From positions 496,001 through 560,000 of the forward strand of contig NZ_FTOV01000002.1 of NCBI RefSeq assembly GCF_900156825.1: DNA of 64,000 nt. The letters are read 5' to 3'. Position 1 is the first letter of the stretch; every line of letters starts with the position of its first letter. Of the stretch, positions 1 to 64,000 are shown in pieces. A program made the translations under genes and the position numbers. Under the pieces are notes generated by a model. It was not told the origin of the DNA. It searched no databases and saw only the letters and a list, made by a program, of their open reading frames with translations. The stretch is from Chryseobacterium gambrini (GTDB taxonomy: Bacteria; Bacteroidota; Bacteroidia; Flavobacteriales; Weeksellaceae).

Positions 1-617
1 CCGCTTCAGGAGGATATTACATCGCAATGGCGGCAGATAAAATTTATTCTGAGCCAAACACGCTTACTGGTTCTATCGGAGTTTTCGGAGTGATTCCTTA
101 CTTCAAGGATATTGCGAATAAAAACGGAATCCGTTCCGATATTGTTTCTACCAATGCGAATTCTCAATATTATTCTTCTTTAAACGGAGTTACGCCTTAC
201 GGAGTAAGCTTAATTACCAGAAGTGTGGAAGGTACTTATAAAAGATTCGTGCATTTTGTAACGCAGAACAGAAAACAGACGTTTGAACAGATCGACAGTG
301 TAGGTGGAGGAAGAGTATGGAGCGGAACCAGAGCCAAACAAATCGGTCTTGTAGATGAATTGGGAACATTGAATGATGCTGTGAAATTTGCCGCTCAGAA
401 AGCCGGTTTAAAGTCTTACGGAGTTTCTTCTTATCCTAAAAGCATGACGCCTTTCGAGCAGATTTTTAAAGATCTTAATGAAGAGGATATCTCTGCAAGA
501 GTGGTAAAAAACAAAATTGGAAAAGCAAATTATGAGCTTTTAGAGCAGATCGTGGAAGAAAGAAAACTACAGTCTGAAGTGAAAATGGAAATGCCTTACC
601 AGATTAAAATCAACTAA
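1..617 (+). CDS. sppA: Signal peptide peptidase SppA, C-terminal part (5' end outside window)
   Basis: The reading frame is open from base 3, so the gene begins upstream of the window. The first visible residues are ASGGYYIAMAAD, the region of the SppA nucleophile serine (codon at 6-8), followed by the family stretch SEPNTLTGSIGVFG. By family knowledge SppA is a membrane-bound serine protease that uses a Ser-Lys dyad to degrade cleaved signal peptides. The dyad lysine normally lies N-terminal to the serine and is not visible here. The end is a normal TAA followed by a strong hairpin at 641-671. Identification is secure. Full length and membrane anchor cannot be judged. Confidence 0.93.
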   Translation, partial: ASGGYYIAMAADKIYSEPNTLTGSIGVFGVIPYFKDIANKNGIRSDIVSTNANSQYYSSLNGVTPYGVSLITRSVEGTYKRFVHFVTQNRKQTFEQIDSVGGGRVWSGTRAKQIGLVDELGTLNDAVKFAAQKAGLKSYGVSSYPKSMTPFEQIFKDLNEEDISARVVKNKIGKANYELLEQIVEERKLQSEVKMEMPYQIKIN

Positions 618-640
618 CTAAATTATATATTGTACAAAGA

Positions 641-680
641 AACGGCGGATTTGAATTTCAAATCCGCCGTTTTAATTTTT
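641..680 (+). terminator. Terminator after sppA
   Basis: A near-perfect inverted repeat with 15-base arms (641-655 and 657-671, core GGCGGATTTG) is followed by TTTAATTTTTT. It lies between convergent genes and may serve both. Confidence 0.85.
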
Positions 681-695
681 TATGGCTAATCAAAC

Positions 696-965
696 TTAGC
701 TTTTCTTCGTAAGCATTCCGTAAATCCACAGAACGATTAAAGCGCCTCCCACTGAAAAAATAATGGGCCAAAAGTGAAACATTCTTTCATCGCTTGCTCC
801 GCCGCCGCCAAATATAGCATTGGCAATAAACCCGCCGACAAAAGCTCCGATGATTCCTAAAATACAGGTCATTAGCCAACCCATATTTTGTTTGCCAGGC
901 ATTATCATTTTAGCCAAAGCACCTACAACCAGTCCGAAAATAATCCAAAGAATAAATGTGAACAT
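696..965 (-). CDS. GlsB/YeaQ/YmgE family stress-response membrane protein
   Basis: This 89-residue, very hydrophobic protein has about three membrane segments and glycine-rich turns (GLVVGALAKMIMPGK near the N-terminus, GIIGAFVGGFIANAIFGGGG in the middle). That pattern matches the transglycosylase-associated GlsB/YeaQ/YmgE family. Members are small inner-membrane proteins linked to envelope or general stress; their molecular role is unclear. It is a single gene convergent with sppA. An AT-rich stretch of about 60 bases separates it from the end of ftsY. Family assignment is good, function unknown. Confidence 0.85.
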   Translation of the reverse strand: MFTFILWIIFGLVVGALAKMIMPGKQNMGWLMTCILGIIGAFVGGFIANAIFGGGGASDERMFHFWPIIFSVGGALIVLWIYGMLTKKS

Positions 966-1028
966 AATAATTATTTTTTTAAAATTAGTGTTAATAGATA
1001 CAGCTAATTTATAAAAAAATATGAGCTG

Positions 1029-1982
1029 TTATCTTTTTTTGAAAAATGAATCTACAAACTCCGTACCATTAAACAACTGCAGGTCCTGCATCTTTTCTCC
1101 GACACCTATATATTTCACAGGAATCTGGAACTGGTCTGAAATCCCGATCACAACTCCTCCTTTCGCAGTTCCGTCGAGTTTGGTTACCGCTAAAGCATTA
1201 ACTTCCGTAGCGGCTGTAAACTGTTTTGCCTGTTCAAAAGCATTCTGTCCGGTAGAACCGTCAAGAACCAGTAAAATCTCATGAGGCGCATCCGGAATAA
1301 CCTTCTGCATTACTCTCTTGATTTTAGAAAGCTCATTCATTAAATTGATCTTGTTGTGAAGTCTTCCTGCCGTATCAATAATAACCACGTCTGCATTTTG
1401 GGCAACGGCACTCTGTACCGTATCAAAAGCAACGGAAGCCGGATCTGAGCCCATCTCCTGCTTTACGATAGGAACTCCGACTCTCTGACTCCAGATTACC
1501 AGTTGATCCACCGCAGCGGCTCTGAAGGTGTCTGCAGCGCCTAAAACCACTTTCTTTCCTTCCGTTGTAAACTGGTGCGCCAATTTTCCGATAGTGGTTG
1601 TTTTTCCTACCCCGTTTACGCCGACAACCATAATAACGTAAGGTTTCTTGGAGGCATCGATGTTTCCGGTTCCGGCGTGAGGATTTTCAAGCAGAAGACC
1701 TGAAATTTCTTCACGGAGGATTTTATCAAGTTCGTTTACGCCGACGTATTTGTCTCTTGCAACGCGCTCTTCAATTCTTTCTATAATTTTGATGGTGGTA
1801 GATGCGCCAACGTCGGAAGCAATCAGGATTTCTTCAAGATCATCAAGAACTTCATCATCTACTTTGCTTTTGCCGACTACGGCTTTCGTCATTTTTTCAA
1901 AGAAACCCTGGCTGGATTTTTCCAATCCTTTATCTAACGTTTCTTTTTCTTCTTTTTTAAAAATATTTTTAAACCAACTCAT
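1029..1982 (-). CDS. ftsY: Signal recognition particle receptor FtsY
   Basis: A 317-residue SRP receptor GTPase. FtsY binds the SRP-ribosome complex at the inner membrane and hands nascent membrane proteins to SecYEG. An acidic or lysine-rich N-terminal stretch of about 25 residues and a helical N domain precede the G domain. Visible motifs are the P-loop GVNGVGKTTTIGKLA (about residues 121-135), DTAGR (G3) and TKLDGTAKGG (G4/G5). The short N-terminal A region is usual in Bacteroidota. It lies downstream of rpmB-rpmG-DUF4295 on the same strand, behind a hairpin at 2124-2154, a common flavobacterial arrangement. Confidence 0.97.
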   Translation of the reverse strand: MSWFKNIFKKEEKETLDKGLEKSSQGFFEKMTKAVVGKSKVDDEVLDDLEEILIASDVGASTTIKIIERIEERVARDKYVGVNELDKILREEISGLLLENPHAGTGNIDASKKPYVIMVVGVNGVGKTTTIGKLAHQFTTEGKKVVLGAADTFRAAAVDQLVIWSQRVGVPIVKQEMGSDPASVAFDTVQSAVAQNADVVIIDTAGRLHNKINLMNELSKIKRVMQKVIPDAPHEILLVLDGSTGQNAFEQAKQFTAATEVNALAVTKLDGTAKGGVVIGISDQFQIPVKYIGVGEKMQDLQLFNGTEFVDSFFKKR

Positions 1983-2123
1983 CTTATGAATTATGGAATT
2001 TAATGTTTATGATGGAAGTAAGGAGATGGAGACCTGAAGTTTAAAACCTGATTTTTAAGTTTTATGGCGAACTTCGAGCATCCGGCTTCTGACCTTCCAG
2101 CTAGATTAAAAGCAAAGATAACA

Positions 2124-2154
2124 AAAAAACTACCCAAAATATGAGTAGTTTTTT
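2124..2154 (-). terminator. Terminator after the rpmB-rpmG-DUF4295 genes
   Basis: Arms AAAAAACTAC (2124-2133) and GTAGTTTTTT (2145-2154) form a 10-bp stem with an 11-base loop. Read on the minus strand it ends in a T run just beyond the DUF4295 stop, separating that gene from ftsY. Confidence 0.75.
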
Positions 2155-2175
2155 ATATTGTAAATAAAGTGGAGA

Positions 2176-2325
2176 TTATTTTTTCAAATAACCATCAACT
2201 TCGTCTGCATTCATTACTTTTTCTTCGAAAACGTAAGCTCCTGATTTAGAAGACTTCACCATTTTCACAACTTTGGTCATTTTTTTAGACCCGGTTTGTA
2301 GGGTTGCTACTACTTTCTTTGCCAT
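2176..2325 (-). CDS. DUF4295 small basic protein (ribosome-associated context)
   Basis: This is a 49-codon frame from ATG at 2325 to TAA at 2176. The product begins MAKKVVATLQTGSKK and ends GYLKK. It is lysine-rich and its opening matches the DUF4295 family, which in Bacteroidota follows rpmG as the third gene of an L28-L33 operon. The gap to rpmG is 20 bases, so co-transcription is likely. The family is thought to be ribosome-associated, but no function is established from sequence. Family assignment rests on size, composition and synteny. Confidence 0.85.
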   Translation of the reverse strand: MAKKVVATLQTGSKKMTKVVKMVKSSKSGAYVFEEKVMNADEVDGYLKK

Positions 2326-2345
2326 GGTAAATTATATTTTATAAA

Positions 2346-2528
2346 TTACTTGATTTCTTTGTGAACTGTAACTTTCTTAAGAACAGGATTGTATTTTTTC
2401 AATTCCAATCTCTCTGTAGTGTTCTTTTTATTTTTAGTAGAAATGTATCTTGACATTCCCGGCATACCGCTCTCTTTGTGCTCTGTACATTCAAGGATTA
2501 CTTGAACTCTGTTTCCTTTTTTTGCCAT
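2346..2528 (-). CDS. rpmG: Large ribosomal subunit protein bL33
   Basis: A 60-residue basic protein opening [18 protein letters not shown] and ending [16 protein letters not shown], the standard bL33 pattern, including the [21 protein letters not shown] core. The zinc-binding CxxC pairs of some L33 forms are absent: one Cys (ECTEH) remains, so this is a largely Cys-minus type. It lies 3 bases after rpmB and 20 bases before the DUF4295 gene on the same strand, so the three form one operon. Confidence 0.96.
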
Positions 2529-2531
2529 GAT

Positions 2532-2774
2532 TTAGTTCTTTTTTATCAATCCGTTTCTAGTCGCTCTTTCAATAGCTTCCTCGATTCCAATTTTGTTAAT
2601 CACTCTCAATCCATGAGCTGATACTTTCAGTGTTACGTGCTTATCCTGCTCCGGAAGGTAAAATTTCTTCTCTAATAAGTTAATTTCAAAACGACGCTTC
2701 GTTTTGTTATTAGCGTGAGAAACGTTGTTACCAACCATTGCACGCTTTCCTGTTATTTGGCAAATTCTTGACAT
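2532..2774 (-). CDS. rpmB: Large ribosomal subunit protein bL28
   Basis: An 80-residue bL28, recognised by [29 protein letters not shown] at the N-terminus and [14 protein letters not shown] in the second half. It is a structural protein of the 50S subunit. The length is normal and it is the first gene of the rpmB-rpmG-DUF4295 operon. The AT-rich upstream region 2775-2880 must hold the promoter, but I see no exact TAnnTTTG box there. Confidence 0.97.
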
Positions 2775-2966
2775 ATCTCGATGTTCTTATTTGTACTATA
2801 ATATTTGAGTGTGCAAAATAACGAAGAATTTTTCAGATAGACAAATCTTTTACAAAATTATTTATAAATAACTTATGCATTAATCATTCAGATTTCATGT
2901 TAATATCACTCACAGTACGCATTGGCTTCAGGAATGATATATTTCATATTCCCGAAATAATAATTT

Positions 2967-4601
2967 TTAAGCCTTCTTTGTCTTTCTCTGAAACCATCGG
3001 ATTAAAAAATAAAACAGCAGAAATCCTAAAGCAAAAACAGAAAATCTCGACAGAAGATCTCCTGATCTTGTATAAAAAGTCATCCCGTCATACAGGTTTA
3101 TTTTAGAAAATAAAGCAGTTTTATCGCCGTAAAAAGTATCTTCCATGATTTCCCCTTTCGCATTAATATGGGCAGAAATTCCGCTGTTTGCAGCTCTTGC
3201 GATTTCTCTTCGGGTTTCAATGGCTCTTAATTTTGCGTAGGAAAGAAGCTGTTTATGTCCTTCTGTAACGCCCCACCAAGAATCGTTCGTCATAATGGCT
3301 AAAAAGTTCGCTCCTTTTTTTACATACTCTCCCGTAAATTCTCCGTAAATACTTTCATAACAGATGATCGGAGCCATTTTTCCTTTGTTGAAAGGATTTG
3401 AAAAAGCAACCCTTTCTTTGTCGGTTCCCAAAGAAGCTACCGTTCCGCCCAGATTAATCATTGCATCGCCCAGAAGAGGCTTCAAATAGTTCATATAAGG
3501 GAAGATTTCCACGCCCGGAACCAGCTTTCCTTTGTGGTAGACTTCTACCTTCTGATTCGGAATAACCTGCACCGCCGAATTGAAACTTTCCACCCAAAGT
3601 CCCGTATGAATCTGGTAGGCTTCTTTCGGCAGATTGTTTTCATTTGTAAAAAAACGATGCGAAGAAATTCCTGTTGCAAAAACCGAACCCGGATGTTGGG
3701 CTAAAAATCCTTTAAGATTGTTTAAAATAACACTCTTTTCAAAAGCGGTTTCCGAAATAGAACCTCTTCCCGGAAGCGCAGTTTCGGGAGCGATGTAATA
3801 GTCTATTTTTGTTTTGGAATTTCTTTCTGCAAGGCTTAGAAGATCGTTTTCAATCGTTAAGCTGTCCTGCGTGTATTTTTCTGCATACGGATCCAGATCA
3901 GGCTGAAGCATCAGTACATTGACATTTCCGATTGGTTTTTCGTCAAAATTATTATATTTCACCACAGAAATAACCATCGGAATAATGATTAAAGCTGCAA
4001 CAATGGATGTATTTTTAATGAGTTCTTTTCTTTTTCTCCCTGCTTCCCAGATTCTGATTGTGTAGAAAATCAGGACATTAATTAATAAAATCCAGAAACT
4101 TCCACCGGTCGCTCCTAAAGTATCGTACCACTGGATAAGTTTAGGATAATCGGAAAAAACATTTCCCAGATTCAGCCATGGCCAAGTTAATTCCCAGCCT
4201 AAATGGAACTTTTCAAAGCTCATCCAGATCGCGATCAGAAATCCTAAACCCCAATAGGTTCCCTGTGCATTTTTGTACCAGTGATAACATTGAAAAACCA
4301 ATGAATACAGGAAAGAATTGACCAATACCGGAAATACAACCGCCATCATAGAATGGCTTCCGTCCGGATTTTTTGAACCATAAAGCCATCCTGTTGTTAC
4401 TACATTCCAGATCACAAAACAGAGGTAGGAAAGTCCGAAAACCACCCAGCTTTTTCTGTTGTAATCTGAAAATTTGGAGACGCCGTGTTCCATCATCAAA
4501 AGCGGAACAAGCGCAAAAAATATAAAAAACGGAACGCCGTAAGTAGGCCACGAAACGGACAAAAGCATCGCTGAAATGAGCGTAAGTAAAACGTATTTCA
4601 T
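2967..4601 (-). CDS. lnt: Apolipoprotein N-acyltransferase
   Basis: A 544-residue membrane enzyme that adds the third acyl chain to the N-terminal cysteine of lipoproteins. The N-terminal half holds about six to seven membrane helices. The C-terminal half is a nitrilase-type domain with the expected catalytic triad: Glu in YYIAPETALPG, Lys in VYHKGKLVPGVE, Cys in PIICYESIYGEF. A last membrane helix follows (FALGFLLFYFLIRWF). The start with LLTLISAMLLSVSWP fits the first helix. Several lipoproteins are encoded in this window (for example at 19355, 27220, 42313). Confidence 0.95.
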   Translation of the reverse strand: MKYVLLTLISAMLLSVSWPTYGVPFFIFFALVPLLMMEHGVSKFSDYNRKSWVVFGLSYLCFVIWNVVTTGWLYGSKNPDGSHSMMAVVFPVLVNSFLYSLVFQCYHWYKNAQGTYWGLGFLIAIWMSFEKFHLGWELTWPWLNLGNVFSDYPKLIQWYDTLGATGGSFWILLINVLIFYTIRIWEAGRKRKELIKNTSIVAALIIIPMVISVVKYNNFDEKPIGNVNVLMLQPDLDPYAEKYTQDSLTIENDLLSLAERNSKTKIDYYIAPETALPGRGSISETAFEKSVILNNLKGFLAQHPGSVFATGISSHRFFTNENNLPKEAYQIHTGLWVESFNSAVQVIPNQKVEVYHKGKLVPGVEIFPYMNYLKPLLGDAMINLGGTVASLGTDKERVAFSNPFNKGKMAPIICYESIYGEFTGEYVKKGANFLAIMTNDSWWGVTEGHKQLLSYAKLRAIETRREIARAANSGISAHINAKGEIMEDTFYGDKTALFSKINLYDGMTFYTRSGDLLSRFSVFALGFLLFYFLIRWFQRKTKKA

Positions 4602-4642
4602 TAAATTGATTTAACATACAAATTTAATGTTTTTGAAATGAA

Positions 4643-4650
4643 TAAATTTG
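4643..4650 (+). promoter_or_regulatory. -7 promoter box of the VanZ-like gene
   Basis: TAAATTTG matches TAnnTTTG and ends only 6 bases before the ATG at 4657. Transcription would therefore start at or almost at the start codon, giving a leaderless or near-leaderless message. Confidence 0.6.
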
Positions 4651-4656
4651 CAAACG

Positions 4657-5079
4657 ATGTTAAAGAAATCTTATAAAATCATTATCGTTCCTTATACGCT
4701 GTTTTTGCTGTACCTCATGTTTTTCGGGATGGGCAGAACGCAGATGGAAGATAATCTGTTAACCATAGAGCCGATATTTTCTACCATCAATTTCATTAAA
4801 GGATGTATTTCATGGAAAGAAATAGTGACTATTGTTGCGGGAAATGTGGTGATGTTTATTCCCTTCGGATTTCTCGGCTGGATTTTTCCCAGACTTCAGG
4901 ATTTACAGAATCTCCTTTTTACGTTTATTTCGGCAATTACCATTGTGGAAGCGATTCAGTACTTTTCCAGAATGGGAATTTTTGAAGTGGATGATATTAT
5001 TCTGAATACTTTTGGTGTATTTCTAGGCTTTTTGATGAAGAATTTTATCGAAAAACGATTTCCAAACTGGATGATCTGA
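4657..5079 (+). CDS. VanZ-like family membrane protein
   Basis: A 140-residue protein with four membrane segments. The VanZ-like hallmark is in the middle: NVVMFIPFGFLGWIFPRL, then ITIVEAIQYFSRMGIFEVDDIILNTFGVFLG. VanZ itself confers low-level teicoplanin resistance; the wider family has no settled function and should not be read as a resistance gene. I chose ATG 4657 over the TTG at 4648 because the -7 box at 4643-4650 overlaps the latter. It is a single gene, closed by the hairpin at 5136-5186 shared with convergent proC. Confidence 0.85.
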   Translation: MLKKSYKIIIVPYTLFLLYLMFFGMGRTQMEDNLLTIEPIFSTINFIKGCISWKEIVTIVAGNVVMFIPFGFLGWIFPRLQDLQNLLFTFISAITIVEAIQYFSRMGIFEVDDIILNTFGVFLGFLMKNFIEKRFPNWMI

Positions 5080-5135
5080 AATATTTAAGAATACATCACT
5101 GGAAATAGTTTTAGCCCAATTTAATAATAAGAAAG

Positions 5136-5186
5136 AAAATCGGCTTTAGCCAAAACTTAGTATAAATTCTGACTAAAGTCGATTTT
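5136..5186. terminator. Bidirectional terminator between the VanZ-like gene and proC
   Basis: Arms AAAATCGGCTTTAG (5136-5149) and CTAAAGTCGATTTT (5173-5186) pair with one mismatch and carry A/T runs on both outer sides. They sit between convergent genes. Confidence 0.7.
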
Positions 5187-5210
5187 TATTTATCCTCTGA
5201 AAAAGTCTGA

Positions 5211-6014
5211 TTATCCATTCAGTTCTTTCGCACGTTTTTCTGCATTCAGGATACCGCTTTTTAGAATTTCTTTTAAATTATTTTCATTAAATGATTTCAG
5301 GGCAGCTTCAGTGGTTCCGCCTTTGGAAGCCACATCTTTTATGAGTTCTTCCAGACTTTTATCCGAATTGTTGATTAAATGATACGCTCCCAACATCGTC
5401 TGTTTCACAAAAAGCTGGGAAAGATTTTCTTCGATTCCCATTTCTACCCCTGCTTTTATCATCGCATCGATAATGTAGTAAAAATAGGCAGGTCCGCTTC
5501 CCGAAAGCGCCGTAACACTATCTAACAGTTCTTCATTTTCCAGATAAACAGATCTTCCGGTAGAATTTAATAGTCTCTCGATACTAATTAACTGGCTGAA
5601 AGAAATTCCTTCCGCAGAAGTGTAGCCTGTAATTCCCATTCCGAGAAGAGTAGGAGAGTTGGGCATGGCTCTTACAACCAATGGATGATTTAATAATTTC
5701 TGAATTTTCTCGATTTTAATTCCTGCCATAATCGATAAAACCATCTGGTTTTCTTTTAACTGAAACCGGAAATTTTCCGCTACATGCTGAAAATCCTGAG
5801 GTTTTACGGCAATGATAATTAAATCTGCATCTAAATCTTTCACTTCATCGAAAGTAGAGATCTTAGACTTTGGAAATTCTTCCGAGATTTTTGAAAATTT
5901 AGACTGGTTTCTTGTAATTAAATGAAGGTTTTCAGGCTTTATCAGTTCGTATTTCAAAAAAGACTTTGAAAAGGATAAGCCCATATTTCCGGCTCCGAGA
6001 ATCGCTATTTTCAT
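5211..6014 (-). CDS. proC: Pyrroline-5-carboxylate reductase
   Basis: A 267-residue enzyme for the last step of proline synthesis, reducing pyrroline-5-carboxylate with NAD(P)H. It has an N-terminal Rossmann motif (IAILGAGNMGLSFSKS), the VKPQDF segment, and the C-terminal signature ALSGSGPAYFYYIIDAMIKAGVEMG, followed by the conserved KGGTTEAAL. Length is normal. It is monocistronic, convergent with the VanZ-like gene and 145 bases from murB. Confidence 0.96.
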   Translation of the reverse strand: MKIAILGAGNMGLSFSKSFLKYELIKPENLHLITRNQSKFSKISEEFPKSKISTFDEVKDLDADLIIIAVKPQDFQHVAENFRFQLKENQMVLSIMAGIKIEKIQKLLNHPLVVRAMPNSPTLLGMGITGYTSAEGISFSQLISIERLLNSTGRSVYLENEELLDSVTALSGSGPAYFYYIIDAMIKAGVEMGIEENLSQLFVKQTMLGAYHLINNSDKSLEELIKDVASKGGTTEAALKSFNENNLKEILKSGILNAEKRAKELNG

Positions 6015-6158
6015 ATTTGTGTGTTTTTATTATTCTGATAATTAGTTCTAAAGTTAGTAAAATTGTTTAAAATCACGAAAATCACAAAAGGTTGGATTTT
6101 AAATAGTTTTTGTGATTAATTTCTTATGGCAAATTAAAAGGTCATTTTAGAAATATTT

Positions 6159-7172
6159 TTAAATAATATTCACCTCCCTTTCCAGTTCAATCCCGAATTT
6201 TTCTTTCACGGAATTAATAATTTCTGTTGAAAAATCAAAAATTTCCTTTCCGGTTGCGTTTCCTGTTGTGTTAACGATAACAAGAGCCTGTAATTTGTGA
6301 GAGGCAACGTTTCCGATTTGTTTTCCTTTCCAGCCGGATTGTTCGATCAGCCATCCTGCAGGAACTTTTACAGAATTTCCGTTCGGATATCCCGGAATAT
6401 TTTCAAATTTCTGCTGTAATGCTTCAAACTGAGCCAAAGGAATCGTCGGATTTTTAAAGAAACTTCCCGCATTTCCTGTTTCTTTCGGATCAGGTAATTT
6501 GCTTTGCCGGATATTGATAACCGCTCTGGAAACATCCTGAATCGTAGGATTCTCAATACCTGAACTTTCAAGTTCGGATTGTATTGCGCCGTACTCTGTT
6601 TTAATTTTATGATTTCGGAAGGTAAGTCTGAACGAAACTTCTAAAATCACATATTTTCCTTTTCCTTCCTGCTTAAAAATTGAGTCTCTGTACCCGAATC
6701 TGCATTTTTCAAGATCAAAAGTTTCAATTTCCAGCGTTTCAAGATTTAAAACCTTGCAGTCATAAAAAACATCTTTAATTTCAGTTCCGTAAGCTCCGAT
6801 ATTCTGCATCGGCGATGTTCCTACGTTCCCCGGAATTAAGGAAAGATTTTCCAGTCCGCCAAAATTCTTATCCAGGCAGAACATCACGAATTCGTGCCAG
6901 TTTTCGCCTGCTTTTGCCGTAACCAGAACTTCGTTTTCATTTACAGGCTGCACGGAAATTCCTTTCAGGTTTAATTTAATCACCAGTCCGTCAAAATCTT
7001 TTGTAAATAGAACATTGCTTCCGCCTCCTAAAAATAAAGTATTAAGCGAATGAGAGCGGGAGAAACTAATGGCTTCTTTCAGTTCTTCAACGGTATGTAT
7101 TTCGGTGAAATATCTTGCTTTTACATCTACCCCGAAAGTATTGTATGGCTTTAGTGAATAATTTTCGTGCAT
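6159..7172 (-). CDS. murB: UDP-N-acetylenolpyruvoylglucosamine reductase
   Basis: A 337-residue FAD enzyme that makes UDP-MurNAc in peptidoglycan synthesis. The FAD-binding half shows YNTFGVD and FLGGGSNVLF. The substrate half shows IPGNVGTSPMQNIGAYG, a catalytic Ser in GNAGSFFKNP, and a C-terminal Glu. The length suggests the type I (E. coli-like) form. It lies 4 bases behind a lipoprotein gene and is the last gene of a three-gene minus-strand operon headed by the aminotransferase. murA is elsewhere in the window at 17185-18492. Confidence 0.96.
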   Translation of the reverse strand: MHENYSLKPYNTFGVDVKARYFTEIHTVEELKEAISFSRSHSLNTLFLGGGSNVLFTKDFDGLVIKLNLKGISVQPVNENEVLVTAKAGENWHEFVMFCLDKNFGGLENLSLIPGNVGTSPMQNIGAYGTEIKDVFYDCKVLNLETLEIETFDLEKCRFGYRDSIFKQEGKGKYVILEVSFRLTFRNHKIKTEYGAIQSELESSGIENPTIQDVSRAVINIRQSKLPDPKETGNAGSFFKNPTIPLAQFEALQQKFENIPGYPNGNSVKVPAGWLIEQSGWKGKQIGNVASHKLQALVIVNTTGNATGKEIFDFSTEIINSVKEKFGIELEREVNII

Positions 7173-7176
7173 TATT

Positions 7177-7656
7177 TTAGTTATATTCTGTTGGAAGGAG
7201 GGCGTTAATCTGGTCTTTTAATTTCTGAAGCTGTTGATAATAAATAGTATCTGAATACGAATTTACATAAACATGGTATTTTTTCGGTGTTCTGATCTGG
7301 AAAGTTTCATCAAAACCGTCAACCGGCTGTTTGCTGGGAGAGCTTTCGATTTTGTCTAACGTTTTTACATTAAGAGACGCTGTTACTCTTTTCCAGATTT
7401 GAGGTGTTATTGCAGATTTCCATTCTTTGTGGATTTTCTTTGCTGAAATTCCCTGTTCTGCAAAAACAGAATCCTTGTTAATTTTTACGATTTTGTAATT
7501 TCCGAGATCTCCGCCGATATCCGAATAGCTTATTGAAATAATTTCGTTGGGGTTTCCGGGATAATTTTCTTCCTTTTTGCTGTTACATGAAAAAAATATC
7601 AGCAATAAAATAAATAGTGAGAACAATTTCAAACTATGATATTTTATTGCTGACAT
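7177..7656 (-). CDS. Putative lipoprotein of unknown function
   Basis: A 159-residue product with an N-terminal hydrophobic stretch ending in a lipobox-like LIFFSC (Cys about residue 24), so it is probably lipid-anchored. The mature part has no motif I recognise. I chose ATG 7656 because an upstream Met at 7710 would lie inside the aminotransferase gene and would bury the signal peptide. It sits 16 bases after the aminotransferase stop and 4 bases before murB, indicating co-transcription. Function unknown. Confidence 0.75.
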   Translation of the reverse strand: MSAIKYHSLKLFSLFILLLIFFSCNSKKEENYPGNPNEIISISYSDIGGDLGNYKIVKINKDSVFAEQGISAKKIHKEWKSAITPQIWKRVTASLNVKTLDKIESSPSKQPVDGFDETFQIRTPKKYHVYVNSYSDTIYYQQLQKLKDQINALLPTEYN

Positions 7657-7672
7657 ATTATGTTCGTTTAAA

Positions 7673-8878
7673 TTAAAGACTGAATTCTGATTTGTATTTT
7701 TCAAGAGCATCTTTAAGGATTGCTGCGCTTCTTCTTAAATCTTCCTCTTTCAGAACGTAAGCAATTCTTACCTGCTTTTTCCCCAGTTCCGGATTGCTGT
7801 AGAATCCTCCTGCAGGAGCCACCATAATGGTTTCGTTATTGTGGGAATAGCTTTCCAGAAGCCATTGTGCAAACTTTTCAGTATCGTCTACCGGAAGTTC
7901 CGCAACGCAGTAGAATGCGCCTTTCGGTTTTGGGCAGATTACTCCCGGAATGGCGTTCAGTAAATCTACCAGAACATTTCTTCTGTGCGTATATTCTTCT
8001 CTTACCGCTCTGATGTAAGCGCCGTCATTTTGGTGAGCCGCCGTTGCCGCGATCTGTCCCAGTAAAACAGGACTTAATCTTGCCTGTGCGAAAAGCATCG
8101 CCGCATCGTGGATTTTTTTAGAACGCGTGATCATACATCCGATTCTTACGCCGCACATCGAATAGCGTTTTGATTCTGAATCGATAATGATGCAGTTTTC
8201 TGCCAGCTCAGGAAAAGCCAGCATAGAAACCTGCTGTTTTCCGTCGTAAACATACTCTCTGTATACCTCGTCTGAAATAACAACGATGTCATATTTTAAA
8301 GCAATCTCTGCTAATTTCTGAAGTTCTTCACGGGTGTAAAGATAACCGGTAGGATTTCCGGGGTTGCAGATGACAATAGCTCTTGTTTTTTCAGTGATTT
8401 TTTTCTCAAATTCTTCAACCGGAGGAAGCGCAAAACCAGTATCGATGGTAGAAGGAATTGCCACTACATTTACATTGAAAGTACTTGTAAATCCGTTATA
8501 ATTGGCATAATAAGGTTCAGGAATAATTACTTCATCACCATCATCGCACAAAGTAGAGATGGCGAAATTTAAAGCTTCTGATCCTCCGTTGGTTACAATG
8601 AAATTATCCGGTGTAAGATCTGTGAAATCCAAAGAGTGATAATATTCTGTAAGTGCTTTTCTGTAGTCGATATTTCCTTCAGAAAGTGCGTATTCCAATA
8701 CTTTTAAATCAATATTCTTTAAAGCATTAAGTGCCGTTTCCGGAGTTTCAATATCCGGTTGCCCGATATTAAGATGATAAACTTTTGTCCCTTTCTGCTT
8801 CGCTTTTAGGGCGAAAGGAACCAATTTTCTTACCGGCGATGGCGGCATGTGGAGTGCTCTGTTTGAAATATTTGGCAT
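7673..8878 (-). CDS. Pyridoxal-phosphate aminotransferase, class I/II
   Basis: A 401-residue fold-type I aminotransferase. Visible features are NIGQPDIETP near the N-terminus, TNGGSEALNF, the CNPGNPTGYLY motif, DEVYREYVYDG, the PLP lysine in DSESKRYSMCGVRIG, and the C-terminal Arg region VRIAYVL. These fit the aspartate/aromatic aminotransferase group, but the substrate cannot be read from sequence. It is the first gene of an operon with the lipoprotein and murB. A -7 box lies 21 bases upstream (8899-8906). Confidence 0.92.
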   Translation of the reverse strand: MPNISNRALHMPPSPVRKLVPFALKAKQKGTKVYHLNIGQPDIETPETALNALKNIDLKVLEYALSEGNIDYRKALTEYYHSLDFTDLTPDNFIVTNGGSEALNFAISTLCDDGDEVIIPEPYYANYNGFTSTFNVNVVAIPSTIDTGFALPPVEEFEKKITEKTRAIVICNPGNPTGYLYTREELQKLAEIALKYDIVVISDEVYREYVYDGKQQVSMLAFPELAENCIIIDSESKRYSMCGVRIGCMITRSKKIHDAAMLFAQARLSPVLLGQIAATAAHQNDGAYIRAVREEYTHRRNVLVDLLNAIPGVICPKPKGAFYCVAELPVDDTEKFAQWLLESYSHNNETIMVAPAGGFYSNPELGKKQVRIAYVLKEEDLRRSAAILKDALEKYKSEFSL

Positions 8879-8898
8879 TGTTCAAAAAATTTGTATGG

Positions 8899-8906
8899 CA
8901 AAAATA
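8899..8906 (-). promoter_or_regulatory. -7 promoter box of the aminotransferase-murB operon
   Basis: On the minus strand this reads TATTTTTG, an exact TAnnTTTG match, 20 bases before the ATG. No convincing -33 element was found. Confidence 0.5.
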
Positions 8907-9049
8907 AGATATAATTTCTCAATAATAAAATAAAGCTTGTAAAGAAAGAATTTTAACAGATTGAGTTGAATGATTTGCTTTAAGAACTCCTGTAAAGTGA
9001 ATATTTCCTTAATAATAGATACAAAAAGTGTTTTATTAATAATTTATTT

Positions 9050-9057
9050 TACTTTTG
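9050..9057 (+). promoter_or_regulatory. -7 promoter box of the 9078-11697 gene pair
   Basis: TACTTTTG matches TAnnTTTG and lies 20 bases before ATG 9078. Confidence 0.5.
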
Positions 9058-9077
9058 CCCGGAACTTAAATAGATAT

Positions 9078-10262
9078 ATGAAGAAATTAAATTTACTTTT
9101 TCCGGTTGTTTTGTTTTCGGTTCAGTCTGTTTTCGGGCAGAGAATTGATAAAGAAACCATCAGTTTTCAGTTGCTGAAAGAGCCTGTTTTTACAACAGAT
9201 CTTGCCAACAGAAATTACACCATCACGGTAAAATCCCCTTATAATATTACGAAAGATGATGTTTTAAGGATGTCTAAAGAAGAGCATCAGAATCAGGTAA
9301 ATAATTATCAGACCAATGTAGAAACAGCAAAGATCGAACATCAGGAAAGGCTGAAAGATTACGAAGCAGAAGTAAAAAAGCTTCAGGAAAAATTCAAGCT
9401 TGAATCTGCTGAGTACAATAAATTATCTGCTGTCGAAAAAATTGCCGCTGTAAACGGAGCGCCAATTTTAAGACTGCCTTCAAGACCTGTCCTCAATATT
9501 CCGCCGATGCCGGTTTACAGACAGCCCGACCTTAAAGATGCTCTAATTGTCGATAATAAAATTCTCGCTTCTCAGATGGATGTTGCCGGATTTTCAAAAG
9601 GAGGGAATCATCTTGATGTGCTTGTTGAAATGGAAAGAACGAATTTTCAGGACAATCAGGGGAAAACATTCGCCAATCAGCCGGTGAGAATTGTCGGAAA
9701 ACAGAACGGAGTGGTTAAATTAGACAAAACCTATTTTTCAGACTTTGCCGAAATTGCAAGTGTACCCACAAATGAAATCAACCTCAATGTCCACGAAAAA
9801 AGATATCTGCAGAGAACAATGGACCGTACAAGAAATATCATCAATGATCATTTCGGATATCAGACCATCAATTCATCGGTTACTCTAGAAACGGTAAAAA
9901 ATAAAGGGGATTACGACGATCTGGAAAAAGCATATATCTATGTAACGACCAATCTTAAGAAACTTCAGGCAAAATCCGATTACGCGCCCAATAAAGTTGC
10001 CATGGAAAATATGCAGAAGGGAATCGAGATGTGGAAAGCTGCGCTTGGAAAAGTTAATTACAACGATAAAAAAGCACTGTACAACCAAAAAATAGGAGAG
10101 TATCTGTATTTCAATTTAATAAGGCTGAATCTTGCTTTGGGAAATTACACAGAAGCGGAAAAATATTTAAACGAACTTCAGGAACATTTGGTAGACATCA
10201 AACTGTCTTACGATGCCAACCTCGAATTAAAAAGATTAGAAGAAAAAATTTATAATAACTAA
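9078..10262 (+). CDS. Exported protein of unknown function
   Basis: A 394-residue product with a Sec signal peptide (MKKLNLLFPVVLFSVQSVFGQ). Residues about 70-130 are charged and helical, rich in E, K and Q, and probably coiled-coil. The C-terminal 100 residues look like TPR-type helical hairpins (LNLALGNYTEAEKYLNELQEHL). ATG 9078 was chosen because the signal peptide begins there and the -7 box sits just upstream. It is 10 bases before the next gene, so the two form an operon. I do not recognise the family. Confidence 0.8.
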   Translation: MKKLNLLFPVVLFSVQSVFGQRIDKETISFQLLKEPVFTTDLANRNYTITVKSPYNITKDDVLRMSKEEHQNQVNNYQTNVETAKIEHQERLKDYEAEVKKLQEKFKLESAEYNKLSAVEKIAAVNGAPILRLPSRPVLNIPPMPVYRQPDLKDALIVDNKILASQMDVAGFSKGGNHLDVLVEMERTNFQDNQGKTFANQPVRIVGKQNGVVKLDKTYFSDFAEIASVPTNEINLNVHEKRYLQRTMDRTRNIINDHFGYQTINSSVTLETVKNKGDYDDLEKAYIYVTTNLKKLQAKSDYAPNKVAMENMQKGIEMWKAALGKVNYNDKKALYNQKIGEYLYFNLIRLNLALGNYTEAEKYLNELQEHLVDIKLSYDANLELKRLEEKIYNN

Positions 10263-10272
10263 AGAAAATAAT

Positions 10273-11697
10273 ATGATTAAACAGATTATTGCCTCTGTAA
10301 TGATTACCGCTTCTGTATGCGCATTTGCTCAGGTAAAAGTGGTGGAGGGAACAAAATTTACAACCGATGCCAATCTTGAAACCGACGAAAAACTGGTTTT
10401 GGCAGACGATTACAATTCTTATATGTTCAGCGCGATTAATATCGACGGATTAATGAGAAACGTATTTCCGCATAAAAAACTGCTGATGAGAAAACTCGAT
10501 CAGAACGGAAGTCTTGTAGATACTTACATTCAGGATTATGCGAATAAAACCAACGGTGTTCTTCACAACTATCTGGGTTCTCAGCAGATAGATGAAGACC
10601 GTTTTGTGGCATTTACGGAAGAATATTTCGGAAAAGAAAACAGAAAAGAGGTTTTTCAGCACGTTTTCAGTAAAAAATCGGGAACGTTTACCACAAAAAG
10701 TATCGCAAAATATACGATTGAATCTACCAACAAATCGGGAACGACCTACGTAGTTTTTTCTGAGAACGGAAAATATGCAGCCGTTTTCAACGACCGATAT
10801 GCCACGAAAAAAACAGACAACATCAATGATGCTCTGGTTCTCGATTTAAGAACATTAACGCCGCTTTGGAACAAAGAAATTTCTTTAAGCAGCGATTATG
10901 TGGAAAAATCATTAACCTTAACCAACTCCGGAAAAATTGTGTTGCTTCGTAAAGCTGCGGGCTGGAAAGAATCTTATAAAATAGAGATGGTTTCCAACAC
11001 GGAAGATAAAGATCTGCCTTTTGATGATAAATACATTCCTGAAAAATTATACGCGATCAGCAAAAACGACAGCGATTATCTGGTAACTTTCGGAAGAAAA
11101 AATCAGGCAGTTACGATGGGCGGAAGTACCTTCGGAACAGTGATGTTTTACGACATCAAATCCGGAAAAGCAGTAATCAGCAGTACCAATCTTGCGGGAG
11201 CGAAAGATATGAACGATGTGAAAGTAATTAAAACCATCGTAAAAGGAGATGAGGTTTTAATGGCGGTGCAGCAGGAAACAATTTCGAGACCGATGCCGAC
11301 TGCAATGAACCGTTTTCCGGATCCTGAATATAAGCTTGATGTGGGTGTTTTAATGAAATTCAATAAAGAAGGAGAAGTAAAGCAGTTTGTACCGCTTGGA
11401 AGCAATCCTTCGGGAAGAAGAGTTCAGGTGATTGAATCCGGAGACAATCTGTATGTTTCCGCATTCTATCCGAAAGGAGCATTCGGGAATACAGGTTTCT
11501 CCATGAAATCTTTTGATTTTGGCAGTCTGGCTCCGAAAGAACTTACACTCGATTATAAAGGAAGAAACTTCTTCCAGAATTATGGTTTTACAGACGGAAA
11601 CTTAGTACAGTTTGTTCCTGCAAACAATAAATTGTTGTTTCTGGACAAAAACGGGAAAGACGTTCAGATGTTCAGCGTTTACAATTTTGTAAAATAA
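10273..11697 (+). CDS. Exported protein of unknown function
   Basis: A 474-residue protein with a clear signal peptide (MIKQIIASVMITASVCAFAQ). The mature part is beta-rich with short repeating strand patterns, suggesting a propeller or other all-beta fold, but I see no named motif. It lies 10 bases after the preceding exported protein, and a hairpin at 11721-11753 ends the unit. The pair probably acts together in the periplasm or at the outer membrane. Function unknown. Confidence 0.8.
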   Translation: MIKQIIASVMITASVCAFAQVKVVEGTKFTTDANLETDEKLVLADDYNSYMFSAINIDGLMRNVFPHKKLLMRKLDQNGSLVDTYIQDYANKTNGVLHNYLGSQQIDEDRFVAFTEEYFGKENRKEVFQHVFSKKSGTFTTKSIAKYTIESTNKSGTTYVVFSENGKYAAVFNDRYATKKTDNINDALVLDLRTLTPLWNKEISLSSDYVEKSLTLTNSGKIVLLRKAAGWKESYKIEMVSNTEDKDLPFDDKYIPEKLYAISKNDSDYLVTFGRKNQAVTMGGSTFGTVMFYDIKSGKAVISSTNLAGAKDMNDVKVIKTIVKGDEVLMAVQQETISRPMPTAMNRFPDPEYKLDVGVLMKFNKEGEVKQFVPLGSNPSGRRVQVIESGDNLYVSAFYPKGAFGNTGFSMKSFDFGSLAPKELTLDYKGRNFFQNYGFTDGNLVQFVPANNKLLFLDKNGKDVQMFSVYNFVK

Positions 11698-11720
11698 TTT
11701 AATCAAAATAATATTGAAAG

Positions 11721-11753
11721 AATCAGCCTTAAATTTTTAGGGCTGATTTTTTT
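11721..11753 (+). terminator. Terminator of the 9078-11697 operon
   Basis: Stem AATCAGCC (11721-11728) pairs with GGCTGATT (11741-11748) and is followed by a run of T. Confidence 0.85.
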
Positions 11754-11833
11754 GATTTAAAATAGTTTCAGTTTGAAGATGAGAAATCGTTGCAAAACCA
11801 TAAAATCGAATATTCTCAAAACCCTTATTCATT

Positions 11834-12342
11834 GTTAAGTGTAACGGCTTTGTGAACCTAAAAACGTTTAATAAAACTTGTTTACAGTAATTTCGGAATT
11901 AACCGCAAAAGATGCAAAAGATAATAATAAAGCGAATTTCCAGAATAATCAAAGCGCTTAAAAGAATAAAAATCAAAGATTTTTAAAAACTATTGTGATC
12001 TTCTTATTTATAATCATCAGCTTTAAATAAACATTTAGTTCATCTTTTGAACCTTTTGCGGTTAAATAAAAAGTGTAAACAGATTTCATAATTAAAAAAT
12101 CCTTCGTGCGCTTTGTGTTAAATTAAGCATCACGATTAAAACCTGCGAATCAAAAAAATTAAAACAAACGTTCCCTTATTCTTTGTTAAGTGTAACGGCT
12201 TTGTGAACCTAAAAACGTTTCATAATTAAAAATCCTTCGTGAGCTTTGTATTCAATTAAGCATCATGATTAAAACCTGCGAATCAAAAAAAATTCCCTTA
12301 TTCTTTGTTAAGTGTAACGGCTTTGTGACCCTAAAAACGTTT
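11834..12342. repeat. Left cluster of type-B repeats
   Basis: A 36-base box beginning GTTAAGTGTAACGGC and ending CTAAAAACGTTT occurs at 11834-11869, 12185-12220 and 12307-12342. Between copies runs a second shared segment containing AATCCTTCGTG and TTAAAACCTGCGAATC. The same boxes occur again at 14486-14521 and 14615-14650, on the other side of the peptide/GLPGLI gene pair. No open frame of credible composition covers them. Confidence 0.85.
11899..12065. repeat. Type-A repeat, copy 1 (167 bp with terminal inverted repeats)
   Basis: It begins TTAACCGCAAAAGATGC and ends with the near-complement CCTTTTGCGGTTAA, so the whole element can fold back on itself. Copies 2 and 3 at 12372-12538 and 12832-12997 are almost identical over their full length. 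Confidence 0.85.
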
Positions 12343-12371
12343 AATAAAACTTGTTTACAGTAATTTCGGAA

Positions 12372-12538
12372 TTAACCGCAAAAGATGCAAAAGATAATAA
12401 TAAAGCGAATTTCCAGAATAATCAAAGCACTCAAAAGAATAAAAATCAAAGATTTTTAAAAACTATTGTGATCTTCTTATTTATAATTACCAGCTTTAAA
12501 TAAACATTTAGATAATCTTTTGAACCTTTTGCGGTTAA
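12372..12538. repeat. Type-A repeat, copy 2
   Basis: This is an almost exact copy of 11899-12065, including the bases before it (CAGTAATTTCGGAA). The duplicated block is therefore longer than the inverted-repeat element itself. Confidence 0.85.
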
Positions 12539-12605
12539 ATAAAAAGTGTAAACAGATTTCATAATTAAAAAACCTTTGTGAGCTTTGTGTTCAATTAAGC
12601 AATCG

Positions 12606-12777
12606 CCTTTCCAGAGCCACCGCCGAAAGGAGGACGCTTTCGGGAACTGCCGAAACCATCTCGCCAAGAGGAGCAAATTTTCGGAGCTCTCCGAGGGTAT
12701 TCCGCCCAAGGTTACATACTATCGGGAACTCCCGAAATCATCTCGCCAAAAGAAATATGATTTCGGAAACCTCCGAA
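12606..12777. repeat. Array of evenly spaced short palindromes
   Basis: Four hairpins begin at 12638, 12681, 12722 and 12762, a period of 40-43 bases. Each has a TCGG...CCGA core (for example TCGGAGCTCTCCGA at 12681-12694 and TCGGGAACTCCCGA at 12722-12735). The spacers share CATCTCGCCAA after hairpins 1 and 3. A further CCTTTC...GAAAGG dyad precedes them. The block is more GC-rich than its surroundings. Short frames through it give only repeated low-information peptides, so I treat it as non-coding. Confidence 0.75.
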
Positions 12778-12831
12778 GCTAAAATGCCAGAGTGAGCATA
12801 TTTTAGGAACTTCTTTAAATTAATTTCGGAA

Positions 12832-12997
12832 TTAACCGCAAAAGATGCAAAAGATAATAATAAAGCGAATTTCCAGAATAATCAAAGTGCTCAAAAGAAT
12901 AAAAATCAAAGATTTTTAAAAACTATTGTGATCCTCTTATTTATAATCACCAACTTTAAATAAACATTTAGTTCATCTTTTGTGACTTTTGCGGTTA
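12832..12997. repeat. Type-A repeat, copy 3
   Basis: Same element as copies 1 and 2, with slight divergence at the right end (TTTTGTGACTTTTGCGGTTAG). It lies about 110 bases before the -7 box of the small peptide gene. Confidence 0.8.
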
Positions 12998-13106
12998 GAT
13001 AAACTTCTCATAAAAAGTTAGCAGTAAAATAAAATAATGTTTTAAAACGGCTTCTGTCAGGGGGTTAACATAATAAAATTTTTCTCTTTTGTTTGATTTA
13101 TAGCCA

Positions 13107-13114
13107 TATATTTG
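13107..13114 (+). promoter_or_regulatory. -7 promoter box of the small secreted peptide gene
   Basis: TATATTTG matches TAnnTTTG and lies 28 bases before ATG 13143. Confidence 0.55.
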
Positions 13115-13142
13115 CTGTTCAATTTTAAAAAAATATACAATT

Positions 13143-13415
13143 ATGAAAAAAGTATTTTTTGTCGCTATGCTTGGTGTAACGGGTCTTGTTAGTGCTAAAG
13201 GAACACCTGTAAAAAACTTAAATCTTAAGGCTGCAAAAACAATAGTAAGTACTAAAGTGGTAAAAAAGACAAAAAAAACGGCTAAATTCAAGAGTACTTT
13301 TGTTACTTATACTTCTTGTGGTGTAGCTGCTACCACTACTCAGGACTGGACTAACGAACAAGGACAAATTTGGGCCAACATGGTTGAAGCAATTTATTGT
13401 GGACACGGTTATTAA
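13143..13415 (+). CDS. Small secreted peptide of unknown function
   Basis: A 90-residue product with a Sec signal peptide (MKKVFFVAMLGVTGLVSA). A basic stretch follows at residues about 36-50 (KVVKKTKKTAKFK), then a C-terminal segment with two cysteines (TYTSCGVAATT and IYCGHGY). The composition suggests an exported, perhaps processed, peptide. I do not recognise the family. It is followed by a strong hairpin (13441-13471) and then a GLPGLI-family gene, a pairing that suggests a joint function. It could be a bacteriocin-like or structural peptide. That is inference only. Confidence 0.75.
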   Translation: MKKVFFVAMLGVTGLVSAKGTPVKNLNLKAAKTIVSTKVVKKTKKTAKFKSTFVTYTSCGVAATTTQDWTNEQGQIWANMVEAIYCGHGY

Positions 13416-13440
13416 TAGTTAAGAAATAACAAATCTTCAT

Positions 13441-13471
13441 TTGCACATATGGTTTTATATGTGCAATTTTT
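13441..13471 (+). terminator. Hairpin between the peptide and GLPGLI genes
   Basis: A perfect 10-bp stem (TTGCACATAT with ATATGTGCAA, loop GGTTTT) is followed by five T. It probably terminates part of the peptide transcripts, leaving lower expression of the downstream gene. Confidence 0.8.
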
Positions 13472-13491
13472 CATAATAAAAAGCAATATCA

Positions 13492-14340
13492 ATGTCTTAT
13501 CATAAAAAACTATTTCAACTATTCGTTTTATTTTACAGTATTTTATTTTATTCTCAATTGAATACTAAAGATTCATTGCGAGGAGAGTTCATTTACTTAT
13601 TGAAAGCTAAATTAAATACGTTAAATCCTAATCAGACAGATGAAGAACTATTCTCACTTCAGGTAGCTGATTATCGTATATTTTTTAGTAGTCTTAATTC
13701 TTTGAAAAGAGATTCTGTAGCCGGTATTGTTTCAAGAAAAGCAATTAATAATGGTGGAGGGGTTTTTGATTTCAGAGGGACGTCAATGCCACAAACAAAG
13801 TTTTCTTATACGATCATACAAACCAATGAAAATATACAGTATTTTCAAAGAGTTGCCATGTCTTTACTATCATATAAAGAATCGGTAATAAAAGATTGGA
13901 AACTTATTGATGAAACAAAAATAATAAATACAATTAATTGCAAAAAAGCAAAGGTTTCATATAAAGGCAGAAATTGGACTGCATGGTATTCTGCAGAAAT
14001 TCCATTGCCTTATGGTCCTTATAAATTCAGTGGATTGCCGGGATTAATCATAAAAATAACTGATGATAAAGGGGATTATGATTTTGAGCTGGTAAGATCT
14101 GTATCTAATTCTAAATTGAAAGACAGATTGGTAAATATATACGAAAACAGATACACTAATTCAACGGAAACAACTAAAACAGAATTAGAAAAAACGTTAC
14201 AAAATTTCAGAGAAAATTCATTAGGAATACTGGAAAGTCTTGGAACAAGTGTTACTCCGGAACAAAGAAAAATCATCATGGAAAGACAGAAAGAAATGCA
14301 GTTAAGGAAAAAGGGAGATAACCCTATAGAATTAAATTAG
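13492..14340 (+). CDS. GLPGLI family protein
   Basis: A 282-residue exported protein with an N-terminal hydrophobic segment (LFQLFVLFYSILFYSQ). It carries the family-defining motif SGLPGLIIKITDDKGDYDFELV near residues 182-201, preceded by AWYSAEIPLPYGPYKF, which is also typical. GLPGLI proteins are Bacteroidota exported proteins of unknown role, often next to small secreted peptides or outer-membrane proteins. The C-terminus is long and charged. Base use is more AT-rich than in the genes at 9-12 kb. Its only close partner is the peptide gene upstream. Confidence 0.9.
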   Translation: MSYHKKLFQLFVLFYSILFYSQLNTKDSLRGEFIYLLKAKLNTLNPNQTDEELFSLQVADYRIFFSSLNSLKRDSVAGIVSRKAINNGGGVFDFRGTSMPQTKFSYTIIQTNENIQYFQRVAMSLLSYKESVIKDWKLIDETKIINTINCKKAKVSYKGRNWTAWYSAEIPLPYGPYKFSGLPGLIIKITDDKGDYDFELVRSVSNSKLKDRLVNIYENRYTNSTETTKTELEKTLQNFRENSLGILESLGTSVTPEQRKIIMERQKEMQLRKKGDNPIELN

Positions 14341-14343
14341 TAT

Positions 14344-14368
14344 AATAAAACAGGAATCCTGTCTTATT
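14344..14368 (+). terminator. Possible terminator after the GLPGLI gene
   Basis: AATAA...ACAGGAATCCTGT...TTATT forms a hairpin just after the stop codon, but it lacks a clean T run. Confidence 0.45.
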
Positions 14369-14394
14369 ATTCAAAATGATAGCCTTTATTCAGT

Positions 14395-14735
14395 TAAAAA
14401 TCGTTCTTCAGCTTTGTGTTCAATTAAGCATCAAGATTAAAACCTGTGAATCAAAAAAATTAAAACAAACTTTCCATTATTCATTGTTAAGTGTAACGGC
14501 TTTATGAACCTAAAAACGTTTCATAATTAAAAATCCTTCGTGAGCTTTGTATTCAATTAAGCAACATGATTAAAACCTTCGAATCAAAAGTTAAAAAAAA
14601 TTCCCTTATTCATTGTTAAGTGTAACGGCTTTGTGAACCTAAAAACGTTTCATAATTAAAAATCCTTCGTGCGCTTTGTGTTCAATTAAGCATCATGATT
14701 AAAACCTGCGAATCAAAAAAATTAAAACAAACTTA
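14395..14735. repeat. Right cluster of type-B repeats
   Basis: Three copies of the AATCCTTCGTG...TTAAAACCTGCGAATC segment (from about 14400, 14529 and 14658) alternate with two copies of the 36-base GTTAAGTGTAACGGC box (14486-14521 and 14615-14650). They match the left cluster at 11834-12342. Together with the left cluster they bracket the peptide and GLPGLI genes. The rest of the gap 14341-14798 shows nothing else. Confidence 0.85.
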
Positions 14736-14798
14736 TTCATTTAAAATCCTGTTCCACTAAAATTTTGTTAATTTGAAGAATTATTAAAACTGAAAAAT

Positions 14799-15257
14799 AT
14801 GCAGATTCAATCCGTTTCCGTTGATGATTATATTTCCCAGATTCCCGAAGAAAGACAGGAAATATTCAGAAAAATGTATCAGACAATTAACGATAATTTA
14901 CCCGAAGGTTTTACGCAGGGGTCAAGCTACGGAATGATCGGTTGGGCAGTTCCTCTGGAAACGTATCCCGACGGTTATCACTGTACACCCGGATCGCCTT
15001 TGCCTTTCATCAGCATTGCTTCCCAGAAAAATTTCGTTGCGTTGTATCACATGGGAATGTATGCGAAACCCGAACTGCTGAACTGGTTTGTAGAAGAATT
15101 TCCGAAACATTCCAAAAAGAAGCTGGATATGGGCAAATCCTGTGTGCGCTTCAAAAAAATGGAAGATATTCCGATGGAATTGTTGGCAGAAATGAGCCGG
15201 AAAATGACTGTTGAAGAATGGATTGATATTTATGAAACCAATTTTAGAAAGAAATAA
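14799..15257 (+). CDS. DUF1801 domain protein
   Basis: A 152-residue cytosolic protein with the DUF1801 pattern: VDDYISQIPEERQEIFRKMYQTI at the start, GSSYGMIGWAVP in the middle, ISIASQKNFVALYHMG, and a C-terminal RFKKMEDIPMELL. Related domains are found in small SRPBCC-neighbouring or iron-linked proteins, but no activity is established. It overlaps the next gene by 26 bases, so the two are co-transcribed. Confidence 0.85.
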   Translation: MQIQSVSVDDYISQIPEERQEIFRKMYQTINDNLPEGFTQGSSYGMIGWAVPLETYPDGYHCTPGSPLPFISIASQKNFVALYHMGMYAKPELLNWFVEEFPKHSKKKLDMGKSCVRFKKMEDIPMELLAEMSRKMTVEEWIDIYETNFRKK

Positions 15258-15891
15258 TTTTTTACTGAAAGTTTTTACGGCTTTTTCCCTTTTTGTCCTG
15301 ATAATGGGGTGTAAAAACTCACAGATTTCAGGTTTGAAGAATGGAGATTTGCTTTTTGTGACCGCAAAACAAACGGGACTTTCAGGAGCCATTAATAATG
15401 TCACCCAAAAGCAGGAAAATGCTTCTTTCGACCACATCGGTATTGTGGAAAAAGGTAAGGACGGAATTTTCGTACTTCACGCCGCTCCAAAAGGCGGTTC
15501 GCAGAAGCAGGAAATGAAGGATTTCCTGAAAGATCAGTCGGAAGAAGGACAGCGGATTATAGTTTACCGTCTGAAATCCGAATACCAAAAATCGATTCCT
15601 TCCGCGCTTGAAAAGGCAAATTCCATGTTAGGGAAACCGTATAACTTCAATTATATTCTGGATGAAAACTCGTATTACTGTTCAGATTTTATAGAAAGAA
15701 CTTTTCGGGAAGATCATATTTTTAAGCTGGAACCAATGACCTTCATCGATCCGAAAACAGGAAAAACAAATGCTTTTTGGGAAGAATTTTATCAAAAGAA
15801 AAATCTGAAAGTTCCCGAAGGAGAGTTAGGCTGCAATCCGAATGGTCTGGCTGTTTCTCAAAAACTGGAAAGAGTGATGGAACTTAAATAA
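15232..15891 (+). CDS. YiiX/YebB-like NlpC/P60-type cysteine hydrolase, lipoprotein
   Basis: A 219-residue product with a lipobox (FVLIMGC, Cys about residue 26). The fold is permuted NlpC/P60: GLKNGDLLFVTAKQ, then a likely catalytic His in DHIGIVEKG, and a likely catalytic Cys in SYYCSDFIERTF. This arrangement, His before Cys, is that of YiiX/YebB-like proteins, thought to cleave or bind acylated or peptide substrates at the envelope. I chose ATG 15232 over TTG 15211 because the lipoprotein signal follows it at normal distance. It overlaps the DUF1801 gene, which suggests translational coupling. Confidence 0.8.
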   Translation: MKPILERNNFLLKVFTAFSLFVLIMGCKNSQISGLKNGDLLFVTAKQTGLSGAINNVTQKQENASFDHIGIVEKGKDGIFVLHAAPKGGSQKQEMKDFLKDQSEEGQRIIVYRLKSEYQKSIPSALEKANSMLGKPYNFNYILDENSYYCSDFIERTFREDHIFKLEPMTFIDPKTGKTNAFWEEFYQKKNLKVPEGELGCNPNGLAVSQKLERVMELK

Positions 15892-16391
15892 AACATAAAT
15901 TATATTAAAGTTGATATAAGGATATAAGAAGCGAAACCTTATATGAAAACTTTTGTGTTAGTTAGACAAGCGAATTAGCATAGTCTGGCTTAATAGTATT
16001 TCAAATTACTATTTTCTTTGTTTTCTGCTATAGATCTATTTTGAAAACGAAGCATTTGAATCCATTTAAATCCAAATTTTGTTTAAACTTTTTTGTAAAT
16101 AAAAATATTCTTATCTGAAAACGCAATGACGCAGGATTTTTATTCGTCTCAAATCTTTAAAGCGCAGGAAAATCAAAGATTTCCAATAAGGATTCATGCT
16201 TAATTTTATCGCAGATAAAATCTTTGCGTCTTAAGACGATGTAGTATTTAATGATATTTTGCGCCTTTGCAATGTTTAAAATTAAAAGAGCTTTAGCCTT
16301 TTTTGTTATTGGAAAAATCAAATGGTTTTAACCGAAAAATAAACATCACAGAAAAAATTTGCTTAAAATTAAAAAAACATTACCCTACTAA
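15892..16391. other. Gene-less stretch with decayed repeat
   Basis: No credible frame is present. Bases about 16125-16280 resemble the type-A/B style (GCAGGAAAATCAAAGATTTCC, AAAATCTTTGCGTC) but match neither family closely. It is probably an older, decayed member. Confidence 0.4.
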
Positions 16392-16422
16392 TTTGGTAGA
16401 CTAATATTTTTTTATATTTTTG
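16392..16422 (+). promoter_or_regulatory. Promoter of the NIL-domain gene
   Basis: TTTG at 16392-16395 and TATTTTTG at 16415-16422 are separated by 19 bases, a textbook Bacteroidota TTTG-N19-TAnnTTTG promoter. The leader to ATG 16503 is about 75 bases. I could not match it to a known riboswitch. Confidence 0.75.
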
Positions 16423-16502
16423 TCAGACAATTAGCACAGAGCAACAGAATATTAAATCTGAAAAAAGTTTTCTCTGAAAGTTTAACCCTAAAATGTTGAG
16501 TT

Positions 16503-16814
16503 ATGGTAACACCAAATCCGGGACTACAGGTTTTACAAAATCAATTAAACCTGCCCAAAAAAGAATGGATACTGGAAATAGAGCTGAATGGTAAAATGAA
16601 ATTTGAACATTTAATGAATACCATTTATCATCAGTTCGGGATCTGTCATAAGGTGTTATCGGCTAACGTAGAATATGTAGACGGAAGAAGTTTCGGCGCA
16701 GTTCAGCTTTATATTAATGTAAGCTCAGAAGATTTTAAGCAATTAGAATTTTATCTGGAAAAAAATAAGCTTTTGAGTACCACGGTAGAATATACCTGTA
16801 GAAAATATACTTAA
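16503..16814 (+). CDS. Stand-alone NIL-domain protein
   Basis: A 103-residue protein built almost wholly of a NIL domain: WILEIELNGKMKFEHLMNTIYHQFGICHKVLSANVEYVDGRSFGAVQLYI, then a helix and a last strand. NIL domains are ACT-like ligand-sensing domains usually found at the C-terminus of methionine ABC transporter ATPases. Here no transporter gene is attached or adjacent. It has its own strong promoter and terminator, so it is an independent unit. A methionine-sensing or sulfur role is inferred from the domain alone. Confidence 0.75.
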   Translation: MVTPNPGLQVLQNQLNLPKKEWILEIELNGKMKFEHLMNTIYHQFGICHKVLSANVEYVDGRSFGAVQLYINVSSEDFKQLEFYLEKNKLLSTTVEYTCRKYT

Positions 16815-16837
16815 GAGATTCATATAGTTTTAATTAC

Positions 16838-16876
16838 AACAAACGACCATTACATTTTTTGTGACCGGTCGTTTTT
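16838..16876 (+). terminator. Terminator after the NIL-domain gene
   Basis: AACGACC and GGTCGTT arms around an 18-base loop are followed by TTTATTTTTT. Confidence 0.7.
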
Positions 16877-17140
16877 ATTTTTTGTTGAAAATTAAGAACC
16901 TTTTTAAATTTTTATAATTATTTTTTGACGCAGGGTTTAATTCACTTTTTTACATCTTATTTTCAGAAAGCAAAGGCAAATAAAATTTGCTTCATGAAAC
17001 CTGAAAACGCTGTTTGATCAAATCAACTTGTTGATTACTCTTTGCTCACTTTATAACAAGTAATGTAAATATAATCTTCGTTAAAAAAGGAATGATGATT
17101 TCTGAATATTTAATCAAATTTAAACAGTTTCTAAAGCTAA
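16877..17140. other. Gene-less stretch
   Basis: This is AT-rich sequence between two converging terminators. I see no credible gene, repeat or promoter in it. Confidence 0.5.
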
Positions 17141-17145
17141 AAAAA

Positions 17146-17168
17146 GACCACTCAAAAAGTGGTCTCTG
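17146..17168 (-). terminator. Terminator after murA
   Basis: GACCACT-CAAAA-AGTGGTC forms a 7-bp stem. Read on the minus strand it runs into a T tract, 20 bases past the murA stop. Confidence 0.85.
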
Positions 17169-17184
17169 TATTTTAAAATAAAAA

Positions 17185-18492
17185 TTAAATTCTTTCAATA
17201 TCCGCTCCGATTGCTTTCAGTCTTCCGTCGATATTTTCATAACCTCTGTCAATCTGTTCAATATTGTGAATAATAGATTTTCCTTCCGCGGAAAGGGCAG
17301 CAATTAACAGTGCATTTCCTGCTCTGATGTCAGGAGAAACCATCGTCGTTCCTCTCAGCGGAGTTTCCTGATTTAGCCCGATTACCGTTGCTCTGTGCGG
17401 GTCGCAAAGAATGATCTGCGCTCCCATATCGATCAGTTTATCTACGAAGAACAATCTGGATTCAAACATTTTCTGATGAACCAGCAGACTTCCTTTTGCC
17501 TGAGTTGCTACCACCAGAATAATCGATAACAAATCCGGAGTAAATCCTGGCCAAGGTGCATCGGAAATCGTTAAAATAGATCCGTCGATAAATTTTTGAA
17601 TTTTATAATTTTCCTGAGCTGGAATAAAAATATCGTCATTGCTCTGCTCAAGCTGAATGCCTAATTTTCTGAACGTATTCGGAATAACACCAAGCTGATT
17701 CCAGTTTACGTTTTTAATGGTAATTTCAGATTTCGTCATCGCAGCAAGACCAATCCATGAACCGATTTCCACCATATCCGGAAGCATCGTATGCTCCGTT
17801 CCGTGTAGATGCGAAACCCCTTCAATCGTTAACAGGTTGGACCCGATTCCTGAAATATTAGCTCCCATTCTGTTCAGCATTTTACAAAGCTGCTGAAGAT
17901 ACGGTTCGCACGCCGCGTTATAAATTCTGGTTTTTCCTTTTGCCAAAGCGGCAGCCATCACGATGTTGGCTGTTCCTGTTACAGAAGCCTCTTCAAGCAG
18001 AATAAACTTACCGTTGAGTTCTTTCGCTTTTAATGAATAAAAGAATTCTTCCTCATCATAATGAAATTCGGCACCCAGTTCTACAAGTCCCTGAAAGTGA
18101 GTGTCTAATCTTCTTCTTCCTATTTTATCGCCTCCCGGAGTCGGCATATACGCTTCACCGTATCTCGCCAACATTGGTCCCATCAACATGATCGAACCTC
18201 TCAGTTTTGCGCCGTCTTTTTTAAACTCGTTTGATTTTATATAATCAAAATTTACTTTATCAGCTTTGAAAGTATAATCGCCGTGTCCGTTTTTGGTAAC
18301 CTGTACACCAAAGTCGCCCAGAATCTCAATTAATCGATTAACGTCGTGGATATCGGGAATATTTTTAATTCTGACTTCCTCATCTGTCAACAAAACAGCA
18401 CAAAGAATCTGAAGAGCTTCGTTCTTAGCTCCCTGTGGAGTAATTTCACCTTGCAGTCTTTTTCCTCCTCTTATTTGAAATGTTCCACTCAT
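17185..18492 (-). CDS. murA: UDP-N-acetylglucosamine 1-carboxyvinyltransferase
   Basis: A 435-residue enzyme for the first committed step of peptidoglycan synthesis: transfer of enolpyruvate from PEP to UDP-GlcNAc. It shows GGKRLQGEITPQGAKNEALQIL (substrate Lys/Asn), RRLDTHFQGLVELGAE, and the C-terminal PDIRAGNALLIAALSAEGKSIIHNIEQIDRGYENI. The usual active-site Cys of MurA is normally in a PGGxxIGxRP(V/I)DxH context. Here the loop reads PTPGGDKIGRRRLDTH with no Cys, so this looks like an Asp-type, fosfomycin-tolerant variant, an inference from that loop. It starts 2 bases after the DUF4290 stop. Confidence 0.95.
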   Translation of the reverse strand: MSGTFQIRGGKRLQGEITPQGAKNEALQILCAVLLTDEEVRIKNIPDIHDVNRLIEILGDFGVQVTKNGHGDYTFKADKVNFDYIKSNEFKKDGAKLRGSIMLMGPMLARYGEAYMPTPGGDKIGRRRLDTHFQGLVELGAEFHYDEEEFFYSLKAKELNGKFILLEEASVTGTANIVMAAALAKGKTRIYNAACEPYLQQLCKMLNRMGANISGIGSNLLTIEGVSHLHGTEHTMLPDMVEIGSWIGLAAMTKSEITIKNVNWNQLGVIPNTFRKLGIQLEQSNDDIFIPAQENYKIQKFIDGSILTISDAPWPGFTPDLLSIILVVATQAKGSLLVHQKMFESRLFFVDKLIDMGAQIILCDPHRATVIGLNQETPLRGTTMVSPDIRAGNALLIAALSAEGKSIIHNIEQIDRGYENIDGRLKAIGADIERI

Positions 18493-18494
18493 GT

Positions 18495-19163
18495 CTACTT
18501 TCTTTTATTATGATTGTTGTTGTTATTGTTGTTGTGCCTTCTTTTGTTGTTTTGGTTGTTTCGGTTGTTATTCCTGTTGTTATTGTTATTATTTCGGTTA
18601 TTATTATTGGTCGTGTAATAGATTTTGCTCTTCTCAAGAGAATCTATTCCGGTAAGATCCAGCCTGTTTTCCGAAAGTTCTTTCAGGTGACGGAAGATTA
18701 CATCGTCCGTTACGTGTTCTTTATTATAGACATTGTAAGATTTCTTCATATTGTTGGCAATCACCTCGATCAAAGCTTCTTTTTCGTCGCCCTGTTCAAG
18801 TTCGATGGCTTTTTCAATTAACTGAAGAATACTTTTCCCGTAAAATTTAAAATCACCCTGAAGTTTTGGATATTCCATTCTCTTCGGTTTTTCTTCAAGT
18901 TCTTCTTTCGTAGGAAAAGGGTAGGGAGAATCTACATCCAATTCATGATTAGCTAAAATATAGAGATGATCCCAAAGTTTATGTTTATAATTTTCTTCGT
19001 CTCGCAGCTGCGGGTTTCTCTGACCCATAAAATCAATGATCGCCATTGCCATTTCGCTTCTCTCTTCTTTTGTAGGAAGCTCTTTACAACGTTCAACCAA
19101 CTGTTGTATAATTCTGCCGTATTCCGGCAAATGAAGCTGAGTTTTTTGGGTATTGTATTCCAT
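18495..19163 (-). CDS. DUF4290 protein with an Asn-rich tail
   Basis: A 222-residue protein. Residues 1-180 are the DUF4290 domain (LPEYGRIIQQLVERCKELPTKEER, IIDFMGQRNPQLRD, KLWDHLYILANHELDV). The last 40 residues are almost only Asn with scattered Arg/Lys and encode a low-complexity basic tail. ATG 19163 was chosen over TTG 19172 because the -7 box covers the latter. Synteny with murA, 2 bases apart, is typical of flavobacteria and suggests a cell-wall-linked role, but none is proven. The tail is encoded by GTT/ATT-type simple repeats and is likely variable between strains. Confidence 0.88.
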   Translation of the reverse strand: MEYNTQKTQLHLPEYGRIIQQLVERCKELPTKEERSEMAMAIIDFMGQRNPQLRDEENYKHKLWDHLYILANHELDVDSPYPFPTKEELEEKPKRMEYPKLQGDFKFYGKSILQLIEKAIELEQGDEKEALIEVIANNMKKSYNVYNKEHVTDDVIFRHLKELSENRLDLTGIDSLEKSKIYYTTNNNNRNNNNNNRNNNRNNQNNKRRHNNNNNNNHNKRK

Positions 19164-19169
19164 AGTCTG

Positions 19170-19177
19170 CAAATATA
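19170..19177 (-). promoter_or_regulatory. -7 promoter box of DUF4290-murA
   Basis: On the minus strand this reads TATATTTG, ending 6 bases before ATG 19163. The message would be leaderless or nearly so. Confidence 0.6.
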
Positions 19178-19354
19178 TGGAATAATGGAAAAATTGTACC
19201 GAAAATCTTAAAAGTTTATGATTTTTTAATGAATCTTCCGAATAACGATTTGAAGGGATTTGTTGGATAATATTAAAATTATTTCACTTGGTTTAGAATT
19301 TATTTCAATAAAATTGTATTTTAGTTGATACTTTAATAATTTAAAATTTTTAAC

Positions 19355-20791
19355 ATGAAAAAAACACACATTTTACTCTCATTGCTGGCTTTAGGCATTT
19401 TGAGTTCTTGCCAGAACAATGATGAGATCGTCAATGAAAACTCTAAACAGTTAGAGATTCATGATAAAATTGTGAATGTCACCAATCATGACGGGCGCCC
19501 TTTCAGTACAGGAGCGGGAGTTTCTTCCACCTCAAAATTTGTTGCCGGACCGGGTGGAAGCGTCCTTATGCAGGGATTTTACTGGGATGTTCCCGATGGC
19601 GGAAACTGGTGGAATACCGTAAAAACCAAAGTAACCGACTGGTCGAATGCAGGAATTGGAGCGATATGGCTTCCTCCGTCTTCAAAAGCCCAGAACGGAG
19701 CCTATTCTATGGGGTACGATCCGACGGATTACTACGATTTCGGAAATTTTAACCAGAACGGAAGTGTGGAAACACGTTTCGGATCAAGAGCGGAACTGGA
19801 AGCTCTGATTACAAAAGCTCATGACGAAAATATGCAGGTGTACGCCGATATTGTCATCAATCACAACAGTGGTGGTCAGTCGGAAGCGAATCCTTACACA
19901 GGAACCAGTACCTGGACCAATTTTTCGGGAGTAGCATCGGGAAAATTTCCAAGAAATTACAACGATTTTTACAAAAATTCTTACGGTAATAATGATGAAG
20001 GTGCTTTTGGCGGTTTTCCGGATCTTTGCCATGCCAATCCTTATGTGCAGAGCTGGCTTTGGGAAAGAGATGATTCTGTTGCTAAGTATTACAAAAACGT
20101 TATGAAGTTTGACGGATGGAGATTCGATTATGTAAAAGGTTTCGGACCATGGGTGGTGAATAAATGGAATGCGAATGTAGGCGGATTTTCTGTGGGAGAA
20201 TTATGGGATTCTAATGTAAATACGCTGGAATGGTGGGCAAATAATGCCAACAGTTCGGTTTTTGATTTTGCAGCCTATTATAAAATGGATGAAGCATTTG
20301 ATAATAATAATTTGAATGCTTTGAATGATGATATGATGTGGAAAAGAAATCCTTTTAAAGCGGTTACTTTTGTTGCCAATCACGATACAGACATCATTTA
20401 CAATAAAATGTTGGCATATGCTTATATCTTAACCCATGAAGGATATCCTACGATTTTCTACAGAGATTATGAAGAATGGCTGAACAAAGAAAGATTAAAC
20501 AATCTGATCTGGATTCACAATAACAAAGCTACCGGTACAACTTCTATTCTTTATACCGATAATGATGAGTATATCGCAAGAAGAAACGGCTACAACGGAA
20601 ATCCGGGATTGGTAGTTTACATCAACAATTCTTCGACGTGGCAGGAAAGATGGATTCAGACGAACTGGGCAAGTCAGCAGATTAAAGATTTTACAGGAAG
20701 TTCAAGCTGGTATCCTACAACTCAGGGCGACAAATGGGTGAAAATTCAATGCGCTCCGAAGTCTTATTCTGTCTGGTCTTTGAACCAGTAG
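19355..20791 (+). CDS. Alpha-amylase (GH13), lipoprotein
   Basis: A 478-residue glycoside hydrolase with a lipobox (LGILSSC, Cys about residue 19), so it is probably anchored on the envelope. GH13 motifs: DIVINHNSGG (region I), GWRFDYVKGF with nucleophile Asp near 257 (region II), VGELWD with acid/base Glu near 282 (region III), and FVANHDT with Asp near 344 (region IV). It ends with an all-beta C-terminal domain. It should cleave internal alpha-1,4 bonds in starch-like glucans. No SusC/SusD pair lies nearby, so it is a stand-alone enzyme rather than part of a polysaccharide locus. Confidence 0.95.
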   Translation: MKKTHILLSLLALGILSSCQNNDEIVNENSKQLEIHDKIVNVTNHDGRPFSTGAGVSSTSKFVAGPGGSVLMQGFYWDVPDGGNWWNTVKTKVTDWSNAGIGAIWLPPSSKAQNGAYSMGYDPTDYYDFGNFNQNGSVETRFGSRAELEALITKAHDENMQVYADIVINHNSGGQSEANPYTGTSTWTNFSGVASGKFPRNYNDFYKNSYGNNDEGAFGGFPDLCHANPYVQSWLWERDDSVAKYYKNVMKFDGWRFDYVKGFGPWVVNKWNANVGGFSVGELWDSNVNTLEWWANNANSSVFDFAAYYKMDEAFDNNNLNALNDDMMWKRNPFKAVTFVANHDTDIIYNKMLAYAYILTHEGYPTIFYRDYEEWLNKERLNNLIWIHNNKATGTTSILYTDNDEYIARRNGYNGNPGLVVYINNSSTWQERWIQTNWASQQIKDFTGSSSWYPTTQGDKWVKIQCAPKSYSVWSLNQ

Positions 20792-20811
20792 GATTCGACA
20801 ATTTAAAATGA

Positions 20812-20841
20812 AAAGACTGCTTTTTTGAAAAGGCAGTCTTT
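20812..20841 (+). terminator. Terminator after the alpha-amylase gene
   Basis: AAAGACTGC and GCAGTCTTT arms form a stem around TTTTTTGAAAAG. The T-rich right side lies between convergent genes. Confidence 0.75.
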
Positions 20842-20874
20842 GTTTATTCGTGAGAAAAGTAACTTAAATACAAA

Positions 20875-21288
20875 TCAAACTTCAATAAATTTTTTCCTTT
20901 CATCCGGAGTCGGCAGATAACATTTCTGATTTGCCAGTTTCATTCTGTTTTTTGAAATCAGATCATAAATTATATCACTGAAAAATCCGGGAATGATTTT
21001 TCCGATGGCTGAAAGTTTATAAATTCCGCCTAAAATATTGGCAATTTGCAGAACCGCATTGGATTTTTCAAGATAATAATGATTTGGTTTCCACAAATAA
21101 AGCGTGTTGAAGACTTCCGTATTTAGTTTTCTTTCGGTTAAGAATTGTTGCCCGAAATCCGATTGCAGGGAAGCAAAAAGAAATCTGTTGTTGTGATCTC
21201 TTTTAAGAATCCACTGTACCCAGAAATTGCAGACTCCGCAATCGCCGTCAAAAAATACAATATGTTTCCCCATGCATTTTTCCTCCAT
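20875..21288 (-). CDS. DCC-family (DUF393) thiol-disulfide oxidoreductase-like protein
   Basis: A 137-residue protein with the family motif VFFDGDCGVCNFWVQWIL at the N-terminus, in which DxDCxxC gives a thioredoxin-like CxxC, and a C-terminal DLISKNRMKL. The family is predicted to act in thiol chemistry; substrates are unknown. A second Met five codons in (21273) is an alternative start. It lies 11 bases after the haem-binding gene on the same strand, so the pair is probably one operon with redox or cytochrome-linked function. Confidence 0.88.
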   Translation of the reverse strand: MEEKCMGKHIVFFDGDCGVCNFWVQWILKRDHNNRFLFASLQSDFGQQFLTERKLNTEVFNTLYLWKPNHYYLEKSNAVLQIANILGGIYKLSAIGKIIPGFFSDIIYDLISKNRMKLANQKCYLPTPDERKKFIEV

Positions 21289-21299
21289 GATTTTTGGTT

Positions 21300-21761
21300 T
21301 TAAAGAGCCATTTTTCTTTCGGTTTCCGCTTTTTCTTTTTTGAAGTAATCTACTAATATTTTTCTTTGCGCATCGGTAAGTTTCGCATCCTGATGTCCGA
21401 TATAATACGATTCAAGAGGCATTTCTTTCTTTTCGACCATCTCTATGCATTCATCAAGCTTATGAACCTGCTGTTTGGGAAGATAAGTCGCAAAAGTAGA
21501 GAAATTAAGCTCTTTTCTTCCTTCATCAATATGGTTTTTTAGAATCCATGAGGCAGGAGCAATATTAGAATACCACGGATATCTGGACTCGTTGGAATGG
21601 CAGTCGTAGCAGGAATTATTAATCAGTTGTGCCACTTCGGACTGTGTGTTTTTGATCTTTAAAAAATCCATTCCGGGAGTCGGAGCCGGATTGGTTTTAT
21701 CAATTGGGAAAAACTGGATGATGATAAAAGCGACAAGAATTACAACCAATATTTTTTTCAT
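21300..21761 (-). CDS. Haem-binding domain protein (mono-haem, membrane-anchored)
   Basis: A 153-residue protein with an N-terminal membrane anchor (ILVVILVAFIIIQFFPI) and a CYDCHSNESRYPWYSNIAP motif. CxxCH binds covalent haem, and the SxxTxYPWYxxIxP context marks the PF14376-type haem-binding family. It ends in a lysine-rich helix. Members are periplasmic and are thought to bind haem c, possibly in electron transfer. It is upstream of the DCC protein and divergent from katG. Confidence 0.88.
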   Translation of the reverse strand: MKKILVVILVAFIIIQFFPIDKTNPAPTPGMDFLKIKNTQSEVAQLINNSCYDCHSNESRYPWYSNIAPASWILKNHIDEGRKELNFSTFATYLPKQQVHKLDECIEMVEKKEMPLESYYIGHQDAKLTDAQRKILVDYFKKEKAETERKMAL

Positions 21762-22016
21762 TGCTAAAATTTTATGTTTTCTGAATAGATAAAGGTACTT
21801 AAATTTCAGATAAATAAAAAGGATAAAATTCAGGAAATCTCACCACTGTCTTGAATTGTTCTAAATATGATTTTTAACGGCTGAAGATTATTTAAATTAA
21901 AGTAAAAAATGCTTAACTTAATTGAATGATTAATTTTTTGGAATTGTAAATAGCTGCAAAACAGTATTTTGATTTTAATTATTGTTTTTAACTATCGTAA
22001 AAATATTTTCAATAGA
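21762..22016. other. Intergenic region between divergent genes
   Basis: An AT-rich stretch between the haem-binding gene and katG. No gene was seen. A loose ATTGT...ACAAT dyad just downstream (about 22016-22037) lies between the katG -33 and -7 elements and could be a peroxide-regulator site, but it matches no consensus exactly. Confidence 0.35.
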
Positions 22017-22047
22017 TTGTATTTATATAATAACAATGGTAAGTTTG
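22017..22047 (+). promoter_or_regulatory. Promoter of katG
   Basis: TTG at 22017-22019 and TAAGTTTG at 22040-22047 are 20 bases apart, fitting the Bacteroidota -33/-7 pattern. The ATG follows 47 bases later. Confidence 0.65.
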
Positions 22048-22064
22048 CATTGTTCATTCAGTAA

Positions 22065-24374
<2,310 letters not shown>

Positions 24375-24400
24375 TTTAATTATTTAACATAATATTTAAA

Positions 24401-24427
24401 AAGACAGCCAATTTGGTTGTCTTTTTG
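24401..24427 (+). terminator. Terminator after katG
   Basis: AAAGACAGCCAA and TTGGTTGTCTTT pair with one G-T and run into TTTTTG. Confidence 0.85.
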
Positions 24428-24481
24428 TGTTTTAAATGTATTTTTATTGGTTTAAAATTAGGATTTGTGTAATAAAGATAT

Positions 24482-24489
24482 ATTTTTGT
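24482..24489 (+). promoter_or_regulatory. -7 promoter box of the 24509 gene
   Basis: TATTTTTG matches TAnnTTTG, 19 bases before ATG 24509. Confidence 0.5.
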
Positions 24490-24508
24490 TAAAAAAACAA
24501 ATTCTAAT

Positions 24509-25111
24509 ATGATAAGAAAATTATTTCCTGCCTTACTATTGGTAGGTTCTTTTAGTTACGCTCAAATCGGTATCAACGGTGAAAATCCAAATGCCACATT
24601 GGATGTTATTGGCAATCCGGGAGATCCATTCAAATTTGACGGGATTATTGCCCCGAGAATTACAGGAGATCAATTGAGAGCAAAAAATTATACTGCATCA
24701 CAAAACGGAGCAATTGTTTTCGTTACACAGGAAGATACAGCTCCTGCAGGACAGACCATAGATGTTACGGCTTCCGGATATTACTATTTTGACGGAAATT
24801 CTGGGAAATGGATCAAGCTGATCTCTGCTGCAGCTTCACAAAAAATCAGGACATTATCAACCGGAACTGTTGCAGACGACGATTATACCGTTTTAATATC
24901 TGGAGATGTTACTTTACCATCTGCAACTTCGTCGAACAGAGGAAAGGTCTATCAACTCATCAACGATACTGCAGGAAATGTAACGGTAAATGGTTTATTC
25001 AGAATCAACGGAGGCAATTTTTCTAACTATGGATTAAATAACAGCAATCTGGGAAGAGGAATTGTAGTGCAGAGTACGGGATCGGCTTGGGTAATTACTT
25101 CAAGATATTAG
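24509..25111 (+). CDS. Exported protein of unknown function
   Basis: A 200-residue product with a signal peptide (MIRKLFPALLLVGSFSYAQ). The mature start IGINGENPNATLDVIG is a motif common in flavobacterial surface proteins. The rest is beta-rich with G/N/T turns. No type IX sorting tail is visible; the protein ends WVITSRY. It is monocistronic with its own -7 box and terminator. It may be a surface or extracellular protein. Function unknown. Confidence 0.8.
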   Translation: MIRKLFPALLLVGSFSYAQIGINGENPNATLDVIGNPGDPFKFDGIIAPRITGDQLRAKNYTASQNGAIVFVTQEDTAPAGQTIDVTASGYYYFDGNSGKWIKLISAAASQKIRTLSTGTVADDDYTVLISGDVTLPSATSSNRGKVYQLINDTAGNVTVNGLFRINGGNFSNYGLNNSNLGRGIVVQSTGSAWVITSRY

Positions 25112-25133
25112 TATCTTTATTTTGTCTGTGAAA

Positions 25134-25165
25134 AAAGCCGGTTTAATTTTCCGGCTTTATTTTTA
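25134..25165 (+). terminator. Terminator after the 24509 gene
   Basis: AAAGCCGG and CCGGCTTT arms around an AT loop, followed by ATTTTTAT. Confidence 0.85.
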
Positions 25166-25235
25166 TGATTACTGAAGATTTTTAAAAATCTGATATTGTA
25201 TAAGCTTTAGTCGCTACAACTTAATCTTAAAATAT

Positions 25236-26930
25236 TTACGATACTCTTTTTAGTCTTATTTCCTCTTTTCGTTTTTTGAGAAAATCAGCAGGTCGAATGC
25301 CATTTTGTTCATAAAATAAATTTGAAAAACTTTGCCGATTGCTAAAACCACAGGCAAGTGCTATATCTTCTACAGAGTATTTTTGCCAAAGTTTATTATT
25401 GTATATTTTTTCTGTTGCGTAATCTATTCTTAATTTATTGATATAAGTATTGAAATTACAGCCCTGATATTCATTCATAAATTGTGAAATATAAGTTGCA
25501 TTGGTTCCAAACTCTATTGCAAGTTTTCCAGCAGTAATTCCTTTTTCAAGAAAGCCATTATTTTTTTCAAAATCAGAGAATTTACTTTTAAGAAGCTGAA
25601 CTGTTTTTATTTCTATCTTTGAGTTCTTTTCGGTAAGTTTATTAAGATCTGCATTTTCTTTTATTTTTGTATTCTTTGAACTGATTTTTTCTAACAGCTC
25701 CTCATATTTAATCTGAATTTCTTTTTTCTTTCTCAGCCAATATGCTAAAAATAATATAAGAACTAAAATTACGACGAAGCTGAATATGAGTAAAAACTTT
25801 CCGAAAGAATTGGTTTTTTCAAGATTTGATTGAGCTTCAAGTAAAGATTTTGTATCGTAGTCCCGGTGTATACGATTGGAAAGATATTTAAAATCTGTGG
25901 AGATGATGCTGTCTGCTTTTAGCAGTTGCTTGGTATAATATAATTCTTCTTTTGGTTGGTTTTTATTTCTGTAAAATGTAATAAGTTTTTCGTAATTGTT
26001 TCTTAATTCAGGAAGAATAAACTGGTATTTATTGAAGATAGAATCTACTTTCTTATAATCAGAAAGAGCTTTTTCAGTATTTTTTAGTTCATCATAAGCA
26101 GATCCCCGATAGTAGTAAATGACAGATGCAAAGGTGTAATCATTAATTTTTATGAATTCAGGCAGTGCTTTGTTAAATATTTGAATGGAATTTAGATAAG
26201 ATTTTTTATTAAATTCTGTAATGGCTTCACTTTTATAGAAATAACTTTTTTCGAGATTGAAAAAAGAATCTTTTGGAAGAGCATCTAATCCTTCTTTTAT
26301 AAGTTTTTCAGATTCAGTATAATTTCCCAGTTGCTGGTAACAGACAATCATTTGATGTAAGCAATTGAGATAGCCTTTTTGATGATTCTTGATAAGATTA
26401 GGGTGTATATTTGCTTTTATTTTTGATTTAAAATAGACATTACATGACTTAAATAATTGTAATGCTTCTTCATAATACCCCAGATAGCTTTTTACAACAC
26501 CAATATGGTATAGATTTTGGTATTTTAGAAATTCATCATCTGTATTTTTTGTATACTCATATGCCTTCAAATATTCATTCAGAGCTGGTTGAAATTTTCT
26601 GTAGGTAAAATAATATACAGCTCCTTTACTTATATATGAACTGCCAATAAGATCAGAATTTCCAGATAATTTTGCAGCAGAAATAGCACTGTCTGCATAT
26701 TCTATTTTTTTGTTTGGTGAATATCTTATAGCATCATCATAAGCCTGAAACAATTCTGCATAATTTTTTTCTTTTTTTGCTTTCGATATGTAGATGTTGA
26801 GATAATGAAAAGCTTTTTGATCATTCTCTTCATATATCCAATATTTATTTCTTAACGCAGAATAATAATCCTGTGCTGACAGTTGACAGATTGTAAAAAA
26901 AACAAAAAAGCTGAAAATAGTTTTATTCAT
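25236..26930 (-). CDS. TPR-sensor transcriptional regulator with AraC-type DNA-binding domain
   Basis: A 564-residue one-protein sensor. It has an N-terminal signal (MNKTIFSFFVFFTICQLSAQ), about 350 residues of TPR-like helical repeats, a membrane helix near residues 380-400 (LLIFSFVVILVLILFLAYWL), a coiled region, and a C-terminal AraC-type HTH (GTNATYISQFMNEYQGCNFNTYINKLR and VEDIALACGFSNRQSFSNLFYEQNG). The TPR part should lie outside the inner membrane and the HTH inside. ATG 26930 was preferred to an upstream Met because the signal peptide begins there. It is divergent from the RiPP-like cluster and is its best regulator candidate. Confidence 0.85.
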   Translation of the reverse strand: MNKTIFSFFVFFTICQLSAQDYYSALRNKYWIYEENDQKAFHYLNIYISKAKKEKNYAELFQAYDDAIRYSPNKKIEYADSAISAAKLSGNSDLIGSSYISKGAVYYFTYRKFQPALNEYLKAYEYTKNTDDEFLKYQNLYHIGVVKSYLGYYEEALQLFKSCNVYFKSKIKANIHPNLIKNHQKGYLNCLHQMIVCYQQLGNYTESEKLIKEGLDALPKDSFFNLEKSYFYKSEAITEFNKKSYLNSIQIFNKALPEFIKINDYTFASVIYYYRGSAYDELKNTEKALSDYKKVDSIFNKYQFILPELRNNYEKLITFYRNKNQPKEELYYTKQLLKADSIISTDFKYLSNRIHRDYDTKSLLEAQSNLEKTNSFGKFLLIFSFVVILVLILFLAYWLRKKKEIQIKYEELLEKISSKNTKIKENADLNKLTEKNSKIEIKTVQLLKSKFSDFEKNNGFLEKGITAGKLAIEFGTNATYISQFMNEYQGCNFNTYINKLRIDYATEKIYNNKLWQKYSVEDIALACGFSNRQSFSNLFYEQNGIRPADFLKKRKEEIRLKRVS

Positions 26931-27080
26931 TCCTTTTTTAATTTGTTTTTCATGGAATTCTTTTTTCACTTCAAATGTAATTATTTTAATATAATAAAAG
27001 TTTACATAGATATAAAAATGTTTTTTACTGATGATAATAAATCACTGATGATTAGAGTAATAAACAGAGGAAATGTAAAA

Positions 27081-27114
27081 ATTATAAAAATTTTTACGTA
27101 ATAATTTTTATAAT
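27081..27114. promoter_or_regulatory. Perfect 12-bp inverted repeat between the regulator and the peptide cluster
   Basis: ATTATAAAAATT (27081-27092) and AATTTTTATAAT (27103-27114) are exact complements with a 10-base spacer. The site lies in the 289-base gap between the divergent TPR/AraC regulator and the lipoprotein gene, so it may be an operator. Its AT-only arms make chance occurrence less unlikely. Confidence 0.45.
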
Positions 27115-27219
27115 CTTACCCACAACTATTTGTGAAACAGGGTGTACTCTTTTAATATTGCTAAAAATAATCGATGACTTTCGGCCGGAAATTATCAACC
27201 AAAAAAATATTGAAAAAGT

Positions 27220-27438
27220 ATGAAATTCAAAATCACTATAATCTTACTTGGGCTTTTTTGTGTGTTGTTAAATTCTTGCAGGGAAACTGAAGATCTAAAT
27301 TATCCAAATACTGTTTCAGATAATATTACTTTACAAAAGGATAGTAAAAAAGAAAAAGACTCTAGTGAAAACCAAAAGGATCCTCCAATAAAAGGAACTC
27401 ACTGGAAAACTCAAAGTGTAGGTTCCGCTGAAAAATAG
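27220..27438 (+). CDS. Small putative lipoprotein
   Basis: A 72-residue product with a lipoprotein signal (ITIILLGLFCVLLNSC, Cys about residue 20). The mature part is short, polar and charged (DSKKEKDSSENQKDPP). It lies one base before the outer-membrane receptor gene, so the two are certainly translated from one message. It is probably an accessory to that receptor. No family was recognised. It opens the putative RiPP operon. Confidence 0.75.
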   Translation: MKFKITIILLGLFCVLLNSCRETEDLNYPNTVSDNITLQKDSKKEKDSSENQKDPPIKGTHWKTQSVGSAEK

Positions 27439-27439
27439 A

Positions 27440-29608
27440 ATGAAAAAATATACATTACTTTTTTTATTAATATCTGTCTTTTCTTTTGCTCAGGACTCGA
27501 TCAATAAGATTGTAGAAAAGCAAATAGAGCAAATAGAAATTGTTACAAAGAAAAAATTGATTGAAAGAAAAATCGACAGATTGGTATTTAATGTTGAAAA
27601 TTCAATTTCTGCAACGGGGGGAGATGCACTTGATGCCTTAAAAGTAACACCTGGAATACGCGTGCTCAATGACAAAATTTCGATGATAGGTAAAAGCGGA
27701 ATGATTGTGATGGTGGATGATAAAGTAATAAAACTCTCAGGAGATGATCTTATAAGTTTTTTAAAAACAATACCATCAGACAATATTAAAAGTATTGAAG
27801 TAATTACAGTGCCACCGTCCAAATATGAAGCACAAGGAAATAGCGGGATCATTAATATAAAGCTTAATAAAGTAAAACAAAATAGTTGGAACAGTTCAGT
27901 GAGAAGTACTTATACACAAACCACTTATCCTGCGGGAACTATAGGAGGAAGTTTTAATTATAATAAAGATAAAATTTCTATTGAATCTGATTTGGGATAT
28001 ACAAACGGATCGATTGCTCCCAGCTATAATACAACTTTCTTTTATCCCAATCAGATATGGAGAGAAGTAAATACAAACAGAAACTATTACGATTTGGTTC
28101 GTGGAAAATTGGGCGTAAATTACAGATTTTCTGACAAGTTTAATATTGGCGTACAGTATATGTCCAGTAATAACAAGAAAAGAAATTTAGAAAATGATCA
28201 TTCAACCATAACAGATAATATTAGTAATTCTATTGACTCCTTAATCGTTAATAAAGCTGAAAATAGAATAAGAAATAGATTTAATACTGTAGATTTTTAT
28301 TCCGTTTATAAATTAGATACTCTGGGTAGAAAAATTTCAGCAAATTTTAACTATTTGAAATTTAAAGATACACAAGACAGGATTTTTAGCTCAAATAATT
28401 TGTTGGCAAACAATGTGGTAATTCCCAATTCATATTATTCTGCCAATAATATTTCAAAACAGGATATTGAAAATTATTCGGCAAATGTTGATGTGGATTT
28501 TCCGACTAAGTTCGCAGATTTTACTTTTGGTGGGAAAGTTTCTTTTACAAAGAATAAAACAGATCTGGCTTTGTACAATCTTAGTTCAGGAAGTTCAATA
28601 TATGATGCTGCACAGAGTAATCGGTTTGTTTATAAAGAAAATACAGAAGCACTGTATTTTTCTGCCAGCAAAAAATTATCCGAGAAATGGGAAACCCAGC
28701 TGGGTCTAAGATTTGAAACTACACAAACTGAGGGGAATTCAATTTCTTTAGATAGAATAAATAAGAATAATTACTCGAAATTATTTCCAACATTTTATCT
28801 GACATATACTCCTGATGAAAATAATATTTTCTCAATTAACTACAGCAGAAGATTAAACAGACCCAATTTTGAGGATTTAAATCCATTCAGAATATACAAT
28901 AACAAATACCAGTATTCTGAAGGCAATCCCTTTCTTCAGCCAAGTTACAGTCATAACATGGAGTTGAGTTATACTCTTAAAAATAACTGGACAAGTAAGC
29001 TTTACTACTCTAAAATAACAGATGGTTCAGGCGGTATTATTTTGATAGATCCAGTGAATAATAATTTACAGGCAAATATAATTTTAAATTATTTGAACTC
29101 ACAAATCATAGGTCTTTCAGAATCGTATACATTAAACTTAAAAAAATGGTTTCAAAGTTATAACAGTTTTGATGTGTATTATTCTAATTCAAAATCAACA
29201 GTGCCATATATAAACTCTAATGTGGACGGATTTAATTATAACCTGACTACCAATAATACTTTTAGTCTTAATAAGGAAAAGACCGTTTTATTCGGACTGA
29301 ATTATTCTTACAATTTTAAGGGAGTTTCGGGAGTAGACAGAATTTCCGCATACAGCCAGCTTGATGTATCATTAAAATTTTTGTTTTTAAATAAAAATCT
29401 GAGTCTTGCAATTATTGGAAATGACATTTTAAAAAGCAGTATCATAACCCAGACTTCAATAACCAATAATTATCAGATTATATACAAAAACTATGAGGAT
29501 ATAAGGTTTTTAAGGCTGTCATTAGTTTACAAATTTGGTAATAAAGATATCAAAAGTACTCAGATAGAAGGAAGTAACGAAGAAGAAAAAAACAGACTTA
29601 AAAAATAA
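27440..29608 (+). CDS. TonB-dependent receptor-like outer-membrane beta-barrel protein
   Basis: A 722-residue outer-membrane protein. It has a signal peptide (MKKYTLLFLLISVFSFAQ) and a plug domain (GGDALDALKVTPGIRV ... IKSIEVITVPPSKYEAQGNSGIINIKL), followed by a long barrel with alternating strands. The pattern fits the PF14905-type barrel group (RRLNRPNFEDLNPFRIYNNKYQYSEGNPFLQPSYSHNMELSY). No N-terminal carboxypeptidase-like domain is present, so it is shorter than SusC. In this cluster it may move the finished peptide across, or bind it at, the outer membrane, or give self-protection. That is inference from position. Confidence 0.88.
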   Translation: MKKYTLLFLLISVFSFAQDSINKIVEKQIEQIEIVTKKKLIERKIDRLVFNVENSISATGGDALDALKVTPGIRVLNDKISMIGKSGMIVMVDDKVIKLSGDDLISFLKTIPSDNIKSIEVITVPPSKYEAQGNSGIINIKLNKVKQNSWNSSVRSTYTQTTYPAGTIGGSFNYNKDKISIESDLGYTNGSIAPSYNTTFFYPNQIWREVNTNRNYYDLVRGKLGVNYRFSDKFNIGVQYMSSNNKKRNLENDHSTITDNISNSIDSLIVNKAENRIRNRFNTVDFYSVYKLDTLGRKISANFNYLKFKDTQDRIFSSNNLLANNVVIPNSYYSANNISKQDIENYSANVDVDFPTKFADFTFGGKVSFTKNKTDLALYNLSSGSSIYDAAQSNRFVYKENTEALYFSASKKLSEKWETQLGLRFETTQTEGNSISLDRINKNNYSKLFPTFYLTYTPDENNIFSINYSRRLNRPNFEDLNPFRIYNNKYQYSEGNPFLQPSYSHNMELSYTLKNNWTSKLYYSKITDGSGGIILIDPVNNNLQANIILNYLNSQIIGLSESYTLNLKKWFQSYNSFDVYYSNSKSTVPYINSNVDGFNYNLTTNNTFSLNKEKTVLFGLNYSYNFKGVSGVDRISAYSQLDVSLKFLFLNKNLSLAIIGNDILKSSIITQTSITNNYQIIYKNYEDIRFLRLSLVYKFGNKDIKSTQIEGSNEEEKNRLKK

Positions 29609-29618
29609 ACGCATAAAT

Positions 29619-29666
29619 AAAGACCAACGAGGGTATAAAACAGAACGTTAAAGTTCTGGTGTCTTT
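29619..29666 (+). promoter_or_regulatory. Possible RNA structure ahead of the precursor gene
   Basis: Outer arms AAAGAC (29619-29624) and GTCTTT (29661-29666) enclose a perfect palindromic hairpin, CAGAAC/GTTCTG (29641-29658). It lies just after the receptor stop and 42 bases before the precursor ATG. It could be a processing site or weak attenuator. Confidence 0.4.
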
Positions 29667-29707
29667 AAAAGTTTGCCGATTGTTTAACCCATTAAAAAAT
29701 TAATAAC

Positions 29708-29863
29708 ATGGAAAAGAAAAAATTCAATGCCAAAGATTTTTTGAATGTTAGCACTTTATCACCGCTTGAATCTGCAGAGATCAAAGGAGGTATGGCTGAC
29801 ACTATTAAAACTGTAAGAACAGTTAAAACTGTTGTAGATGTAGTAACAACAGTAACAAACTAA
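29708..29863 (+). CDS. Double-glycine RiPP-like precursor peptide
   Basis: A 51-residue product. The leader (MEKKKFNAKDFLNVSTLSP, then LESAEIKGG) ends in Gly27-Gly28, the usual cut site for C39 peptidase exporters. The 23-residue core after GG starts MAD and then shows a three-residue period: TIK-TVR-TVK-TVV-DVV-TTV, ending TN. It has many Thr and Val, alternating basic residues, and no Cys or Ser. Neighbours supply a C39 ABC exporter and two putative oxygenases. The core lacks Cys, so it cannot be an ordinary lanthipeptide. A strong hairpin follows immediately. Confidence 0.85.
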   Translation: MEKKKFNAKDFLNVSTLSPLESAEIKGGMADTIKTVRTVKTVVDVVTTVTN

Positions 29864-29884
29864 AAACTAAAGTTTTTACAGCTA

Positions 29885-29909
29885 AAGGCGGTGGAAAATC
29901 CACCGCCTT
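29885..29909 (+). terminator. Strong hairpin after the precursor gene
   Basis: A perfect 11-bp GC-rich stem AAGGCGGTGGA/TCCACCGCCTT with a three-base loop is followed by ATAAAATTT rather than a clean T run. It probably works as a partial terminator or stabiliser, giving more precursor message than enzyme message. Confidence 0.7.
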
Positions 29910-29932
29910 ATAAAATTTAAAAACATATAACT

Positions 29933-31240
29933 ATGAATACAGAGATATTAGCAGAAATAAAACCATTTTCTTCAGAATGGTGGGATTTTTTCCTAAAAGA
30001 AAATGGAAACTTTACAGAGACCAAAGTATTTAAAGGTGTAATAAGCGATGCGGATGTTGTTCTTTTAAATGAAGAAATAGTTAAAATTCTACAAGAATTA
30101 TATTTATTAAAAACAAATAAGTATGGTTTTAGAATATACTTAGATGGGAAGGAACAGGATAATACTTTTATGACTAATTTATTCGAAAACCATGCGCCTT
30201 TTGATAATGAAAATATTACAGAATATTTTAATAGAGTGTTTTCAGATAAGAAATTTGGAATGATCATTAATCATACTGAAAAATTTTCTGAAGAATTAGC
30301 TCGTAATGTATTATTAAAAATACAGCCATTACTCGATAAAGTAGGTATTCCCCTAACAGGATTAAGTGCTCACATACTAATTGGAAACTACGGATGGACT
30401 CCTTTAGGGATTCATCAGGATACCAGAGGCGAAAATGTTATTCATTTTCATTTGGGGCCTGGTCCTAAAATTATGTACAACTGGAACGAGGAAGATTATA
30501 AGGAACTGACCGGTAAAAAAGATAATAATAAAGATGTCGAACCACTTTTACCATACGCAGAAAGTTATCCCTTTGAAACGGGAGATCTTTATTATATGCC
30601 TTGGAATAAATATCATATCGGCTTCTCAGACCAATTTTCTGTAGGCCTTACCATTTGGTTTAACAATCCTACAAAGAGGAGTTTTACTACCGCAATTCTT
30701 GATGCCCTTCATTTGCAGCATCTTAATGAGGATGACGAAATTTTAAGCCCAAATAAGGACAAAGATATTGATTTAACGTTTGAAAATATTAAATCCGTAC
30801 TAAATCTCAATGAAAATCTAAAAGGACTGACTTTTATTGATTTATTAAAGTATCTCCACAAAGAGTATAAATTAGCGATTTTAAGCAACGGGGGATGGGC
30901 GAGTATTCCTGTGACCTTAAGTGATAAAATCAAGTATGAGATTGATAATTATGAAATACTGGATAATAAGAAAATTATCACTCCATATCCCTTTAAAACA
31001 TTTTACGAAAAAATAGATGATGAATTGGTGATTTTTGCAAGAGGATATAAGGTGAAAATTAGATATCATGATGAGCTAATAAATATAATTGATAAGTTAA
31101 ACCAGAATAAAGAAGAACTGGTAACGGATTTACTCAGTAATTTGATAGTTGATTGGCCTGTAGAAGCAGGTTTATACTTTTTATCGCTCCTTTATGACAA
31201 GAGAGCTATTAATATTGTTGAAACTAATCAGTTGAAATAA
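29933..31240 (+). CDS. JmjC/cupin-like putative Fe(II) oxygenase, first of a tandem pair
   Basis: A 435-residue protein. After a helical N-terminal part comes a cupin-type core: HILIGNYGWTPLGIHQD, then IHFHLGPGPKIMYNW, PFETGDLYYMPWNKYHIGFSD. The metal-binding set HxD...H is intact (about His161, Asp163, His228), as in Fe(II)/2-oxoglutarate oxygenases of the JmjC group. The last 120 residues (VIFARGYKVKIRYHDEL ... WPVEAGLYFLSLLYDKRAI) look like a winged-helix domain of the kind at the C-terminus of ribosomal-oxygenase-type enzymes, and could hold the leader peptide. Likely a peptide side-chain hydroxylase. Substrate and cofactor are inferred. Confidence 0.75.
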   Translation: MNTEILAEIKPFSSEWWDFFLKENGNFTETKVFKGVISDADVVLLNEEIVKILQELYLLKTNKYGFRIYLDGKEQDNTFMTNLFENHAPFDNENITEYFNRVFSDKKFGMIINHTEKFSEELARNVLLKIQPLLDKVGIPLTGLSAHILIGNYGWTPLGIHQDTRGENVIHFHLGPGPKIMYNWNEEDYKELTGKKDNNKDVEPLLPYAESYPFETGDLYYMPWNKYHIGFSDQFSVGLTIWFNNPTKRSFTTAILDALHLQHLNEDDEILSPNKDKDIDLTFENIKSVLNLNENLKGLTFIDLLKYLHKEYKLAILSNGGWASIPVTLSDKIKYEIDNYEILDNKKIITPYPFKTFYEKIDDELVIFARGYKVKIRYHDELINIIDKLNQNKEELVTDLLSNLIVDWPVEAGLYFLSLLYDKRAINIVETNQLK

Positions 31241-31241
31241 G

Positions 31242-32531
31242 ATGGAACAGGCAATTATCGAAAAAGTAGAATCTTTTTCTGCGGAGTGGTGGGATCATTT
31301 TTTAGAAGATAGTGGGAATTTTACTAAAACAAAAGTATACAAAAATGTAATTTCTAATGATGATATTGATATATTAAAGAACGAAGCAGTAAAGATTTTA
31401 CAGGAGATTTATACTCATAGAACTAATCAGTATGGGTTTAGAGTGTACATAAAAGGTGAAGAACAGGATATAAACTATATATCCAAACTTTTTGATGCTC
31501 CACCAACTGAAAAAGAAACTTTGGAAAGTTATGCCGAAAGAGTTTTTGAAAAACAAAAATTCGGAATGATTATTAATAGAACTGAAAAATTTTCAGAGAA
31601 AGTTTCACAGAATATTTTATTAAAATTACAGCCTTTACTGGATAAAGTAGGAATACCTTTAACAGGACTGGAAATGACTCTGTTTGTAGGAAATTACGGA
31701 TGGACACCTTTGGGAATTCATATTGATATTAAGGGCGAGAATATAATGCATTTTCATCTTGGACCCGGTCCAAAAATAATGTATAATTGGGAAGAAGATA
31801 CATATAAGGGGTTAACTGGCAAAAAAGAAAATAATACAGATATAGAACCACTTCTGCCTTATTCGGATGCATATCCTTTCGAAACTGGAGATTTTTATTT
31901 TATGCCATGGAATAAGTATCATATAGGATTTTCTGATGAATTGTCTATCGGATTTATAGTTGGATTTAACAATCCTACAAGAAAAGGTTTTACATCTGCA
32001 ATTTTAAATTCTATTTCTCAGCAATATTTGAATGATAACAAACAAATATTAAGTCCGGATAAAAACGTAGAAGTTGAAGATTCATTTAATGCCATTGAAT
32101 CAGTAATTAATTTAGATGAAAATCTTAGACACCTATCTTTCCTGGATTTGATGAAGTACTTACACAAAGAATTTAAATTAGCAATTTTAAGTAATGGCGG
32201 ATGGGCAAATATCCCAATAACCTTAAATGATAAAATAAAATATGATGTAGATAATTATGAAGTACTTGAGAATAAAAAAATAATTACTCCTTATCCATTT
32301 AAAACATATTATGAAAAAATTGGAGATGAGTTAGTCATGTTTGTGCGAGGTTATAAAGTAAAAATTAAATATCATGATGAATTACCCGGAATTATTGATA
32401 AATTAAATAGAAATAAAGAGGAGGAAGTAACGGATTTATTAAGTACTTTAACGCAAGATTGGCCTGTAGAAGCCGGCTTATACTTTTTATCATTACTTTA
32501 TGATAAAAGAGCAATTAATATCATCGAATAG
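31242..32531 (+). CDS. JmjC/cupin-like putative Fe(II) oxygenase, second of a tandem pair
   Basis: A 429-residue paralogue of the preceding protein, alignable end to end and starting one base after its stop. The HxD...H set is also intact (about His160, Asp162, His227, in GIHIDIKGE and NKYHIGFSD). Core phrases HFHLGPGPKIMYNW and PFETGD are nearly identical, while N-terminal and linker parts differ. It arose by local duplication. Two active copies suggest two different target positions in the precursor, or a heterodimer. The C-terminal winged-helix-like region is retained. Confidence 0.75.
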   Translation: MEQAIIEKVESFSAEWWDHFLEDSGNFTKTKVYKNVISNDDIDILKNEAVKILQEIYTHRTNQYGFRVYIKGEEQDINYISKLFDAPPTEKETLESYAERVFEKQKFGMIINRTEKFSEKVSQNILLKLQPLLDKVGIPLTGLEMTLFVGNYGWTPLGIHIDIKGENIMHFHLGPGPKIMYNWEEDTYKGLTGKKENNTDIEPLLPYSDAYPFETGDFYFMPWNKYHIGFSDELSIGFIVGFNNPTRKGFTSAILNSISQQYLNDNKQILSPDKNVEVEDSFNAIESVINLDENLRHLSFLDLMKYLHKEFKLAILSNGGWANIPITLNDKIKYDVDNYEVLENKKIITPYPFKTYYEKIGDELVMFVRGYKVKIKYHDELPGIIDKLNRNKEEEVTDLLSTLTQDWPVEAGLYFLSLLYDKRAINIIE

Positions 32532-32542
32532 CAAAATAAAAA

Positions 32543-32908
32543 ATGAAAAAAATAATACTTTTAATACTTATGACTGCATTATCAAATTTAGGAACAGCCC
32601 AGACAAAAACTACCAGTAGTACAAAGTCTTCCGAAAGCTATAGTTATTCGACTTCTTTTGATGCAAAGCAAAAAGAGTCGATACTGAACTATTTAAAAAA
32701 AGAGCTAGGCAAAGAGTATAAAACAACGAACCAGAAGTTAGTATGGTCGAAGATTAGTGATCTTGAAACTAAAAATGACAAAACGTTTGTTAAACTAGAA
32801 GGTAATGAAATTGAATTAAATTATCAAAGTAAAAACGATTTATTGAATCCCCTTATATTGAAAAAACTGAAAAAAATATCTGATTTTATTGAATCAACCA
32901 ACAAATAA
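32543..32908 (+). CDS. Exported protein of unknown function
   Basis: A 121-residue product with a signal peptide (MKKIILLILMTALSNLGTAQ). A Ser/Thr-rich linker and a charged helical domain follow. It sits 11 bases after the second oxygenase and its stop abuts the ABC transporter start, so it belongs to the same operon. It could be a periplasmic accessory for export or immunity. No family was recognised. Confidence 0.7.
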   Translation: MKKIILLILMTALSNLGTAQTKTTSSTKSSESYSYSTSFDAKQKESILNYLKKELGKEYKTTNQKLVWSKISDLETKNDKTFVKLEGNEIELNYQSKNDLLNPLILKKLKKISDFIESTNK

Positions 32909-35116
32909 ATGAAATTTATTCCTCAGTATAATATCATGGACTGTGGTCCGGCTTGTCTGGCTATGATTGCCAATGAGTATGGAAAAAAATATACTCTGAA
33001 ATATTTAAGAGAAAAATCATTTCTTACAAGAGATGGAGTATCTTTATTAGGAATCAGCGAAGCGGCGCAAAGCATAGGATTTGAAACAGTAACAACCAGA
33101 ATAAATTTAGACCAGCTTTTAGATTTACCTACACCCTGTATATTACATTGGGATCAAAACCATTTTATAGTTTTAGAAAAAATAAAAGGATCCAAAAAAG
33201 GCAATAAGTCTTTTTTTAAAAGAGGCTTATTGTTTAAAATTGTTGATCCTTCCTATGGTATATTATACCTTAAGGAAACTGAATTTTTAAAGCATTGGAT
33301 TAGCAGCGACAACAAAGGTGTTGCATTATTTCTCAATCCTACAGATGCTTTCTATGAATATTCTCCACCTGCGGAAAATAAAATAAATATCAAATATTTA
33401 GCAGGAATTTTATTTCAGCATAAAAAACAGTTTTTGTGGATGTTATTATCTTTGCTTTTAGGCAATTTAGTAAACATCGCTTTCCCGTTTTTAACGCAAA
33501 ATCTTATAGACAAAGGAATTACGGACAAAAATCTGTCAATTGTTCAATTGATACTTTTTGCGCAGATCAGCTTGTTTCTGGGAGCTATGACTGTTGAAAT
33601 CATTAGAAACTGGCTGGTTTTAAAAGTAGGAACAAAAATCAGCATAACAATTATTTCAGACTTTCTAAGAAAATTATTACAGTTAAAAATAAAATTCTTT
33701 GATACTAAAATGATGGGCGATTTCACTCAAAGAATTCAGGATAATGAAAGAATCGAAAATTTTTTAACTTCACAGAGTTTAATCACTATTTTTTCCATTA
33801 TTTCATTTTGTGTATTTTTTGTGATTTTGGGATATTACAACTACACAATACTGTTCATTTATTTGCTTCTTACTGTTTTAGCTGTTTGTTGGTCTGCATA
33901 TTTTCTAAAGAAAAGAAGCATACTCGATTTTTATAAATTTAAATTAAAAAGTGAAAATCAAAATGCCATCTATGAGATTATAAATGGTGTAACAGAGATG
34001 AAGCTAAATCAGTTTCAGGATTTTAAGAATAAAGAATGGCAGAAAATTCAGGATAAATTATTACAAATAAATGCAAGAGTTCTGAGGTTAACTCAATTTC
34101 AGATCGGCGGTTTTGAAATAATCAACCAGATTAAGAACATTATTGTAACCTATATATCAGCTGTTTGTGTGATAAAAGGAGAAATGTCATTAGGTGAGCT
34201 TATGGCAATTTCTTTTATATTGGGACAAATGATCTCTCCTCTTAACAGTATTACAACATTTTTTTATTCTCTACAGGATGCCAAGCTTAGTTTGGAAAGA
34301 CTCTCTGAAGTTCAGTATCATGAAGATGAAGAAAATGAAAATTTAATCCCTCTTCCAAAAACATCTTTATTAAATAATCAAGGGATCAATATTAATGATG
34401 TTTCATTTCAATATGAAGGTCCTAAATCTCCATTTGTTCTTAAAGATATTAGTTTTAAAATTCCGGAAGGAAAAATAACGGCAATTGTCGGCGCAAGCGG
34501 TAGTGGAAAAACTACTTTAATGAAACTGCTTCTGAGATTTTACGAACCAACAAGAGGGGAACTTTTCTATAATTCTGAAAATATATCAAAAATTTCCCCA
34601 AAAAGTTTACGGGAAAATTGTGGTGTCGTAATGCAGGATGGCTTTATATTTTCAGATACTATTGAAAGAAATATTGCCACTGGTGATGAGGAGGTAAACA
34701 GAGAAAAACTTCAAAACGCAGTAAAAATTGCAAATATAGAAGAGTTTATAGATGAACTTCCTTTAGGATATAATACCAAAATCGGAGCATCAGGAAATGG
34801 TATTTCTGGTGGGCAAAAACAAAGAATACTTATTGCAAGAGCAGTTTATAAAAACCCTCATTACATTTTTTTTGATGAAGCTACTTCTGCACTTGATGCC
34901 GAAAATGAAAAAATCATCCATGACAATTTACAACAGTTTTTCAAAGGAAAAACAGTTTTAATAATCGCACACCGTTTAAGTACAGTGAAAAATGCCGATC
35001 AAATTATTGTCTTAAAAAATGGAAGAATTGTAGAGCATGGAAATCATCAGACATTGGTTGATAATAAAGCAGATTACTATAATCTGGTAAAAAACCAGCT
35101 GGAGTTGGGCAGCTAA
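32909..35116 (+). CDS. C39-peptidase-containing ABC exporter
   Basis: A 735-residue exporter with three parts. An N-terminal C39 peptidase has a catalytic set of about Cys12 (NIMDCGPACLAM), His85 (WDQNHFIVLE) and Asp113 (IVDPSYG). A six-helix transmembrane domain spans roughly residues 165-440. The ATPase domain has Walker A GASGSGKTT near 527, signature SGGQKQR near 631 and Walker B IFFDEATSALDA. Such proteins cut double-glycine leaders during export. It is the last gene of the cluster and matches the GG site of the precursor at 29708. Confidence 0.95.
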   Translation: MKFIPQYNIMDCGPACLAMIANEYGKKYTLKYLREKSFLTRDGVSLLGISEAAQSIGFETVTTRINLDQLLDLPTPCILHWDQNHFIVLEKIKGSKKGNKSFFKRGLLFKIVDPSYGILYLKETEFLKHWISSDNKGVALFLNPTDAFYEYSPPAENKINIKYLAGILFQHKKQFLWMLLSLLLGNLVNIAFPFLTQNLIDKGITDKNLSIVQLILFAQISLFLGAMTVEIIRNWLVLKVGTKISITIISDFLRKLLQLKIKFFDTKMMGDFTQRIQDNERIENFLTSQSLITIFSIISFCVFFVILGYYNYTILFIYLLLTVLAVCWSAYFLKKRSILDFYKFKLKSENQNAIYEIINGVTEMKLNQFQDFKNKEWQKIQDKLLQINARVLRLTQFQIGGFEIINQIKNIIVTYISAVCVIKGEMSLGELMAISFILGQMISPLNSITTFFYSLQDAKLSLERLSEVQYHEDEENENLIPLPKTSLLNNQGININDVSFQYEGPKSPFVLKDISFKIPEGKITAIVGASGSGKTTLMKLLLRFYEPTRGELFYNSENISKISPKSLRENCGVVMQDGFIFSDTIERNIATGDEEVNREKLQNAVKIANIEEFIDELPLGYNTKIGASGNGISGGQKQRILIARAVYKNPHYIFFDEATSALDAENEKIIHDNLQQFFKGKTVLIIAHRLSTVKNADQIIVLKNGRIVEHGNHQTLVDNKADYYNLVKNQLELGS

Positions 35117-35210
35117 TTTATATAAATTAAAATTCTTTAAAGATCAATACCTTTTTGATGAAAAGCAGTCATAATTAATATCAATAGCACAAAACATTTT
35201 TATATACAAA

Positions 35211-35240
35211 AAAACCGTTAATTTGAAAATTAACGGTTTT
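35211..35240 (-). terminator. Terminator after tRNA-Gln
   Basis: AAAACCGTTAATTT pairs exactly with AAATTAACGGTTTT. Read on the minus strand it runs into T's just past the tRNA 3' end, and it also lies beyond the exporter gene. Confidence 0.85.
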
Positions 35241-35242
35241 CG

Positions 35243-35313
35243 TAGACCCACAGGGATTCGAACCCCAGATGACTGAACCAAAATCAGTAGTGTTACCGCT
35301 ACACCATGGGTCT
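35243..35313 (-). tRNA. tRNA-Gln (anticodon TTG)
   Basis: A 71-base cloverleaf on the minus strand. Acceptor AGACCCA pairs with TGGGTCT. The anticodon stem ACTGA/TCAGT encloses the loop TTTTGGT with anticodon TTG (Gln). The T arm contains GGTTCGAATCC. The discriminator is A. CCA is not encoded. Confidence 0.95.
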
Positions 35314-35553
35314 GTATTTCTATGACGCGAAATTATATAAATTATTTTAAAAATAAAAATCATATTGAAAGAAAAAATGCGTGTTTCTCGATTATTAATT
35401 GATTTACAAAGATTTATTTTCTGCTTTTTTATTGAAATTTAAATCCGATACTGCGTTTTAATTCTTAAAATATGTTTCGGCAGCTAATATTCTGATTTTT
35501 TGATCTCTTTAATCGGCTTTAAACATGAAGAATTTCAAATAAAATAAAAAGCT
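35314..35553. other. Gene-less stretch between tRNA-Gln and der
   Basis: An AT-rich stretch holding the tRNA promoter (minus) and the upstream part of the der promoter (plus). No gene or repeat was seen. Confidence 0.4.
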
Positions 35554-35561
35554 TACCTTTG
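35554..35561 (+). promoter_or_regulatory. -7 promoter box of der
   Basis: TACCTTTG matches TAnnTTTG, 60 bases before ATG 35622. It contradicts a start at TTG 35559, which overlaps the box. Confidence 0.6.
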
Positions 35562-35621
35562 CAAAAAATTGGGCTCCAAAAGTTGGAGAAACCCATTAAT
35601 AATTATTTATTAAACATTTTT

Positions 35622-36932
35622 ATGTCGAATATTGTCGCAATCGTTGGACGTCCCAACGTAGGAAAATCAACGCTTTTTAATCGTTTACTGGAAAGAAGAG
35701 AGGCTATCGTAGACTCTACCGCCGGTGTTACCAGAGACCGTCATTACGGAAAATCCGACTGGAACGGGGTAGACTTCACTGTAATTGATACAGGAGGGTA
35801 CGATGTAAATAATGACGATGTTTTCCAGGGAGAAATTTCAAAGCAGGTTCAGTTGGCGATTGATGAGGCAACTTCTATCATTTTTATGTTGAATGTAGAA
35901 GAAGGACTTACAGATACGGATTACGAAATCCATGAAATGTTGAGAAGATCCAATAAGCCGGTATATGTGGTTATCAATAAAGTAGATTCTTCCAAAGAAG
36001 AATTGGCAGCTACAGAATTTTATCAGTTGGGAATTGAAAAATATTACACTTTGTCCTCTGCAACAGGTTCAGGAACAGGAGATTTACTGGACGATGTGGT
36101 AAAGGATTTCCCGACTACCGAATACAAAGATCCTTTCGAAGGATTACCGAAAATTACCATCGCAGGTCGTCCGAACGTAGGAAAATCTACTATGACAAAT
36201 GCTTTGCTTGATGCCGACAGAAATATCGTAACAGATGTGGCAGGAACAACAAGAGACAGTATCCAGACCCTTTATAACAAATTCGGACACGAGTTTGTAT
36301 TGGTAGATACAGCCGGAATGAGAAGAAAATCTAAAGTAAGCGAAGACTTGGAATTCTATTCTGTAATGCGTTCTATCCGTTCCATCGAATACTCTGATGT
36401 TGTGATTATTATGGTGGATGCTACTCAGGGATGGGAATCTCAGGATATGAACATCTTTGGTCTGGCTCAGAAAAACAGAAAAGGAATTGTGATTCTTGTT
36501 AATAAATGGGATTTGATTGAAGGTAAGGAGACCAACACCATGCGTGATTTCGAAAAACAGATTAAAGACAAGATCGGGCAGTTTCAGGATATTCCTATTT
36601 TATTCGTTTCTGCATTAACGAAGCAGAGAATCCTGAAAGCGGTAGACATGGCAATGCAGGTGTATGAAGACCGTAAGAAAAAGATCAAAACTTCAAAACT
36701 TAATGAAGTGATGCTTCCTATTTTTGAACAGACACCGCCTCCTGCAAACAAAGGAAAATACATTAAAATCAAATACTGTGTACAGCTTCCGACGCCGTCA
36801 CCACAATTTGTATTCTTCTGTAACTTACCGCAATACGTAAAAGAACCATATAAAAGATTTACTGAAAACCAATTGAGAAAAGAATTCGGGTTTACCGGAG
36901 TTCCTATCGAAGTGTATTTCAGACAAAAATAA
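35622..36932 (+). CDS. der: Ribosome biogenesis GTPase Der
   Basis: A 436-residue double GTPase needed for 50S subunit assembly. Two G domains are visible: IVGRPNVGKSTLFN with DTGGYD and NKVD, and IAGRPNVGKSTMTN with DTAGMRRKSK and NKWD. A C-terminal KH-like domain ends ...GVPIEVYFRQK. ATG 35622 starts directly at the first G domain (MSNIVAIVGRPNVGKS), so the longer upstream reading is not used. Length is normal. Confidence 0.97.
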   Translation: MSNIVAIVGRPNVGKSTLFNRLLERREAIVDSTAGVTRDRHYGKSDWNGVDFTVIDTGGYDVNNDDVFQGEISKQVQLAIDEATSIIFMLNVEEGLTDTDYEIHEMLRRSNKPVYVVINKVDSSKEELAATEFYQLGIEKYYTLSSATGSGTGDLLDDVVKDFPTTEYKDPFEGLPKITIAGRPNVGKSTMTNALLDADRNIVTDVAGTTRDSIQTLYNKFGHEFVLVDTAGMRRKSKVSEDLEFYSVMRSIRSIEYSDVVIIMVDATQGWESQDMNIFGLAQKNRKGIVILVNKWDLIEGKETNTMRDFEKQIKDKIGQFQDIPILFVSALTKQRILKAVDMAMQVYEDRKKKIKTSKLNEVMLPIFEQTPPPANKGKYIKIKYCVQLPTPSPQFVFFCNLPQYVKEPYKRFTENQLRKEFGFTGVPIEVYFRQK

Positions 36933-36937
36933 ATTGT

Positions 36938-36969
36938 AATCCCTTTCAGATTTTTCTGAGAGGGATTTT
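36938..36969 (+). terminator. Terminator after der
   Basis: AATCCCTTTCAG and CTGAGAGGGATT form an interrupted stem followed by TTATT. Confidence 0.75.
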
Positions 36970-37014
36970 ATTCTTCATTAAATATATATTTTTAGATAAA
37001 AGCTTTTCAAAATA

Positions 37015-37668
37015 ATGAATACAATCGTTTTATCAGAACAATTTTCTTTAGTTAATTCATGGATCAATGAGCTTCGAAATGTTGAAATCCAGAACGACCG
37101 TATGAGATTCCGCAGAAATATGGAAAGAATCGGCGAAATTGCTGCTTTCGAGATCAGCAAAACACTGGAGCAGAGAGAAATTGAAATTCAGACTCCTCTG
37201 GATACGATTAAAGTGAAAGAAATTGCTGTTCAGCCCGTCATTACAACCATTTTGAGAGCCGGAGTTCCTTTGTTTGAAGGAATTTTGAATTATCTTGATA
37301 AAGCAGACTGCGGATTTGTTGCAGCTTACAGAAAACACGATGCCAACGATTATTTTTCTATTAAACAGGACTATTTAACGTGTCCCAATATCGAAGGAAG
37401 ACCCTTAATTGTTGCCGATCCGATGTTGGCAACCGGAGCTTCTCTTATCGAAGCCATCAAAGATTTATTAACAAACGGAAAGCCTACAGAACTTCATATT
37501 GTTGCAGCAATTGCTTCAAGACAGGGAGTAGAAACCATAGAAAAAGCGTATCCCGATGCCAAAATCTGGGTAGGAGCCATTGATGAAAACCTTACCTCAA
37601 AAGGCTACATTACTCCTGGATTGGGTGATGCGGGAGACTTAAGCTATGGCGAAAAACTACAGCGATAA
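37015..37668 (+). CDS. upp: Uracil phosphoribosyltransferase
   Basis: A 217-residue pyrimidine salvage enzyme making UMP from uracil and PRPP. The PRPP-binding loop is VADPMLATGASLIEAI, and the C-terminal YITPGLGDAGDLSYG is the uracil-binding signature. Length is normal. It is a single gene between der and the ECF operon. Confidence 0.96.
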   Translation: MNTIVLSEQFSLVNSWINELRNVEIQNDRMRFRRNMERIGEIAAFEISKTLEQREIEIQTPLDTIKVKEIAVQPVITTILRAGVPLFEGILNYLDKADCGFVAAYRKHDANDYFSIKQDYLTCPNIEGRPLIVADPMLATGASLIEAIKDLLTNGKPTELHIVAAIASRQGVETIEKAYPDAKIWVGAIDENLTSKGYITPGLGDAGDLSYGEKLQR

Positions 37669-37743
37669 AATTTCTCTGAGCAATTTTTTTCGAAATCATT
37701 TTTACATCTGAATTTCTTTTATTTTTACGGAAACCGAAAAAGC

Positions 37744-37772
37744 CGAAGGAAAAAATATTTTTTCTCGTCTAA
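37744..37772 (+). promoter_or_regulatory. ECF-type promoter ahead of the sigma factor gene
   Basis: CGAAGGAAAA at 37744-37753 and TCGTCTAA at 37765-37772 match an ECF pattern (GAAGG-like -35, CGTC -10). The same two blocks at the same 21-base offset occur at 40801-40829. It lies 32 bases before ATG 37804 and implies that the sigma factor activates its own gene. Confidence 0.7.
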
Positions 37773-37803
37773 TACAAAAAGTGACCGTAATGAAAACCGG
37801 AAT

Positions 37804-38331
37804 ATGAATTTCGAGTTTATTTTCTATCAGCATCAGAAGATGGTGTATAATCTTGCCTTGCAGTATACCCAGAATACCGAAGATGCAGAAGAAATAACTC
37901 AGGATGTTTTTGTAAAAATATCACAAAAGATTGATGGCTTTAAAAATGAGTCATCCTTAAAGACATGGATTTACCGCATCGCAATCAATACGTCTTTAGA
38001 TTTTCTTAAACATAAAAATTCCAGGAAAAGATTCTTTTTCGGTCTTTTCAGAGATTCGGATGCTGAAAACAGACAGAATGAACCGGTAGATTTCAATCAT
38101 CCCGGTGTGGTTCTCGAGCAGAAAGAAGAAGTCATAAAAATTTTCAGCTTCATCAATATGCTTCCGAATGATCAGAAAACAGTCGTTATTTTACTGAAAA
38201 TTGAAGGGAATTCCCAACAGGAAACCGCTGAAATCATGAATATCAGTCAGAAAGCAGTGGAATCTCTTTTTCAGCGTGCCAAAAAAAATCTTATCCAAAA
38301 ACTAAATCAACAGAAGGAATATGAAAAATAA
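37804..38331 (+). CDS. ECF-type RNA polymerase sigma factor
   Basis: A 175-residue sigma-70 of the extracytoplasmic group. Region 2: MVYNLALQYTQNTEDAEEITQDVFVKISQKIDGF and LKTWIYRIAINTSLDFLK. Region 4: LPNDQKTVVILLKIEGNSQQETAEIMNISQKAVESLFQRAKKNL. It overlaps the next gene by 11 bases, which indicates translational coupling. Downstream genes concern periplasmic metal and peroxide chemistry, so an envelope redox or copper signal is plausible. The two matching ECF promoters support direct control of this region. Confidence 0.95.
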   Translation: MNFEFIFYQHQKMVYNLALQYTQNTEDAEEITQDVFVKISQKIDGFKNESSLKTWIYRIAINTSLDFLKHKNSRKRFFFGLFRDSDAENRQNEPVDFNHPGVVLEQKEEVIKIFSFINMLPNDQKTVVILLKIEGNSQQETAEIMNISQKAVESLFQRAKKNLIQKLNQQKEYEK

Positions 38332-38605
38332 ATCGTCTAAGTATGTAATGGAAGATCAGTTGCAGATATTAGAAAAAATTCAGAGTGTGGAGACTCCTTC
38401 AGAATTGTACGGAAAGATTCTCAGTAAAATTGAGAATCAGAAGAAAGATGTTGTTTCCCCAAAATGGATTTTCGCCGCGGCAGCCGTGATTGTTATTCTG
38501 ATCAGTTTGAACGTAAAAGTTATTCAAAATACAAAAGATTCTTCCAGATCGGATTTTGATATCTTATTTATGATGAAATCACAAAATACTTTTTCGTATG
38601 ACTAA
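38321..38605 (+). CDS. Short single-pass membrane protein, possible anti-sigma factor
   Basis: A 94-residue protein. An N-terminal cytosolic helical stretch of about 50 residues is followed by one membrane helix (WIFAAAAVIVILISLNV) and a short outer tail. Position directly after an ECF sigma factor, overlapping it, and this topology fit an anti-sigma factor, but no ZAS zinc motif is visible. It overlaps the next gene by 8 bases. Confidence 0.7.
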   Translation: MKNKSSKYVMEDQLQILEKIQSVETPSELYGKILSKIENQKKDVVSPKWIFAAAAVIVILISLNVKVIQNTKDSSRSDFDILFMMKSQNTFSYD

Positions 38606-39047
38606 AAACAGATTTTACATTTTTATTATCGTTGGTCTGCTGATTTCCAATCTCTTATTGGTAATCTTCATGCTCACGCGAAAACCTCCGCATCATTCGG
38701 GGCCGAGAAATCTCATTATTGAACGGCTGCATTTGGATGAAAAACAGATACAGCAATATGACGTGCTGATTCAGCAGCACAGAATGCAGATCAGAGAAAA
38801 AGAACACGAAATGATGGATGCGAAAACGCAGTATTATTCATTATTAAAAAATAAAGATCAGATAAACGGAGATTCTTTGGTGCAGCATATCGGAACAATA
38901 AGCATGGAAACCGAGAAAATTAATTTTAAACATTTTCAGGACATCAGAAAAATCTGCCGTCCCGACCAGTTGCAGGATTTTGATCATCTTATTGATGAAT
39001 TTGAATCTCTTTTTGCTCCGGGACCGAAACCTCCACACGAGCGATGA
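38598..39047 (+). CDS. Spy/CpxP-like periplasmic protein, membrane-anchored
   Basis: A 149-residue protein. One N-terminal membrane helix (FYIFIIVGLLISNLLLVIFML) is followed by a helical, charged periplasmic part (RLHLDEKQIQQYDVLIQQHRMQIREKEHEMMDAK) typical of Spy/CpxP/CnrX-type heavy-metal resistance and chaperone proteins. Several His and Met residues occur (RKPPHHSGP, EKEHEMMDAK). Such proteins sense or buffer metal or unfolded protein stress. It overlaps both neighbours by a few bases, so it is firmly part of the ECF operon. Confidence 0.75.
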   Translation: MTKNRFYIFIIVGLLISNLLLVIFMLTRKPPHHSGPRNLIIERLHLDEKQIQQYDVLIQQHRMQIREKEHEMMDAKTQYYSLLKNKDQINGDSLVQHIGTISMETEKINFKHFQDIRKICRPDQLQDFDHLIDEFESLFAPGPKPPHER

Positions 39048-39721
39048 AAAAAAATTATTTCGTTTTTATTTTCCTGGCTTCGGTGAATTTTCTCTTTTCG
39101 CAGAACATCTTTACCGGAATACAGTTCAGTCCGGTTTGGGGTTCTGAAAAACTGAAAATAGAGAAAAAATATGCATTAAAAGATGATGTAATTTCCCTAT
39201 CTAAATTAAAATTTTACGTTTCGGATGTCTGTCTTAAAAAATCAGAAAAAATCGTTTACAAAACACCGGAAAAATCTTATTTAATTGATTCTGAAAACAG
39301 ATTGAAAATAGATTTTGATAAAAATACTCCAGATGATTTCGACGAAATTCAATTCAATATCGGAATTGACAGTCTTACCAATGTTTCCGGAGCAATGGGT
39401 GGAGATCTTGACCCGGTGAACGGAATGTACTGGTCGTGGCAAAGCGGATATATTAACTTTAAGATAGAAGGAAATTCTGAAAAATCAGGTGCTGTTCATA
39501 AAGATTTTCAGTTTCATGTTGGAAGATATTTAAAACCTTTTGAAACATTACAAACAGTTATTTTGCCCTTGAAAAGAAACCAAAATGTAATTTTTGTAGA
39601 TATTTTACGGTTTTTATCAGAAATTGATTTAAGTAAAACTCATTCCGTAATGTCAACGGGAGAAAAAGCAGTCGTTCTTGCCCGTCAGTTTCAGAAAATA
39701 TTTTCTACAGATTCTAAATGA
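39044..39721 (+). CDS. MbnP-like copper-associated periplasmic protein
   Basis: A 225-residue exported protein with a signal peptide (FIFLASVNFLFSQ). The core GAMGGDLDPVNGMYWSWQSGYINFKIEG (about residues 116-143) is the hallmark of MbnP-type proteins, and the preceding DFDEIQFNIGID fits. In methanotrophs MbnP binds copper after the di-haem enzyme MbnH oxidises a tryptophan to kynurenine. Here two Trp lie in the motif and a di-haem peroxidase gene follows after 21 bases, the same gene pairing. Copper binding and Trp oxidation are inferred from the family. Confidence 0.85.
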   Translation: MKKNYFVFIFLASVNFLFSQNIFTGIQFSPVWGSEKLKIEKKYALKDDVISLSKLKFYVSDVCLKKSEKIVYKTPEKSYLIDSENRLKIDFDKNTPDDFDEIQFNIGIDSLTNVSGAMGGDLDPVNGMYWSWQSGYINFKIEGNSEKSGAVHKDFQFHVGRYLKPFETLQTVILPLKRNQNVIFVDILRFLSEIDLSKTHSVMSTGEKAVVLARQFQKIFSTDSK

Positions 39722-39742
39722 TGTTCCGATAAAAATATTATT

Positions 39743-40813
39743 ATGAATAATGATAAAGGTAAATTTCATCTTATGAGAGGAATGCAGAAATACATTCTTG
39801 CTTTTTTATTTCTGATTCCGTTATTGGCTTTTACCTTCAAAGATCTCTACACACTTTACATCCCCGAATATTTTCCAAAACCTGTTTACGATTTTAAAAA
39901 AGAACCGTTAACCAAAGAAAAAGTAGAGTTGGGAAGAGTCTTGTTCTACGATCCTGTTTTATCAAAAGACGGAACGGTTTCCTGCGCTTCCTGCCATACT
40001 TCGTACAACGCCTTTGCACATACGGATCACGCCTTAAGTCATGGAATCGGAGATTCTATCGGAAAAAGAAATGCTCCGGCGCTGTTTAATCTGGCGTGGC
40101 AGAAAGATTTTATGTGGGATGGTGCGGTTAATCATATTGAAGTTCAGGCTTTAGCTCCGATAAGCGATAAAAAGGAAATGGCAGAATCTATTGAAAATGT
40201 TGTTAAAAAACTTCAGGCTAAAAAATTGTACAGAACCCTTTTTTACAAAGCTTTTTCAGACAGCACCGTTACAGGACAGCATCTTTTGAAGGCTATTGCC
40301 CAATTTCAGCTTACCTTAATTTCCGCAGATTCCAAATACGATCAGGTAAAAAAAGGAAAAGAGAGCTTCACGGAGCAGGAACAGAAAGGCTATGAGATTT
40401 TTAAACAAAACTGCCATTCCTGTCATCAGGAACCTCTTTTTTCATCCTACCAATTTGCAGCTAACGGATTGCCGATGGATTCATATCTGAAAGATGTTGG
40501 AAGAATGGGAGTTACCCGACAAAAGAAAGACAGTTTGATGTTTAAAATCCCTTCTTTAAGAAATCTAAGCTATTCTTATCCTTATATGCACGATGGAAGA
40601 TTCACCAGATTAAGTCAGGTAATTAACCATTACACCAACGGAATACAGCAGAATTCAAAAGTTTCAAAAGAATTCAGAAAAAAAATCATCCTTACAGATC
40701 ATGAAAAAGTTGATCTCATCGCATTTCTGCTTACTCTTAACGATAGAGAATTTGTGAAAAACCAGAATTTTCAGTTTCCGAAAGAAATTTTACTGCCCTC
40801 CGAAGGAAAATAA
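39743..40813 (+). CDS. Di-haem cytochrome c peroxidase, MbnH-like
   Basis: A 356-residue protein with a membrane/signal segment (YILAFLFLIPLLAF) and two haem c sites, CASCH near residue 80 and CHSCH near 223, in the CcpA/MauG fold (LGRVLFYDPVLSKDGTVSCASCHT ... PSLRNLSYSYPYMHDGRFTRLSQVINHYTNG). A start at ATG 39782 is also possible and would leave a tighter signal peptide. Next to an MbnP-like gene, an MbnH-type tryptophan-oxidising role is favoured over plain peroxide removal. The last codons contain the -35 block of the next ECF promoter. Confidence 0.9.
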   Translation: MNNDKGKFHLMRGMQKYILAFLFLIPLLAFTFKDLYTLYIPEYFPKPVYDFKKEPLTKEKVELGRVLFYDPVLSKDGTVSCASCHTSYNAFAHTDHALSHGIGDSIGKRNAPALFNLAWQKDFMWDGAVNHIEVQALAPISDKKEMAESIENVVKKLQAKKLYRTLFYKAFSDSTVTGQHLLKAIAQFQLTLISADSKYDQVKKGKESFTEQEQKGYEIFKQNCHSCHQEPLFSSYQFAANGLPMDSYLKDVGRMGVTRQKKDSLMFKIPSLRNLSYSYPYMHDGRFTRLSQVINHYTNGIQQNSKVSKEFRKKIILTDHEKVDLIAFLLTLNDREFVKNQNFQFPKEILLPSEGK

Positions 40814-40829
40814 ATGTATTGTCGTCTAA
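40801..40829 (+). promoter_or_regulatory. Second ECF-type promoter, ahead of the YHYH gene
   Basis: CGAAGGAAAA (40801-40810, inside the end of the peroxidase gene) and TCGTCTAA (40822-40829) repeat the blocks at 37744-37772 with identical spacing. It lies 50 bases before ATG 40880. Confidence 0.7.
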
Positions 40830-40879
40830 GAAAGTAATGAGACTTTAATATTTTAAAGTGAAAACCTCAAAATATCGGC

Positions 40880-42226
40880 ATGAGAAAAAAAATTACCTAC
40901 TTGTTTTTATCTTTATTGGGAACTTTGGCTAATGCTCAAGGTCCCGCAGTAACTTCATGGCTGCAAAACACAACGGCAACAGGAACTTACTACCCGAACG
41001 GAAACTCTATTCCACAGGGGAACAGCATTCTCGTAAATTGTCAGGCGGTACAATATTCTGCAAGCAATGTTTATATTTCTACCAAAGGAATTCCGGCTTA
41101 TCCTACAGGTCCTTTTCAGGATGGAAATCCCAATCAGGCAGGAAATCAGAATGCCATTTTTAAATTTCCATTAACTCCGGTTCAAAATACAGGAACACCA
41201 ACAGCGACTTCACTCGGAAATATTGCTGTTTTTATCAATGGGGTCGCAGGTTTTGATCCTAAAGACGGCGTTTCCTGGAAATCTTCCACCAATGCTTGGG
41301 CAGGAGGTCCCACAGGTGGAACAGGCGACGGAGTCTGGCAGCGCGATGCAATTGTTTATGAAAAATTAGGGTTCGACTGCTCCAAAGGACATCCTGCAGG
41401 AACAAATTATCACCATCATCAGAATCCATCTGCTTTTAAATATGATCTGAATTTAATTTCCACGGTATGTAATCCTTATGATGCGAACGGATTATACACC
41501 ATTAATACTTCACAGCATTCTCCGCTTATCGGTTTCGCCTACGACGGATTTCCGATCTACGGAGCTTACGCTTACAAAAATGCCGACGGAATAGGAGGGA
41601 TTACCCGAATGAAATCCGGTTATCAGCTAAGAAATATCACAACAAGAAATACGATTAACGGCGTTTCTGTTACAGCGGGACCTCCGGTAAACTCTACATA
41701 TCCTTTGGGATCGTGCATTCAGGATTACGAATGGGTAGCTCACACAGGACAGGGCGATTATCTGGATGAACATAACGGAAGATTCTGTAAAACTCCAGAA
41801 TATCCCAACGGAACGTATTGCTATTTTGCAACGGTAGATGCCAATCACAATTCGGCTTATCCTTATTTGATAGGACCAACCTACTACGGTGTTTATGCAA
41901 ACAGAAAAGTGACCTCGGTAACGGAAACCACTACAACCTACACTTCAAATCTTGCGGTATCTGAAGCTGAATTTAAAAATATCAGTACGGTTTTATATCC
42001 CAATCCGGTAAGCGATTTATTGCTGATTCAGGTGGACCATTTACTAAAATATGATCTTAATATTGATCTGTATGATATGTCCGGAAAGCTGCTTATGAAA
42101 ACCCAGATGATCAAAGGAAGCACAATTGCTTATTTCGATACCCAGACTTTATACAGCGGAAACTATATGGTTAAAATTTCCAACGGTAAAAATACAATCT
42201 CAAAGAAAGTAGTTGTAAAACATTAA
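40880..42226 (+). CDS. YHYH-domain protein with type IX secretion tail
   Basis: A 448-residue secreted protein. It has a signal peptide (LFLSLLGTLANAQ), a YHYH domain with GTNYHHHQNPSAF near residue 177 and LIGFAYDGFPIYGAYAY, and a C-terminal sorting domain (VLYPNPVSDLLLIQV ... GNYMVKISNGKNTISKKVVVKH) of type IX (Por) secretion. YHYH proteins are of unknown function and are often found beside di-haem peroxidases. It appears to be driven by its own ECF-type promoter and is followed by a second peroxidase gene. The His cluster suggests metal binding. Confidence 0.9.
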   Translation: MRKKITYLFLSLLGTLANAQGPAVTSWLQNTTATGTYYPNGNSIPQGNSILVNCQAVQYSASNVYISTKGIPAYPTGPFQDGNPNQAGNQNAIFKFPLTPVQNTGTPTATSLGNIAVFINGVAGFDPKDGVSWKSSTNAWAGGPTGGTGDGVWQRDAIVYEKLGFDCSKGHPAGTNYHHHQNPSAFKYDLNLISTVCNPYDANGLYTINTSQHSPLIGFAYDGFPIYGAYAYKNADGIGGITRMKSGYQLRNITTRNTINGVSVTAGPPVNSTYPLGSCIQDYEWVAHTGQGDYLDEHNGRFCKTPEYPNGTYCYFATVDANHNSAYPYLIGPTYYGVYANRKVTSVTETTTTYTSNLAVSEAEFKNISTVLYPNPVSDLLLIQVDHLLKYDLNIDLYDMSGKLLMKTQMIKGSTIAYFDTQTLYSGNYMVKISNGKNTISKKVVVKH

Positions 42227-42312
42227 AAAATCTTCACAAAAAAATACCTCACAGATATTTAATCCAAAATATCTTGGTAAAACTTTTAAACTAAACATTC
42301 TAAAAACCTCTT

Positions 42313-43512
42313 ATGAAAAAACTTACATCATGGCTTGTTCCTGCATTCTTCATAGCAGTAGCCTTATATTCCTGTTCGGGCAGCGATACCTATGAAGCAA
42401 CTCCGGTTACACAGGAAGAATATCCCGGAATTCTGGCTGCTTTTGGTTCCAATATCAATCTCAGTAGTCTTGAAAATTACGCAAATCAGCCCAAACCGGC
42501 TTATATTACAAGAGATAATACCGCAGGAAATCCGATTACGGATAAGGGCGCTACATTGGGAAGAATGCTGTTTTACGACAAAAATCTTTCCAAAAACAAC
42601 ACCATTTCATGTTCAAGCTGTCACAAGCAGGAGCTTGCTTTTGGAGACAATGCAGTTGCGAGTACAGGAGTGAACGGAACAACTGGCAGACATTCCATGA
42701 GACTGGTCAATGCAAGATTCGGCAATGAAATGAAATTTTTCTGGGACGAAAGAGCGGCTAATCTGGAAGCACAGACTACGTTCCCGATTCAGGATCATAA
42801 CGAAATGGGCTTCAGCGGAACAAACGGTGACGGAACACTTCAGGATTTGATTGCAAAACTTCAGAACATTAAATACTATCAGGAAATGTTCAAATTTGTT
42901 TACGGAGATGCTACCGTTAATCAAACAAGAATTCAGAATGCGTTGGCGCAGTTTATCCGAAGTATTCAGTCTTTTGATTCTAAATATGATGTTGGAAGAG
43001 CCGCAAGCGCAAATGATCAGCAGCCGTTTGCAAACTTTACGGCACAGGAAAATCAGGGAAAAAATCTATTTCTTGCTCCTCCTGTTTTTGATGCGACAGG
43101 AAACCGTACCGGTGGCGGATTGGGTTGTGCAGCCTGTCACGCCGCTCCGGAATTTGATATTGATCCGAATTCCAGAAACAATGGAATTATTGGCAAAATC
43201 AGCGGAACCGGAATCGATGTTTTTAATACCAAAGCTCCAAGTTTAAGAAACATTACCAACAGCAGCGGAATAGAAAACGGACAGTTTATGCACACCGGAA
43301 ACCTGACAACGCTTCAGCAGGTGATTGGTCATTACGGAAATATCAATATTGCACCGGGAAATACCAATCTGGATCAGCGTTTGGCACCTAACGGAAACGG
43401 GCAAAAGCTAAACCTTACAGCCACGGAAGTAAATGCGGTGATCGCATTTCTGAAAACGCTTTCCGGAACCGACGTATATACCAATAAAAAATGGAGCAAT
43501 CCTTTTAAATAA
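42313..43512 (+). CDS. Di-haem cytochrome c peroxidase, lipoprotein
   Basis: A 399-residue protein with a lipobox (VALYSCSGSD, Cys about 21) and two haem c sites, CSSCH and CAACH, in the CcpA/MauG fold (LGRMLFYDKNLSKNNTISCSSCHKQELAFGD ... PSLRNITNSSGIENGQFMHTGNLTTLQQVI). It differs from the first peroxidase in being lipid-anchored and in its haem neighbourhood. It probably shares the promoter of the YHYH gene and may act on that protein, as MbnH acts on MbnP, or may remove peroxide. The first reading is inference. Confidence 0.92.
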   Translation: MKKLTSWLVPAFFIAVALYSCSGSDTYEATPVTQEEYPGILAAFGSNINLSSLENYANQPKPAYITRDNTAGNPITDKGATLGRMLFYDKNLSKNNTISCSSCHKQELAFGDNAVASTGVNGTTGRHSMRLVNARFGNEMKFFWDERAANLEAQTTFPIQDHNEMGFSGTNGDGTLQDLIAKLQNIKYYQEMFKFVYGDATVNQTRIQNALAQFIRSIQSFDSKYDVGRAASANDQQPFANFTAQENQGKNLFLAPPVFDATGNRTGGGLGCAACHAAPEFDIDPNSRNNGIIGKISGTGIDVFNTKAPSLRNITNSSGIENGQFMHTGNLTTLQQVIGHYGNINIAPGNTNLDQRLAPNGNGQKLNLTATEVNAVIAFLKTLSGTDVYTNKKWSNPFK

Positions 43513-43524
43513 TTACAATTTCTT

Positions 43525-43557
43525 AAAGCTGTTCTTTGTGGAGCAGCTTTTTTTATT
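43525..43557 (+). terminator. Terminator after the second peroxidase gene
   Basis: AAAGCTG and CAGCTTT arms are followed by a T run, between convergent genes. Confidence 0.85.
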
Positions 43558-44206
43558 CATCAATCGCCATAACCAAAACACTCACTTTATTATCTCCCGA
43601 TTTCAGAATCTCCCATGCAATAGAAGCCAGCGTATTTCCCGTTGTAAAAACATCATCAATTAGCAAAATATGCTTACCTGAAATATTTTTAGTCATTGAA
43701 AATGTACTTTCAGTTTTCAGCCGGTTCTGTTTATCCTTCAAAGCCTGAGCTTTGGAATAATGATTTCTTTTCATCACATCATGATCAAACGGAATAGCAT
43801 AAAATTCTGAAAGCGTTTCGGCGAACCAATGCAGTTGGTTATATCCTCTTTCTTTTAATTTTCTCGGATGAAGCGGAACCGTCACCAAAAGGTCAGGCTT
43901 CTGATTTCGAAAATCCAGTCTTTCCGTCGTCCATTCAGCCAAAATTTTCCCTATTTTCTCCCGATTCCGGTACTTCAGTTCATGAATTAATTTTCGGCTC
44001 ACATTTTCTTTTTCAAACTGCATGAGTGCAAAAGCATTTTCGATAGGAAAAAGAAGATTGCATTTTTCTTTAACAAAATTATGTTCAGAATAATCGTTGT
44101 GGGTGAAGTGAATCTGGTCAAAGCAAAGATTACAGACCGGAAAATCGGCATCAATAATCCGGTTGCACCGAATACAGCGATTCGGAAAAAAAATATCGAG
44201 CATCAT
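43553..44206 (-). CDS. ComF family phosphoribosyltransferase-like protein
   Basis: A 217-residue ComF-type protein. An N-terminal zinc-finger-like set (FFPNRCIRCNRII ... CNLCFDQIH) precedes the PRTase domain (VPLHPRKLKERGYNQL and the PRPP loop LLIDDVFTTGNTL). In competent bacteria ComF helps DNA uptake. ATG 44206 is used (ATG 44203 is equally possible); an upstream reading would add 44 residues with no family match. It is a single gene beyond the ScfR-like regulator on the same strand. Confidence 0.88.
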   Translation of the reverse strand: MMLDIFFPNRCIRCNRIIDADFPVCNLCFDQIHFTHNDYSEHNFVKEKCNLLFPIENAFALMQFEKENVSRKLIHELKYRNREKIGKILAEWTTERLDFRNQKPDLLVTVPLHPRKLKERGYNQLHWFAETLSEFYAIPFDHDVMKRNHYSKAQALKDKQNRLKTESTFSMTKNISGKHILLIDDVFTTGNTLASIAWEILKSGDNKVSVLVMAIDE

Positions 44207-44381
44207 TTGCGGATGAATAACTAAAATGATTATTAATTTTTTTGTTGCAGGAATAGACAGATCTCTTATTCGACGGACTGAATATCCTCGAATAATTAAA
44301 TTGTTTTTTATATCCCTAACTGGTGTAAAAATAATCATTTCACCCGAAAATGAGATGAATAATTAAAAAAAATGGAAAAAT

Positions 44382-45857
44382 TTACAAAATATCTTTCCTG
44401 ATCTTTTCAATTGCGTTTTTCATACCGGAATTAAAATACTCCTTTTCCAGACGGATTGGCGGCGACTGTCTTACTTCACAGTCGGCAATGCTGCACGATT
44501 CGCAGGTAACTCCTACATTGATGGTTTTCAAAGTCGGAGATTTAATAAAATTGATTTTTTTGATGGTCTGAGAATTCAATAAAATTCCCAAACAATAACT
44601 TCTGTTGCTTCCGTCGGAAAAAGGATTTTTCTGTGAGGTGGAAATCACAAGATAGCTGATTCCCTGATCTTTGTAATGAGAAATCTGGGCTTCCGTTAAT
44701 GTTTCATTTTCTTTTAAATGATGAAGGTTTTTCACGGCAATCCATCTTCTGCAGTAATGCTCGTTGGTTGCATTCGCATGAGGAGCCTGTTGATGATTGA
44801 GATGTAACTCTTTTAAAATCTGTATTTTATCTGAATTTTTCTTTTTGACTAAACATAAATAAAACAAATCTTTTATTCCCAGTTCAGAAGAAAGAAGATT
44901 CGTCAGGCGATAGTAAAATGTTTCGGGAGAATTGGTGAAATTATCGATCAAACTTTCAAAATTCTGGGGATTCCATTCGTTTTGAAGGAAAAAATCTGAA
45001 GTTTTTTCAATTGTTTTCTGTTTTGATATTAACAAAGCTCCCGCAAAATACGAAGCATAAAAATTATTTAAAATTTCTTCAAAACTTCCGAAATCCAGCC
45101 ACGAATACGTATTCGGTCGGTTTTTCAGCTCCAGAACATTAAATCCGATCTCTTTCGCGAGAATAAAGGTTTTCTGATCTTTTTCTAATTTCCGGTTTAA
45201 AAGCAACAGCTTTTTTTCAGGGACAAACAATGAGCGTAAATTATCCAAAGTCCCGTACTTCTCAAAATCTTCCGACTGAATATGGTAATTAAATTTTTCA
45301 TTCAGAATAGTCTCCAGAACATCAGACTGTAAATTTTTGTCGATCTGCAATCCGTTTTCCTGAGCAAAAAGCTGAACTTTTTCCTCAATTTCAGGAAAAT
45401 AATTATCATAAAGCTCCTGAAAAGAACGTAAAACGGCGAAGTAAAATCTTTCCTTTCCTAAATTATAATTTTGTGAAATTTCGATCAGGGCATTGATAAA
45501 AGCGGTGACTTTCTTTGGCGCATCACTAATGATACTGATCAGGTTATTTTTATTGATCCCGAAAAGATCCAAAGGAATCTCTTTAAAAAAATCTGACTGA
45601 AGAATTTCATTAAAAGGAGTGAGGCTCTTATCCAGTTTTGTGGAAACCAGATCGTCAAAAGTACAGTTCAGCGCTTCTGAAAGCTGAATGATCTTATCAT
45701 GCTTCGGATATTTTTTTCCGTTTTCAATTTCGTTAAGGTAGGATTTCGATAAACCGGTCTTTACCGCAAGATCCTGTAAAGACCAGTTTTTCTTCTGTCT
45801 CTGCTGTTTCAGTTTCAGCCCGAAAACCGTTTTAATAAAGTCACTGTCCGAATTCAT
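44382..45857 (-). CDS. XRE-type regulator of the ScfR/RamB kind
   Basis: A 491-residue regulator. An N-terminal HTH (LGLKLKQQRQKKNWSLQDLAVKTGLSKSYLNEIENGKKYPKHDKIIQLSEAL) is followed by a long middle part and a C-terminal DUF2083-like region with paired Cys (VTCESCSIADC). The architecture matches short-chain fatty acyl / acetate regulators such as RamB and ScfR. It is divergent from aceB-aceA, so control of the glyoxylate shunt is the best inference. The intergenic palindrome at 45913-45928 is the candidate operator. Confidence 0.85.
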   Translation of the reverse strand: MNSDSDFIKTVFGLKLKQQRQKKNWSLQDLAVKTGLSKSYLNEIENGKKYPKHDKIIQLSEALNCTFDDLVSTKLDKSLTPFNEILQSDFFKEIPLDLFGINKNNLISIISDAPKKVTAFINALIEISQNYNLGKERFYFAVLRSFQELYDNYFPEIEEKVQLFAQENGLQIDKNLQSDVLETILNEKFNYHIQSEDFEKYGTLDNLRSLFVPEKKLLLLNRKLEKDQKTFILAKEIGFNVLELKNRPNTYSWLDFGSFEEILNNFYASYFAGALLISKQKTIEKTSDFFLQNEWNPQNFESLIDNFTNSPETFYYRLTNLLSSELGIKDLFYLCLVKKKNSDKIQILKELHLNHQQAPHANATNEHYCRRWIAVKNLHHLKENETLTEAQISHYKDQGISYLVISTSQKNPFSDGSNRSYCLGILLNSQTIKKINFIKSPTLKTINVGVTCESCSIADCEVRQSPPIRLEKEYFNSGMKNAIEKIRKDIL

Positions 45858-45879
45858 AATTCAAATATAATATTTAGAA

Positions 45880-45891
45880 GCGATTATTCGC
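45880..45891. promoter_or_regulatory. Short dyad in the aceB control region
   Basis: GCGATTATTCGC: 4-bp complementary arms around TTAT. The GCGA/TCGC half-site resembles that of the perfect palindrome 22 bases downstream. Confidence 0.4.
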
Positions 45892-45912
45892 ATAATAATT
45901 TTTAAAATAATT

Positions 45913-45928
45913 TAGCGAACGTTCGCTA
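45913..45928. promoter_or_regulatory. Perfect 16-bp palindrome, candidate operator
   Basis: TAGCGAACGTTCGCTA is fully self-complementary. It lies in the gap between the ScfR-like regulator and aceB, just upstream of the aceB -7 box (45947-45954), where the -33 element should be. Occupancy should block aceB transcription. Confidence 0.65.
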
Positions 45929-45946
45929 TTTGTGAAAATTTTTATT

Positions 45947-45954
45947 TATGTTTG
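45947..45954 (+). promoter_or_regulatory. -7 promoter box of aceB
   Basis: TATGTTTG matches TAnnTTTG, 28 bases before ATG 45983. Confidence 0.55.
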
Positions 45955-45982
45955 CAATGTTCAATTACAAAATTAAAACAAT

Positions 45983-47557
45983 ATGGAAACCAAGATTCAG
46001 TTGAAAATCAAGGAACAACAAAATTTTGAAGAAGTTTTTACCAATGATTTAATCGATTTTTTGGTTGAGCTTCATCAGAATTTTAATCCGAAAAGAATAA
46101 AACTTTTAGAAGAAAGAGAAATCAGACAAAATGAATTTGATAAAGGAATTCTTCCGGAATTTTTAGAAGAAACCAAGGAAATAAGAAACGGAAACTGGAT
46201 CTGCGCTCCGCTTCCGAAAGATTTACTGGATCGGAGAGTGGAAATTACAGGACCGGTAGACCGGAAAATGATCATCAATGCATTAAATTCCGGAGCTTCC
46301 ACTTTTATGGCAGATTTTGAGGACAGCAATTCTCCGACCTGGAAGAACTGTATGGAAGGTCAGTTAAATCTTTCTGATGCGGTGAACCGGAGAATAGATT
46401 TTACGACTGAACAGGGAAAATCTTATCAGCTAAATAAAAAAACGGCTGTTTTATTGGTTCGTCCGCGAGGTTTACATTTAAATGAAAAACATATTGAAAT
46501 TAATGGGGAACAGGCTTCAGCGTCATTAATCGATTTCGGAATTTATTTTTTCAGAAATGCTAAACAATTACTTGAAAATGTGAGCGGACCGTATTTTTAT
46601 CTCCCGAAATTAGAGCATTATCAGGAAGCAAGATGGTGGAACGATGTGTTTGTGTTTGCACAGAATTACTTAGAAATTCCGCAGGGAACCATTAAAGCAA
46701 CGGTTTTAATCGAAACAATTACCGCTTCTTTTCAGATTGATGAAATTTTATTTGAATTGAAAGACCACAGTTCCGGGCTCAATTGCGGAAGATGGGATTA
46801 TATTTTCTCTTTCATTAAAAAATTCAGAAATCTTCCCCGGTTTATCGTTCCCGACAGAGATCAGGTAACCATGACTTCTCCTTTTATGAGTGCGTATTCT
46901 AAACGTGTTATTGAAATTTGTCACAAAAGAAATGTTCATGCAATTGGAGGAATGGCGGCACAGATTCCTGTTAAAAATGATTATGAAGCGAACAGCATTG
47001 CTTTCGGAAAAGTAAGAAGCGATAAAGAACGGGAAGTAAAAAACGGACACGACGGAACATGGGTGGCTCATCCTGCGTTGGTTTCTGTGGCTAAAGATAT
47101 TTTTGATAAATATATGCCTTCCAAAAATCAGATCGATAAAAAAGTTCAATACCATATCACCGAAAAAGATTTACTGGAAGTTCCGAAAGGTGAAATCACC
47201 GAAAAAGGGGTCCGAAAAAACATCAACGTCGGAATTCTTTACATCGAATCGTGGTTAATGGGAACGGGAGCTGCTGCCATTTATCATTTAATGGAAGATG
47301 CGGCAACCGCAGAAATATCCAGAACCCAGATCTGGCAATGGCTGAAAAATGATGCGGTTTTAAATGACGACCGCACTTTAACCAGAGAAATGATTCTTCA
47401 GTGGGAATTTGAGGAACTGGAAAGAATTGAAAAGTATGTTGGTGAAGAACGTTTCCGTAAAGGGAAATTCAATCTTGCCAAAGAACTTTTCAATGAACTG
47501 ATTTTCAGTGAGAAATTTGATGAATTTTTAACTCTGAAAGCGTATCCTTTTATTTAA
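45983..47557 (+). CDS. aceB: Malate synthase A
   Basis: A 524-residue enzyme that condenses glyoxylate with acetyl-CoA to malate, the second glyoxylate-shunt step. It shows ADFEDSNSPTW (metal site), LVRPRGLHLNEKH, and the signature KDHSSGLNCGRWDYIFSFIKK. Length and ending match form A. It precedes aceA by 124 bases, a gap holding the short direct repeat ATCAATTATC. Regulation by the divergent ScfR-like protein is likely. Confidence 0.97.
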   Translation: METKIQLKIKEQQNFEEVFTNDLIDFLVELHQNFNPKRIKLLEEREIRQNEFDKGILPEFLEETKEIRNGNWICAPLPKDLLDRRVEITGPVDRKMIINALNSGASTFMADFEDSNSPTWKNCMEGQLNLSDAVNRRIDFTTEQGKSYQLNKKTAVLLVRPRGLHLNEKHIEINGEQASASLIDFGIYFFRNAKQLLENVSGPYFYLPKLEHYQEARWWNDVFVFAQNYLEIPQGTIKATVLIETITASFQIDEILFELKDHSSGLNCGRWDYIFSFIKKFRNLPRFIVPDRDQVTMTSPFMSAYSKRVIEICHKRNVHAIGGMAAQIPVKNDYEANSIAFGKVRSDKEREVKNGHDGTWVAHPALVSVAKDIFDKYMPSKNQIDKKVQYHITEKDLLEVPKGEITEKGVRKNINVGILYIESWLMGTGAAAIYHLMEDAATAEISRTQIWQWLKNDAVLNDDRTLTREMILQWEFEELERIEKYVGEERFRKGKFNLAKELFNELIFSEKFDEFLTLKAYPFI

Positions 47558-47681
47558 GTGAGAGAGTAATGATAGTGGGAGAGTTTTAGTGATTGCAATC
47601 ATAAATCATCAAATATCAATTATCAGCTATCAATTATCTATCAACCGTCAACAAATAACAATTAACTAAACAAAAAATAGT

Positions 47682-48962
47682 ATGAAAACAAAACAAGACC
47701 AAATTCAGGAAATCGAAAAAGACTGGCTGGAAAACCCACGCTGGAACGGTGTTAAACGTCCTTACACAGCGGAAGATGTTTTAAAACTTCGCGGTTCTTA
47801 CAAACTGGATTACACCATTGCAACGGAAATGTCTAAAAAATTCTGGAATTTACTGAACACTCAGGATTTCGTTGCAGGACTTGGCGCGTTAACCGGAAAT
47901 CAGGCGGTTCAGGAAGTGGACGCAGGTTTGCAGGCAATTTATCTTTCCGGATGGCAGGTTGCAGCAGATGCCAATTTATCGGGTGAAATGTATCCGGATC
48001 AGTCATTATACCCCGCCAATTCAGTTCCTTCTGTGGTAAAGAAAATTAACAATGCTTTATTGAGAGCAGATCAGATCCAGTCTGTGAACGGAGGCGGAGA
48101 AAAAGAATATCTGGTTCCGATTATTGCCGATGCAGAAGCAGGTTTTGGCGGAAATTTAAATGCCTATGAACTGATGAAACAGATGATTGAAGCCGGAGCT
48201 GCAGCAGTGCATTTTGAAGACCAGCTTTCTTCTGCTAAAAAGTGCGGTCATTTGGGAGGTAAAGTTTTGGTTCCTACACAGGAAGCCATCAATAAATTAA
48301 TTTCTGCTCGTTTGGCGGCGGATGTTTTGGGAGTTCCAAGTTTAATTATTGCAAGAACAGATGCAGATGCAGCAGATTTGCTGACTTCTGATATTGATGA
48401 CAGAGATAAAAAATTTGTAACAGGCGAAAGAACTTCCGAAGGTTTTTATGTCGTAAAAAACGGAGTGGAGCAGGGAATCGACAGGGGTTTATCTTACGCT
48501 CCTTACGCAGACCTGATCTGGATGGAAACCTCTAATCCGGATCTGGAACAGGCAAGAAGATTTGCAGAAGGTATTCATGCGAAATTTCCTGATAAAATGT
48601 TGGCGTACAACTGTTCTCCATCCTTCAACTGGGCAGCAAGGCTTTCTGTGGAAGAAATGCAGAATTTCCGTGAAGAACTGGCAAAATTAGGGTACAAATT
48701 CCAGTTTATTACTTTAGCAGGTTTCCACGCATTAAATACGGCGATGTTCGAGCTGGCTTTAGCTTATAAAGAAAAAGGAATGGCAGGATATTCTGAATTG
48801 CAGGAGCGGGAATTTGCGTTGCAGCAAAAAGGTTTCAGAGCAGTAAAACATCAGTCGTTTGTAGGAACAGGCTATTTTGATGAGGTACAGAATATTGTTA
48901 CCAACGGCTCTTCTGCAACGGTTGCCATGAAAGATTCTACCGAGACCGCACAATTTCACTAA
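47682..48962 (+). CDS. aceA: Isocitrate lyase
   Basis: A 426-residue enzyme splitting isocitrate into glyoxylate and succinate. It shows ADAEAGFGG (metal site), the catalytic motif [17 protein letters not shown], and [15 protein letters not shown]. Length is that of the short bacterial form. It follows aceB on the same strand, and a hairpin at 48995-49022 ends the unit. With aceB it allows growth on acetate or fatty acids. Confidence 0.98.
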
Positions 48963-48994
48963 AAAGTTTCGTTTTAATTAAATTTAATTGTTAG

Positions 48995-49022
48995 AACCTT
49001 CTCGATTTTGGGAAGGTTTTGT
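48995..49022 (+). terminator. Terminator after aceA
   Basis: AACCTTC and GAAGGTT arms with a ten-base loop, followed by TTGTTTTTT. Confidence 0.8.
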
Positions 49023-49045
49023 TTTTTATGTGCTAATTTTGAATT

Positions 49046-49053
49046 TATATTTG
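49046..49053 (+). promoter_or_regulatory. -7 promoter box of the thioesterase gene
   Basis: TATATTTG, ending 6 bases before ATG 49060, implies a near-leaderless message. Confidence 0.6.
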
Positions 49054-49059
49054 AAGGAG

Positions 49060-49446
49060 ATGAGTTTGATTTTTGAAAAACAGATACAGGTTACAGAGCA
49101 GCATATTGATGGAAATAATCATGTAAATAATGTTCAGTATGTGCATTGGGTGGAAGAAATTGCAGCAGCGCACTGGGATTTTGTAAAACATAAAACCGAA
49201 TATCCGAAAGATATCTGGATGCTTCTGGATCATCATATTCAATACAAAAAGCAGGTCTATCTTAACGACATCATTACCGTAAAAACCTATCCGAAAGCTC
49301 CTGAAGGAATTCGTCAGCCCAGAAAAGTGGAGTTTTACTGTAACGATCAGTTGGTGGTGGATTCTACCACATTGTGGGTTTTGGTAGATGCCGAAACGCA
49401 GAAAATCAAAAGACTGGAAAGTGACTGGCTGGAAAAGCTAAAATGA
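49060..49446 (+). CDS. Acyl-CoA thioesterase, hot-dog fold (4HBT)
   Basis: A 128-residue protein with the 4-hydroxybenzoyl-CoA thioesterase pattern HIDGNNHVNNVQYVHWVEEIAAAHW, followed by the strand-rich half (YLNDIITVKTYP, STTLWVLVD). It should hydrolyse acyl-CoA esters. ATG 49060 was chosen because the -7 box is immediately upstream and the longer reading lies in the aceA terminator. Its last 9 bases overlap the end of the convergent TlpA-like gene. Confidence 0.9.
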   Translation: MSLIFEKQIQVTEQHIDGNNHVNNVQYVHWVEEIAAAHWDFVKHKTEYPKDIWMLLDHHIQYKKQVYLNDIITVKTYPKAPEGIRQPRKVEFYCNDQLVVDSTTLWVLVDAETQKIKRLESDWLEKLK

Positions 49447-49941
49447 TTCCTTTACAATTTTTTGCAGGATTTCAAACTTTGTTTCTTCGATGGTTCCAGT
49501 GATTTCCTGAATATTTCCGTTTTTGTCAACCAAAAAAGTCATTGGATTTCTCAGCAGTGTAAAGTAGGATTTTAGCTCCTGTCCGGAATCTGTAATGTGC
49601 TGAAAATTGAAAGGTTTTTTGGTTAAAAATTGATCAACTTTTTCTTTACTGTCATACGTAATGGCTATAAAATTGACTTTTTCTCCTGAAAGTTCTTTCA
49701 GTTTATTAAGATAGGGAAGCTCTTCAAGACAGGGTTCGCAGTGAGTTGACCAAAAATTGATAAAAGAGATTTTCCCCTTTAAATCATTGGAATTGAAATT
49801 TTTTCCTTCAGAATTTTTATAGTTTTCAATCGGGAAATGGGTTCCTATTTTATTTTCCAGATCGGGGTAAGTCCAAAACTGTCTCTTTTGAGCATTAAAG
49901 ATTACGCTGAAAAAGATTAATAATAAGGTTATTGTTTTCAT
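49438..49941 (-). CDS. TlpA-like thioredoxin-fold protein
   Basis: A 167-residue exported redox protein. It has a signal peptide (MKTITLLLIFFSVIFNAQ) and a thioredoxin-like domain with ISFINFWSTHCEPCLEELPYLNKL (CxxC active site CEPC), with the cis-Pro loop in LRNPMTFLVDKNG. TlpA/ResA-type proteins reduce periplasmic disulfides, for example in cytochrome c maturation. ATG 49941 gives the cleaner signal peptide; Met codons at 49965 and 49959 are alternatives. It is a single gene. Confidence 0.88.
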   Translation of the reverse strand: MKTITLLLIFFSVIFNAQKRQFWTYPDLENKIGTHFPIENYKNSEGKNFNSNDLKGKISFINFWSTHCEPCLEELPYLNKLKELSGEKVNFIAITYDSKEKVDQFLTKKPFNFQHITDSGQELKSYFTLLRNPMTFLVDKNGNIQEITGTIEETKFEILQKIVKESF

Positions 49942-50028
49942 GATGAAGTAACGGTTCATCTTCAATATTATTTCATGAAGATTATTTTCTTGTACTCAAA
50001 GAACATGAACGGAACAAACCAAATTCCT

Positions 50029-50036
50029 TATCTTTG
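50029..50036 (+). promoter_or_regulatory. -7 promoter box of queD
   Basis: TATCTTTG, ending 4 bases before ATG 50041, implies a leaderless message and fixes the start codon. Confidence 0.65.
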
Positions 50037-50040
50037 CAGG

Positions 50041-50487
50041 ATGATACGTATTACAAAAATTTTTACATTCGAAACCGCTCACGTTTTATACAATTACGAC
50101 GGGAAATGTAAAAATATGCACGGACATTCCTACAAGCTGTTTGTAACAGTGAAAGGAAAGCCTGTTAATGATTTGGAAAACCCTAAGAATGGGATGGTGG
50201 TGGATTTTGGTGATATTAAAAGTATCGTAAAGTCTGAAATTGTAGATGTCTGGGATCATGCGGTTCTCATCAACGGACTTTCGCCGCACAGAGAACTTGG
50301 GGAAGATCTTGAGGAAAAAGGTCATAAAGTGATCTACTGTACATTTCAGCCGACCTGCGAGAATATGCTGTATGCCATCGCAGCGAAAATAAAATCGAAA
50401 CTTCTGGAAGGAATTTCTTTGGCATATCTTAAACTTCATGAAACCGAAAACTCTTACGGAGAATGGTTTGCGGAAGATAATCAGTAA
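50041..50487 (+). CDS. queD: 6-carboxytetrahydropterin synthase, queuosine pathway
   Basis: A 148-residue QueD-type protein. Zinc-binding His residues are in FETAHVLYNYDGKCKNMHGHSYKL, with WDHAVLING and PTCENMLYAI downstream and the catalytic Glu region LKLHETENSYGEW. It converts dihydroneopterin triphosphate to 6-carboxytetrahydropterin for 7-deazaguanine (queuosine) synthesis. No other que genes are nearby. The gene is 27 bases upstream of the LpxH-type gene and probably co-transcribed. Confidence 0.92.
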   Translation: MIRITKIFTFETAHVLYNYDGKCKNMHGHSYKLFVTVKGKPVNDLENPKNGMVVDFGDIKSIVKSEIVDVWDHAVLINGLSPHRELGEDLEEKGHKVIYCTFQPTCENMLYAIAAKIKSKLLEGISLAYLKLHETENSYGEWFAEDNQ

Positions 50488-50514
50488 TTTTTTTATTCAG
50501 AAAAACTCAGAACG

Positions 50515-51327
50515 GTGTTAAAAACAACCATTAATTTAGAACCCGGTAAAAAAGTATATTTCGCTTCAGACCAGCATTTTGGCGCACCGAATCCAAAGGA
50601 AAGTAAACTGCGCGAAGAGCGGTTTATCCGTTGGATGGACGAAATAAAGCATGATGCACAGGTTCTTTTTTTAATGGGGGATCTTTTTGATTTCTGGCAC
50701 GAGTGGAAGCACGTAATTCCGAAGGGATATGTTCGGGTTTTGGGAAAAATTGCCGAACTGAAAGACCGTGGAATCCACATTTACTTCTTTGTGGGAAACC
50801 ATGACCTTTGGATGAAAGATTATCTTGAAGAAGAAATCGGATGCACGGTTTTCTATAAAAAGCAGTATTTTGAGATGGGCGGAAAGCAGTTTTTGCTTGC
50901 TCATGGCGACGGTTTGGGACCGGGAGATAAAGGATATAAAAGAATGAAAAAAGTCTTTACCAATCCTGTCGCGCAATGGTTCTTCAAATGGCTGCATCCC
51001 GATATTGCGATGAAGATTGCATTGTATATGTCTCAGAAAAATAAAATGATTTCGGGAGATGAGGATAAAGAATTTCTGGGAGAGGATAAAGAATTTCTGA
51101 TCATTTATTCAAAAGAAAAGCTTAAAACTCAGCCAATCGATTATTTTATTTACGGACACCGTCACCTTCCGATGATTCTGGATCTTGAAGGAAAAGCAAA
51201 ATACATCAATCTGGGAGACTGGATCTCTTATTTTACCTATGGTGTTTTTGAGCATGATTTTGAACTGAAAACCTTTGGAGACAGTACAAAAAAAATTACC
51301 CCAAAAGCTGAGGTAATTTCAGAATGA
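50515..51327 (+). CDS. lpxH: UDP-2,3-diacylglucosamine diphosphatase, LpxH-type
   Basis: A 270-residue calcineurin-like metallophosphatase with all metal motifs: ASDQHFGAP, MGDLFDFW, VGNHDLWM, HGDG and YGHRHLP. In LpxH the enzyme removes UMP from UDP-diacylglucosamine in lipid A synthesis; the Bacteroidota form is a longer variant, as here. The start is GTG 50515 (no ATG fits). It lies 27 bases after queD. Symbol by family fit; not proven. Confidence 0.82.
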   Translation: MLKTTINLEPGKKVYFASDQHFGAPNPKESKLREERFIRWMDEIKHDAQVLFLMGDLFDFWHEWKHVIPKGYVRVLGKIAELKDRGIHIYFFVGNHDLWMKDYLEEEIGCTVFYKKQYFEMGGKQFLLAHGDGLGPGDKGYKRMKKVFTNPVAQWFFKWLHPDIAMKIALYMSQKNKMISGDEDKEFLGEDKEFLIIYSKEKLKTQPIDYFIYGHRHLPMILDLEGKAKYINLGDWISYFTYGVFEHDFELKTFGDSTKKITPKAEVISE

Positions 51328-51482
51328 ACCGAAATTCATTCATGTTTTAATCCATATTCCACATTACTCATTGCAATAACCTGACCAATTTTTTAATTTT
51401 AAGATTAAAAATGATTAAAAAGCAATCTTTTTTATGATAAGTAATTATAAATGAGGTTGAAAGAATAAAAATATTTTTAGAA

Positions 51483-52463
51483 GTGAAAAATATATTCGGC
51501 ATACAGACAGAGCAGGATTTTTTGGCTGCATCACTGGAAACCTTCCGTTATCAGTATGAAAATATTGAAGTTTACAGACGTTTTGTAGATTATCTCAATA
51601 TCAACCTTGATCATGTGGATGAACTGATAAAAATTCCTTTTCTGCCCATTGAAATGTTTAAAAACCATCAGGTTTTGGATAAAAATGCAGCTACTGATCT
51701 TTTTTTTCAAAGTTCCGGAACCACACAGATGAATTTATCGAAACATTTCATTTCCAATCCTCAACTGTACGAAGAAAGCATCTATAAAAGCTTTGAACAG
51801 TTTATCGGAAAACCGGAAGATTTCATTTTTCTCGGACTTTTGCCAAGTTATCTGGAAAGACAAAACTCTTCGCTGATTTACATGGTAGATTACCTGATGA
51901 AAAAATCCGGAAAACCTGAAAACGGATATTTCTTGTACAATAATGAAGATTTATTTACACTTTTAAATGAATTGCAAAGTAAAAAAGTTATTCTGTTCGG
52001 TGTTTCCTTTGCATTGCTGGATTTTTTAGACTTCTGTGACAGCAGTTCAAAAACTCTTCAGTTCTCCGATTCATTAACCGTAATCGAAACCGGAGGAATG
52101 AAAGGCAGAAAAGAAGAAGTGACCAAAGATGAGCTGTTGAAGATTTTGAAGGAAGGTTTTAAAACTGATAAAATTTATTCAGAGTATTCGATGACGGAGC
52201 TTCTTTCACAGGCATATTCTTTAGGAAATAACGAATATCAATGTCCGAACTGGATGCGCATCATGATCAGAAATGCAGAAGATCCCTTTAATTATGAAAA
52301 AGAGGGAAGAACAGGAGCGATTAATATTATAGACTTAGCAAATGTACATTCCTGTGCATTCATCGCAACACAAGATTTAGGAAAGATTGTCGGCGATAAA
52401 TTTCAGGTTTTAGGCAGAATCGACCATTCAGATATTCGTGGATGCAGTTTGCTTGTAAGTTGA
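51483..52463 (+). CDS. LuxE-like acyl-protein synthetase
   Basis: A 326-residue adenylate-forming enzyme of the LuxE family: LPIEMFKNHQV, the phosphate loop FFQSSGTTQMN, TVIETGGMKGRKEEV, and EYSMTELLSQAYSLG. LuxE activates fatty acids as AMP esters for the LuxC reductase. No LuxC or LuxD is adjacent, so a light-producing system is not implied. More likely it activates an acyl or carboxylic acid in another pathway. The start is GTG 51483. It precedes the 135-bp tandem repeats. Confidence 0.8.
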   Translation: MKNIFGIQTEQDFLAASLETFRYQYENIEVYRRFVDYLNINLDHVDELIKIPFLPIEMFKNHQVLDKNAATDLFFQSSGTTQMNLSKHFISNPQLYEESIYKSFEQFIGKPEDFIFLGLLPSYLERQNSSLIYMVDYLMKKSGKPENGYFLYNNEDLFTLLNELQSKKVILFGVSFALLDFLDFCDSSSKTLQFSDSLTVIETGGMKGRKEEVTKDELLKILKEGFKTDKIYSEYSMTELLSQAYSLGNNEYQCPNWMRIMIRNAEDPFNYEKEGRTGAINIIDLANVHSCAFIATQDLGKIVGDKFQVLGRIDHSDIRGCSLLVS

Positions 52464-52514
52464 TTGATTTTGTAGTTGAAGTATTTTAGAATCGTAGAAT
52501 TTTCAGGCTCAAAA

Positions 52515-53020
52515 TTAAAATTCTGCTATCATTTGCTTAGTAAAAACGCCTTTGCGAGCGAAAATATACAGAACAAATAATAAATAAAACCTTTACGAAT
52601 TCCGCGTTAAAAACAAAGAGTTTTATCAAAACAGGATTTTTGTTTAAATTTAAAATTCTGCTATCATTTGCTTAGTAAAAACGCCTTTGCGAGCGAAAAT
52701 ATACAGAACAAATAATAAATAAAACCTTTACGACTTCCGCGTTAAAAACAAAGAGTTTTATCAAAACAGGATTTTTGTTTAAATTTAAAATTCTGCTATC
52801 ATTAGCTTAGTAAAAACGCCTTTGCGAACGAACTATGCAGAGCAAATAATAAATAAAATCTTTGCGACTTCCGCGTTAAAAACAAAGAGTTTTATCAAAA
52901 CAGGATTTTTGTTTAAATTTAAAATTCTGCTATCATTAGCTTAGTGAAAACGCCTTTGCGAACGAACTATGCAGAGCAAATAATAAATAAAATCTTTGCG
53001 ACTTCCGCGTTAAAAAAACA
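52515..53020. repeat. Tandem repeat, about 135 bp, four copies
   Basis: Copies begin TTCTGCTATCATT at 52521, 52656, 52791 and 52925, so the period is 135, 135 and 134 bases. Each holds AAAACGCCTTTGCGA, TTCCGCGTTAAAAA and (except the last) GTTTTATCAAAACAGG. Copies 1-2 share one variant (GAAAATATACAGAAC) and copies 3-4 another (GAACTATGCAGAGC), indicating stepwise duplication. The array ends about 13 bases before the GTG start of the next gene. No open frame of credible type runs through it. Confidence 0.92.
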
Positions 53021-53032
53021 AAAAAACAAAAA

Positions 53033-53578
53033 GTGTTAAAAATAGAAGAATTGGTTCACGCATTTATTCATTCTCAATGCAATTTTGAGAAGGAAATTGT
53101 TTTGACCAATCATTTTCAGGCAGACTGGGAAGCCGATATTCTGATTGTTGATTCCGAAGGATTCAGCCACGAAATTGAAATCAAGCTTTCGAAAAGCGAT
53201 TTTAAAAATGATTTTAAAAAATCTTACACCAACTCTAATACCGGCGAAAAATTTTTGAAACATGATAAGATTTCCTGCGGAGATTATATTTGCAATGCGT
53301 TCAGCTTTCTGCTTCCGATGGGAATGGTAGATCATGAAATGATTCCCGAACATTGCGGAATTATCGAATTTTACCACAACGTAGACTCTTGGGAAACGGA
53401 ATTTTATATCGTAAGAAAACCCAGAAAAGTACACGAAGATTCTTACTGGAAACTGAATGATAAAGATCTTTTCATCCGGAAAATGGCTTTAAATCTATTA
53501 TATAAGAAAATGGAGATCAAAGGAAAGCATGAAGAACTTATCTTCAAAAATCCTTTTGATCTCAAAAAGTTGAAATAA
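53033..53578 (+). CDS. Restriction-endonuclease-fold-like protein of unknown function
   Basis: A 181-residue protein. The segment ADILIVDSEGFSHEIEIKLSKSDFKNDFKK (about residues 33-62) has the D-x(n)-ExK layout of PD-(D/E)xK nuclease folds, followed by KHDKISCGDYICNAFSFLLP. It may be a nuclease-like or DNA-repair-associated protein, but no specific family is certain. The start is GTG 53033, as no ATG is available before the conserved part. The gene follows the 135-bp tandem array with no room for a separate promoter, so its promoter must lie in the repeats. Confidence 0.65.
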   Translation: MLKIEELVHAFIHSQCNFEKEIVLTNHFQADWEADILIVDSEGFSHEIEIKLSKSDFKNDFKKSYTNSNTGEKFLKHDKISCGDYICNAFSFLLPMGMVDHEMIPEHCGIIEFYHNVDSWETEFYIVRKPRKVHEDSYWKLNDKDLFIRKMALNLLYKKMEIKGKHEELIFKNPFDLKKLK

Positions 53579-53602
53579 TTTACTTTAAATATTAAACATA
53601 AA

Positions 53603-53628
53603 AAAATCCTGTCGGCTGACAGGATTTT
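53603..53628. terminator. Bidirectional terminator between the nuclease-like gene and the aquaporin gene
   Basis: AAAATCCTGTC and GACAGGATTTT form an 11-bp stem around GGCT between convergent genes, with A/T runs on both sides. Confidence 0.85.
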
Positions 53629-53632
53629 GTGG

Positions 53633-54370
53633 TTAACTATCTAATTCTTCCATGCCGTTTCGCTGCAGCAGGAATCTGTAAATCAATCCTCCCGCAATTC
53701 CTCCCAAAATCGGAGCAACCCAGAACAGCCAAAGCTGAGACATTGCGTTTCCGCCTACAAAAACTGCCTGAGAAAGTGATCTCGCAGGATTCACGGAAGT
53801 ATTCGTAATCGGGATAGAAATCAAATGGATTAACGTTAATCCCAAACCAATCGCAATACCTGCAAATTTTCCGTTGGCAAATTTATCTGTCGCACCAAGA
53901 ATGATGATCAGGAAGAAAGCCGTCAATAAAAATTCCGTTAAAAATGCAGCGCTCATCGAGTAGCTTTTTCCGAAATAGACCGCTTCACCGTAGAAATTGG
54001 TGGCAAAAGCTCCCGGTCCTGAAAAATCCGGAGTTCCGGAACCGCTCAGAATTGTATACAATGCTCCTGCGGCTGCAATCGCTCCAACACACTGTGCGGC
54101 TACGTAAGGAACAAGATCTTTAGCAGAAAATCTCCCTCCTGCAAGAAGTCCTACAGAAACAGCCGGATTGAAATGTCCTCCGGAAATATGTCCTACAGCA
54201 TACGCCATCGTAAGAACGGTAAGCCCGAAAGCTAAAGAAACCCCAAGAAGAAGAATCCCTAATTGTCCATTAGATGCCGATGCAATCTGCGAGGCGAAAA
54301 TTGCACTTCCGCAACCTCCGAAAACAAGCCAGAATGTGCCGAAAAATTCAGCAAAAAGTTTTTTTATCAT
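53633..54370 (-). CDS. aqpZ: Aquaporin, AqpZ-like
   Basis: A 245-residue channel with six membrane helices and both half-helix signatures, [11 protein letters not shown] and [14 protein letters not shown]. It opens [26 protein letters not shown]. The selectivity-filter environment (His in [19 protein letters not shown]) fits a water-selective AqpZ. ATG 54370 was chosen over 54406, as this places Met at the start of the first helix. Monocistronic. Confidence 0.94.
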
Positions 54371-54585
54371 ATTGTTTATTTTTAAAAAGTATTTCAAATT
54401 TATCATTAATATATTGAATTAAAAAGTATAATTTTAAACTTATTGTAAATTAAATTTTAATTTTATTGTTGATTTAATAATTTAAAATAAAAATAATAGT
54501 TAATTATTTTCACATATATGTTTATTAGAGTTTATATTTATTTCATAAATGATTATTTTAGTTTATAATTTTTAAAATTTCTTTC

Positions 54586-55206
54586 ATGAAAAAGTTTTTG
54601 TGTGTGATCTTTGCTTCTCTTCTTCATGGCATATTTTCTTCACAGGCGGCTCAAAAAACATTACCATGCTATGATCTTACAGAAGTTTTAAGAGTAGAAC
54701 CCACTTTTATTTATAAGCCGCATCTGGATGCCTCAAAAAGTTTTGGGGTAAAGCTTTTGAAGGACTCAAAGACTGTTCAGAATTACATCAACAAAGGAAA
54801 ATTTCACAAAATAAAAAAAACGGGAACCGGATATCGTGTTGAAAAGCTTGATTACAGCAGAGCCTATATGGTTTCCAAAGGAAAGTCGATGCTGGAGAAA
54901 ATAGGGGCGCGTTTCAGTAAAGAAACGAAAGGAAATGTTTTTACGGTTTCTTCCATTACCAGAACACTGGAAGACCAGTGCAGACTGAGAAGGGTGAATT
55001 CTAACGCGGCACTGGGAATAAGCTCTCATAATTACGGAAATTCTTTTGATATTTCCTATGTCCGCTTTAACGGTGTTCTGAAGCATAATCCTAAGATGGA
55101 AGCTGCTTTGGAGAAGGTTCTGAAGTATTATTTTGATCTGGGAAGGATCTATTACATCAAAGAAAAACAACAGAGCTGTTATCATATTACGGTAAAGAAT
55201 TATTAA
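54586..55206 (+). CDS. Exported DUF5715/M15-like protein
   Basis: A 206-residue product with a signal peptide (FLCVIFASLLHGIFSSQA). The segment ALGISSHNYGNSFDISYVRF matches the SxHxxGxxxD zinc motif of M15 D-Ala-D-Ala peptidases, and a C-terminal CYHITV gives a third zinc ligand (His). The whole corresponds to the DUF5715 group. A peptidoglycan-trimming role is plausible, since the metal ligands appear intact. It has its own gap upstream (54371-54585) and no close partner downstream. Confidence 0.75.
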   Translation: MKKFLCVIFASLLHGIFSSQAAQKTLPCYDLTEVLRVEPTFIYKPHLDASKSFGVKLLKDSKTVQNYINKGKFHKIKKTGTGYRVEKLDYSRAYMVSKGKSMLEKIGARFSKETKGNVFTVSSITRTLEDQCRLRRVNSNAALGISSHNYGNSFDISYVRFNGVLKHNPKMEAALEKVLKYYFDLGRIYYIKEKQQSCYHITVKNY

Positions 55207-55286
55207 CTAATTTTCAATTATGCGTGAGATACTTGCATAGATAATTTAGTTTCTATAATTTTATGCCTTAGAAAAACCGTGAAAAT

Positions 55287-56027
55287 ATGAATACATTCAA
55301 CAGAGAACAATGCGAGATAGCATTTGCAGAGTGGGATAACTGCCGTGGAAATTACAATGCCATTAAAGATCTGATTCCTACCAATTATGTTTTTGATTTT
55401 GATGCTGAACAGATCAACTGGATGAAGACCGAAAATAAATGTACTGAGTTTTGTGCTCAGATCGGTATTTACGAGAATAAAATGGTTGCTGTTCTTTGCC
55501 CGATGGATGAAGGAGGACATAAAAAAGAAGTACAGGACTATCCTTACAGCTTTTTAGCTGAACTGAAGGAAGACCTTAATCTGGTAGAAACGGAAGAATA
55601 TACGCTTGTAAAAAATGCGGTTCTTTCCAAAGATCTTAAAACAGTGGATAACAGTTCGGATATGTTCTGGCCCATTGCAAACAAGCCGATGATGGAGCAG
55701 GATAAAGCAATCGAGGCAATCGAGTCGTGGAGAAACGATGCGATGATGTGGTTCTACAGAGAATGTACAGAATTTCAGGGAGCAAGAATTTTCAGACAGT
55801 TTTATGTACCTGCAGAAAATCTTAATCCGCCGAAAGCAGGGCTTTCCCATATGGTTTGCTCATTCGGACTGAAGTTTTCTCAGGTGTATCAGAGAGTTTT
55901 GCCTACACTTATTTTCATTTCTTTTTATACAGATCTGGAAGGCAGTGAAAACGGTGTAAGCGTTGAAAAAATCTCCAATACATACGATTGGTCAAATGCC
56001 TGTCCGCCTGTCTGCCAGCTTACGTAA
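55287..56027 (+). CDS. Cytosolic protein of unknown function
   Basis: A 246-residue protein without signal or membrane helix. It has several Cys (ENKCTEFCAQIG, YRECTEF, HMVCSFG, NACPPVCQLT) and acidic segments. I do not recognise a family. It is 19 bases before the membrane protein at 56047 and probably shares its message with the histidine kinase and response regulator beyond, so it may belong to that signalling unit. Confidence 0.7.
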   Translation: MNTFNREQCEIAFAEWDNCRGNYNAIKDLIPTNYVFDFDAEQINWMKTENKCTEFCAQIGIYENKMVAVLCPMDEGGHKKEVQDYPYSFLAELKEDLNLVETEEYTLVKNAVLSKDLKTVDNSSDMFWPIANKPMMEQDKAIEAIESWRNDAMMWFYRECTEFQGARIFRQFYVPAENLNPPKAGLSHMVCSFGLKFSQVYQRVLPTLIFISFYTDLEGSENGVSVEKISNTYDWSNACPPVCQLT

Positions 56028-56046
56028 TTTTTAACTAAAATATATT

Positions 56047-56655
56047 GTGGATATTTACCAGGTAATACTTTATCTTAATAACAGTTTACTTGTTATTTGT
56101 GCTTTAATCGGAATTTTAAAGTACAAAATTCTTAGAAACACAGAAAAATGGTATGTATATTATATCATTTTTCTTTTTTTGATAGAGGCGATAGGAAGAG
56201 TTTCTATAAGTTTTTTTCATGTAAAGGATCTTAATTTCCTGTTTCCGTATTATGTGGCAGGAGAATTTCTCATCTTAGGAATTCTTTTCGTGAAAAAATT
56301 AGCATTGCCGTGGTATTGTTATATTCCGGTAGGATTACTGGCGCTTTGCTTTTGGCTGGATTTCGGAATTGTAACCAATGAGGTAAAGAAGGTGGTTTCA
56401 AATATTATTGTGATCTGCTTTGCCGGCTATGCACTGCTTATGGAAATTAAAAACACCAAGGTAAATGACCGTTTCATGGCGGTAGACAGTCTTATTTTTC
56501 TGTATTATGGATTGTCGGTCTTTTTATTCTTCCTTCTTCGTCAGCTTGCGGATTTTGGAGTAAAGCAGGCAGGGATGATCTGGAGTATCAATAATGTTCT
56601 CTGCAGCTTTTTATATATATCAATCATCTATACCTTTTTAAGATTAAAGAAATAA
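56047..56655 (+). CDS. Polytopic membrane protein of unknown function
   Basis: A 202-residue protein with about six membrane helices (LYLNNSLLVICALIGIL, YIIFLFLIEAIGRVSIS, YVAGEFLILGILFV, CYIPVGLLALCFWL, VVSNIIVICFAGYALLM, FLYISIIYTFL). The start is GTG 56047. It is followed at once by a histidine kinase that has only one membrane segment, so this protein may serve as its membrane sensor partner. That is inference from order. Confidence 0.75.
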   Translation: MDIYQVILYLNNSLLVICALIGILKYKILRNTEKWYVYYIIFLFLIEAIGRVSISFFHVKDLNFLFPYYVAGEFLILGILFVKKLALPWYCYIPVGLLALCFWLDFGIVTNEVKKVVSNIIVICFAGYALLMEIKNTKVNDRFMAVDSLIFLYYGLSVFLFFLLRQLADFGVKQAGMIWSINNVLCSFLYISIIYTFLRLKK

Positions 56656-56681
56656 CCTTAAATATCACTTTTTTTGTCGCG

Positions 56682-57431
56682 TTGATTGCCGTTCTGGTGA
56701 TCATCATGACATTTATTTTGTTGGCTTACAGAAGTTTCATCCAGAGAATCATTAAAGAGAAAAATGCACAGTACGAAGCAGAAGTTCAGCACCAGAAAAA
56801 TCTTGCCCTGGAAAATATAAAAGCGCAGGAATCGGAACGGAAAAGGATTGCCGTAATGATCCACGACGACATCGGAAACCGTCTGAATATCCTTTCTTTA
56901 TGGCTGAATAACTTAGATACGAAAGGCGATGAACTCATCAAAAAAAATATAACCACACAAATGTCTTCTCTCATAGATTCAGCCAGAAGCATTTCTCATT
57001 CATTATATCCCGTGAATCTGGAATCCGTAGGTCTCGTTCTTTATATTGAAGAGCTGATTGCCAATTTATCGGGAAGAATAAACATTTCACTGAACGTGAG
57101 TCCGAAGTTTCAGAAAAAAGAAATCTTCGTGGAAGTTCAGCTGTACAGGATTATTCAGGAATTTACCACCAATGTTCTTAAACATTCGGAAGCATCAAGA
57201 GTCTGGATCTATATTAAGGATAATAAAACAAATCTTGCCGTTATCATTTCCGATAACGGACAAAGCTTTGAATATGATGAGGTGAAAAAAGGAATGGGTA
57301 TCAAAAATATCGAATCCAGAATAAAATCCATGAACGCGGCGCACAAATGGAAAAATACTTTAGGTAAAGGCAGCCGATTAATTATAAAAATTCCATACAA
57401 TGAACTCCCAGATCAGAATAGCATTAATTGA
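56682..57431 (+). CDS. Sensor histidine kinase, NarL/HisKA_3 type
   Basis: A 249-residue kinase with one N-terminal membrane helix (AVLVIIMTFILLAYRSF), the phosphate-accepting His in ERKRIAVMIHDDIGNRLNIL, and an ATPase domain (QEFTTNVLKHSEASRVWIYI, ISDNGQSF, GMGIKNIESRI). It lacks a periplasmic domain of its own. The start is uncertain: TTG 56682 is used, but the frame runs back to near 56650 without an ATG. It overlaps the response regulator by 32 bases. Confidence 0.92.
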   Translation: MIAVLVIIMTFILLAYRSFIQRIIKEKNAQYEAEVQHQKNLALENIKAQESERKRIAVMIHDDIGNRLNILSLWLNNLDTKGDELIKKNITTQMSSLIDSARSISHSLYPVNLESVGLVLYIEELIANLSGRINISLNVSPKFQKKEIFVEVQLYRIIQEFTTNVLKHSEASRVWIYIKDNKTNLAVIISDNGQSFEYDEVKKGMGIKNIESRIKSMNAAHKWKNTLGKGSRLIIKIPYNELPDQNSIN

Positions 57432-58077
57432 TGATGAACAACTGATTCTCGAAGGCGTAAAAATGTTATTGTCTTCGGAACCGAACATCTCGGTAGGATC
57501 TACCTCTACCAACGGACCGGATTTTTTAGAAACTTTAGAAAAAACCTCCGAAGAAGATTTTCCCGATATCGCACTGGTAGATGTACAGATGCAGCCCATG
57601 AACGGATTTGAGCTGGTGGAAATTCTAAAAGAAAAATACCCCAATCTTAAAATCATTATCCTTTCTTCCCATTACAAAACAACCATTCTGGGATATATGG
57701 TGAAGCTGGGTGTTTCAGCATTTCTTCCGAAAAATTCAAACAGAAATGCTTTTATCGAAGCCATTACGATGGGGTATAAAAACGGAATTTTCTTCACTCC
57801 GGAAGATCATCAGATGATTTTTTCGTACATGAACAGCCCGACCAAGAAAAGAACACTTTTTGAAATGGACGATGAACTTTCCGATCGTGAAAAAGATGTG
57901 GTAAGACTCATCTGTCAGGAATGCACCAACAACGAAATCGCCGAAAAATTATTTATTAGTCCCAGAACCGTAGAAAGTCACAGACAGCGAATCGTCGAAA
58001 AAATAGGAGCTAAAAATACAGTGGGAATTGTAATTTATGCCATTATCAACAATATCCATCCCTTAGAAAGAATCTGA
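57400..58077 (+). CDS. LuxR/NarL-type response regulator
   Basis: A 225-residue regulator. The receiver domain shows the acidic pair in IALIDDEQL, the phospho-acceptor Asp in DIALVDVQMQPMNGFEL, and LSSHYKTT with a Lys at PKNSNR. The C-terminal LuxR HTH reads LSDREKDVVRLICQECTNNEIAEKLFISPRTVESHRQRI. It is the partner of the kinase it overlaps. Hairpin 58077-58103 ends the unit. Confidence 0.95.
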   Translation: MNSQIRIALIDDEQLILEGVKMLLSSEPNISVGSTSTNGPDFLETLEKTSEEDFPDIALVDVQMQPMNGFELVEILKEKYPNLKIIILSSHYKTTILGYMVKLGVSAFLPKNSNRNAFIEAITMGYKNGIFFTPEDHQMIFSYMNSPTKKRTLFEMDDELSDREKDVVRLICQECTNNEIAEKLFISPRTVESHRQRIVEKIGAKNTVGIVIYAIINNIHPLERI

Positions 58078-58103
58078 TTCCGTAGAAATACGGAATTTTT
58101 TAT
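58077..58103 (+). terminator. Terminator after the two-component genes
   Basis: ATTCCGTA-GAAA-TACGGAAT, an 8-bp stem followed by TTTTTATTT. Confidence 0.85.
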
Positions 58104-58213
58104 TTGGTACTTTCTACTCTATTATCCCGGTTTTTTTCATCGTTACTTTGGAGTGTTCATATAATAAGTGCTTCATTTTTAGGAATGAAGACCAGATAAA
58201 ACCACGAAGTGTA

Positions 58214-59563
58214 ATGGAAAACAACATCATCTCTGTCGGAATTTTCTTCGATGGAACAGGAAACAACGGGATGAATGCCACTTCTCATAAAAAACCACTT
58301 AGGAATAACGAAAGCTATTACGGTAATGTTACCAATATCTATAAATTATTTAAGCTGTTTAAAAGTGATGAGAAAAAATATGTAGGAGGAATCGGAACTG
58401 TTACGGGAAACGAAGACAGTGATTTTGCGATGGCTACGTGTAAAAATCCTGCGGGATATCACGGGTATTCTTCAGATGATAAACTGGAAGAGGCTTTTTC
58501 TTTCATTAAAACAACAATTGAAGACGATACCAAAGAATATCATTTGTATGTCTATGGTTTCAGCCGTGGAGCAATGCTCGCAAGGAATTTTTGTAATAAA
58601 GTAATACACCGTACGTCAGAATTTTCAGAAAAAACAGTTAAAATTAAATTTCTGGGAGTTTTTGATACCGTAGAATCTGCTGCTTTCAGTGATTATGATG
58701 TGGCGGTTTTGCCCGAAACGGAAAGGGTTCTGCATATTTGCGCAATTAATGAATGCAGGTATTTTTTTCCTTTAACAGGCATTTTCGAAGAGTCAAAAGA
58801 AAGAACAGATGCAAAATGGGAGAGCGGAAACTTGGTCTGGAAAGAAATTTTTGTTCCCGGAGCGCATGCAGATGTCGGAGGAGGATATTTGGAAGGTTCC
58901 CAATCGGTTTACATCTCACCGAATTTTATTAAAAATACGGAACTGTATTACTATATAGAAAACATCAAAGGAACAGCTTTGGATTCAGAAAAAAATAAAA
59001 TCTGGAGTTCTGTTTTAAAAGATTATAAAATAGATAAAGGCGATGTTTTTTCTCAGGCTTACGTGGCAAGAGATCTGGTGTACAGCGAGCTTTCAAAGAT
59101 TTACGGAAAACTGATGCTGATGGAAACCAATGCTGGACAAGCAGTCTTTAATACGGATTTTGATGAAACTACCTTTAAAATTCATCCTGAAAAACATCCT
59201 TATTTAACGGAATTATCGGAGGCTCTTAAAAATTATATTAAAAACCTTTCATCAGACCTTAAGCCGGATTACAGTTATGAAAAACTGGCAGATTATACCC
59301 ATATTTCGGCAAATTTCGGCTTATATCATCCGGCTTTGCCGATGGATTTGAAATCAGGAGCCAATACAGAATTCATCAATAACGGACTGAATGTTCCGAG
59401 CCATTCGGATGATCAGTTCAATAAAAACCAATCACGATTACAGTCTGAGATCCATCATATTGAAGATTCTGTCGTGGATTACGCCTACGGAACCAATATT
59501 CCCAATAACGATAATTGGAGCCGTACCATTTTGATCAAAGAAAATTTTTATAATAAATGTTAG
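58214..59563 (+). CDS. Tle1-like phospholipase (DUF2235)
   Basis: A 449-residue alpha/beta hydrolase of the DUF2235 / T6SS Tle1-like type. It has ISVGIFFDGTGNN at the start (family hallmark), the nucleophile elbow YGFSRGAMLAR with Ser near 117, FLGVFDTVES, and FVPGAHADVGGGYLEG with the acid Asp in HADVGG. Such enzymes cleave phospholipids and are often type VI effectors, but no type VI gene or obvious immunity gene is in the window. There is no signal peptide. ATG 58214 was chosen because conserved residues begin there. Confidence 0.85.
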   Translation: MENNIISVGIFFDGTGNNGMNATSHKKPLRNNESYYGNVTNIYKLFKLFKSDEKKYVGGIGTVTGNEDSDFAMATCKNPAGYHGYSSDDKLEEAFSFIKTTIEDDTKEYHLYVYGFSRGAMLARNFCNKVIHRTSEFSEKTVKIKFLGVFDTVESAAFSDYDVAVLPETERVLHICAINECRYFFPLTGIFEESKERTDAKWESGNLVWKEIFVPGAHADVGGGYLEGSQSVYISPNFIKNTELYYYIENIKGTALDSEKNKIWSSVLKDYKIDKGDVFSQAYVARDLVYSELSKIYGKLMLMETNAGQAVFNTDFDETTFKIHPEKHPYLTELSEALKNYIKNLSSDLKPDYSYEKLADYTHISANFGLYHPALPMDLKSGANTEFINNGLNVPSHSDDQFNKNQSRLQSEIHHIEDSVVDYAYGTNIPNNDNWSRTILIKENFYNKC

Positions 59564-59590
59564 TACATTTTCAGTTTTAAATTTAGGTGT

Positions 59591-59623
59591 TGAGCTGTCT
59601 TGGTTAGGCAGCTCAGTTTTTTT
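59591..59623 (+). terminator. Terminator after the Tle1-like gene
   Basis: TGAGCTG and CAGCTCA arms followed by GTTTTTTT. Confidence 0.85.
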
Positions 59624-59644
59624 ATCATTTGTATTTGCTCTTTT

Positions 59645-59986
59645 TTAATGATTTCCTGTTAATGTTCTTTTCAGATCTCCTTTTTCTTTTATCAACAGAA
59701 ATAAAAAATAAGGAGCAAAAACCATAATTCCCACAATACTTGCTGTAATAGCAATGAAAATAGATTTCAAAGTAAAATTGTTTCGCCACATGATCCATAA
59801 TCCTGAAAGCATAAGATAACAGGAAAAATCCAGATTAAATTGTCCGCTCCAGCCAATAGCCGCAATGTTATTAACGAAAACACTTAGCAAATCTGCGCCT
59901 TCCTTTTGAAAACAGAATATTGTGTACACAAACAGTGTTAAAGATTGAACAATTAAAAGAATTTTAAGAAAATTTGAATTTTTCAT
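59645..59986 (-). CDS. Small membrane protein, DUF2834-like
   Basis: A 113-residue protein with three to four membrane helices (ILLIVQSLTLFVYTIF, LDFSCYLMLSGLWIMW, SIFIAITASIVGIMVFAPYFLFLL). The layout resembles DUF2834 proteins, but the match is loose. It lies 33 bases after the preceding membrane protein gene on the same strand, third in an operon headed by a TetR-type regulator. Being convergent with the Tle1-like gene, it is unlikely to be that enzyme's immunity partner. Confidence 0.65.
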   Translation of the reverse strand: MKNSNFLKILLIVQSLTLFVYTIFCFQKEGADLLSVFVNNIAAIGWSGQFNLDFSCYLMLSGLWIMWRNNFTLKSIFIAITASIVGIMVFAPYFLFLLIKEKGDLKRTLTGNH

Positions 59987-60019
59987 TGATGAATTTTTTG
60001 ATAGAAATGGGTAAAAATT

Positions 60020-60439
60020 TTAATTTTTAACTTTTTTCCACAGAGGTCCTGCAGCAATGAGTAAAACAATAATATTGATAAAAGCATTGCTTGAATTTCC
60101 GGATGCTATAGAACCTGCGCTGTCTAGAAAAAACCATGCTAAAAGTCCGGCTAAAACAGACCTTCGGACTTCATCGGGAGCTTTTGGATAAACCCATTTT
60201 TGCAGAAACCATATACAAATTCCCCAACCGAATAGAAAACCTCCTGTTAAAGCACTCAAAAATCGTGTGGTAGGATCATAAAAAGTCTGCAATCCGTCCA
60301 AAGGAAGACTCAGAAGATCCAAAGACCATCTTGCAGGTTCGGAAGTAGGTAACATTGTTCCTAAGAAAAAAACAGGACCAAAAGAACCTATGACAATGGC
60401 GGTTATTTTTAAATAGAAATGATGAAATTTTTGCGTCAT
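60020..60439 (-). CDS. Membrane protein of unknown function
   Basis: A 139-residue protein with about four membrane helices and a motif PTTRFLSALTGGFLFGWGICIWFLQ. No family is recognised with confidence. It lies between the TetR-type regulator gene (gap 104 bases) and the DUF2834-like gene, so it is probably regulated by the former. Confidence 0.7.
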   Translation of the reverse strand: MTQKFHHFYLKITAIVIGSFGPVFFLGTMLPTSEPARWSLDLLSLPLDGLQTFYDPTTRFLSALTGGFLFGWGICIWFLQKWVYPKAPDEVRRSVLAGLLAWFFLDSAGSIASGNSSNAFINIIVLLIAAGPLWKKVKN

Positions 60440-60543
60440 GGAACGAATAATTTTTTTTGCAAAATTACTCAGGAAACAATGTTAATGTTAGACGCTTCCG
60501 TACAATGTAAAAAGATTTATAAAAAGTATTTGAGAAGGATTTC

Positions 60544-61077
60544 TTATTCAAAGTTTTTTGCAATTCTTTTTAAATTTTCAAAATAGGCAGTAAGCCATTC
60601 TTTAGTTATATTTTCAGGATTAATCTGGAGAAAAAAGTTTTCCAGTGCCAATTCAAAAAGACTTTCCAACTGCCGTTGAGAAAGTTTAAGCTGAAGATCT
60701 TTAGCCCAGATTTTTACAAACTGGTTTCCGACAATCTGGTTAGATTTTTCCAAAGTTGTTTTGAAATTTTGCTTCTGCTGCTGAAACCGTAGTTGACGGT
60801 TAAAAAGAAGGTCGATTTTATGTTCAGCCAAGATTTCAATAAGTTCAGGATGTATATTTTGGGCATTCTTTTCTTTTTCTGCAATAATTTCAGATCTATT
60901 TAAATGAAAACTTAATAATTCTTCCATAAATCCTTCTGTATCTGCAAAATGATGATAAAAGGAAGATTTACTTTTTCCGGTTTCTCTCGCAAGCTTCTCT
61001 ATTTTCAGTGCATTTTCACCATGAGTGGCAAAAGTTTCATAGCCTGCTTTTATCCAAAGAAATTGAGTATCATTCAT
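60544..61077 (-). CDS. TetR/AcrR family regulator
   Basis: A 177-residue regulator. An N-terminal HTH (FLWIKAGYETFATHGENALKIEKLARETGKSKSSFYHHFADTEGFMEELL) is followed by a helical ligand-binding part. It probably represses itself and the two downstream membrane protein genes; ligand unknown. It is divergent from the ABC-F gene. Confidence 0.92.
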   Translation of the reverse strand: MNDTQFLWIKAGYETFATHGENALKIEKLARETGKSKSSFYHHFADTEGFMEELLSFHLNRSEIIAEKEKNAQNIHPELIEILAEHKIDLLFNRQLRFQQQKQNFKTTLEKSNQIVGNQFVKIWAKDLQLKLSQRQLESLFELALENFFLQINPENITKEWLTAYFENLKRIAKNFE

Positions 61078-61191
61078 TAATGAAGTTTGTGTTTTGTTTC
61101 ATTCAGCAATTTCTGTGCTGAAATTTGAGTGTAATTTCCTTCAAATTTAAAAATTAAAATTAATGTTCATCTCTATTAAAGTTTTAACAAG

Positions 61192-61221
61192 TTTGCAATT
61201 GCTTTATTTTCCGTATTTTTG
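61192..61221 (+). promoter_or_regulatory. Promoter of the ABC-F gene
   Basis: TTTG (61192-61195) and TATTTTTG (61214-61221) are 18 bases apart. ATG follows at 61264. Confidence 0.65.
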
Positions 61222-61263
61222 CACCCGAAAATTCATTATTCACTATTAATCATTATTTAACAC

Positions 61264-63195
61264 ATGCTTTCGGTTCAAGGTTTAGGATTACATCATTCAG
61301 GAACATATCTGTTTCAAAACGTGAATTTCACGATTAAAAAGGATGATAAAATTGGTTTGGTCGGTAAAAATGGAGCGGGGAAATCCACTTTATTGAAAAT
61401 GCTTTCCGGAGAAATTAATTTCTACGAAGGAAACGTGGTTCCGGAAGGAAATATCACCATTGGTTTCTTAAAACAGGATCTCGATTTCGTAAAAGGAAGA
61501 ACGGTCTGGGCAGAAACAATGCAGGCTTTCGAACAGATCAACGCATGGAAAAATGAGCTTGAGGATGTGAATCATCAGATGGCGACAAGAACCGACTATG
61601 AAAGCGATTCTTACACAGATCTGATTAATAAAATGACGGAACTGAACGACCTTTTAATGAACCACGACGCTTACAATCTGGAAGGCGATATGGAAAAAGT
61701 ATTGTTTGGTCTTGGTTTTAAAGCGGATGATTTCCAGAAAATTACCGATGAATTTTCCGGAGGCTGGAGAATGAGAATCGAACTGGCAAAACTGTTGCTG
61801 CAAAAGAACGACATCATGCTTCTCGATGAGCCTACGAACCACCTGGATATGGAATCCATCATGTGGCTGGAAAACTTTTTGAAAGATTATCCCGGAGCAA
61901 TTGTTCTGGTAAGTCACGATAAGCAGTTCATGACCGCGGTTTGTAACCGTACTTTCGATATCAACAACAAAAAAGTTGACGATTATAAAGCCAATTATTC
62001 CAAATATCTTGTGATGCGCGAAGACCGCCGCGAAAAACTGATTCAGGCTAAAAAGAATCAGGATGCGGAGATCAAGCAGATGGAAGATAACATCAATAAG
62101 TTCCGTGCAAGTGCTACAAAAGCATCATTCGCACAGTCTTTGATTAAAAAATTAGACAAAATTGAACGTATTGAAGTAGATAATGAAGACGTTTCTAAAT
62201 TCAATATCCGTTTCGTACAGTCGCAGGTTCCCGGAAAAATTATCTTCGAAGCTGAAAATCTTGGAAAATCTTACGGAGAAAAGCAGATTTTTGATGATGT
62301 GGATTTTATCGTTCAGCGAGGAGACAGAATTGCACTTCTTGGACAAAACGGACAGGGAAAAACAACGTTGGCGAAAATTCTTGCAGGAGACATTAAAGAT
62401 TACTCAGGAACATGGAATCTCGGACATAACGTAAACATCGGGTATTTCGCACAGAATCAGGAAGAAGTTTTAACTCCGAATAAAACGGTTCAGGAAGAAG
62501 CAGAAGATGCGGCAACCGAAGAAACGAGACCAAGAGTCCGCGATTTGTTAGGATCTTTCCTTTTTCAGGGGGAAGCGGTGAACAAAAAAACAAAAGTACT
62601 TTCCGGAGGGGAAAGAAACCGTTTGGCGCTTTGTAAATTGTTGCTTCGTCCTTTCAACACGCTGATTATGGACGAACCTACGAACCACTTGGATATTCAG
62701 TCTAAGGAAATTATTAAGCTGGCTCTTCAGAAATTTGAAGGAACATTAATTGTGATTTCGCACGACAGGGAATTCTTACAGGGACTTTGTGACAAGATCT
62801 ACGAATTCCGTGATGGTAAAATGAAAGAATTCTTAGGAGACATCAATGAATATCTTGAATTCAGACAAAAAGAATCCATCAGAGAAATCTCTGCTGAAAA
62901 AGCAAAACTTCATGGAGAAGAGACGAAGGTTGAAGTAAAAGCAAAGAAAGAGGACAAGCCTGCAACAGAAACTCAACAATCAACCATTGTAAGCAAAGAG
63001 CAGAAAAATATTCAGAATAAACTGAAAAAGGTAGAAGAAAAAATTACCGAACTGGAAACAAAAGTTGAGGAATTTGAAGCTTCTTTCACCAAAGCAAATC
63101 CTTCTGAAGAAACACTGGAAAAATACAACAGTATCAAAGAAGAGCTGGATCTTGCTTTGCAGGAGTGGGAATATTTGGGCACTCAGTTGGATTAA
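61264..63195 (+). CDS. ABC-F family ATPase
   Basis: A 643-residue protein with two ATPase domains and no membrane domain: Walker A GKNGAGKST and GQNGQGKTT, signatures SGGWRMRIELAKLLL and SGGERNRLALCKLLL, both with DEPTNHLD. The linker between them is charged and helical, and a C-terminal coiled-coil (residues about 575-640) resembles Uup/YdiF-type ABC-F proteins. These act on ribosomes rather than as transporters. A resistance role is not implied. It closes with a perfect palindromic hairpin (63217-63249). Confidence 0.95.
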   Translation: MLSVQGLGLHHSGTYLFQNVNFTIKKDDKIGLVGKNGAGKSTLLKMLSGEINFYEGNVVPEGNITIGFLKQDLDFVKGRTVWAETMQAFEQINAWKNELEDVNHQMATRTDYESDSYTDLINKMTELNDLLMNHDAYNLEGDMEKVLFGLGFKADDFQKITDEFSGGWRMRIELAKLLLQKNDIMLLDEPTNHLDMESIMWLENFLKDYPGAIVLVSHDKQFMTAVCNRTFDINNKKVDDYKANYSKYLVMREDRREKLIQAKKNQDAEIKQMEDNINKFRASATKASFAQSLIKKLDKIERIEVDNEDVSKFNIRFVQSQVPGKIIFEAENLGKSYGEKQIFDDVDFIVQRGDRIALLGQNGQGKTTLAKILAGDIKDYSGTWNLGHNVNIGYFAQNQEEVLTPNKTVQEEAEDAATEETRPRVRDLLGSFLFQGEAVNKKTKVLSGGERNRLALCKLLLRPFNTLIMDEPTNHLDIQSKEIIKLALQKFEGTLIVISHDREFLQGLCDKIYEFRDGKMKEFLGDINEYLEFRQKESIREISAEKAKLHGEETKVEVKAKKEDKPATETQQSTIVSKEQKNIQNKLKKVEEKITELETKVEEFEASFTKANPSEETLEKYNSIKEELDLALQEWEYLGTQLD

Positions 63196-63216
63196 TTTCT
63201 AAGAAATACATAAAAT

Positions 63217-63249
63217 AAACCTTATAGGTTTTTAAAACCTATAAGGTTT
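63217..63249 (+). terminator. Terminator / palindrome after the ABC-F gene
   Basis: AAACCTTATAGGTTTT and AAACCTATAAGGTTT form a near-perfect long hairpin. In related genomes the AACCTATAAGGTT block is a dispersed repeat (general recollection, not checked here). Confidence 0.7.
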
Positions 63250-63340
63250 GATTACAGTTTGTAACAAAATCTCATTTCTAATTACTCATCTATCAAAATA
63301 TTTTAAGAAAACTTTAATCTTAATTTTTAAATTATTTTTA

Positions 63341-63348
63341 TAATTTTG
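63341..63348 (+). promoter_or_regulatory. -7 promoter box of the 63353 gene
   Basis: TAATTTTG matches TAnnTTTG and ends 4 bases before the ATG, again implying a leaderless message. Confidence 0.5.
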
Positions 63349-63352
63349 AGGA

Positions 63353-63715
63353 ATGATTTTTAAAGAAAACAGAAATCTGAAGAATTTTATTTCCAAATTA
63401 TTGTTTGGAATCTATTTTCTTGCGCTGTTTTCCCAGAATTTCCACAGTCACAGTTCCGAAGATGTTTTTAAAAACTTCAGCTTCAAAAAATCGGAAAATA
63501 CAGTTACTAAAAATATAGCGAAGGAAAAATCAGCAGACTGTCTTGCCTGTCATTTCTTAGCTACCGGAAATACTTTAGTTCCTCAAGAATTCAGTTTTTC
63601 TTTTGCGCATTATACGCATGAAGTAAAGCAGATCATTACCGTTCAGGAAAAAATATGGTCTCAGACCAAATTTACCTTTCAGCTTCGCGGTCCGCCCGCA
63701 ATTCATAATTCATAG
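63353..63715 (+). CDS. Small exported or membrane protein, DUF2946-like
   Basis: A 120-residue protein. One N-terminal hydrophobic segment (FISKLLFGIYFLALFSQNFHSH) is followed by a CLACHFLATGNT motif and a C-terminal FQLRGPPAIHNS. His-rich HSHSS, Cys-x-x-Cys-His and terminal RGPP resemble the small copper- or TonB-linked proteins found before receptor genes in Bacteroidota. The relevant partner would lie beyond the window. Family assignment is weak. Confidence 0.65.
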   Translation: MIFKENRNLKNFISKLLFGIYFLALFSQNFHSHSSEDVFKNFSFKKSENTVTKNIAKEKSADCLACHFLATGNTLVPQEFSFSFAHYTHEVKQIITVQEKIWSQTKFTFQLRGPPAIHNS

Positions 63716-64000
63716 ATTTTTTTCGGATTTTTGCTAAATAATTTTTAGATACATAATGTATTTAATTAAACTAATCTATTTTTTTAAACCATTAAGATGA
63801 ATTTAGGAATTAAGTTTTATTAAGAAAAATCATATAGATTTTTTGTGTGCCTTAAAAGCAAGGTTAAACTTAATTACACTAAAATTCTTAAAACAAATCT
63901 TAACGGTTCAAAATTGAGCATCGAGATTCATCGTCTGAAGCTAAAAAAATCCAATTCAAATTTTAACGAAAAAGTACCCTGAAAAGTACACAATCAATCT
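63716..64000. other. End of window, no gene seen
   Basis: AT-rich sequence without a credible frame. It may hold the start region of the next gene's promoter, but I see no box I would call. Confidence 0.4.

Follow-up and report, generated by a model that had tools for sequence, protein, structure and literature searches.

The JmjC ornithine hydroxylases BipG, BpmG and PbsQ of the biphenomycin-type systems are reported to modify precursor peptides of ribosomal origin. For unmodified class II bacteriocins, a double-glycine (GG) leader and a C39 exporter suffice. Bacteroidota graspetide loci, e.g., that of chryseoviridin, have small precursors and an ABC transporter, PF14905-type proteins are rare in them (0.02), and such loci were reportedly exchanged between Chryseobacterium species (PMC8939145). 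Among the titles and abstract starts listed in searches of the open-licence PMC literature, none described the system presented here or a peptide class that it matches, which is weak evidence of absence. We report a conserved, apparently mobile operon that would produce a short peptide with a repetitive core, in which JmjC oxygenases probably hydroxylate core side chains before release by the C39 exporter. New are the ribosomal-oxygenase fold, the shared leader with low-complexity cores, the tracking of core type by oxygenase lineage, the hairpin, and the absence of the cassette from relatives.

Locus organisation and genomic site

The window, i.e., the whole stretch of 64,000 nucleotides of Chryseobacterium gambrini DNA that was analysed, contains all seven genes that an earlier note had described between 27220 and 35116. 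That note does not mention the TPR-AraC regulator, the hairpin, the tRNA-Gln or that the core is repetitive.

25236..26969, minus strand: TPR-AraC regulator with a hydrophobic segment, divergent from the operon (HTH_18 4.3e-12, TPR_12 2.8e-10)
27220..27438, plus strand: small lipoprotein, 72 aa, lipobox LNSC (sequence)
27440..29608, plus strand: outer-membrane beta-barrel, TonB-receptor-like (PF14905, E 5.8e-89)
29708..29863, plus strand: double-glycine precursor, 51 aa, leader MEKKKFNAKDFLNVSTLSPLESAEIKGG, core MADTIKTVRTVKTVVDVVTTVTN (sequence; leader conservation)
29885..29909, plus strand: hairpin of 11 pairs, 3' of the precursor gene (folding energy versus shuffles)
29933..31240, plus strand: JmjC-type Fe(II)/2-oxoglutarate oxygenase A (HxD...H and Lys conserved; aligned with B)
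31242..32531, plus strand: JmjC-type Fe(II)/2-oxoglutarate oxygenase B, with H160, D162, H227 and K178 (motif and fold of the model)
32543..32908, plus strand: exported protein, 121 aa, candidate periplasmic accessory or immunity protein (relative in locus L008)
32909..35116, plus strand: C39-peptidase ABC exporter (PF03412 4.3e-30, PF00664, PF00005)
35242..35313, minus strand: tRNA-Gln (TTG), right border of the cassette

The intergenic gaps from lipoprotein to exporter are 1, 99, 69, 1, 11 and 0 bases; gaps of 1-13 bases except around the precursor had been claimed. Promoter-like sites were about as frequent as expected (50 found, 45.7 expected). In the 70 bases 3' of the precursor stop, the folding energy was -22.6 kcal/mol (z -6.2), and none of 200 shuffles reached as low a value. 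Of 26 loci, 24 have a strong hairpin behind the precursor gene; one precursor per locus was tested, leaving out the second copies in L032 and L061. A simple terminator scan did not report the hairpin at 29885-29909 because a T run is lacking. The structure is possibly a partial terminator or an mRNA stabiliser permitting precursor excess.

All six relatives read lacked the cassette in the corresponding stretch; in L087 and L089, the tRNA-Gln lies between katG-like and der-like genes without a cassette. We assigned katG, der, upp, serine recombinase and prophage-like presumptively, by reading the sequences. The operon is apparently mobile or transferable. A megablast search of a phage collection with the operon gave no match.

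Oxygenase family and active site

Oxygenases A and B of the window are 66% identical. Neither was matched by a Pfam or NCBIfam model above cut-off (JmjC_2 reached 12.2 bits versus 22 for A, nothing was obtained for B), and a search of the PDB with the sequence profile of the oxygenase alignment retrieved no chain with an E of 1 or below. The AlphaFold2 model of oxygenase B (mean pLDDT 92.2) matched YcfD, NO66 and MINA53 over the whole fold (residues 10-429) at about 10-15% identity in the structure alignments, so that the label "JmjC/cupin-like" of the earlier note is right by fold. In the model, the C-terminal part also aligns with that of YcfD, as expected of a ROX-type fold. The metal triad H160, D162 and H227 is conserved together with K178, and the triad is nearly invariant among the oxygenases; K178 is presumably, by analogy, the basic residue binding 2-oxoglutarate. 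The modelled fold suggests that the enzymes are likely ribosomal-oxygenase-type JmjC hydroxylases, with hydroxylation as against other oxidation judged from fold and HxD motif alone. Another 2-oxoglutarate-type oxidation of the core, i.e., desaturation, oxidative cleavage or cross-linking, appears improbable: oxidative cleavage of a RiPP backbone is reported for an HEXXH enzyme that uses 2-oxoglutarate (PMC12636437), but the fold relatives YcfD, NO66 and MINA53 as well as, reportedly, the RiPP enzyme BipG are hydroxylases.

Recurrence of the gene set

The gene set recurs across Bacteroidota, typically with a different simple repeat, e.g., a run of glutamines. Among 30 oxygenase loci with neighbourhoods read, window included, 26 had a GG precursor adjoining the candidate maturation enzyme and 26 a C39 exporter. 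The co-occurrence of precursor and oxygenase, which the earlier note had proposed to check, is hence conserved as a unit, and a prevalence of oxygenases without precursor or exporter nearby, which it would have counted against its proposal, was not observed. Of that proposal, an oxygenase-based peptide/exporter system, the conserved unit stands and the oxidation of the core is inferred. The presence of two oxygenases holds for the window and not as a rule: L033 has three, all other loci have one. Three of the four loci without precursor form one deep divergent clade, and the fourth starts at a contig edge. Since the divergent relatives L035, L036 and L074 are without a peptide system, the wider oxygenase family, by its gene neighbourhoods, is seen to do other things besides. 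In the reverse direction, 8 of 316 genomes searched had a precursor match, with an adjoining oxygenase in seven; in the eighth (L100), the match is a fragment broken by a stop, beside prophage-like genes.

These locus counts are not counts of independent events, as near-copies are included (L063/L066, L067/L068, L011/L064, L013/L072), and the genome samples overlap, each including the window's own genome. Matches that were mere fragments, 48 to 87 residues long (L007/L027/L037, L058, L059), were not taken as loci. Distant relatives on plasmids of Streptomyces, Nostoc and Pantoea adjoin other biosynthetic genes, e.g., amidinotransferase, arginase-family and DUF3865 genes, and were kept out of the counts.

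Nine loci (L010, L030, L031, L063, L065-L069) keep precursor, oxygenase and exporter with neither lipoprotein nor barrel found within 8 kb, thus the conserved core consists of the former three genes. The same loci argue against a role of the oxygenases in hydroxylating lipoprotein, barrel or another exported protein, with the peptide as a separate passenger; the location of lipoprotein and barrel in the same gene run is consistent with such a role, which we nevertheless regard as very unlikely.

Precursors and repetitive cores

The window precursor has 92 relatives in the protein database with a conserved leader, and 120 precursors share one leader family followed by variable low-complexity cores, as is characteristic of a ribosomal RiPP precursor. 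No Pfam or NCBIfam model was above cut-off on the window's precursor, and NCBIfam had no match for any of seven further precursors. The core types comprise poly-Gln, (Thr-Val)n, (Lys-Val)n, Val-Gln-Arg, HHHDGRHHHD and Lys-Glu, and 94 of 106 cores had an entropy in the bottom 5% for protein segments. An excess of V/I at lag 2 was present in the VKT (z 3.6) and KE (z 5.1) classes; the VT class had a V/I deficit at lag 1 (z -3.45) with a lag-2 z of 1.2. Strict alternation as a general core rule was rejected, as Val is, on the contrary, clustered in runs in the VQR class (lag-1 z +5.5). No residue is common to every core class, which fits no one fixed reaction.

The repeats are encoded mostly by mixed synonymous codons. 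Some hold identical DNA units, e.g., three consecutive ACA-GTT in L062, thus DNA slippage may have helped to create them. Such units, the variation of poly-Gln length from 7 to 18, and an oxygenase or exporter gene in pieces at L038, L070 and L073 would agree with repetitive cores as decayed or slipping DNA in a degenerate operon; given the prevailing mixed codons, the conserved leaders, the hairpin kept in most loci and the intact oxygenase triads, this is highly improbable.

Oxygenase lineage tracks core type on a tree of 31 of the 32 oxygenase ORFs over 330 aa, with core classes set by eye (L061 was scored VK although Lys-rich). L071 was left out, a precursor being not seen there, and L038, with its oxygenase gene in pieces, is outside the 32 ORFs. 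The VT class requires two changes on the tree and the VK class three, hence the match of enzyme and core is imperfect. Gln-type and Val-type oxygenases are told apart by five alignment columns; in two of these the Gln type has a gap, and their interpretation would take a structure of the complex.

This co-variation would be expected for immunity as well. The peptide might be an unmodified double-glycine bacteriocin whose producer is protected by oxygenases hydroxylating its own target, e.g., a ribosomal protein as in the case of YcfD; leader and exporter suffice for such a peptide, and the closest folds are ribosomal oxygenases. We consider this unlikely, since the oxygenase adjoins the genes for precursor and exporter at almost every locus having them, is doubled in the window or tripled in L033 with one precursor, and low complexity would be unusual in a peptide that binds the ribosome; hydroxylation of a RiPP core by a JmjC enzyme also has a reported precedent. 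By analogy, another protein could be the substrate, because the best fold matches hydroxylate ribosomal proteins.

Accessory genes

A PF14905-like barrel was found by phmmer within 8 kb at 14 of 30 loci and not at 16; L034 was added by Pfam. The TPR-AraC gene, likely the cassette's own regulator, is present at six of 30 loci, window included; the loci with this gene L013, L061, L072, L073 and L038 also have small SCR(E/Q/D)-type lipoproteins. The 121-aa exported protein has a relative in L008 (phmmer 2.1e-38), and its kinship with those encoded elsewhere is judged from size and position: a profile of small exported proteins from seven other loci gave a non-significant E of 0.22, and a nine-member profile retrieved, at E <= 1, none of the loci's proteins other than the nine it was built from. 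Manual additions to the count of 9 for exported proteins were those of L012, L032 and L034. Its structure model (pLDDT 80.5) is weak ground, as the alignment mixes the window/L008 pair with unlinked proteins (leave-out E 0.22 and 3), and Foldseek gave no hit at E <= 0.001 (best Flpp3, E 0.029, TM 0.40). Genes for ThiF (5/30), GNAT-like (5/30) and PAS-LuxR proteins (12/30, including L036 without peptide system) occur near oxygenase loci; none was among the window ORFs within 8 kb (phmmer), and they are regarded as optional neighbours.

Proposed function

The locus is best read as a RiPP-like system in which JmjC hydroxylases are the sole maturation enzymes seen and would oxidise the core. The oxygenases would bind the leader, perhaps via the C-terminal part matching that of YcfD, and act many times over on the residues recurring in the core (Val, Thr or Lys in the window); every lineage of oxygenases would be tuned to its own repeat. 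From its peptidase domain (PF03412), the C39 exporter is predicted to cut after Gly-Gly and to export the core. The mature peptide may exit through the PF14905 barrel or be recognised by it; barrel and 121-aa protein would be immunity or exit parts. Interbacterial competition or signalling is the most likely use of the peptide.

Should the cores be the substrates of the oxygenases, bacteria would possess a specialised pathway for secreted repeat peptides, poly-glutamine included, that are poly-hydroxylated by an enzyme fold known for hydroxylating ribosomal proteins, and a maturase lacking a family model would be added. Lineages and repeats would then be co-varying natural enzyme-substrate pairs, from which the rules by which JmjC enzymes select substrates could be deduced and directly tested.

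Comparison with known systems

No class-defining maturase of the lanthipeptide, graspetide, YcaO, radical-SAM or MNIO classes was found among 8 cluster-side and 10 flanking proteins; for these proteins, the Pfam scan agrees with the earlier statement that LanB/LanM, YcaO, radical-SAM, ATP-grasp and MNIO-type enzymes (the latter scanned as DUF692) are missing. The exporter scored 433 bits against the NCBIfam cut-off of 853 for NHLM-type export (TIGR03796), and an HlyD-type partner was not present among the cluster's proteins by Pfam. Tentatively, and with somewhat more doubt than conviction, a new RiPP class may be proposed, with a ribosomal-oxygenase-type JmjC enzyme as sole defining maturase that would oxidise simple-repeat cores repeatedly, yielding secreted polyhydroxylated beta-strand- or polymer-like peptides in a lineage-specialised manner.

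With unmodified double-glycine bacteriocins, the window shares the GG leader and the C39 exporter; it differs in the adjoining oxygenase and the low-complexity core. A small precursor and an ABC transporter are common to the window and the graspetides (chryseoviridin), whereas their ATP-grasp ligase has no counterpart among the window's scanned proteins. BipG, BpmG and PbsQ are described as JmjC or cupin-like Fe(II)/2-oxoglutarate enzymes like those of the window, a likeness taken from their description. The biphenomycin systems reportedly combine the JmjC enzyme with further maturases (MNIO, B12 radical SAM, arginase, protease), whereas no other was seen in the cluster. YcfD/RoxA, NO66 and MINA53 have the same fold, HxD...H metal site and Lys after the motif as the window oxygenases, but the window enzymes sit beside peptide precursors and exporters.

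Gene organization of the cluster

The seven co-directional genes claimed by the earlier note were recovered at window 27220-35116, separated in order by 1, 99, 69, 1, 11 and 0 bases.

Features of the cluster and its borders (window coordinates)
25236-26969, opposite strand: TPR-AraC regulator, upstream of the operon
within 27220-35116: lipoprotein, 72 aa
within 27220-35116: PF14905 outer-membrane barrel, 722 aa
within 27220-35116: double-glycine (GG) peptide, the precursor, 51 aa
29885-29909: hairpin after the precursor gene
29933-31240: JmjC-type oxygenase A, 435 aa
31242-32531: JmjC-type oxygenase B, 429 aa
within 27220-35116: exported protein, 121 aa
within 27220-35116: C39-peptidase ABC exporter, 735 aa
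35242-35313: tRNA-Gln, downstream of the operon

The absence of class maturases was likewise borne out: none of 8 cluster-side and 10 flanking proteins searched with Pfam belongs to the lanthipeptide, YcaO, radical-SAM, ATP-grasp or DUF692 families. An oxygenase of Chryseobacterium sp. SL1 in the protein database shares 99% identity with oxygenase B, on which ground the window is assigned to Chryseobacterium. Further downstream (39044-43512), genes for an MbnP-family protein, then di-haem cytochrome c peroxidases (MauG-type) and a YHYH protein were observed.

Co-occurrence of oxygenase, precursor and exporter

Oxygenase matches were rare and patchy, with 5 of 147 genomes of close relatives, 11 of 395 in the order, 21 of 320 in the family, and 2 of 395 in both class and phylum, these samples overlapping and each including the window's own genome. 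Neighbourhoods were read at 30 loci (the window, two genome contigs, one plasmid and 26 other genomes; L-numbers denote loci or stretches outside the window). The check proposed earlier, co-occurrence with oxygenase homologues, showed a GG precursor adjoining the oxygenase at 26 loci and a C39 exporter nearby at 26. Four loci had no precursor: in L071 the contig starts inside the oxygenase, and L035, L036 and L074 form one deep clade (support 100/100) of proteins of about 400 residues without a peptide system. These three also lacked the exporter, as did L061, whose contig ends first. Conversely, a precursor match was obtained in 8 of 316 genomes, seven with the oxygenase alongside; the eighth was a stop-interrupted fragment next to prophage-like genes. 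The other partners were less constant within 8 kb: the barrel at 14 of 30 loci (phmmer), a small exported protein at nine (three added by hand) and the TPR-AraC gene, with which the small lipoprotein goes along, at six. Only L008 had a clear relative of the window's exported protein.

A strong hairpin was located in the 70 bases 3' of the precursor stop, constant in position across loci and variable in sequence. Among 200 dinucleotide-preserving shuffles per locus, two or fewer were as stable at 24 of 26 loci (exceptions L038 with six, L073 with three), and the median z was -5.25 versus +0.22 for the 70 bases upstream. As second and independent evidence, the hairpin speaks for a real unit. The window copy has no classic-terminator T run and was absent from the terminator-scan output; it may serve as partial terminator or stabiliser, which would raise precursor mRNA above enzyme mRNA.

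Individual loci showed further variation. Five of the 30 (L010, L030, L032, L033, L069) carried a ThiF-like E1 enzyme, a GNAT-like protein and a PAS-LuxR-type regulator near the precursor, which may add further modification; the protein labelled GNAT-like here has a weak, below-cut-off similarity to an exosortase-system acyltransferase. L033, from a genome of the same order, has three tandem oxygenases (7405-11315) and a single HHHDGRHHHD precursor. In L031 a gene read as transposase-like (10320-11099) is inserted between precursor and oxygenase. L038, a Bergeyella porcorum plasmid, bears a poly-Gln version in decay, its oxygenase and exporter genes being fragmented.

More distant oxygenase relatives were found on the Nostoc plasmids L039 and L040, each directly downstream of a small ORF (7722-7856 and 7708-7881) of tandem octapeptide repeats of the type LK(V/A/T)GVRPD(A/G), followed by a gene of about 280 aa; these are possibly another repeat-peptide system. 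In L040 (7947-9227), L041 (7962-9287) and the relative P0120, the HxD motif is replaced by HxG (HRG, HEG, HKG), a replacement found in some 2-oxoglutarate halogenases. The L041 copy, from Streptomyces, stands beside amidinotransferase and DUF3865 genes.

Conserved leaders and repeat cores

A profile built from 17 precursors matched 92 database proteins; with 28 from the loci the set comprised 120, of which 107 were distinct by leader end and core and 106 by core. The leaders belong to one conserved family, with the consensus MEKKKFNAKxFLxxKxLSPLE...GG. The cores, by comparison, are strikingly simple: L062 has LATAADTVTVTVTVTVTVTVTT, L009 RDKVKVKVKVKIKTRLTTTL, L063 FGAQEADNVVVRQVRQVVQVVQVVS, L033 GSHHHDGRHHHDTNCISAIK and the window MADTIKTVRTVKTVVDVVTTVTN; six (L012, L013, L034, L038, L072, L073) contain Gln runs of 7 to 18, and that of L032 is Lys-Glu-rich. 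Relative to same-length segments of 281 ORFs, each 250 aa or longer, from the same loci, entropy fell below the 5th percentile in 94 of 106 cores (below the 1st in 76) and in none of 68 leader ends. A script assigned 28 cores to KE, 24 to VT, 16 to VQR, 11 to VKT, 10 to poly-Gln, 4 to HHHD and 13 to other; no residue is common to all classes. Where the leader ends of two precursors agreed to 90% or more (508 pairs), median core identity was 58%. P0137, a database precursor named Chryseobacterium gambrini, matches the window's leader letter for letter and carries another core built in the same style. The repeats are mostly written in mixed synonymous codons, CAA and CAG both occurring in every poly-Gln core; it is thus in the protein that the pattern is preserved. 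A few identical codon units, e.g. three consecutive ACA-GTT in L062, are compatible with slippage as a source of new repeats.

Enzyme lineage, core class and probable horizontal transfer

Oxygenase lineage and core class co-vary. With classes assigned by eye, seven class changes suffice on a maximum-likelihood tree built from 31 oxygenases; the minimum is 6, and 200 shuffles averaged 19.8 with none reaching so low a count. Near-copies among the loci contribute to this result. A single branch sets off each of the Val-Gln-Arg, Gln (support 90/83) and His classes; two changes are required for VT and three for VK.

The window's nearest relative among the loci, L008 (72% identity, VT class), is from Flavobacterium branchiophilum, which suggests horizontal transfer. 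The cassette was missing near der in all six relatives whose stretches were read; in L087 and L089 katG, tRNA-Gln and der stand together, and L086 has a gene that reads as a serine recombinase at the same tRNA as the cassette border. The cassette-free site and this gene likewise point to putative acquisition by transfer. The 200-aa protein (24509-25111) that separates the katG-like gene from the cassette has no Pfam match; it may predate the insertion, since a relative occupies the same place in L088.

Proposed function and comparison with known systems

The leader would deliver the precursor to the JmjC oxygenases, and these would hydroxylate side chains of residues repeated in the core, probably at more than one site; this is proposed from fold, metal triad, the co-variation of enzyme and core, and the JmjC ornithine hydroxylases acting in biphenomycin-type RiPPs. 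The alternative taken most seriously is immunity, by which the oxygenases would act on a target in the producer itself: their nearest folds, the ribosomal oxygenases YcfD, NO66 and MINA53 for the model of oxygenase B, act on ribosomal proteins. In the proposed chain, the C39 exporter, judged by its domain and the leader, would cut at Gly-Gly and export the core, and the barrel and exported protein might conceivably take part in exit, recognition or immunity. PMC8939145 likewise places PF14905 proteins among the genes around ATP-grasp RiPP loci.

Titles and abstract beginnings of the open-licence papers that the searches listed gave no description of a system with JmjC hydroxylases as the sole maturase seen and with simple-repeat cores including poly-glutamine. 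JmjC hydroxylases acting on RiPP cores are already known as one of several maturases. Pending chemistry, the window system is regarded as RiPP-like. In biphenomycin-type RiPPs the JmjC hydroxylase works beside other maturases, whereas here no other maturase is seen in the cluster.
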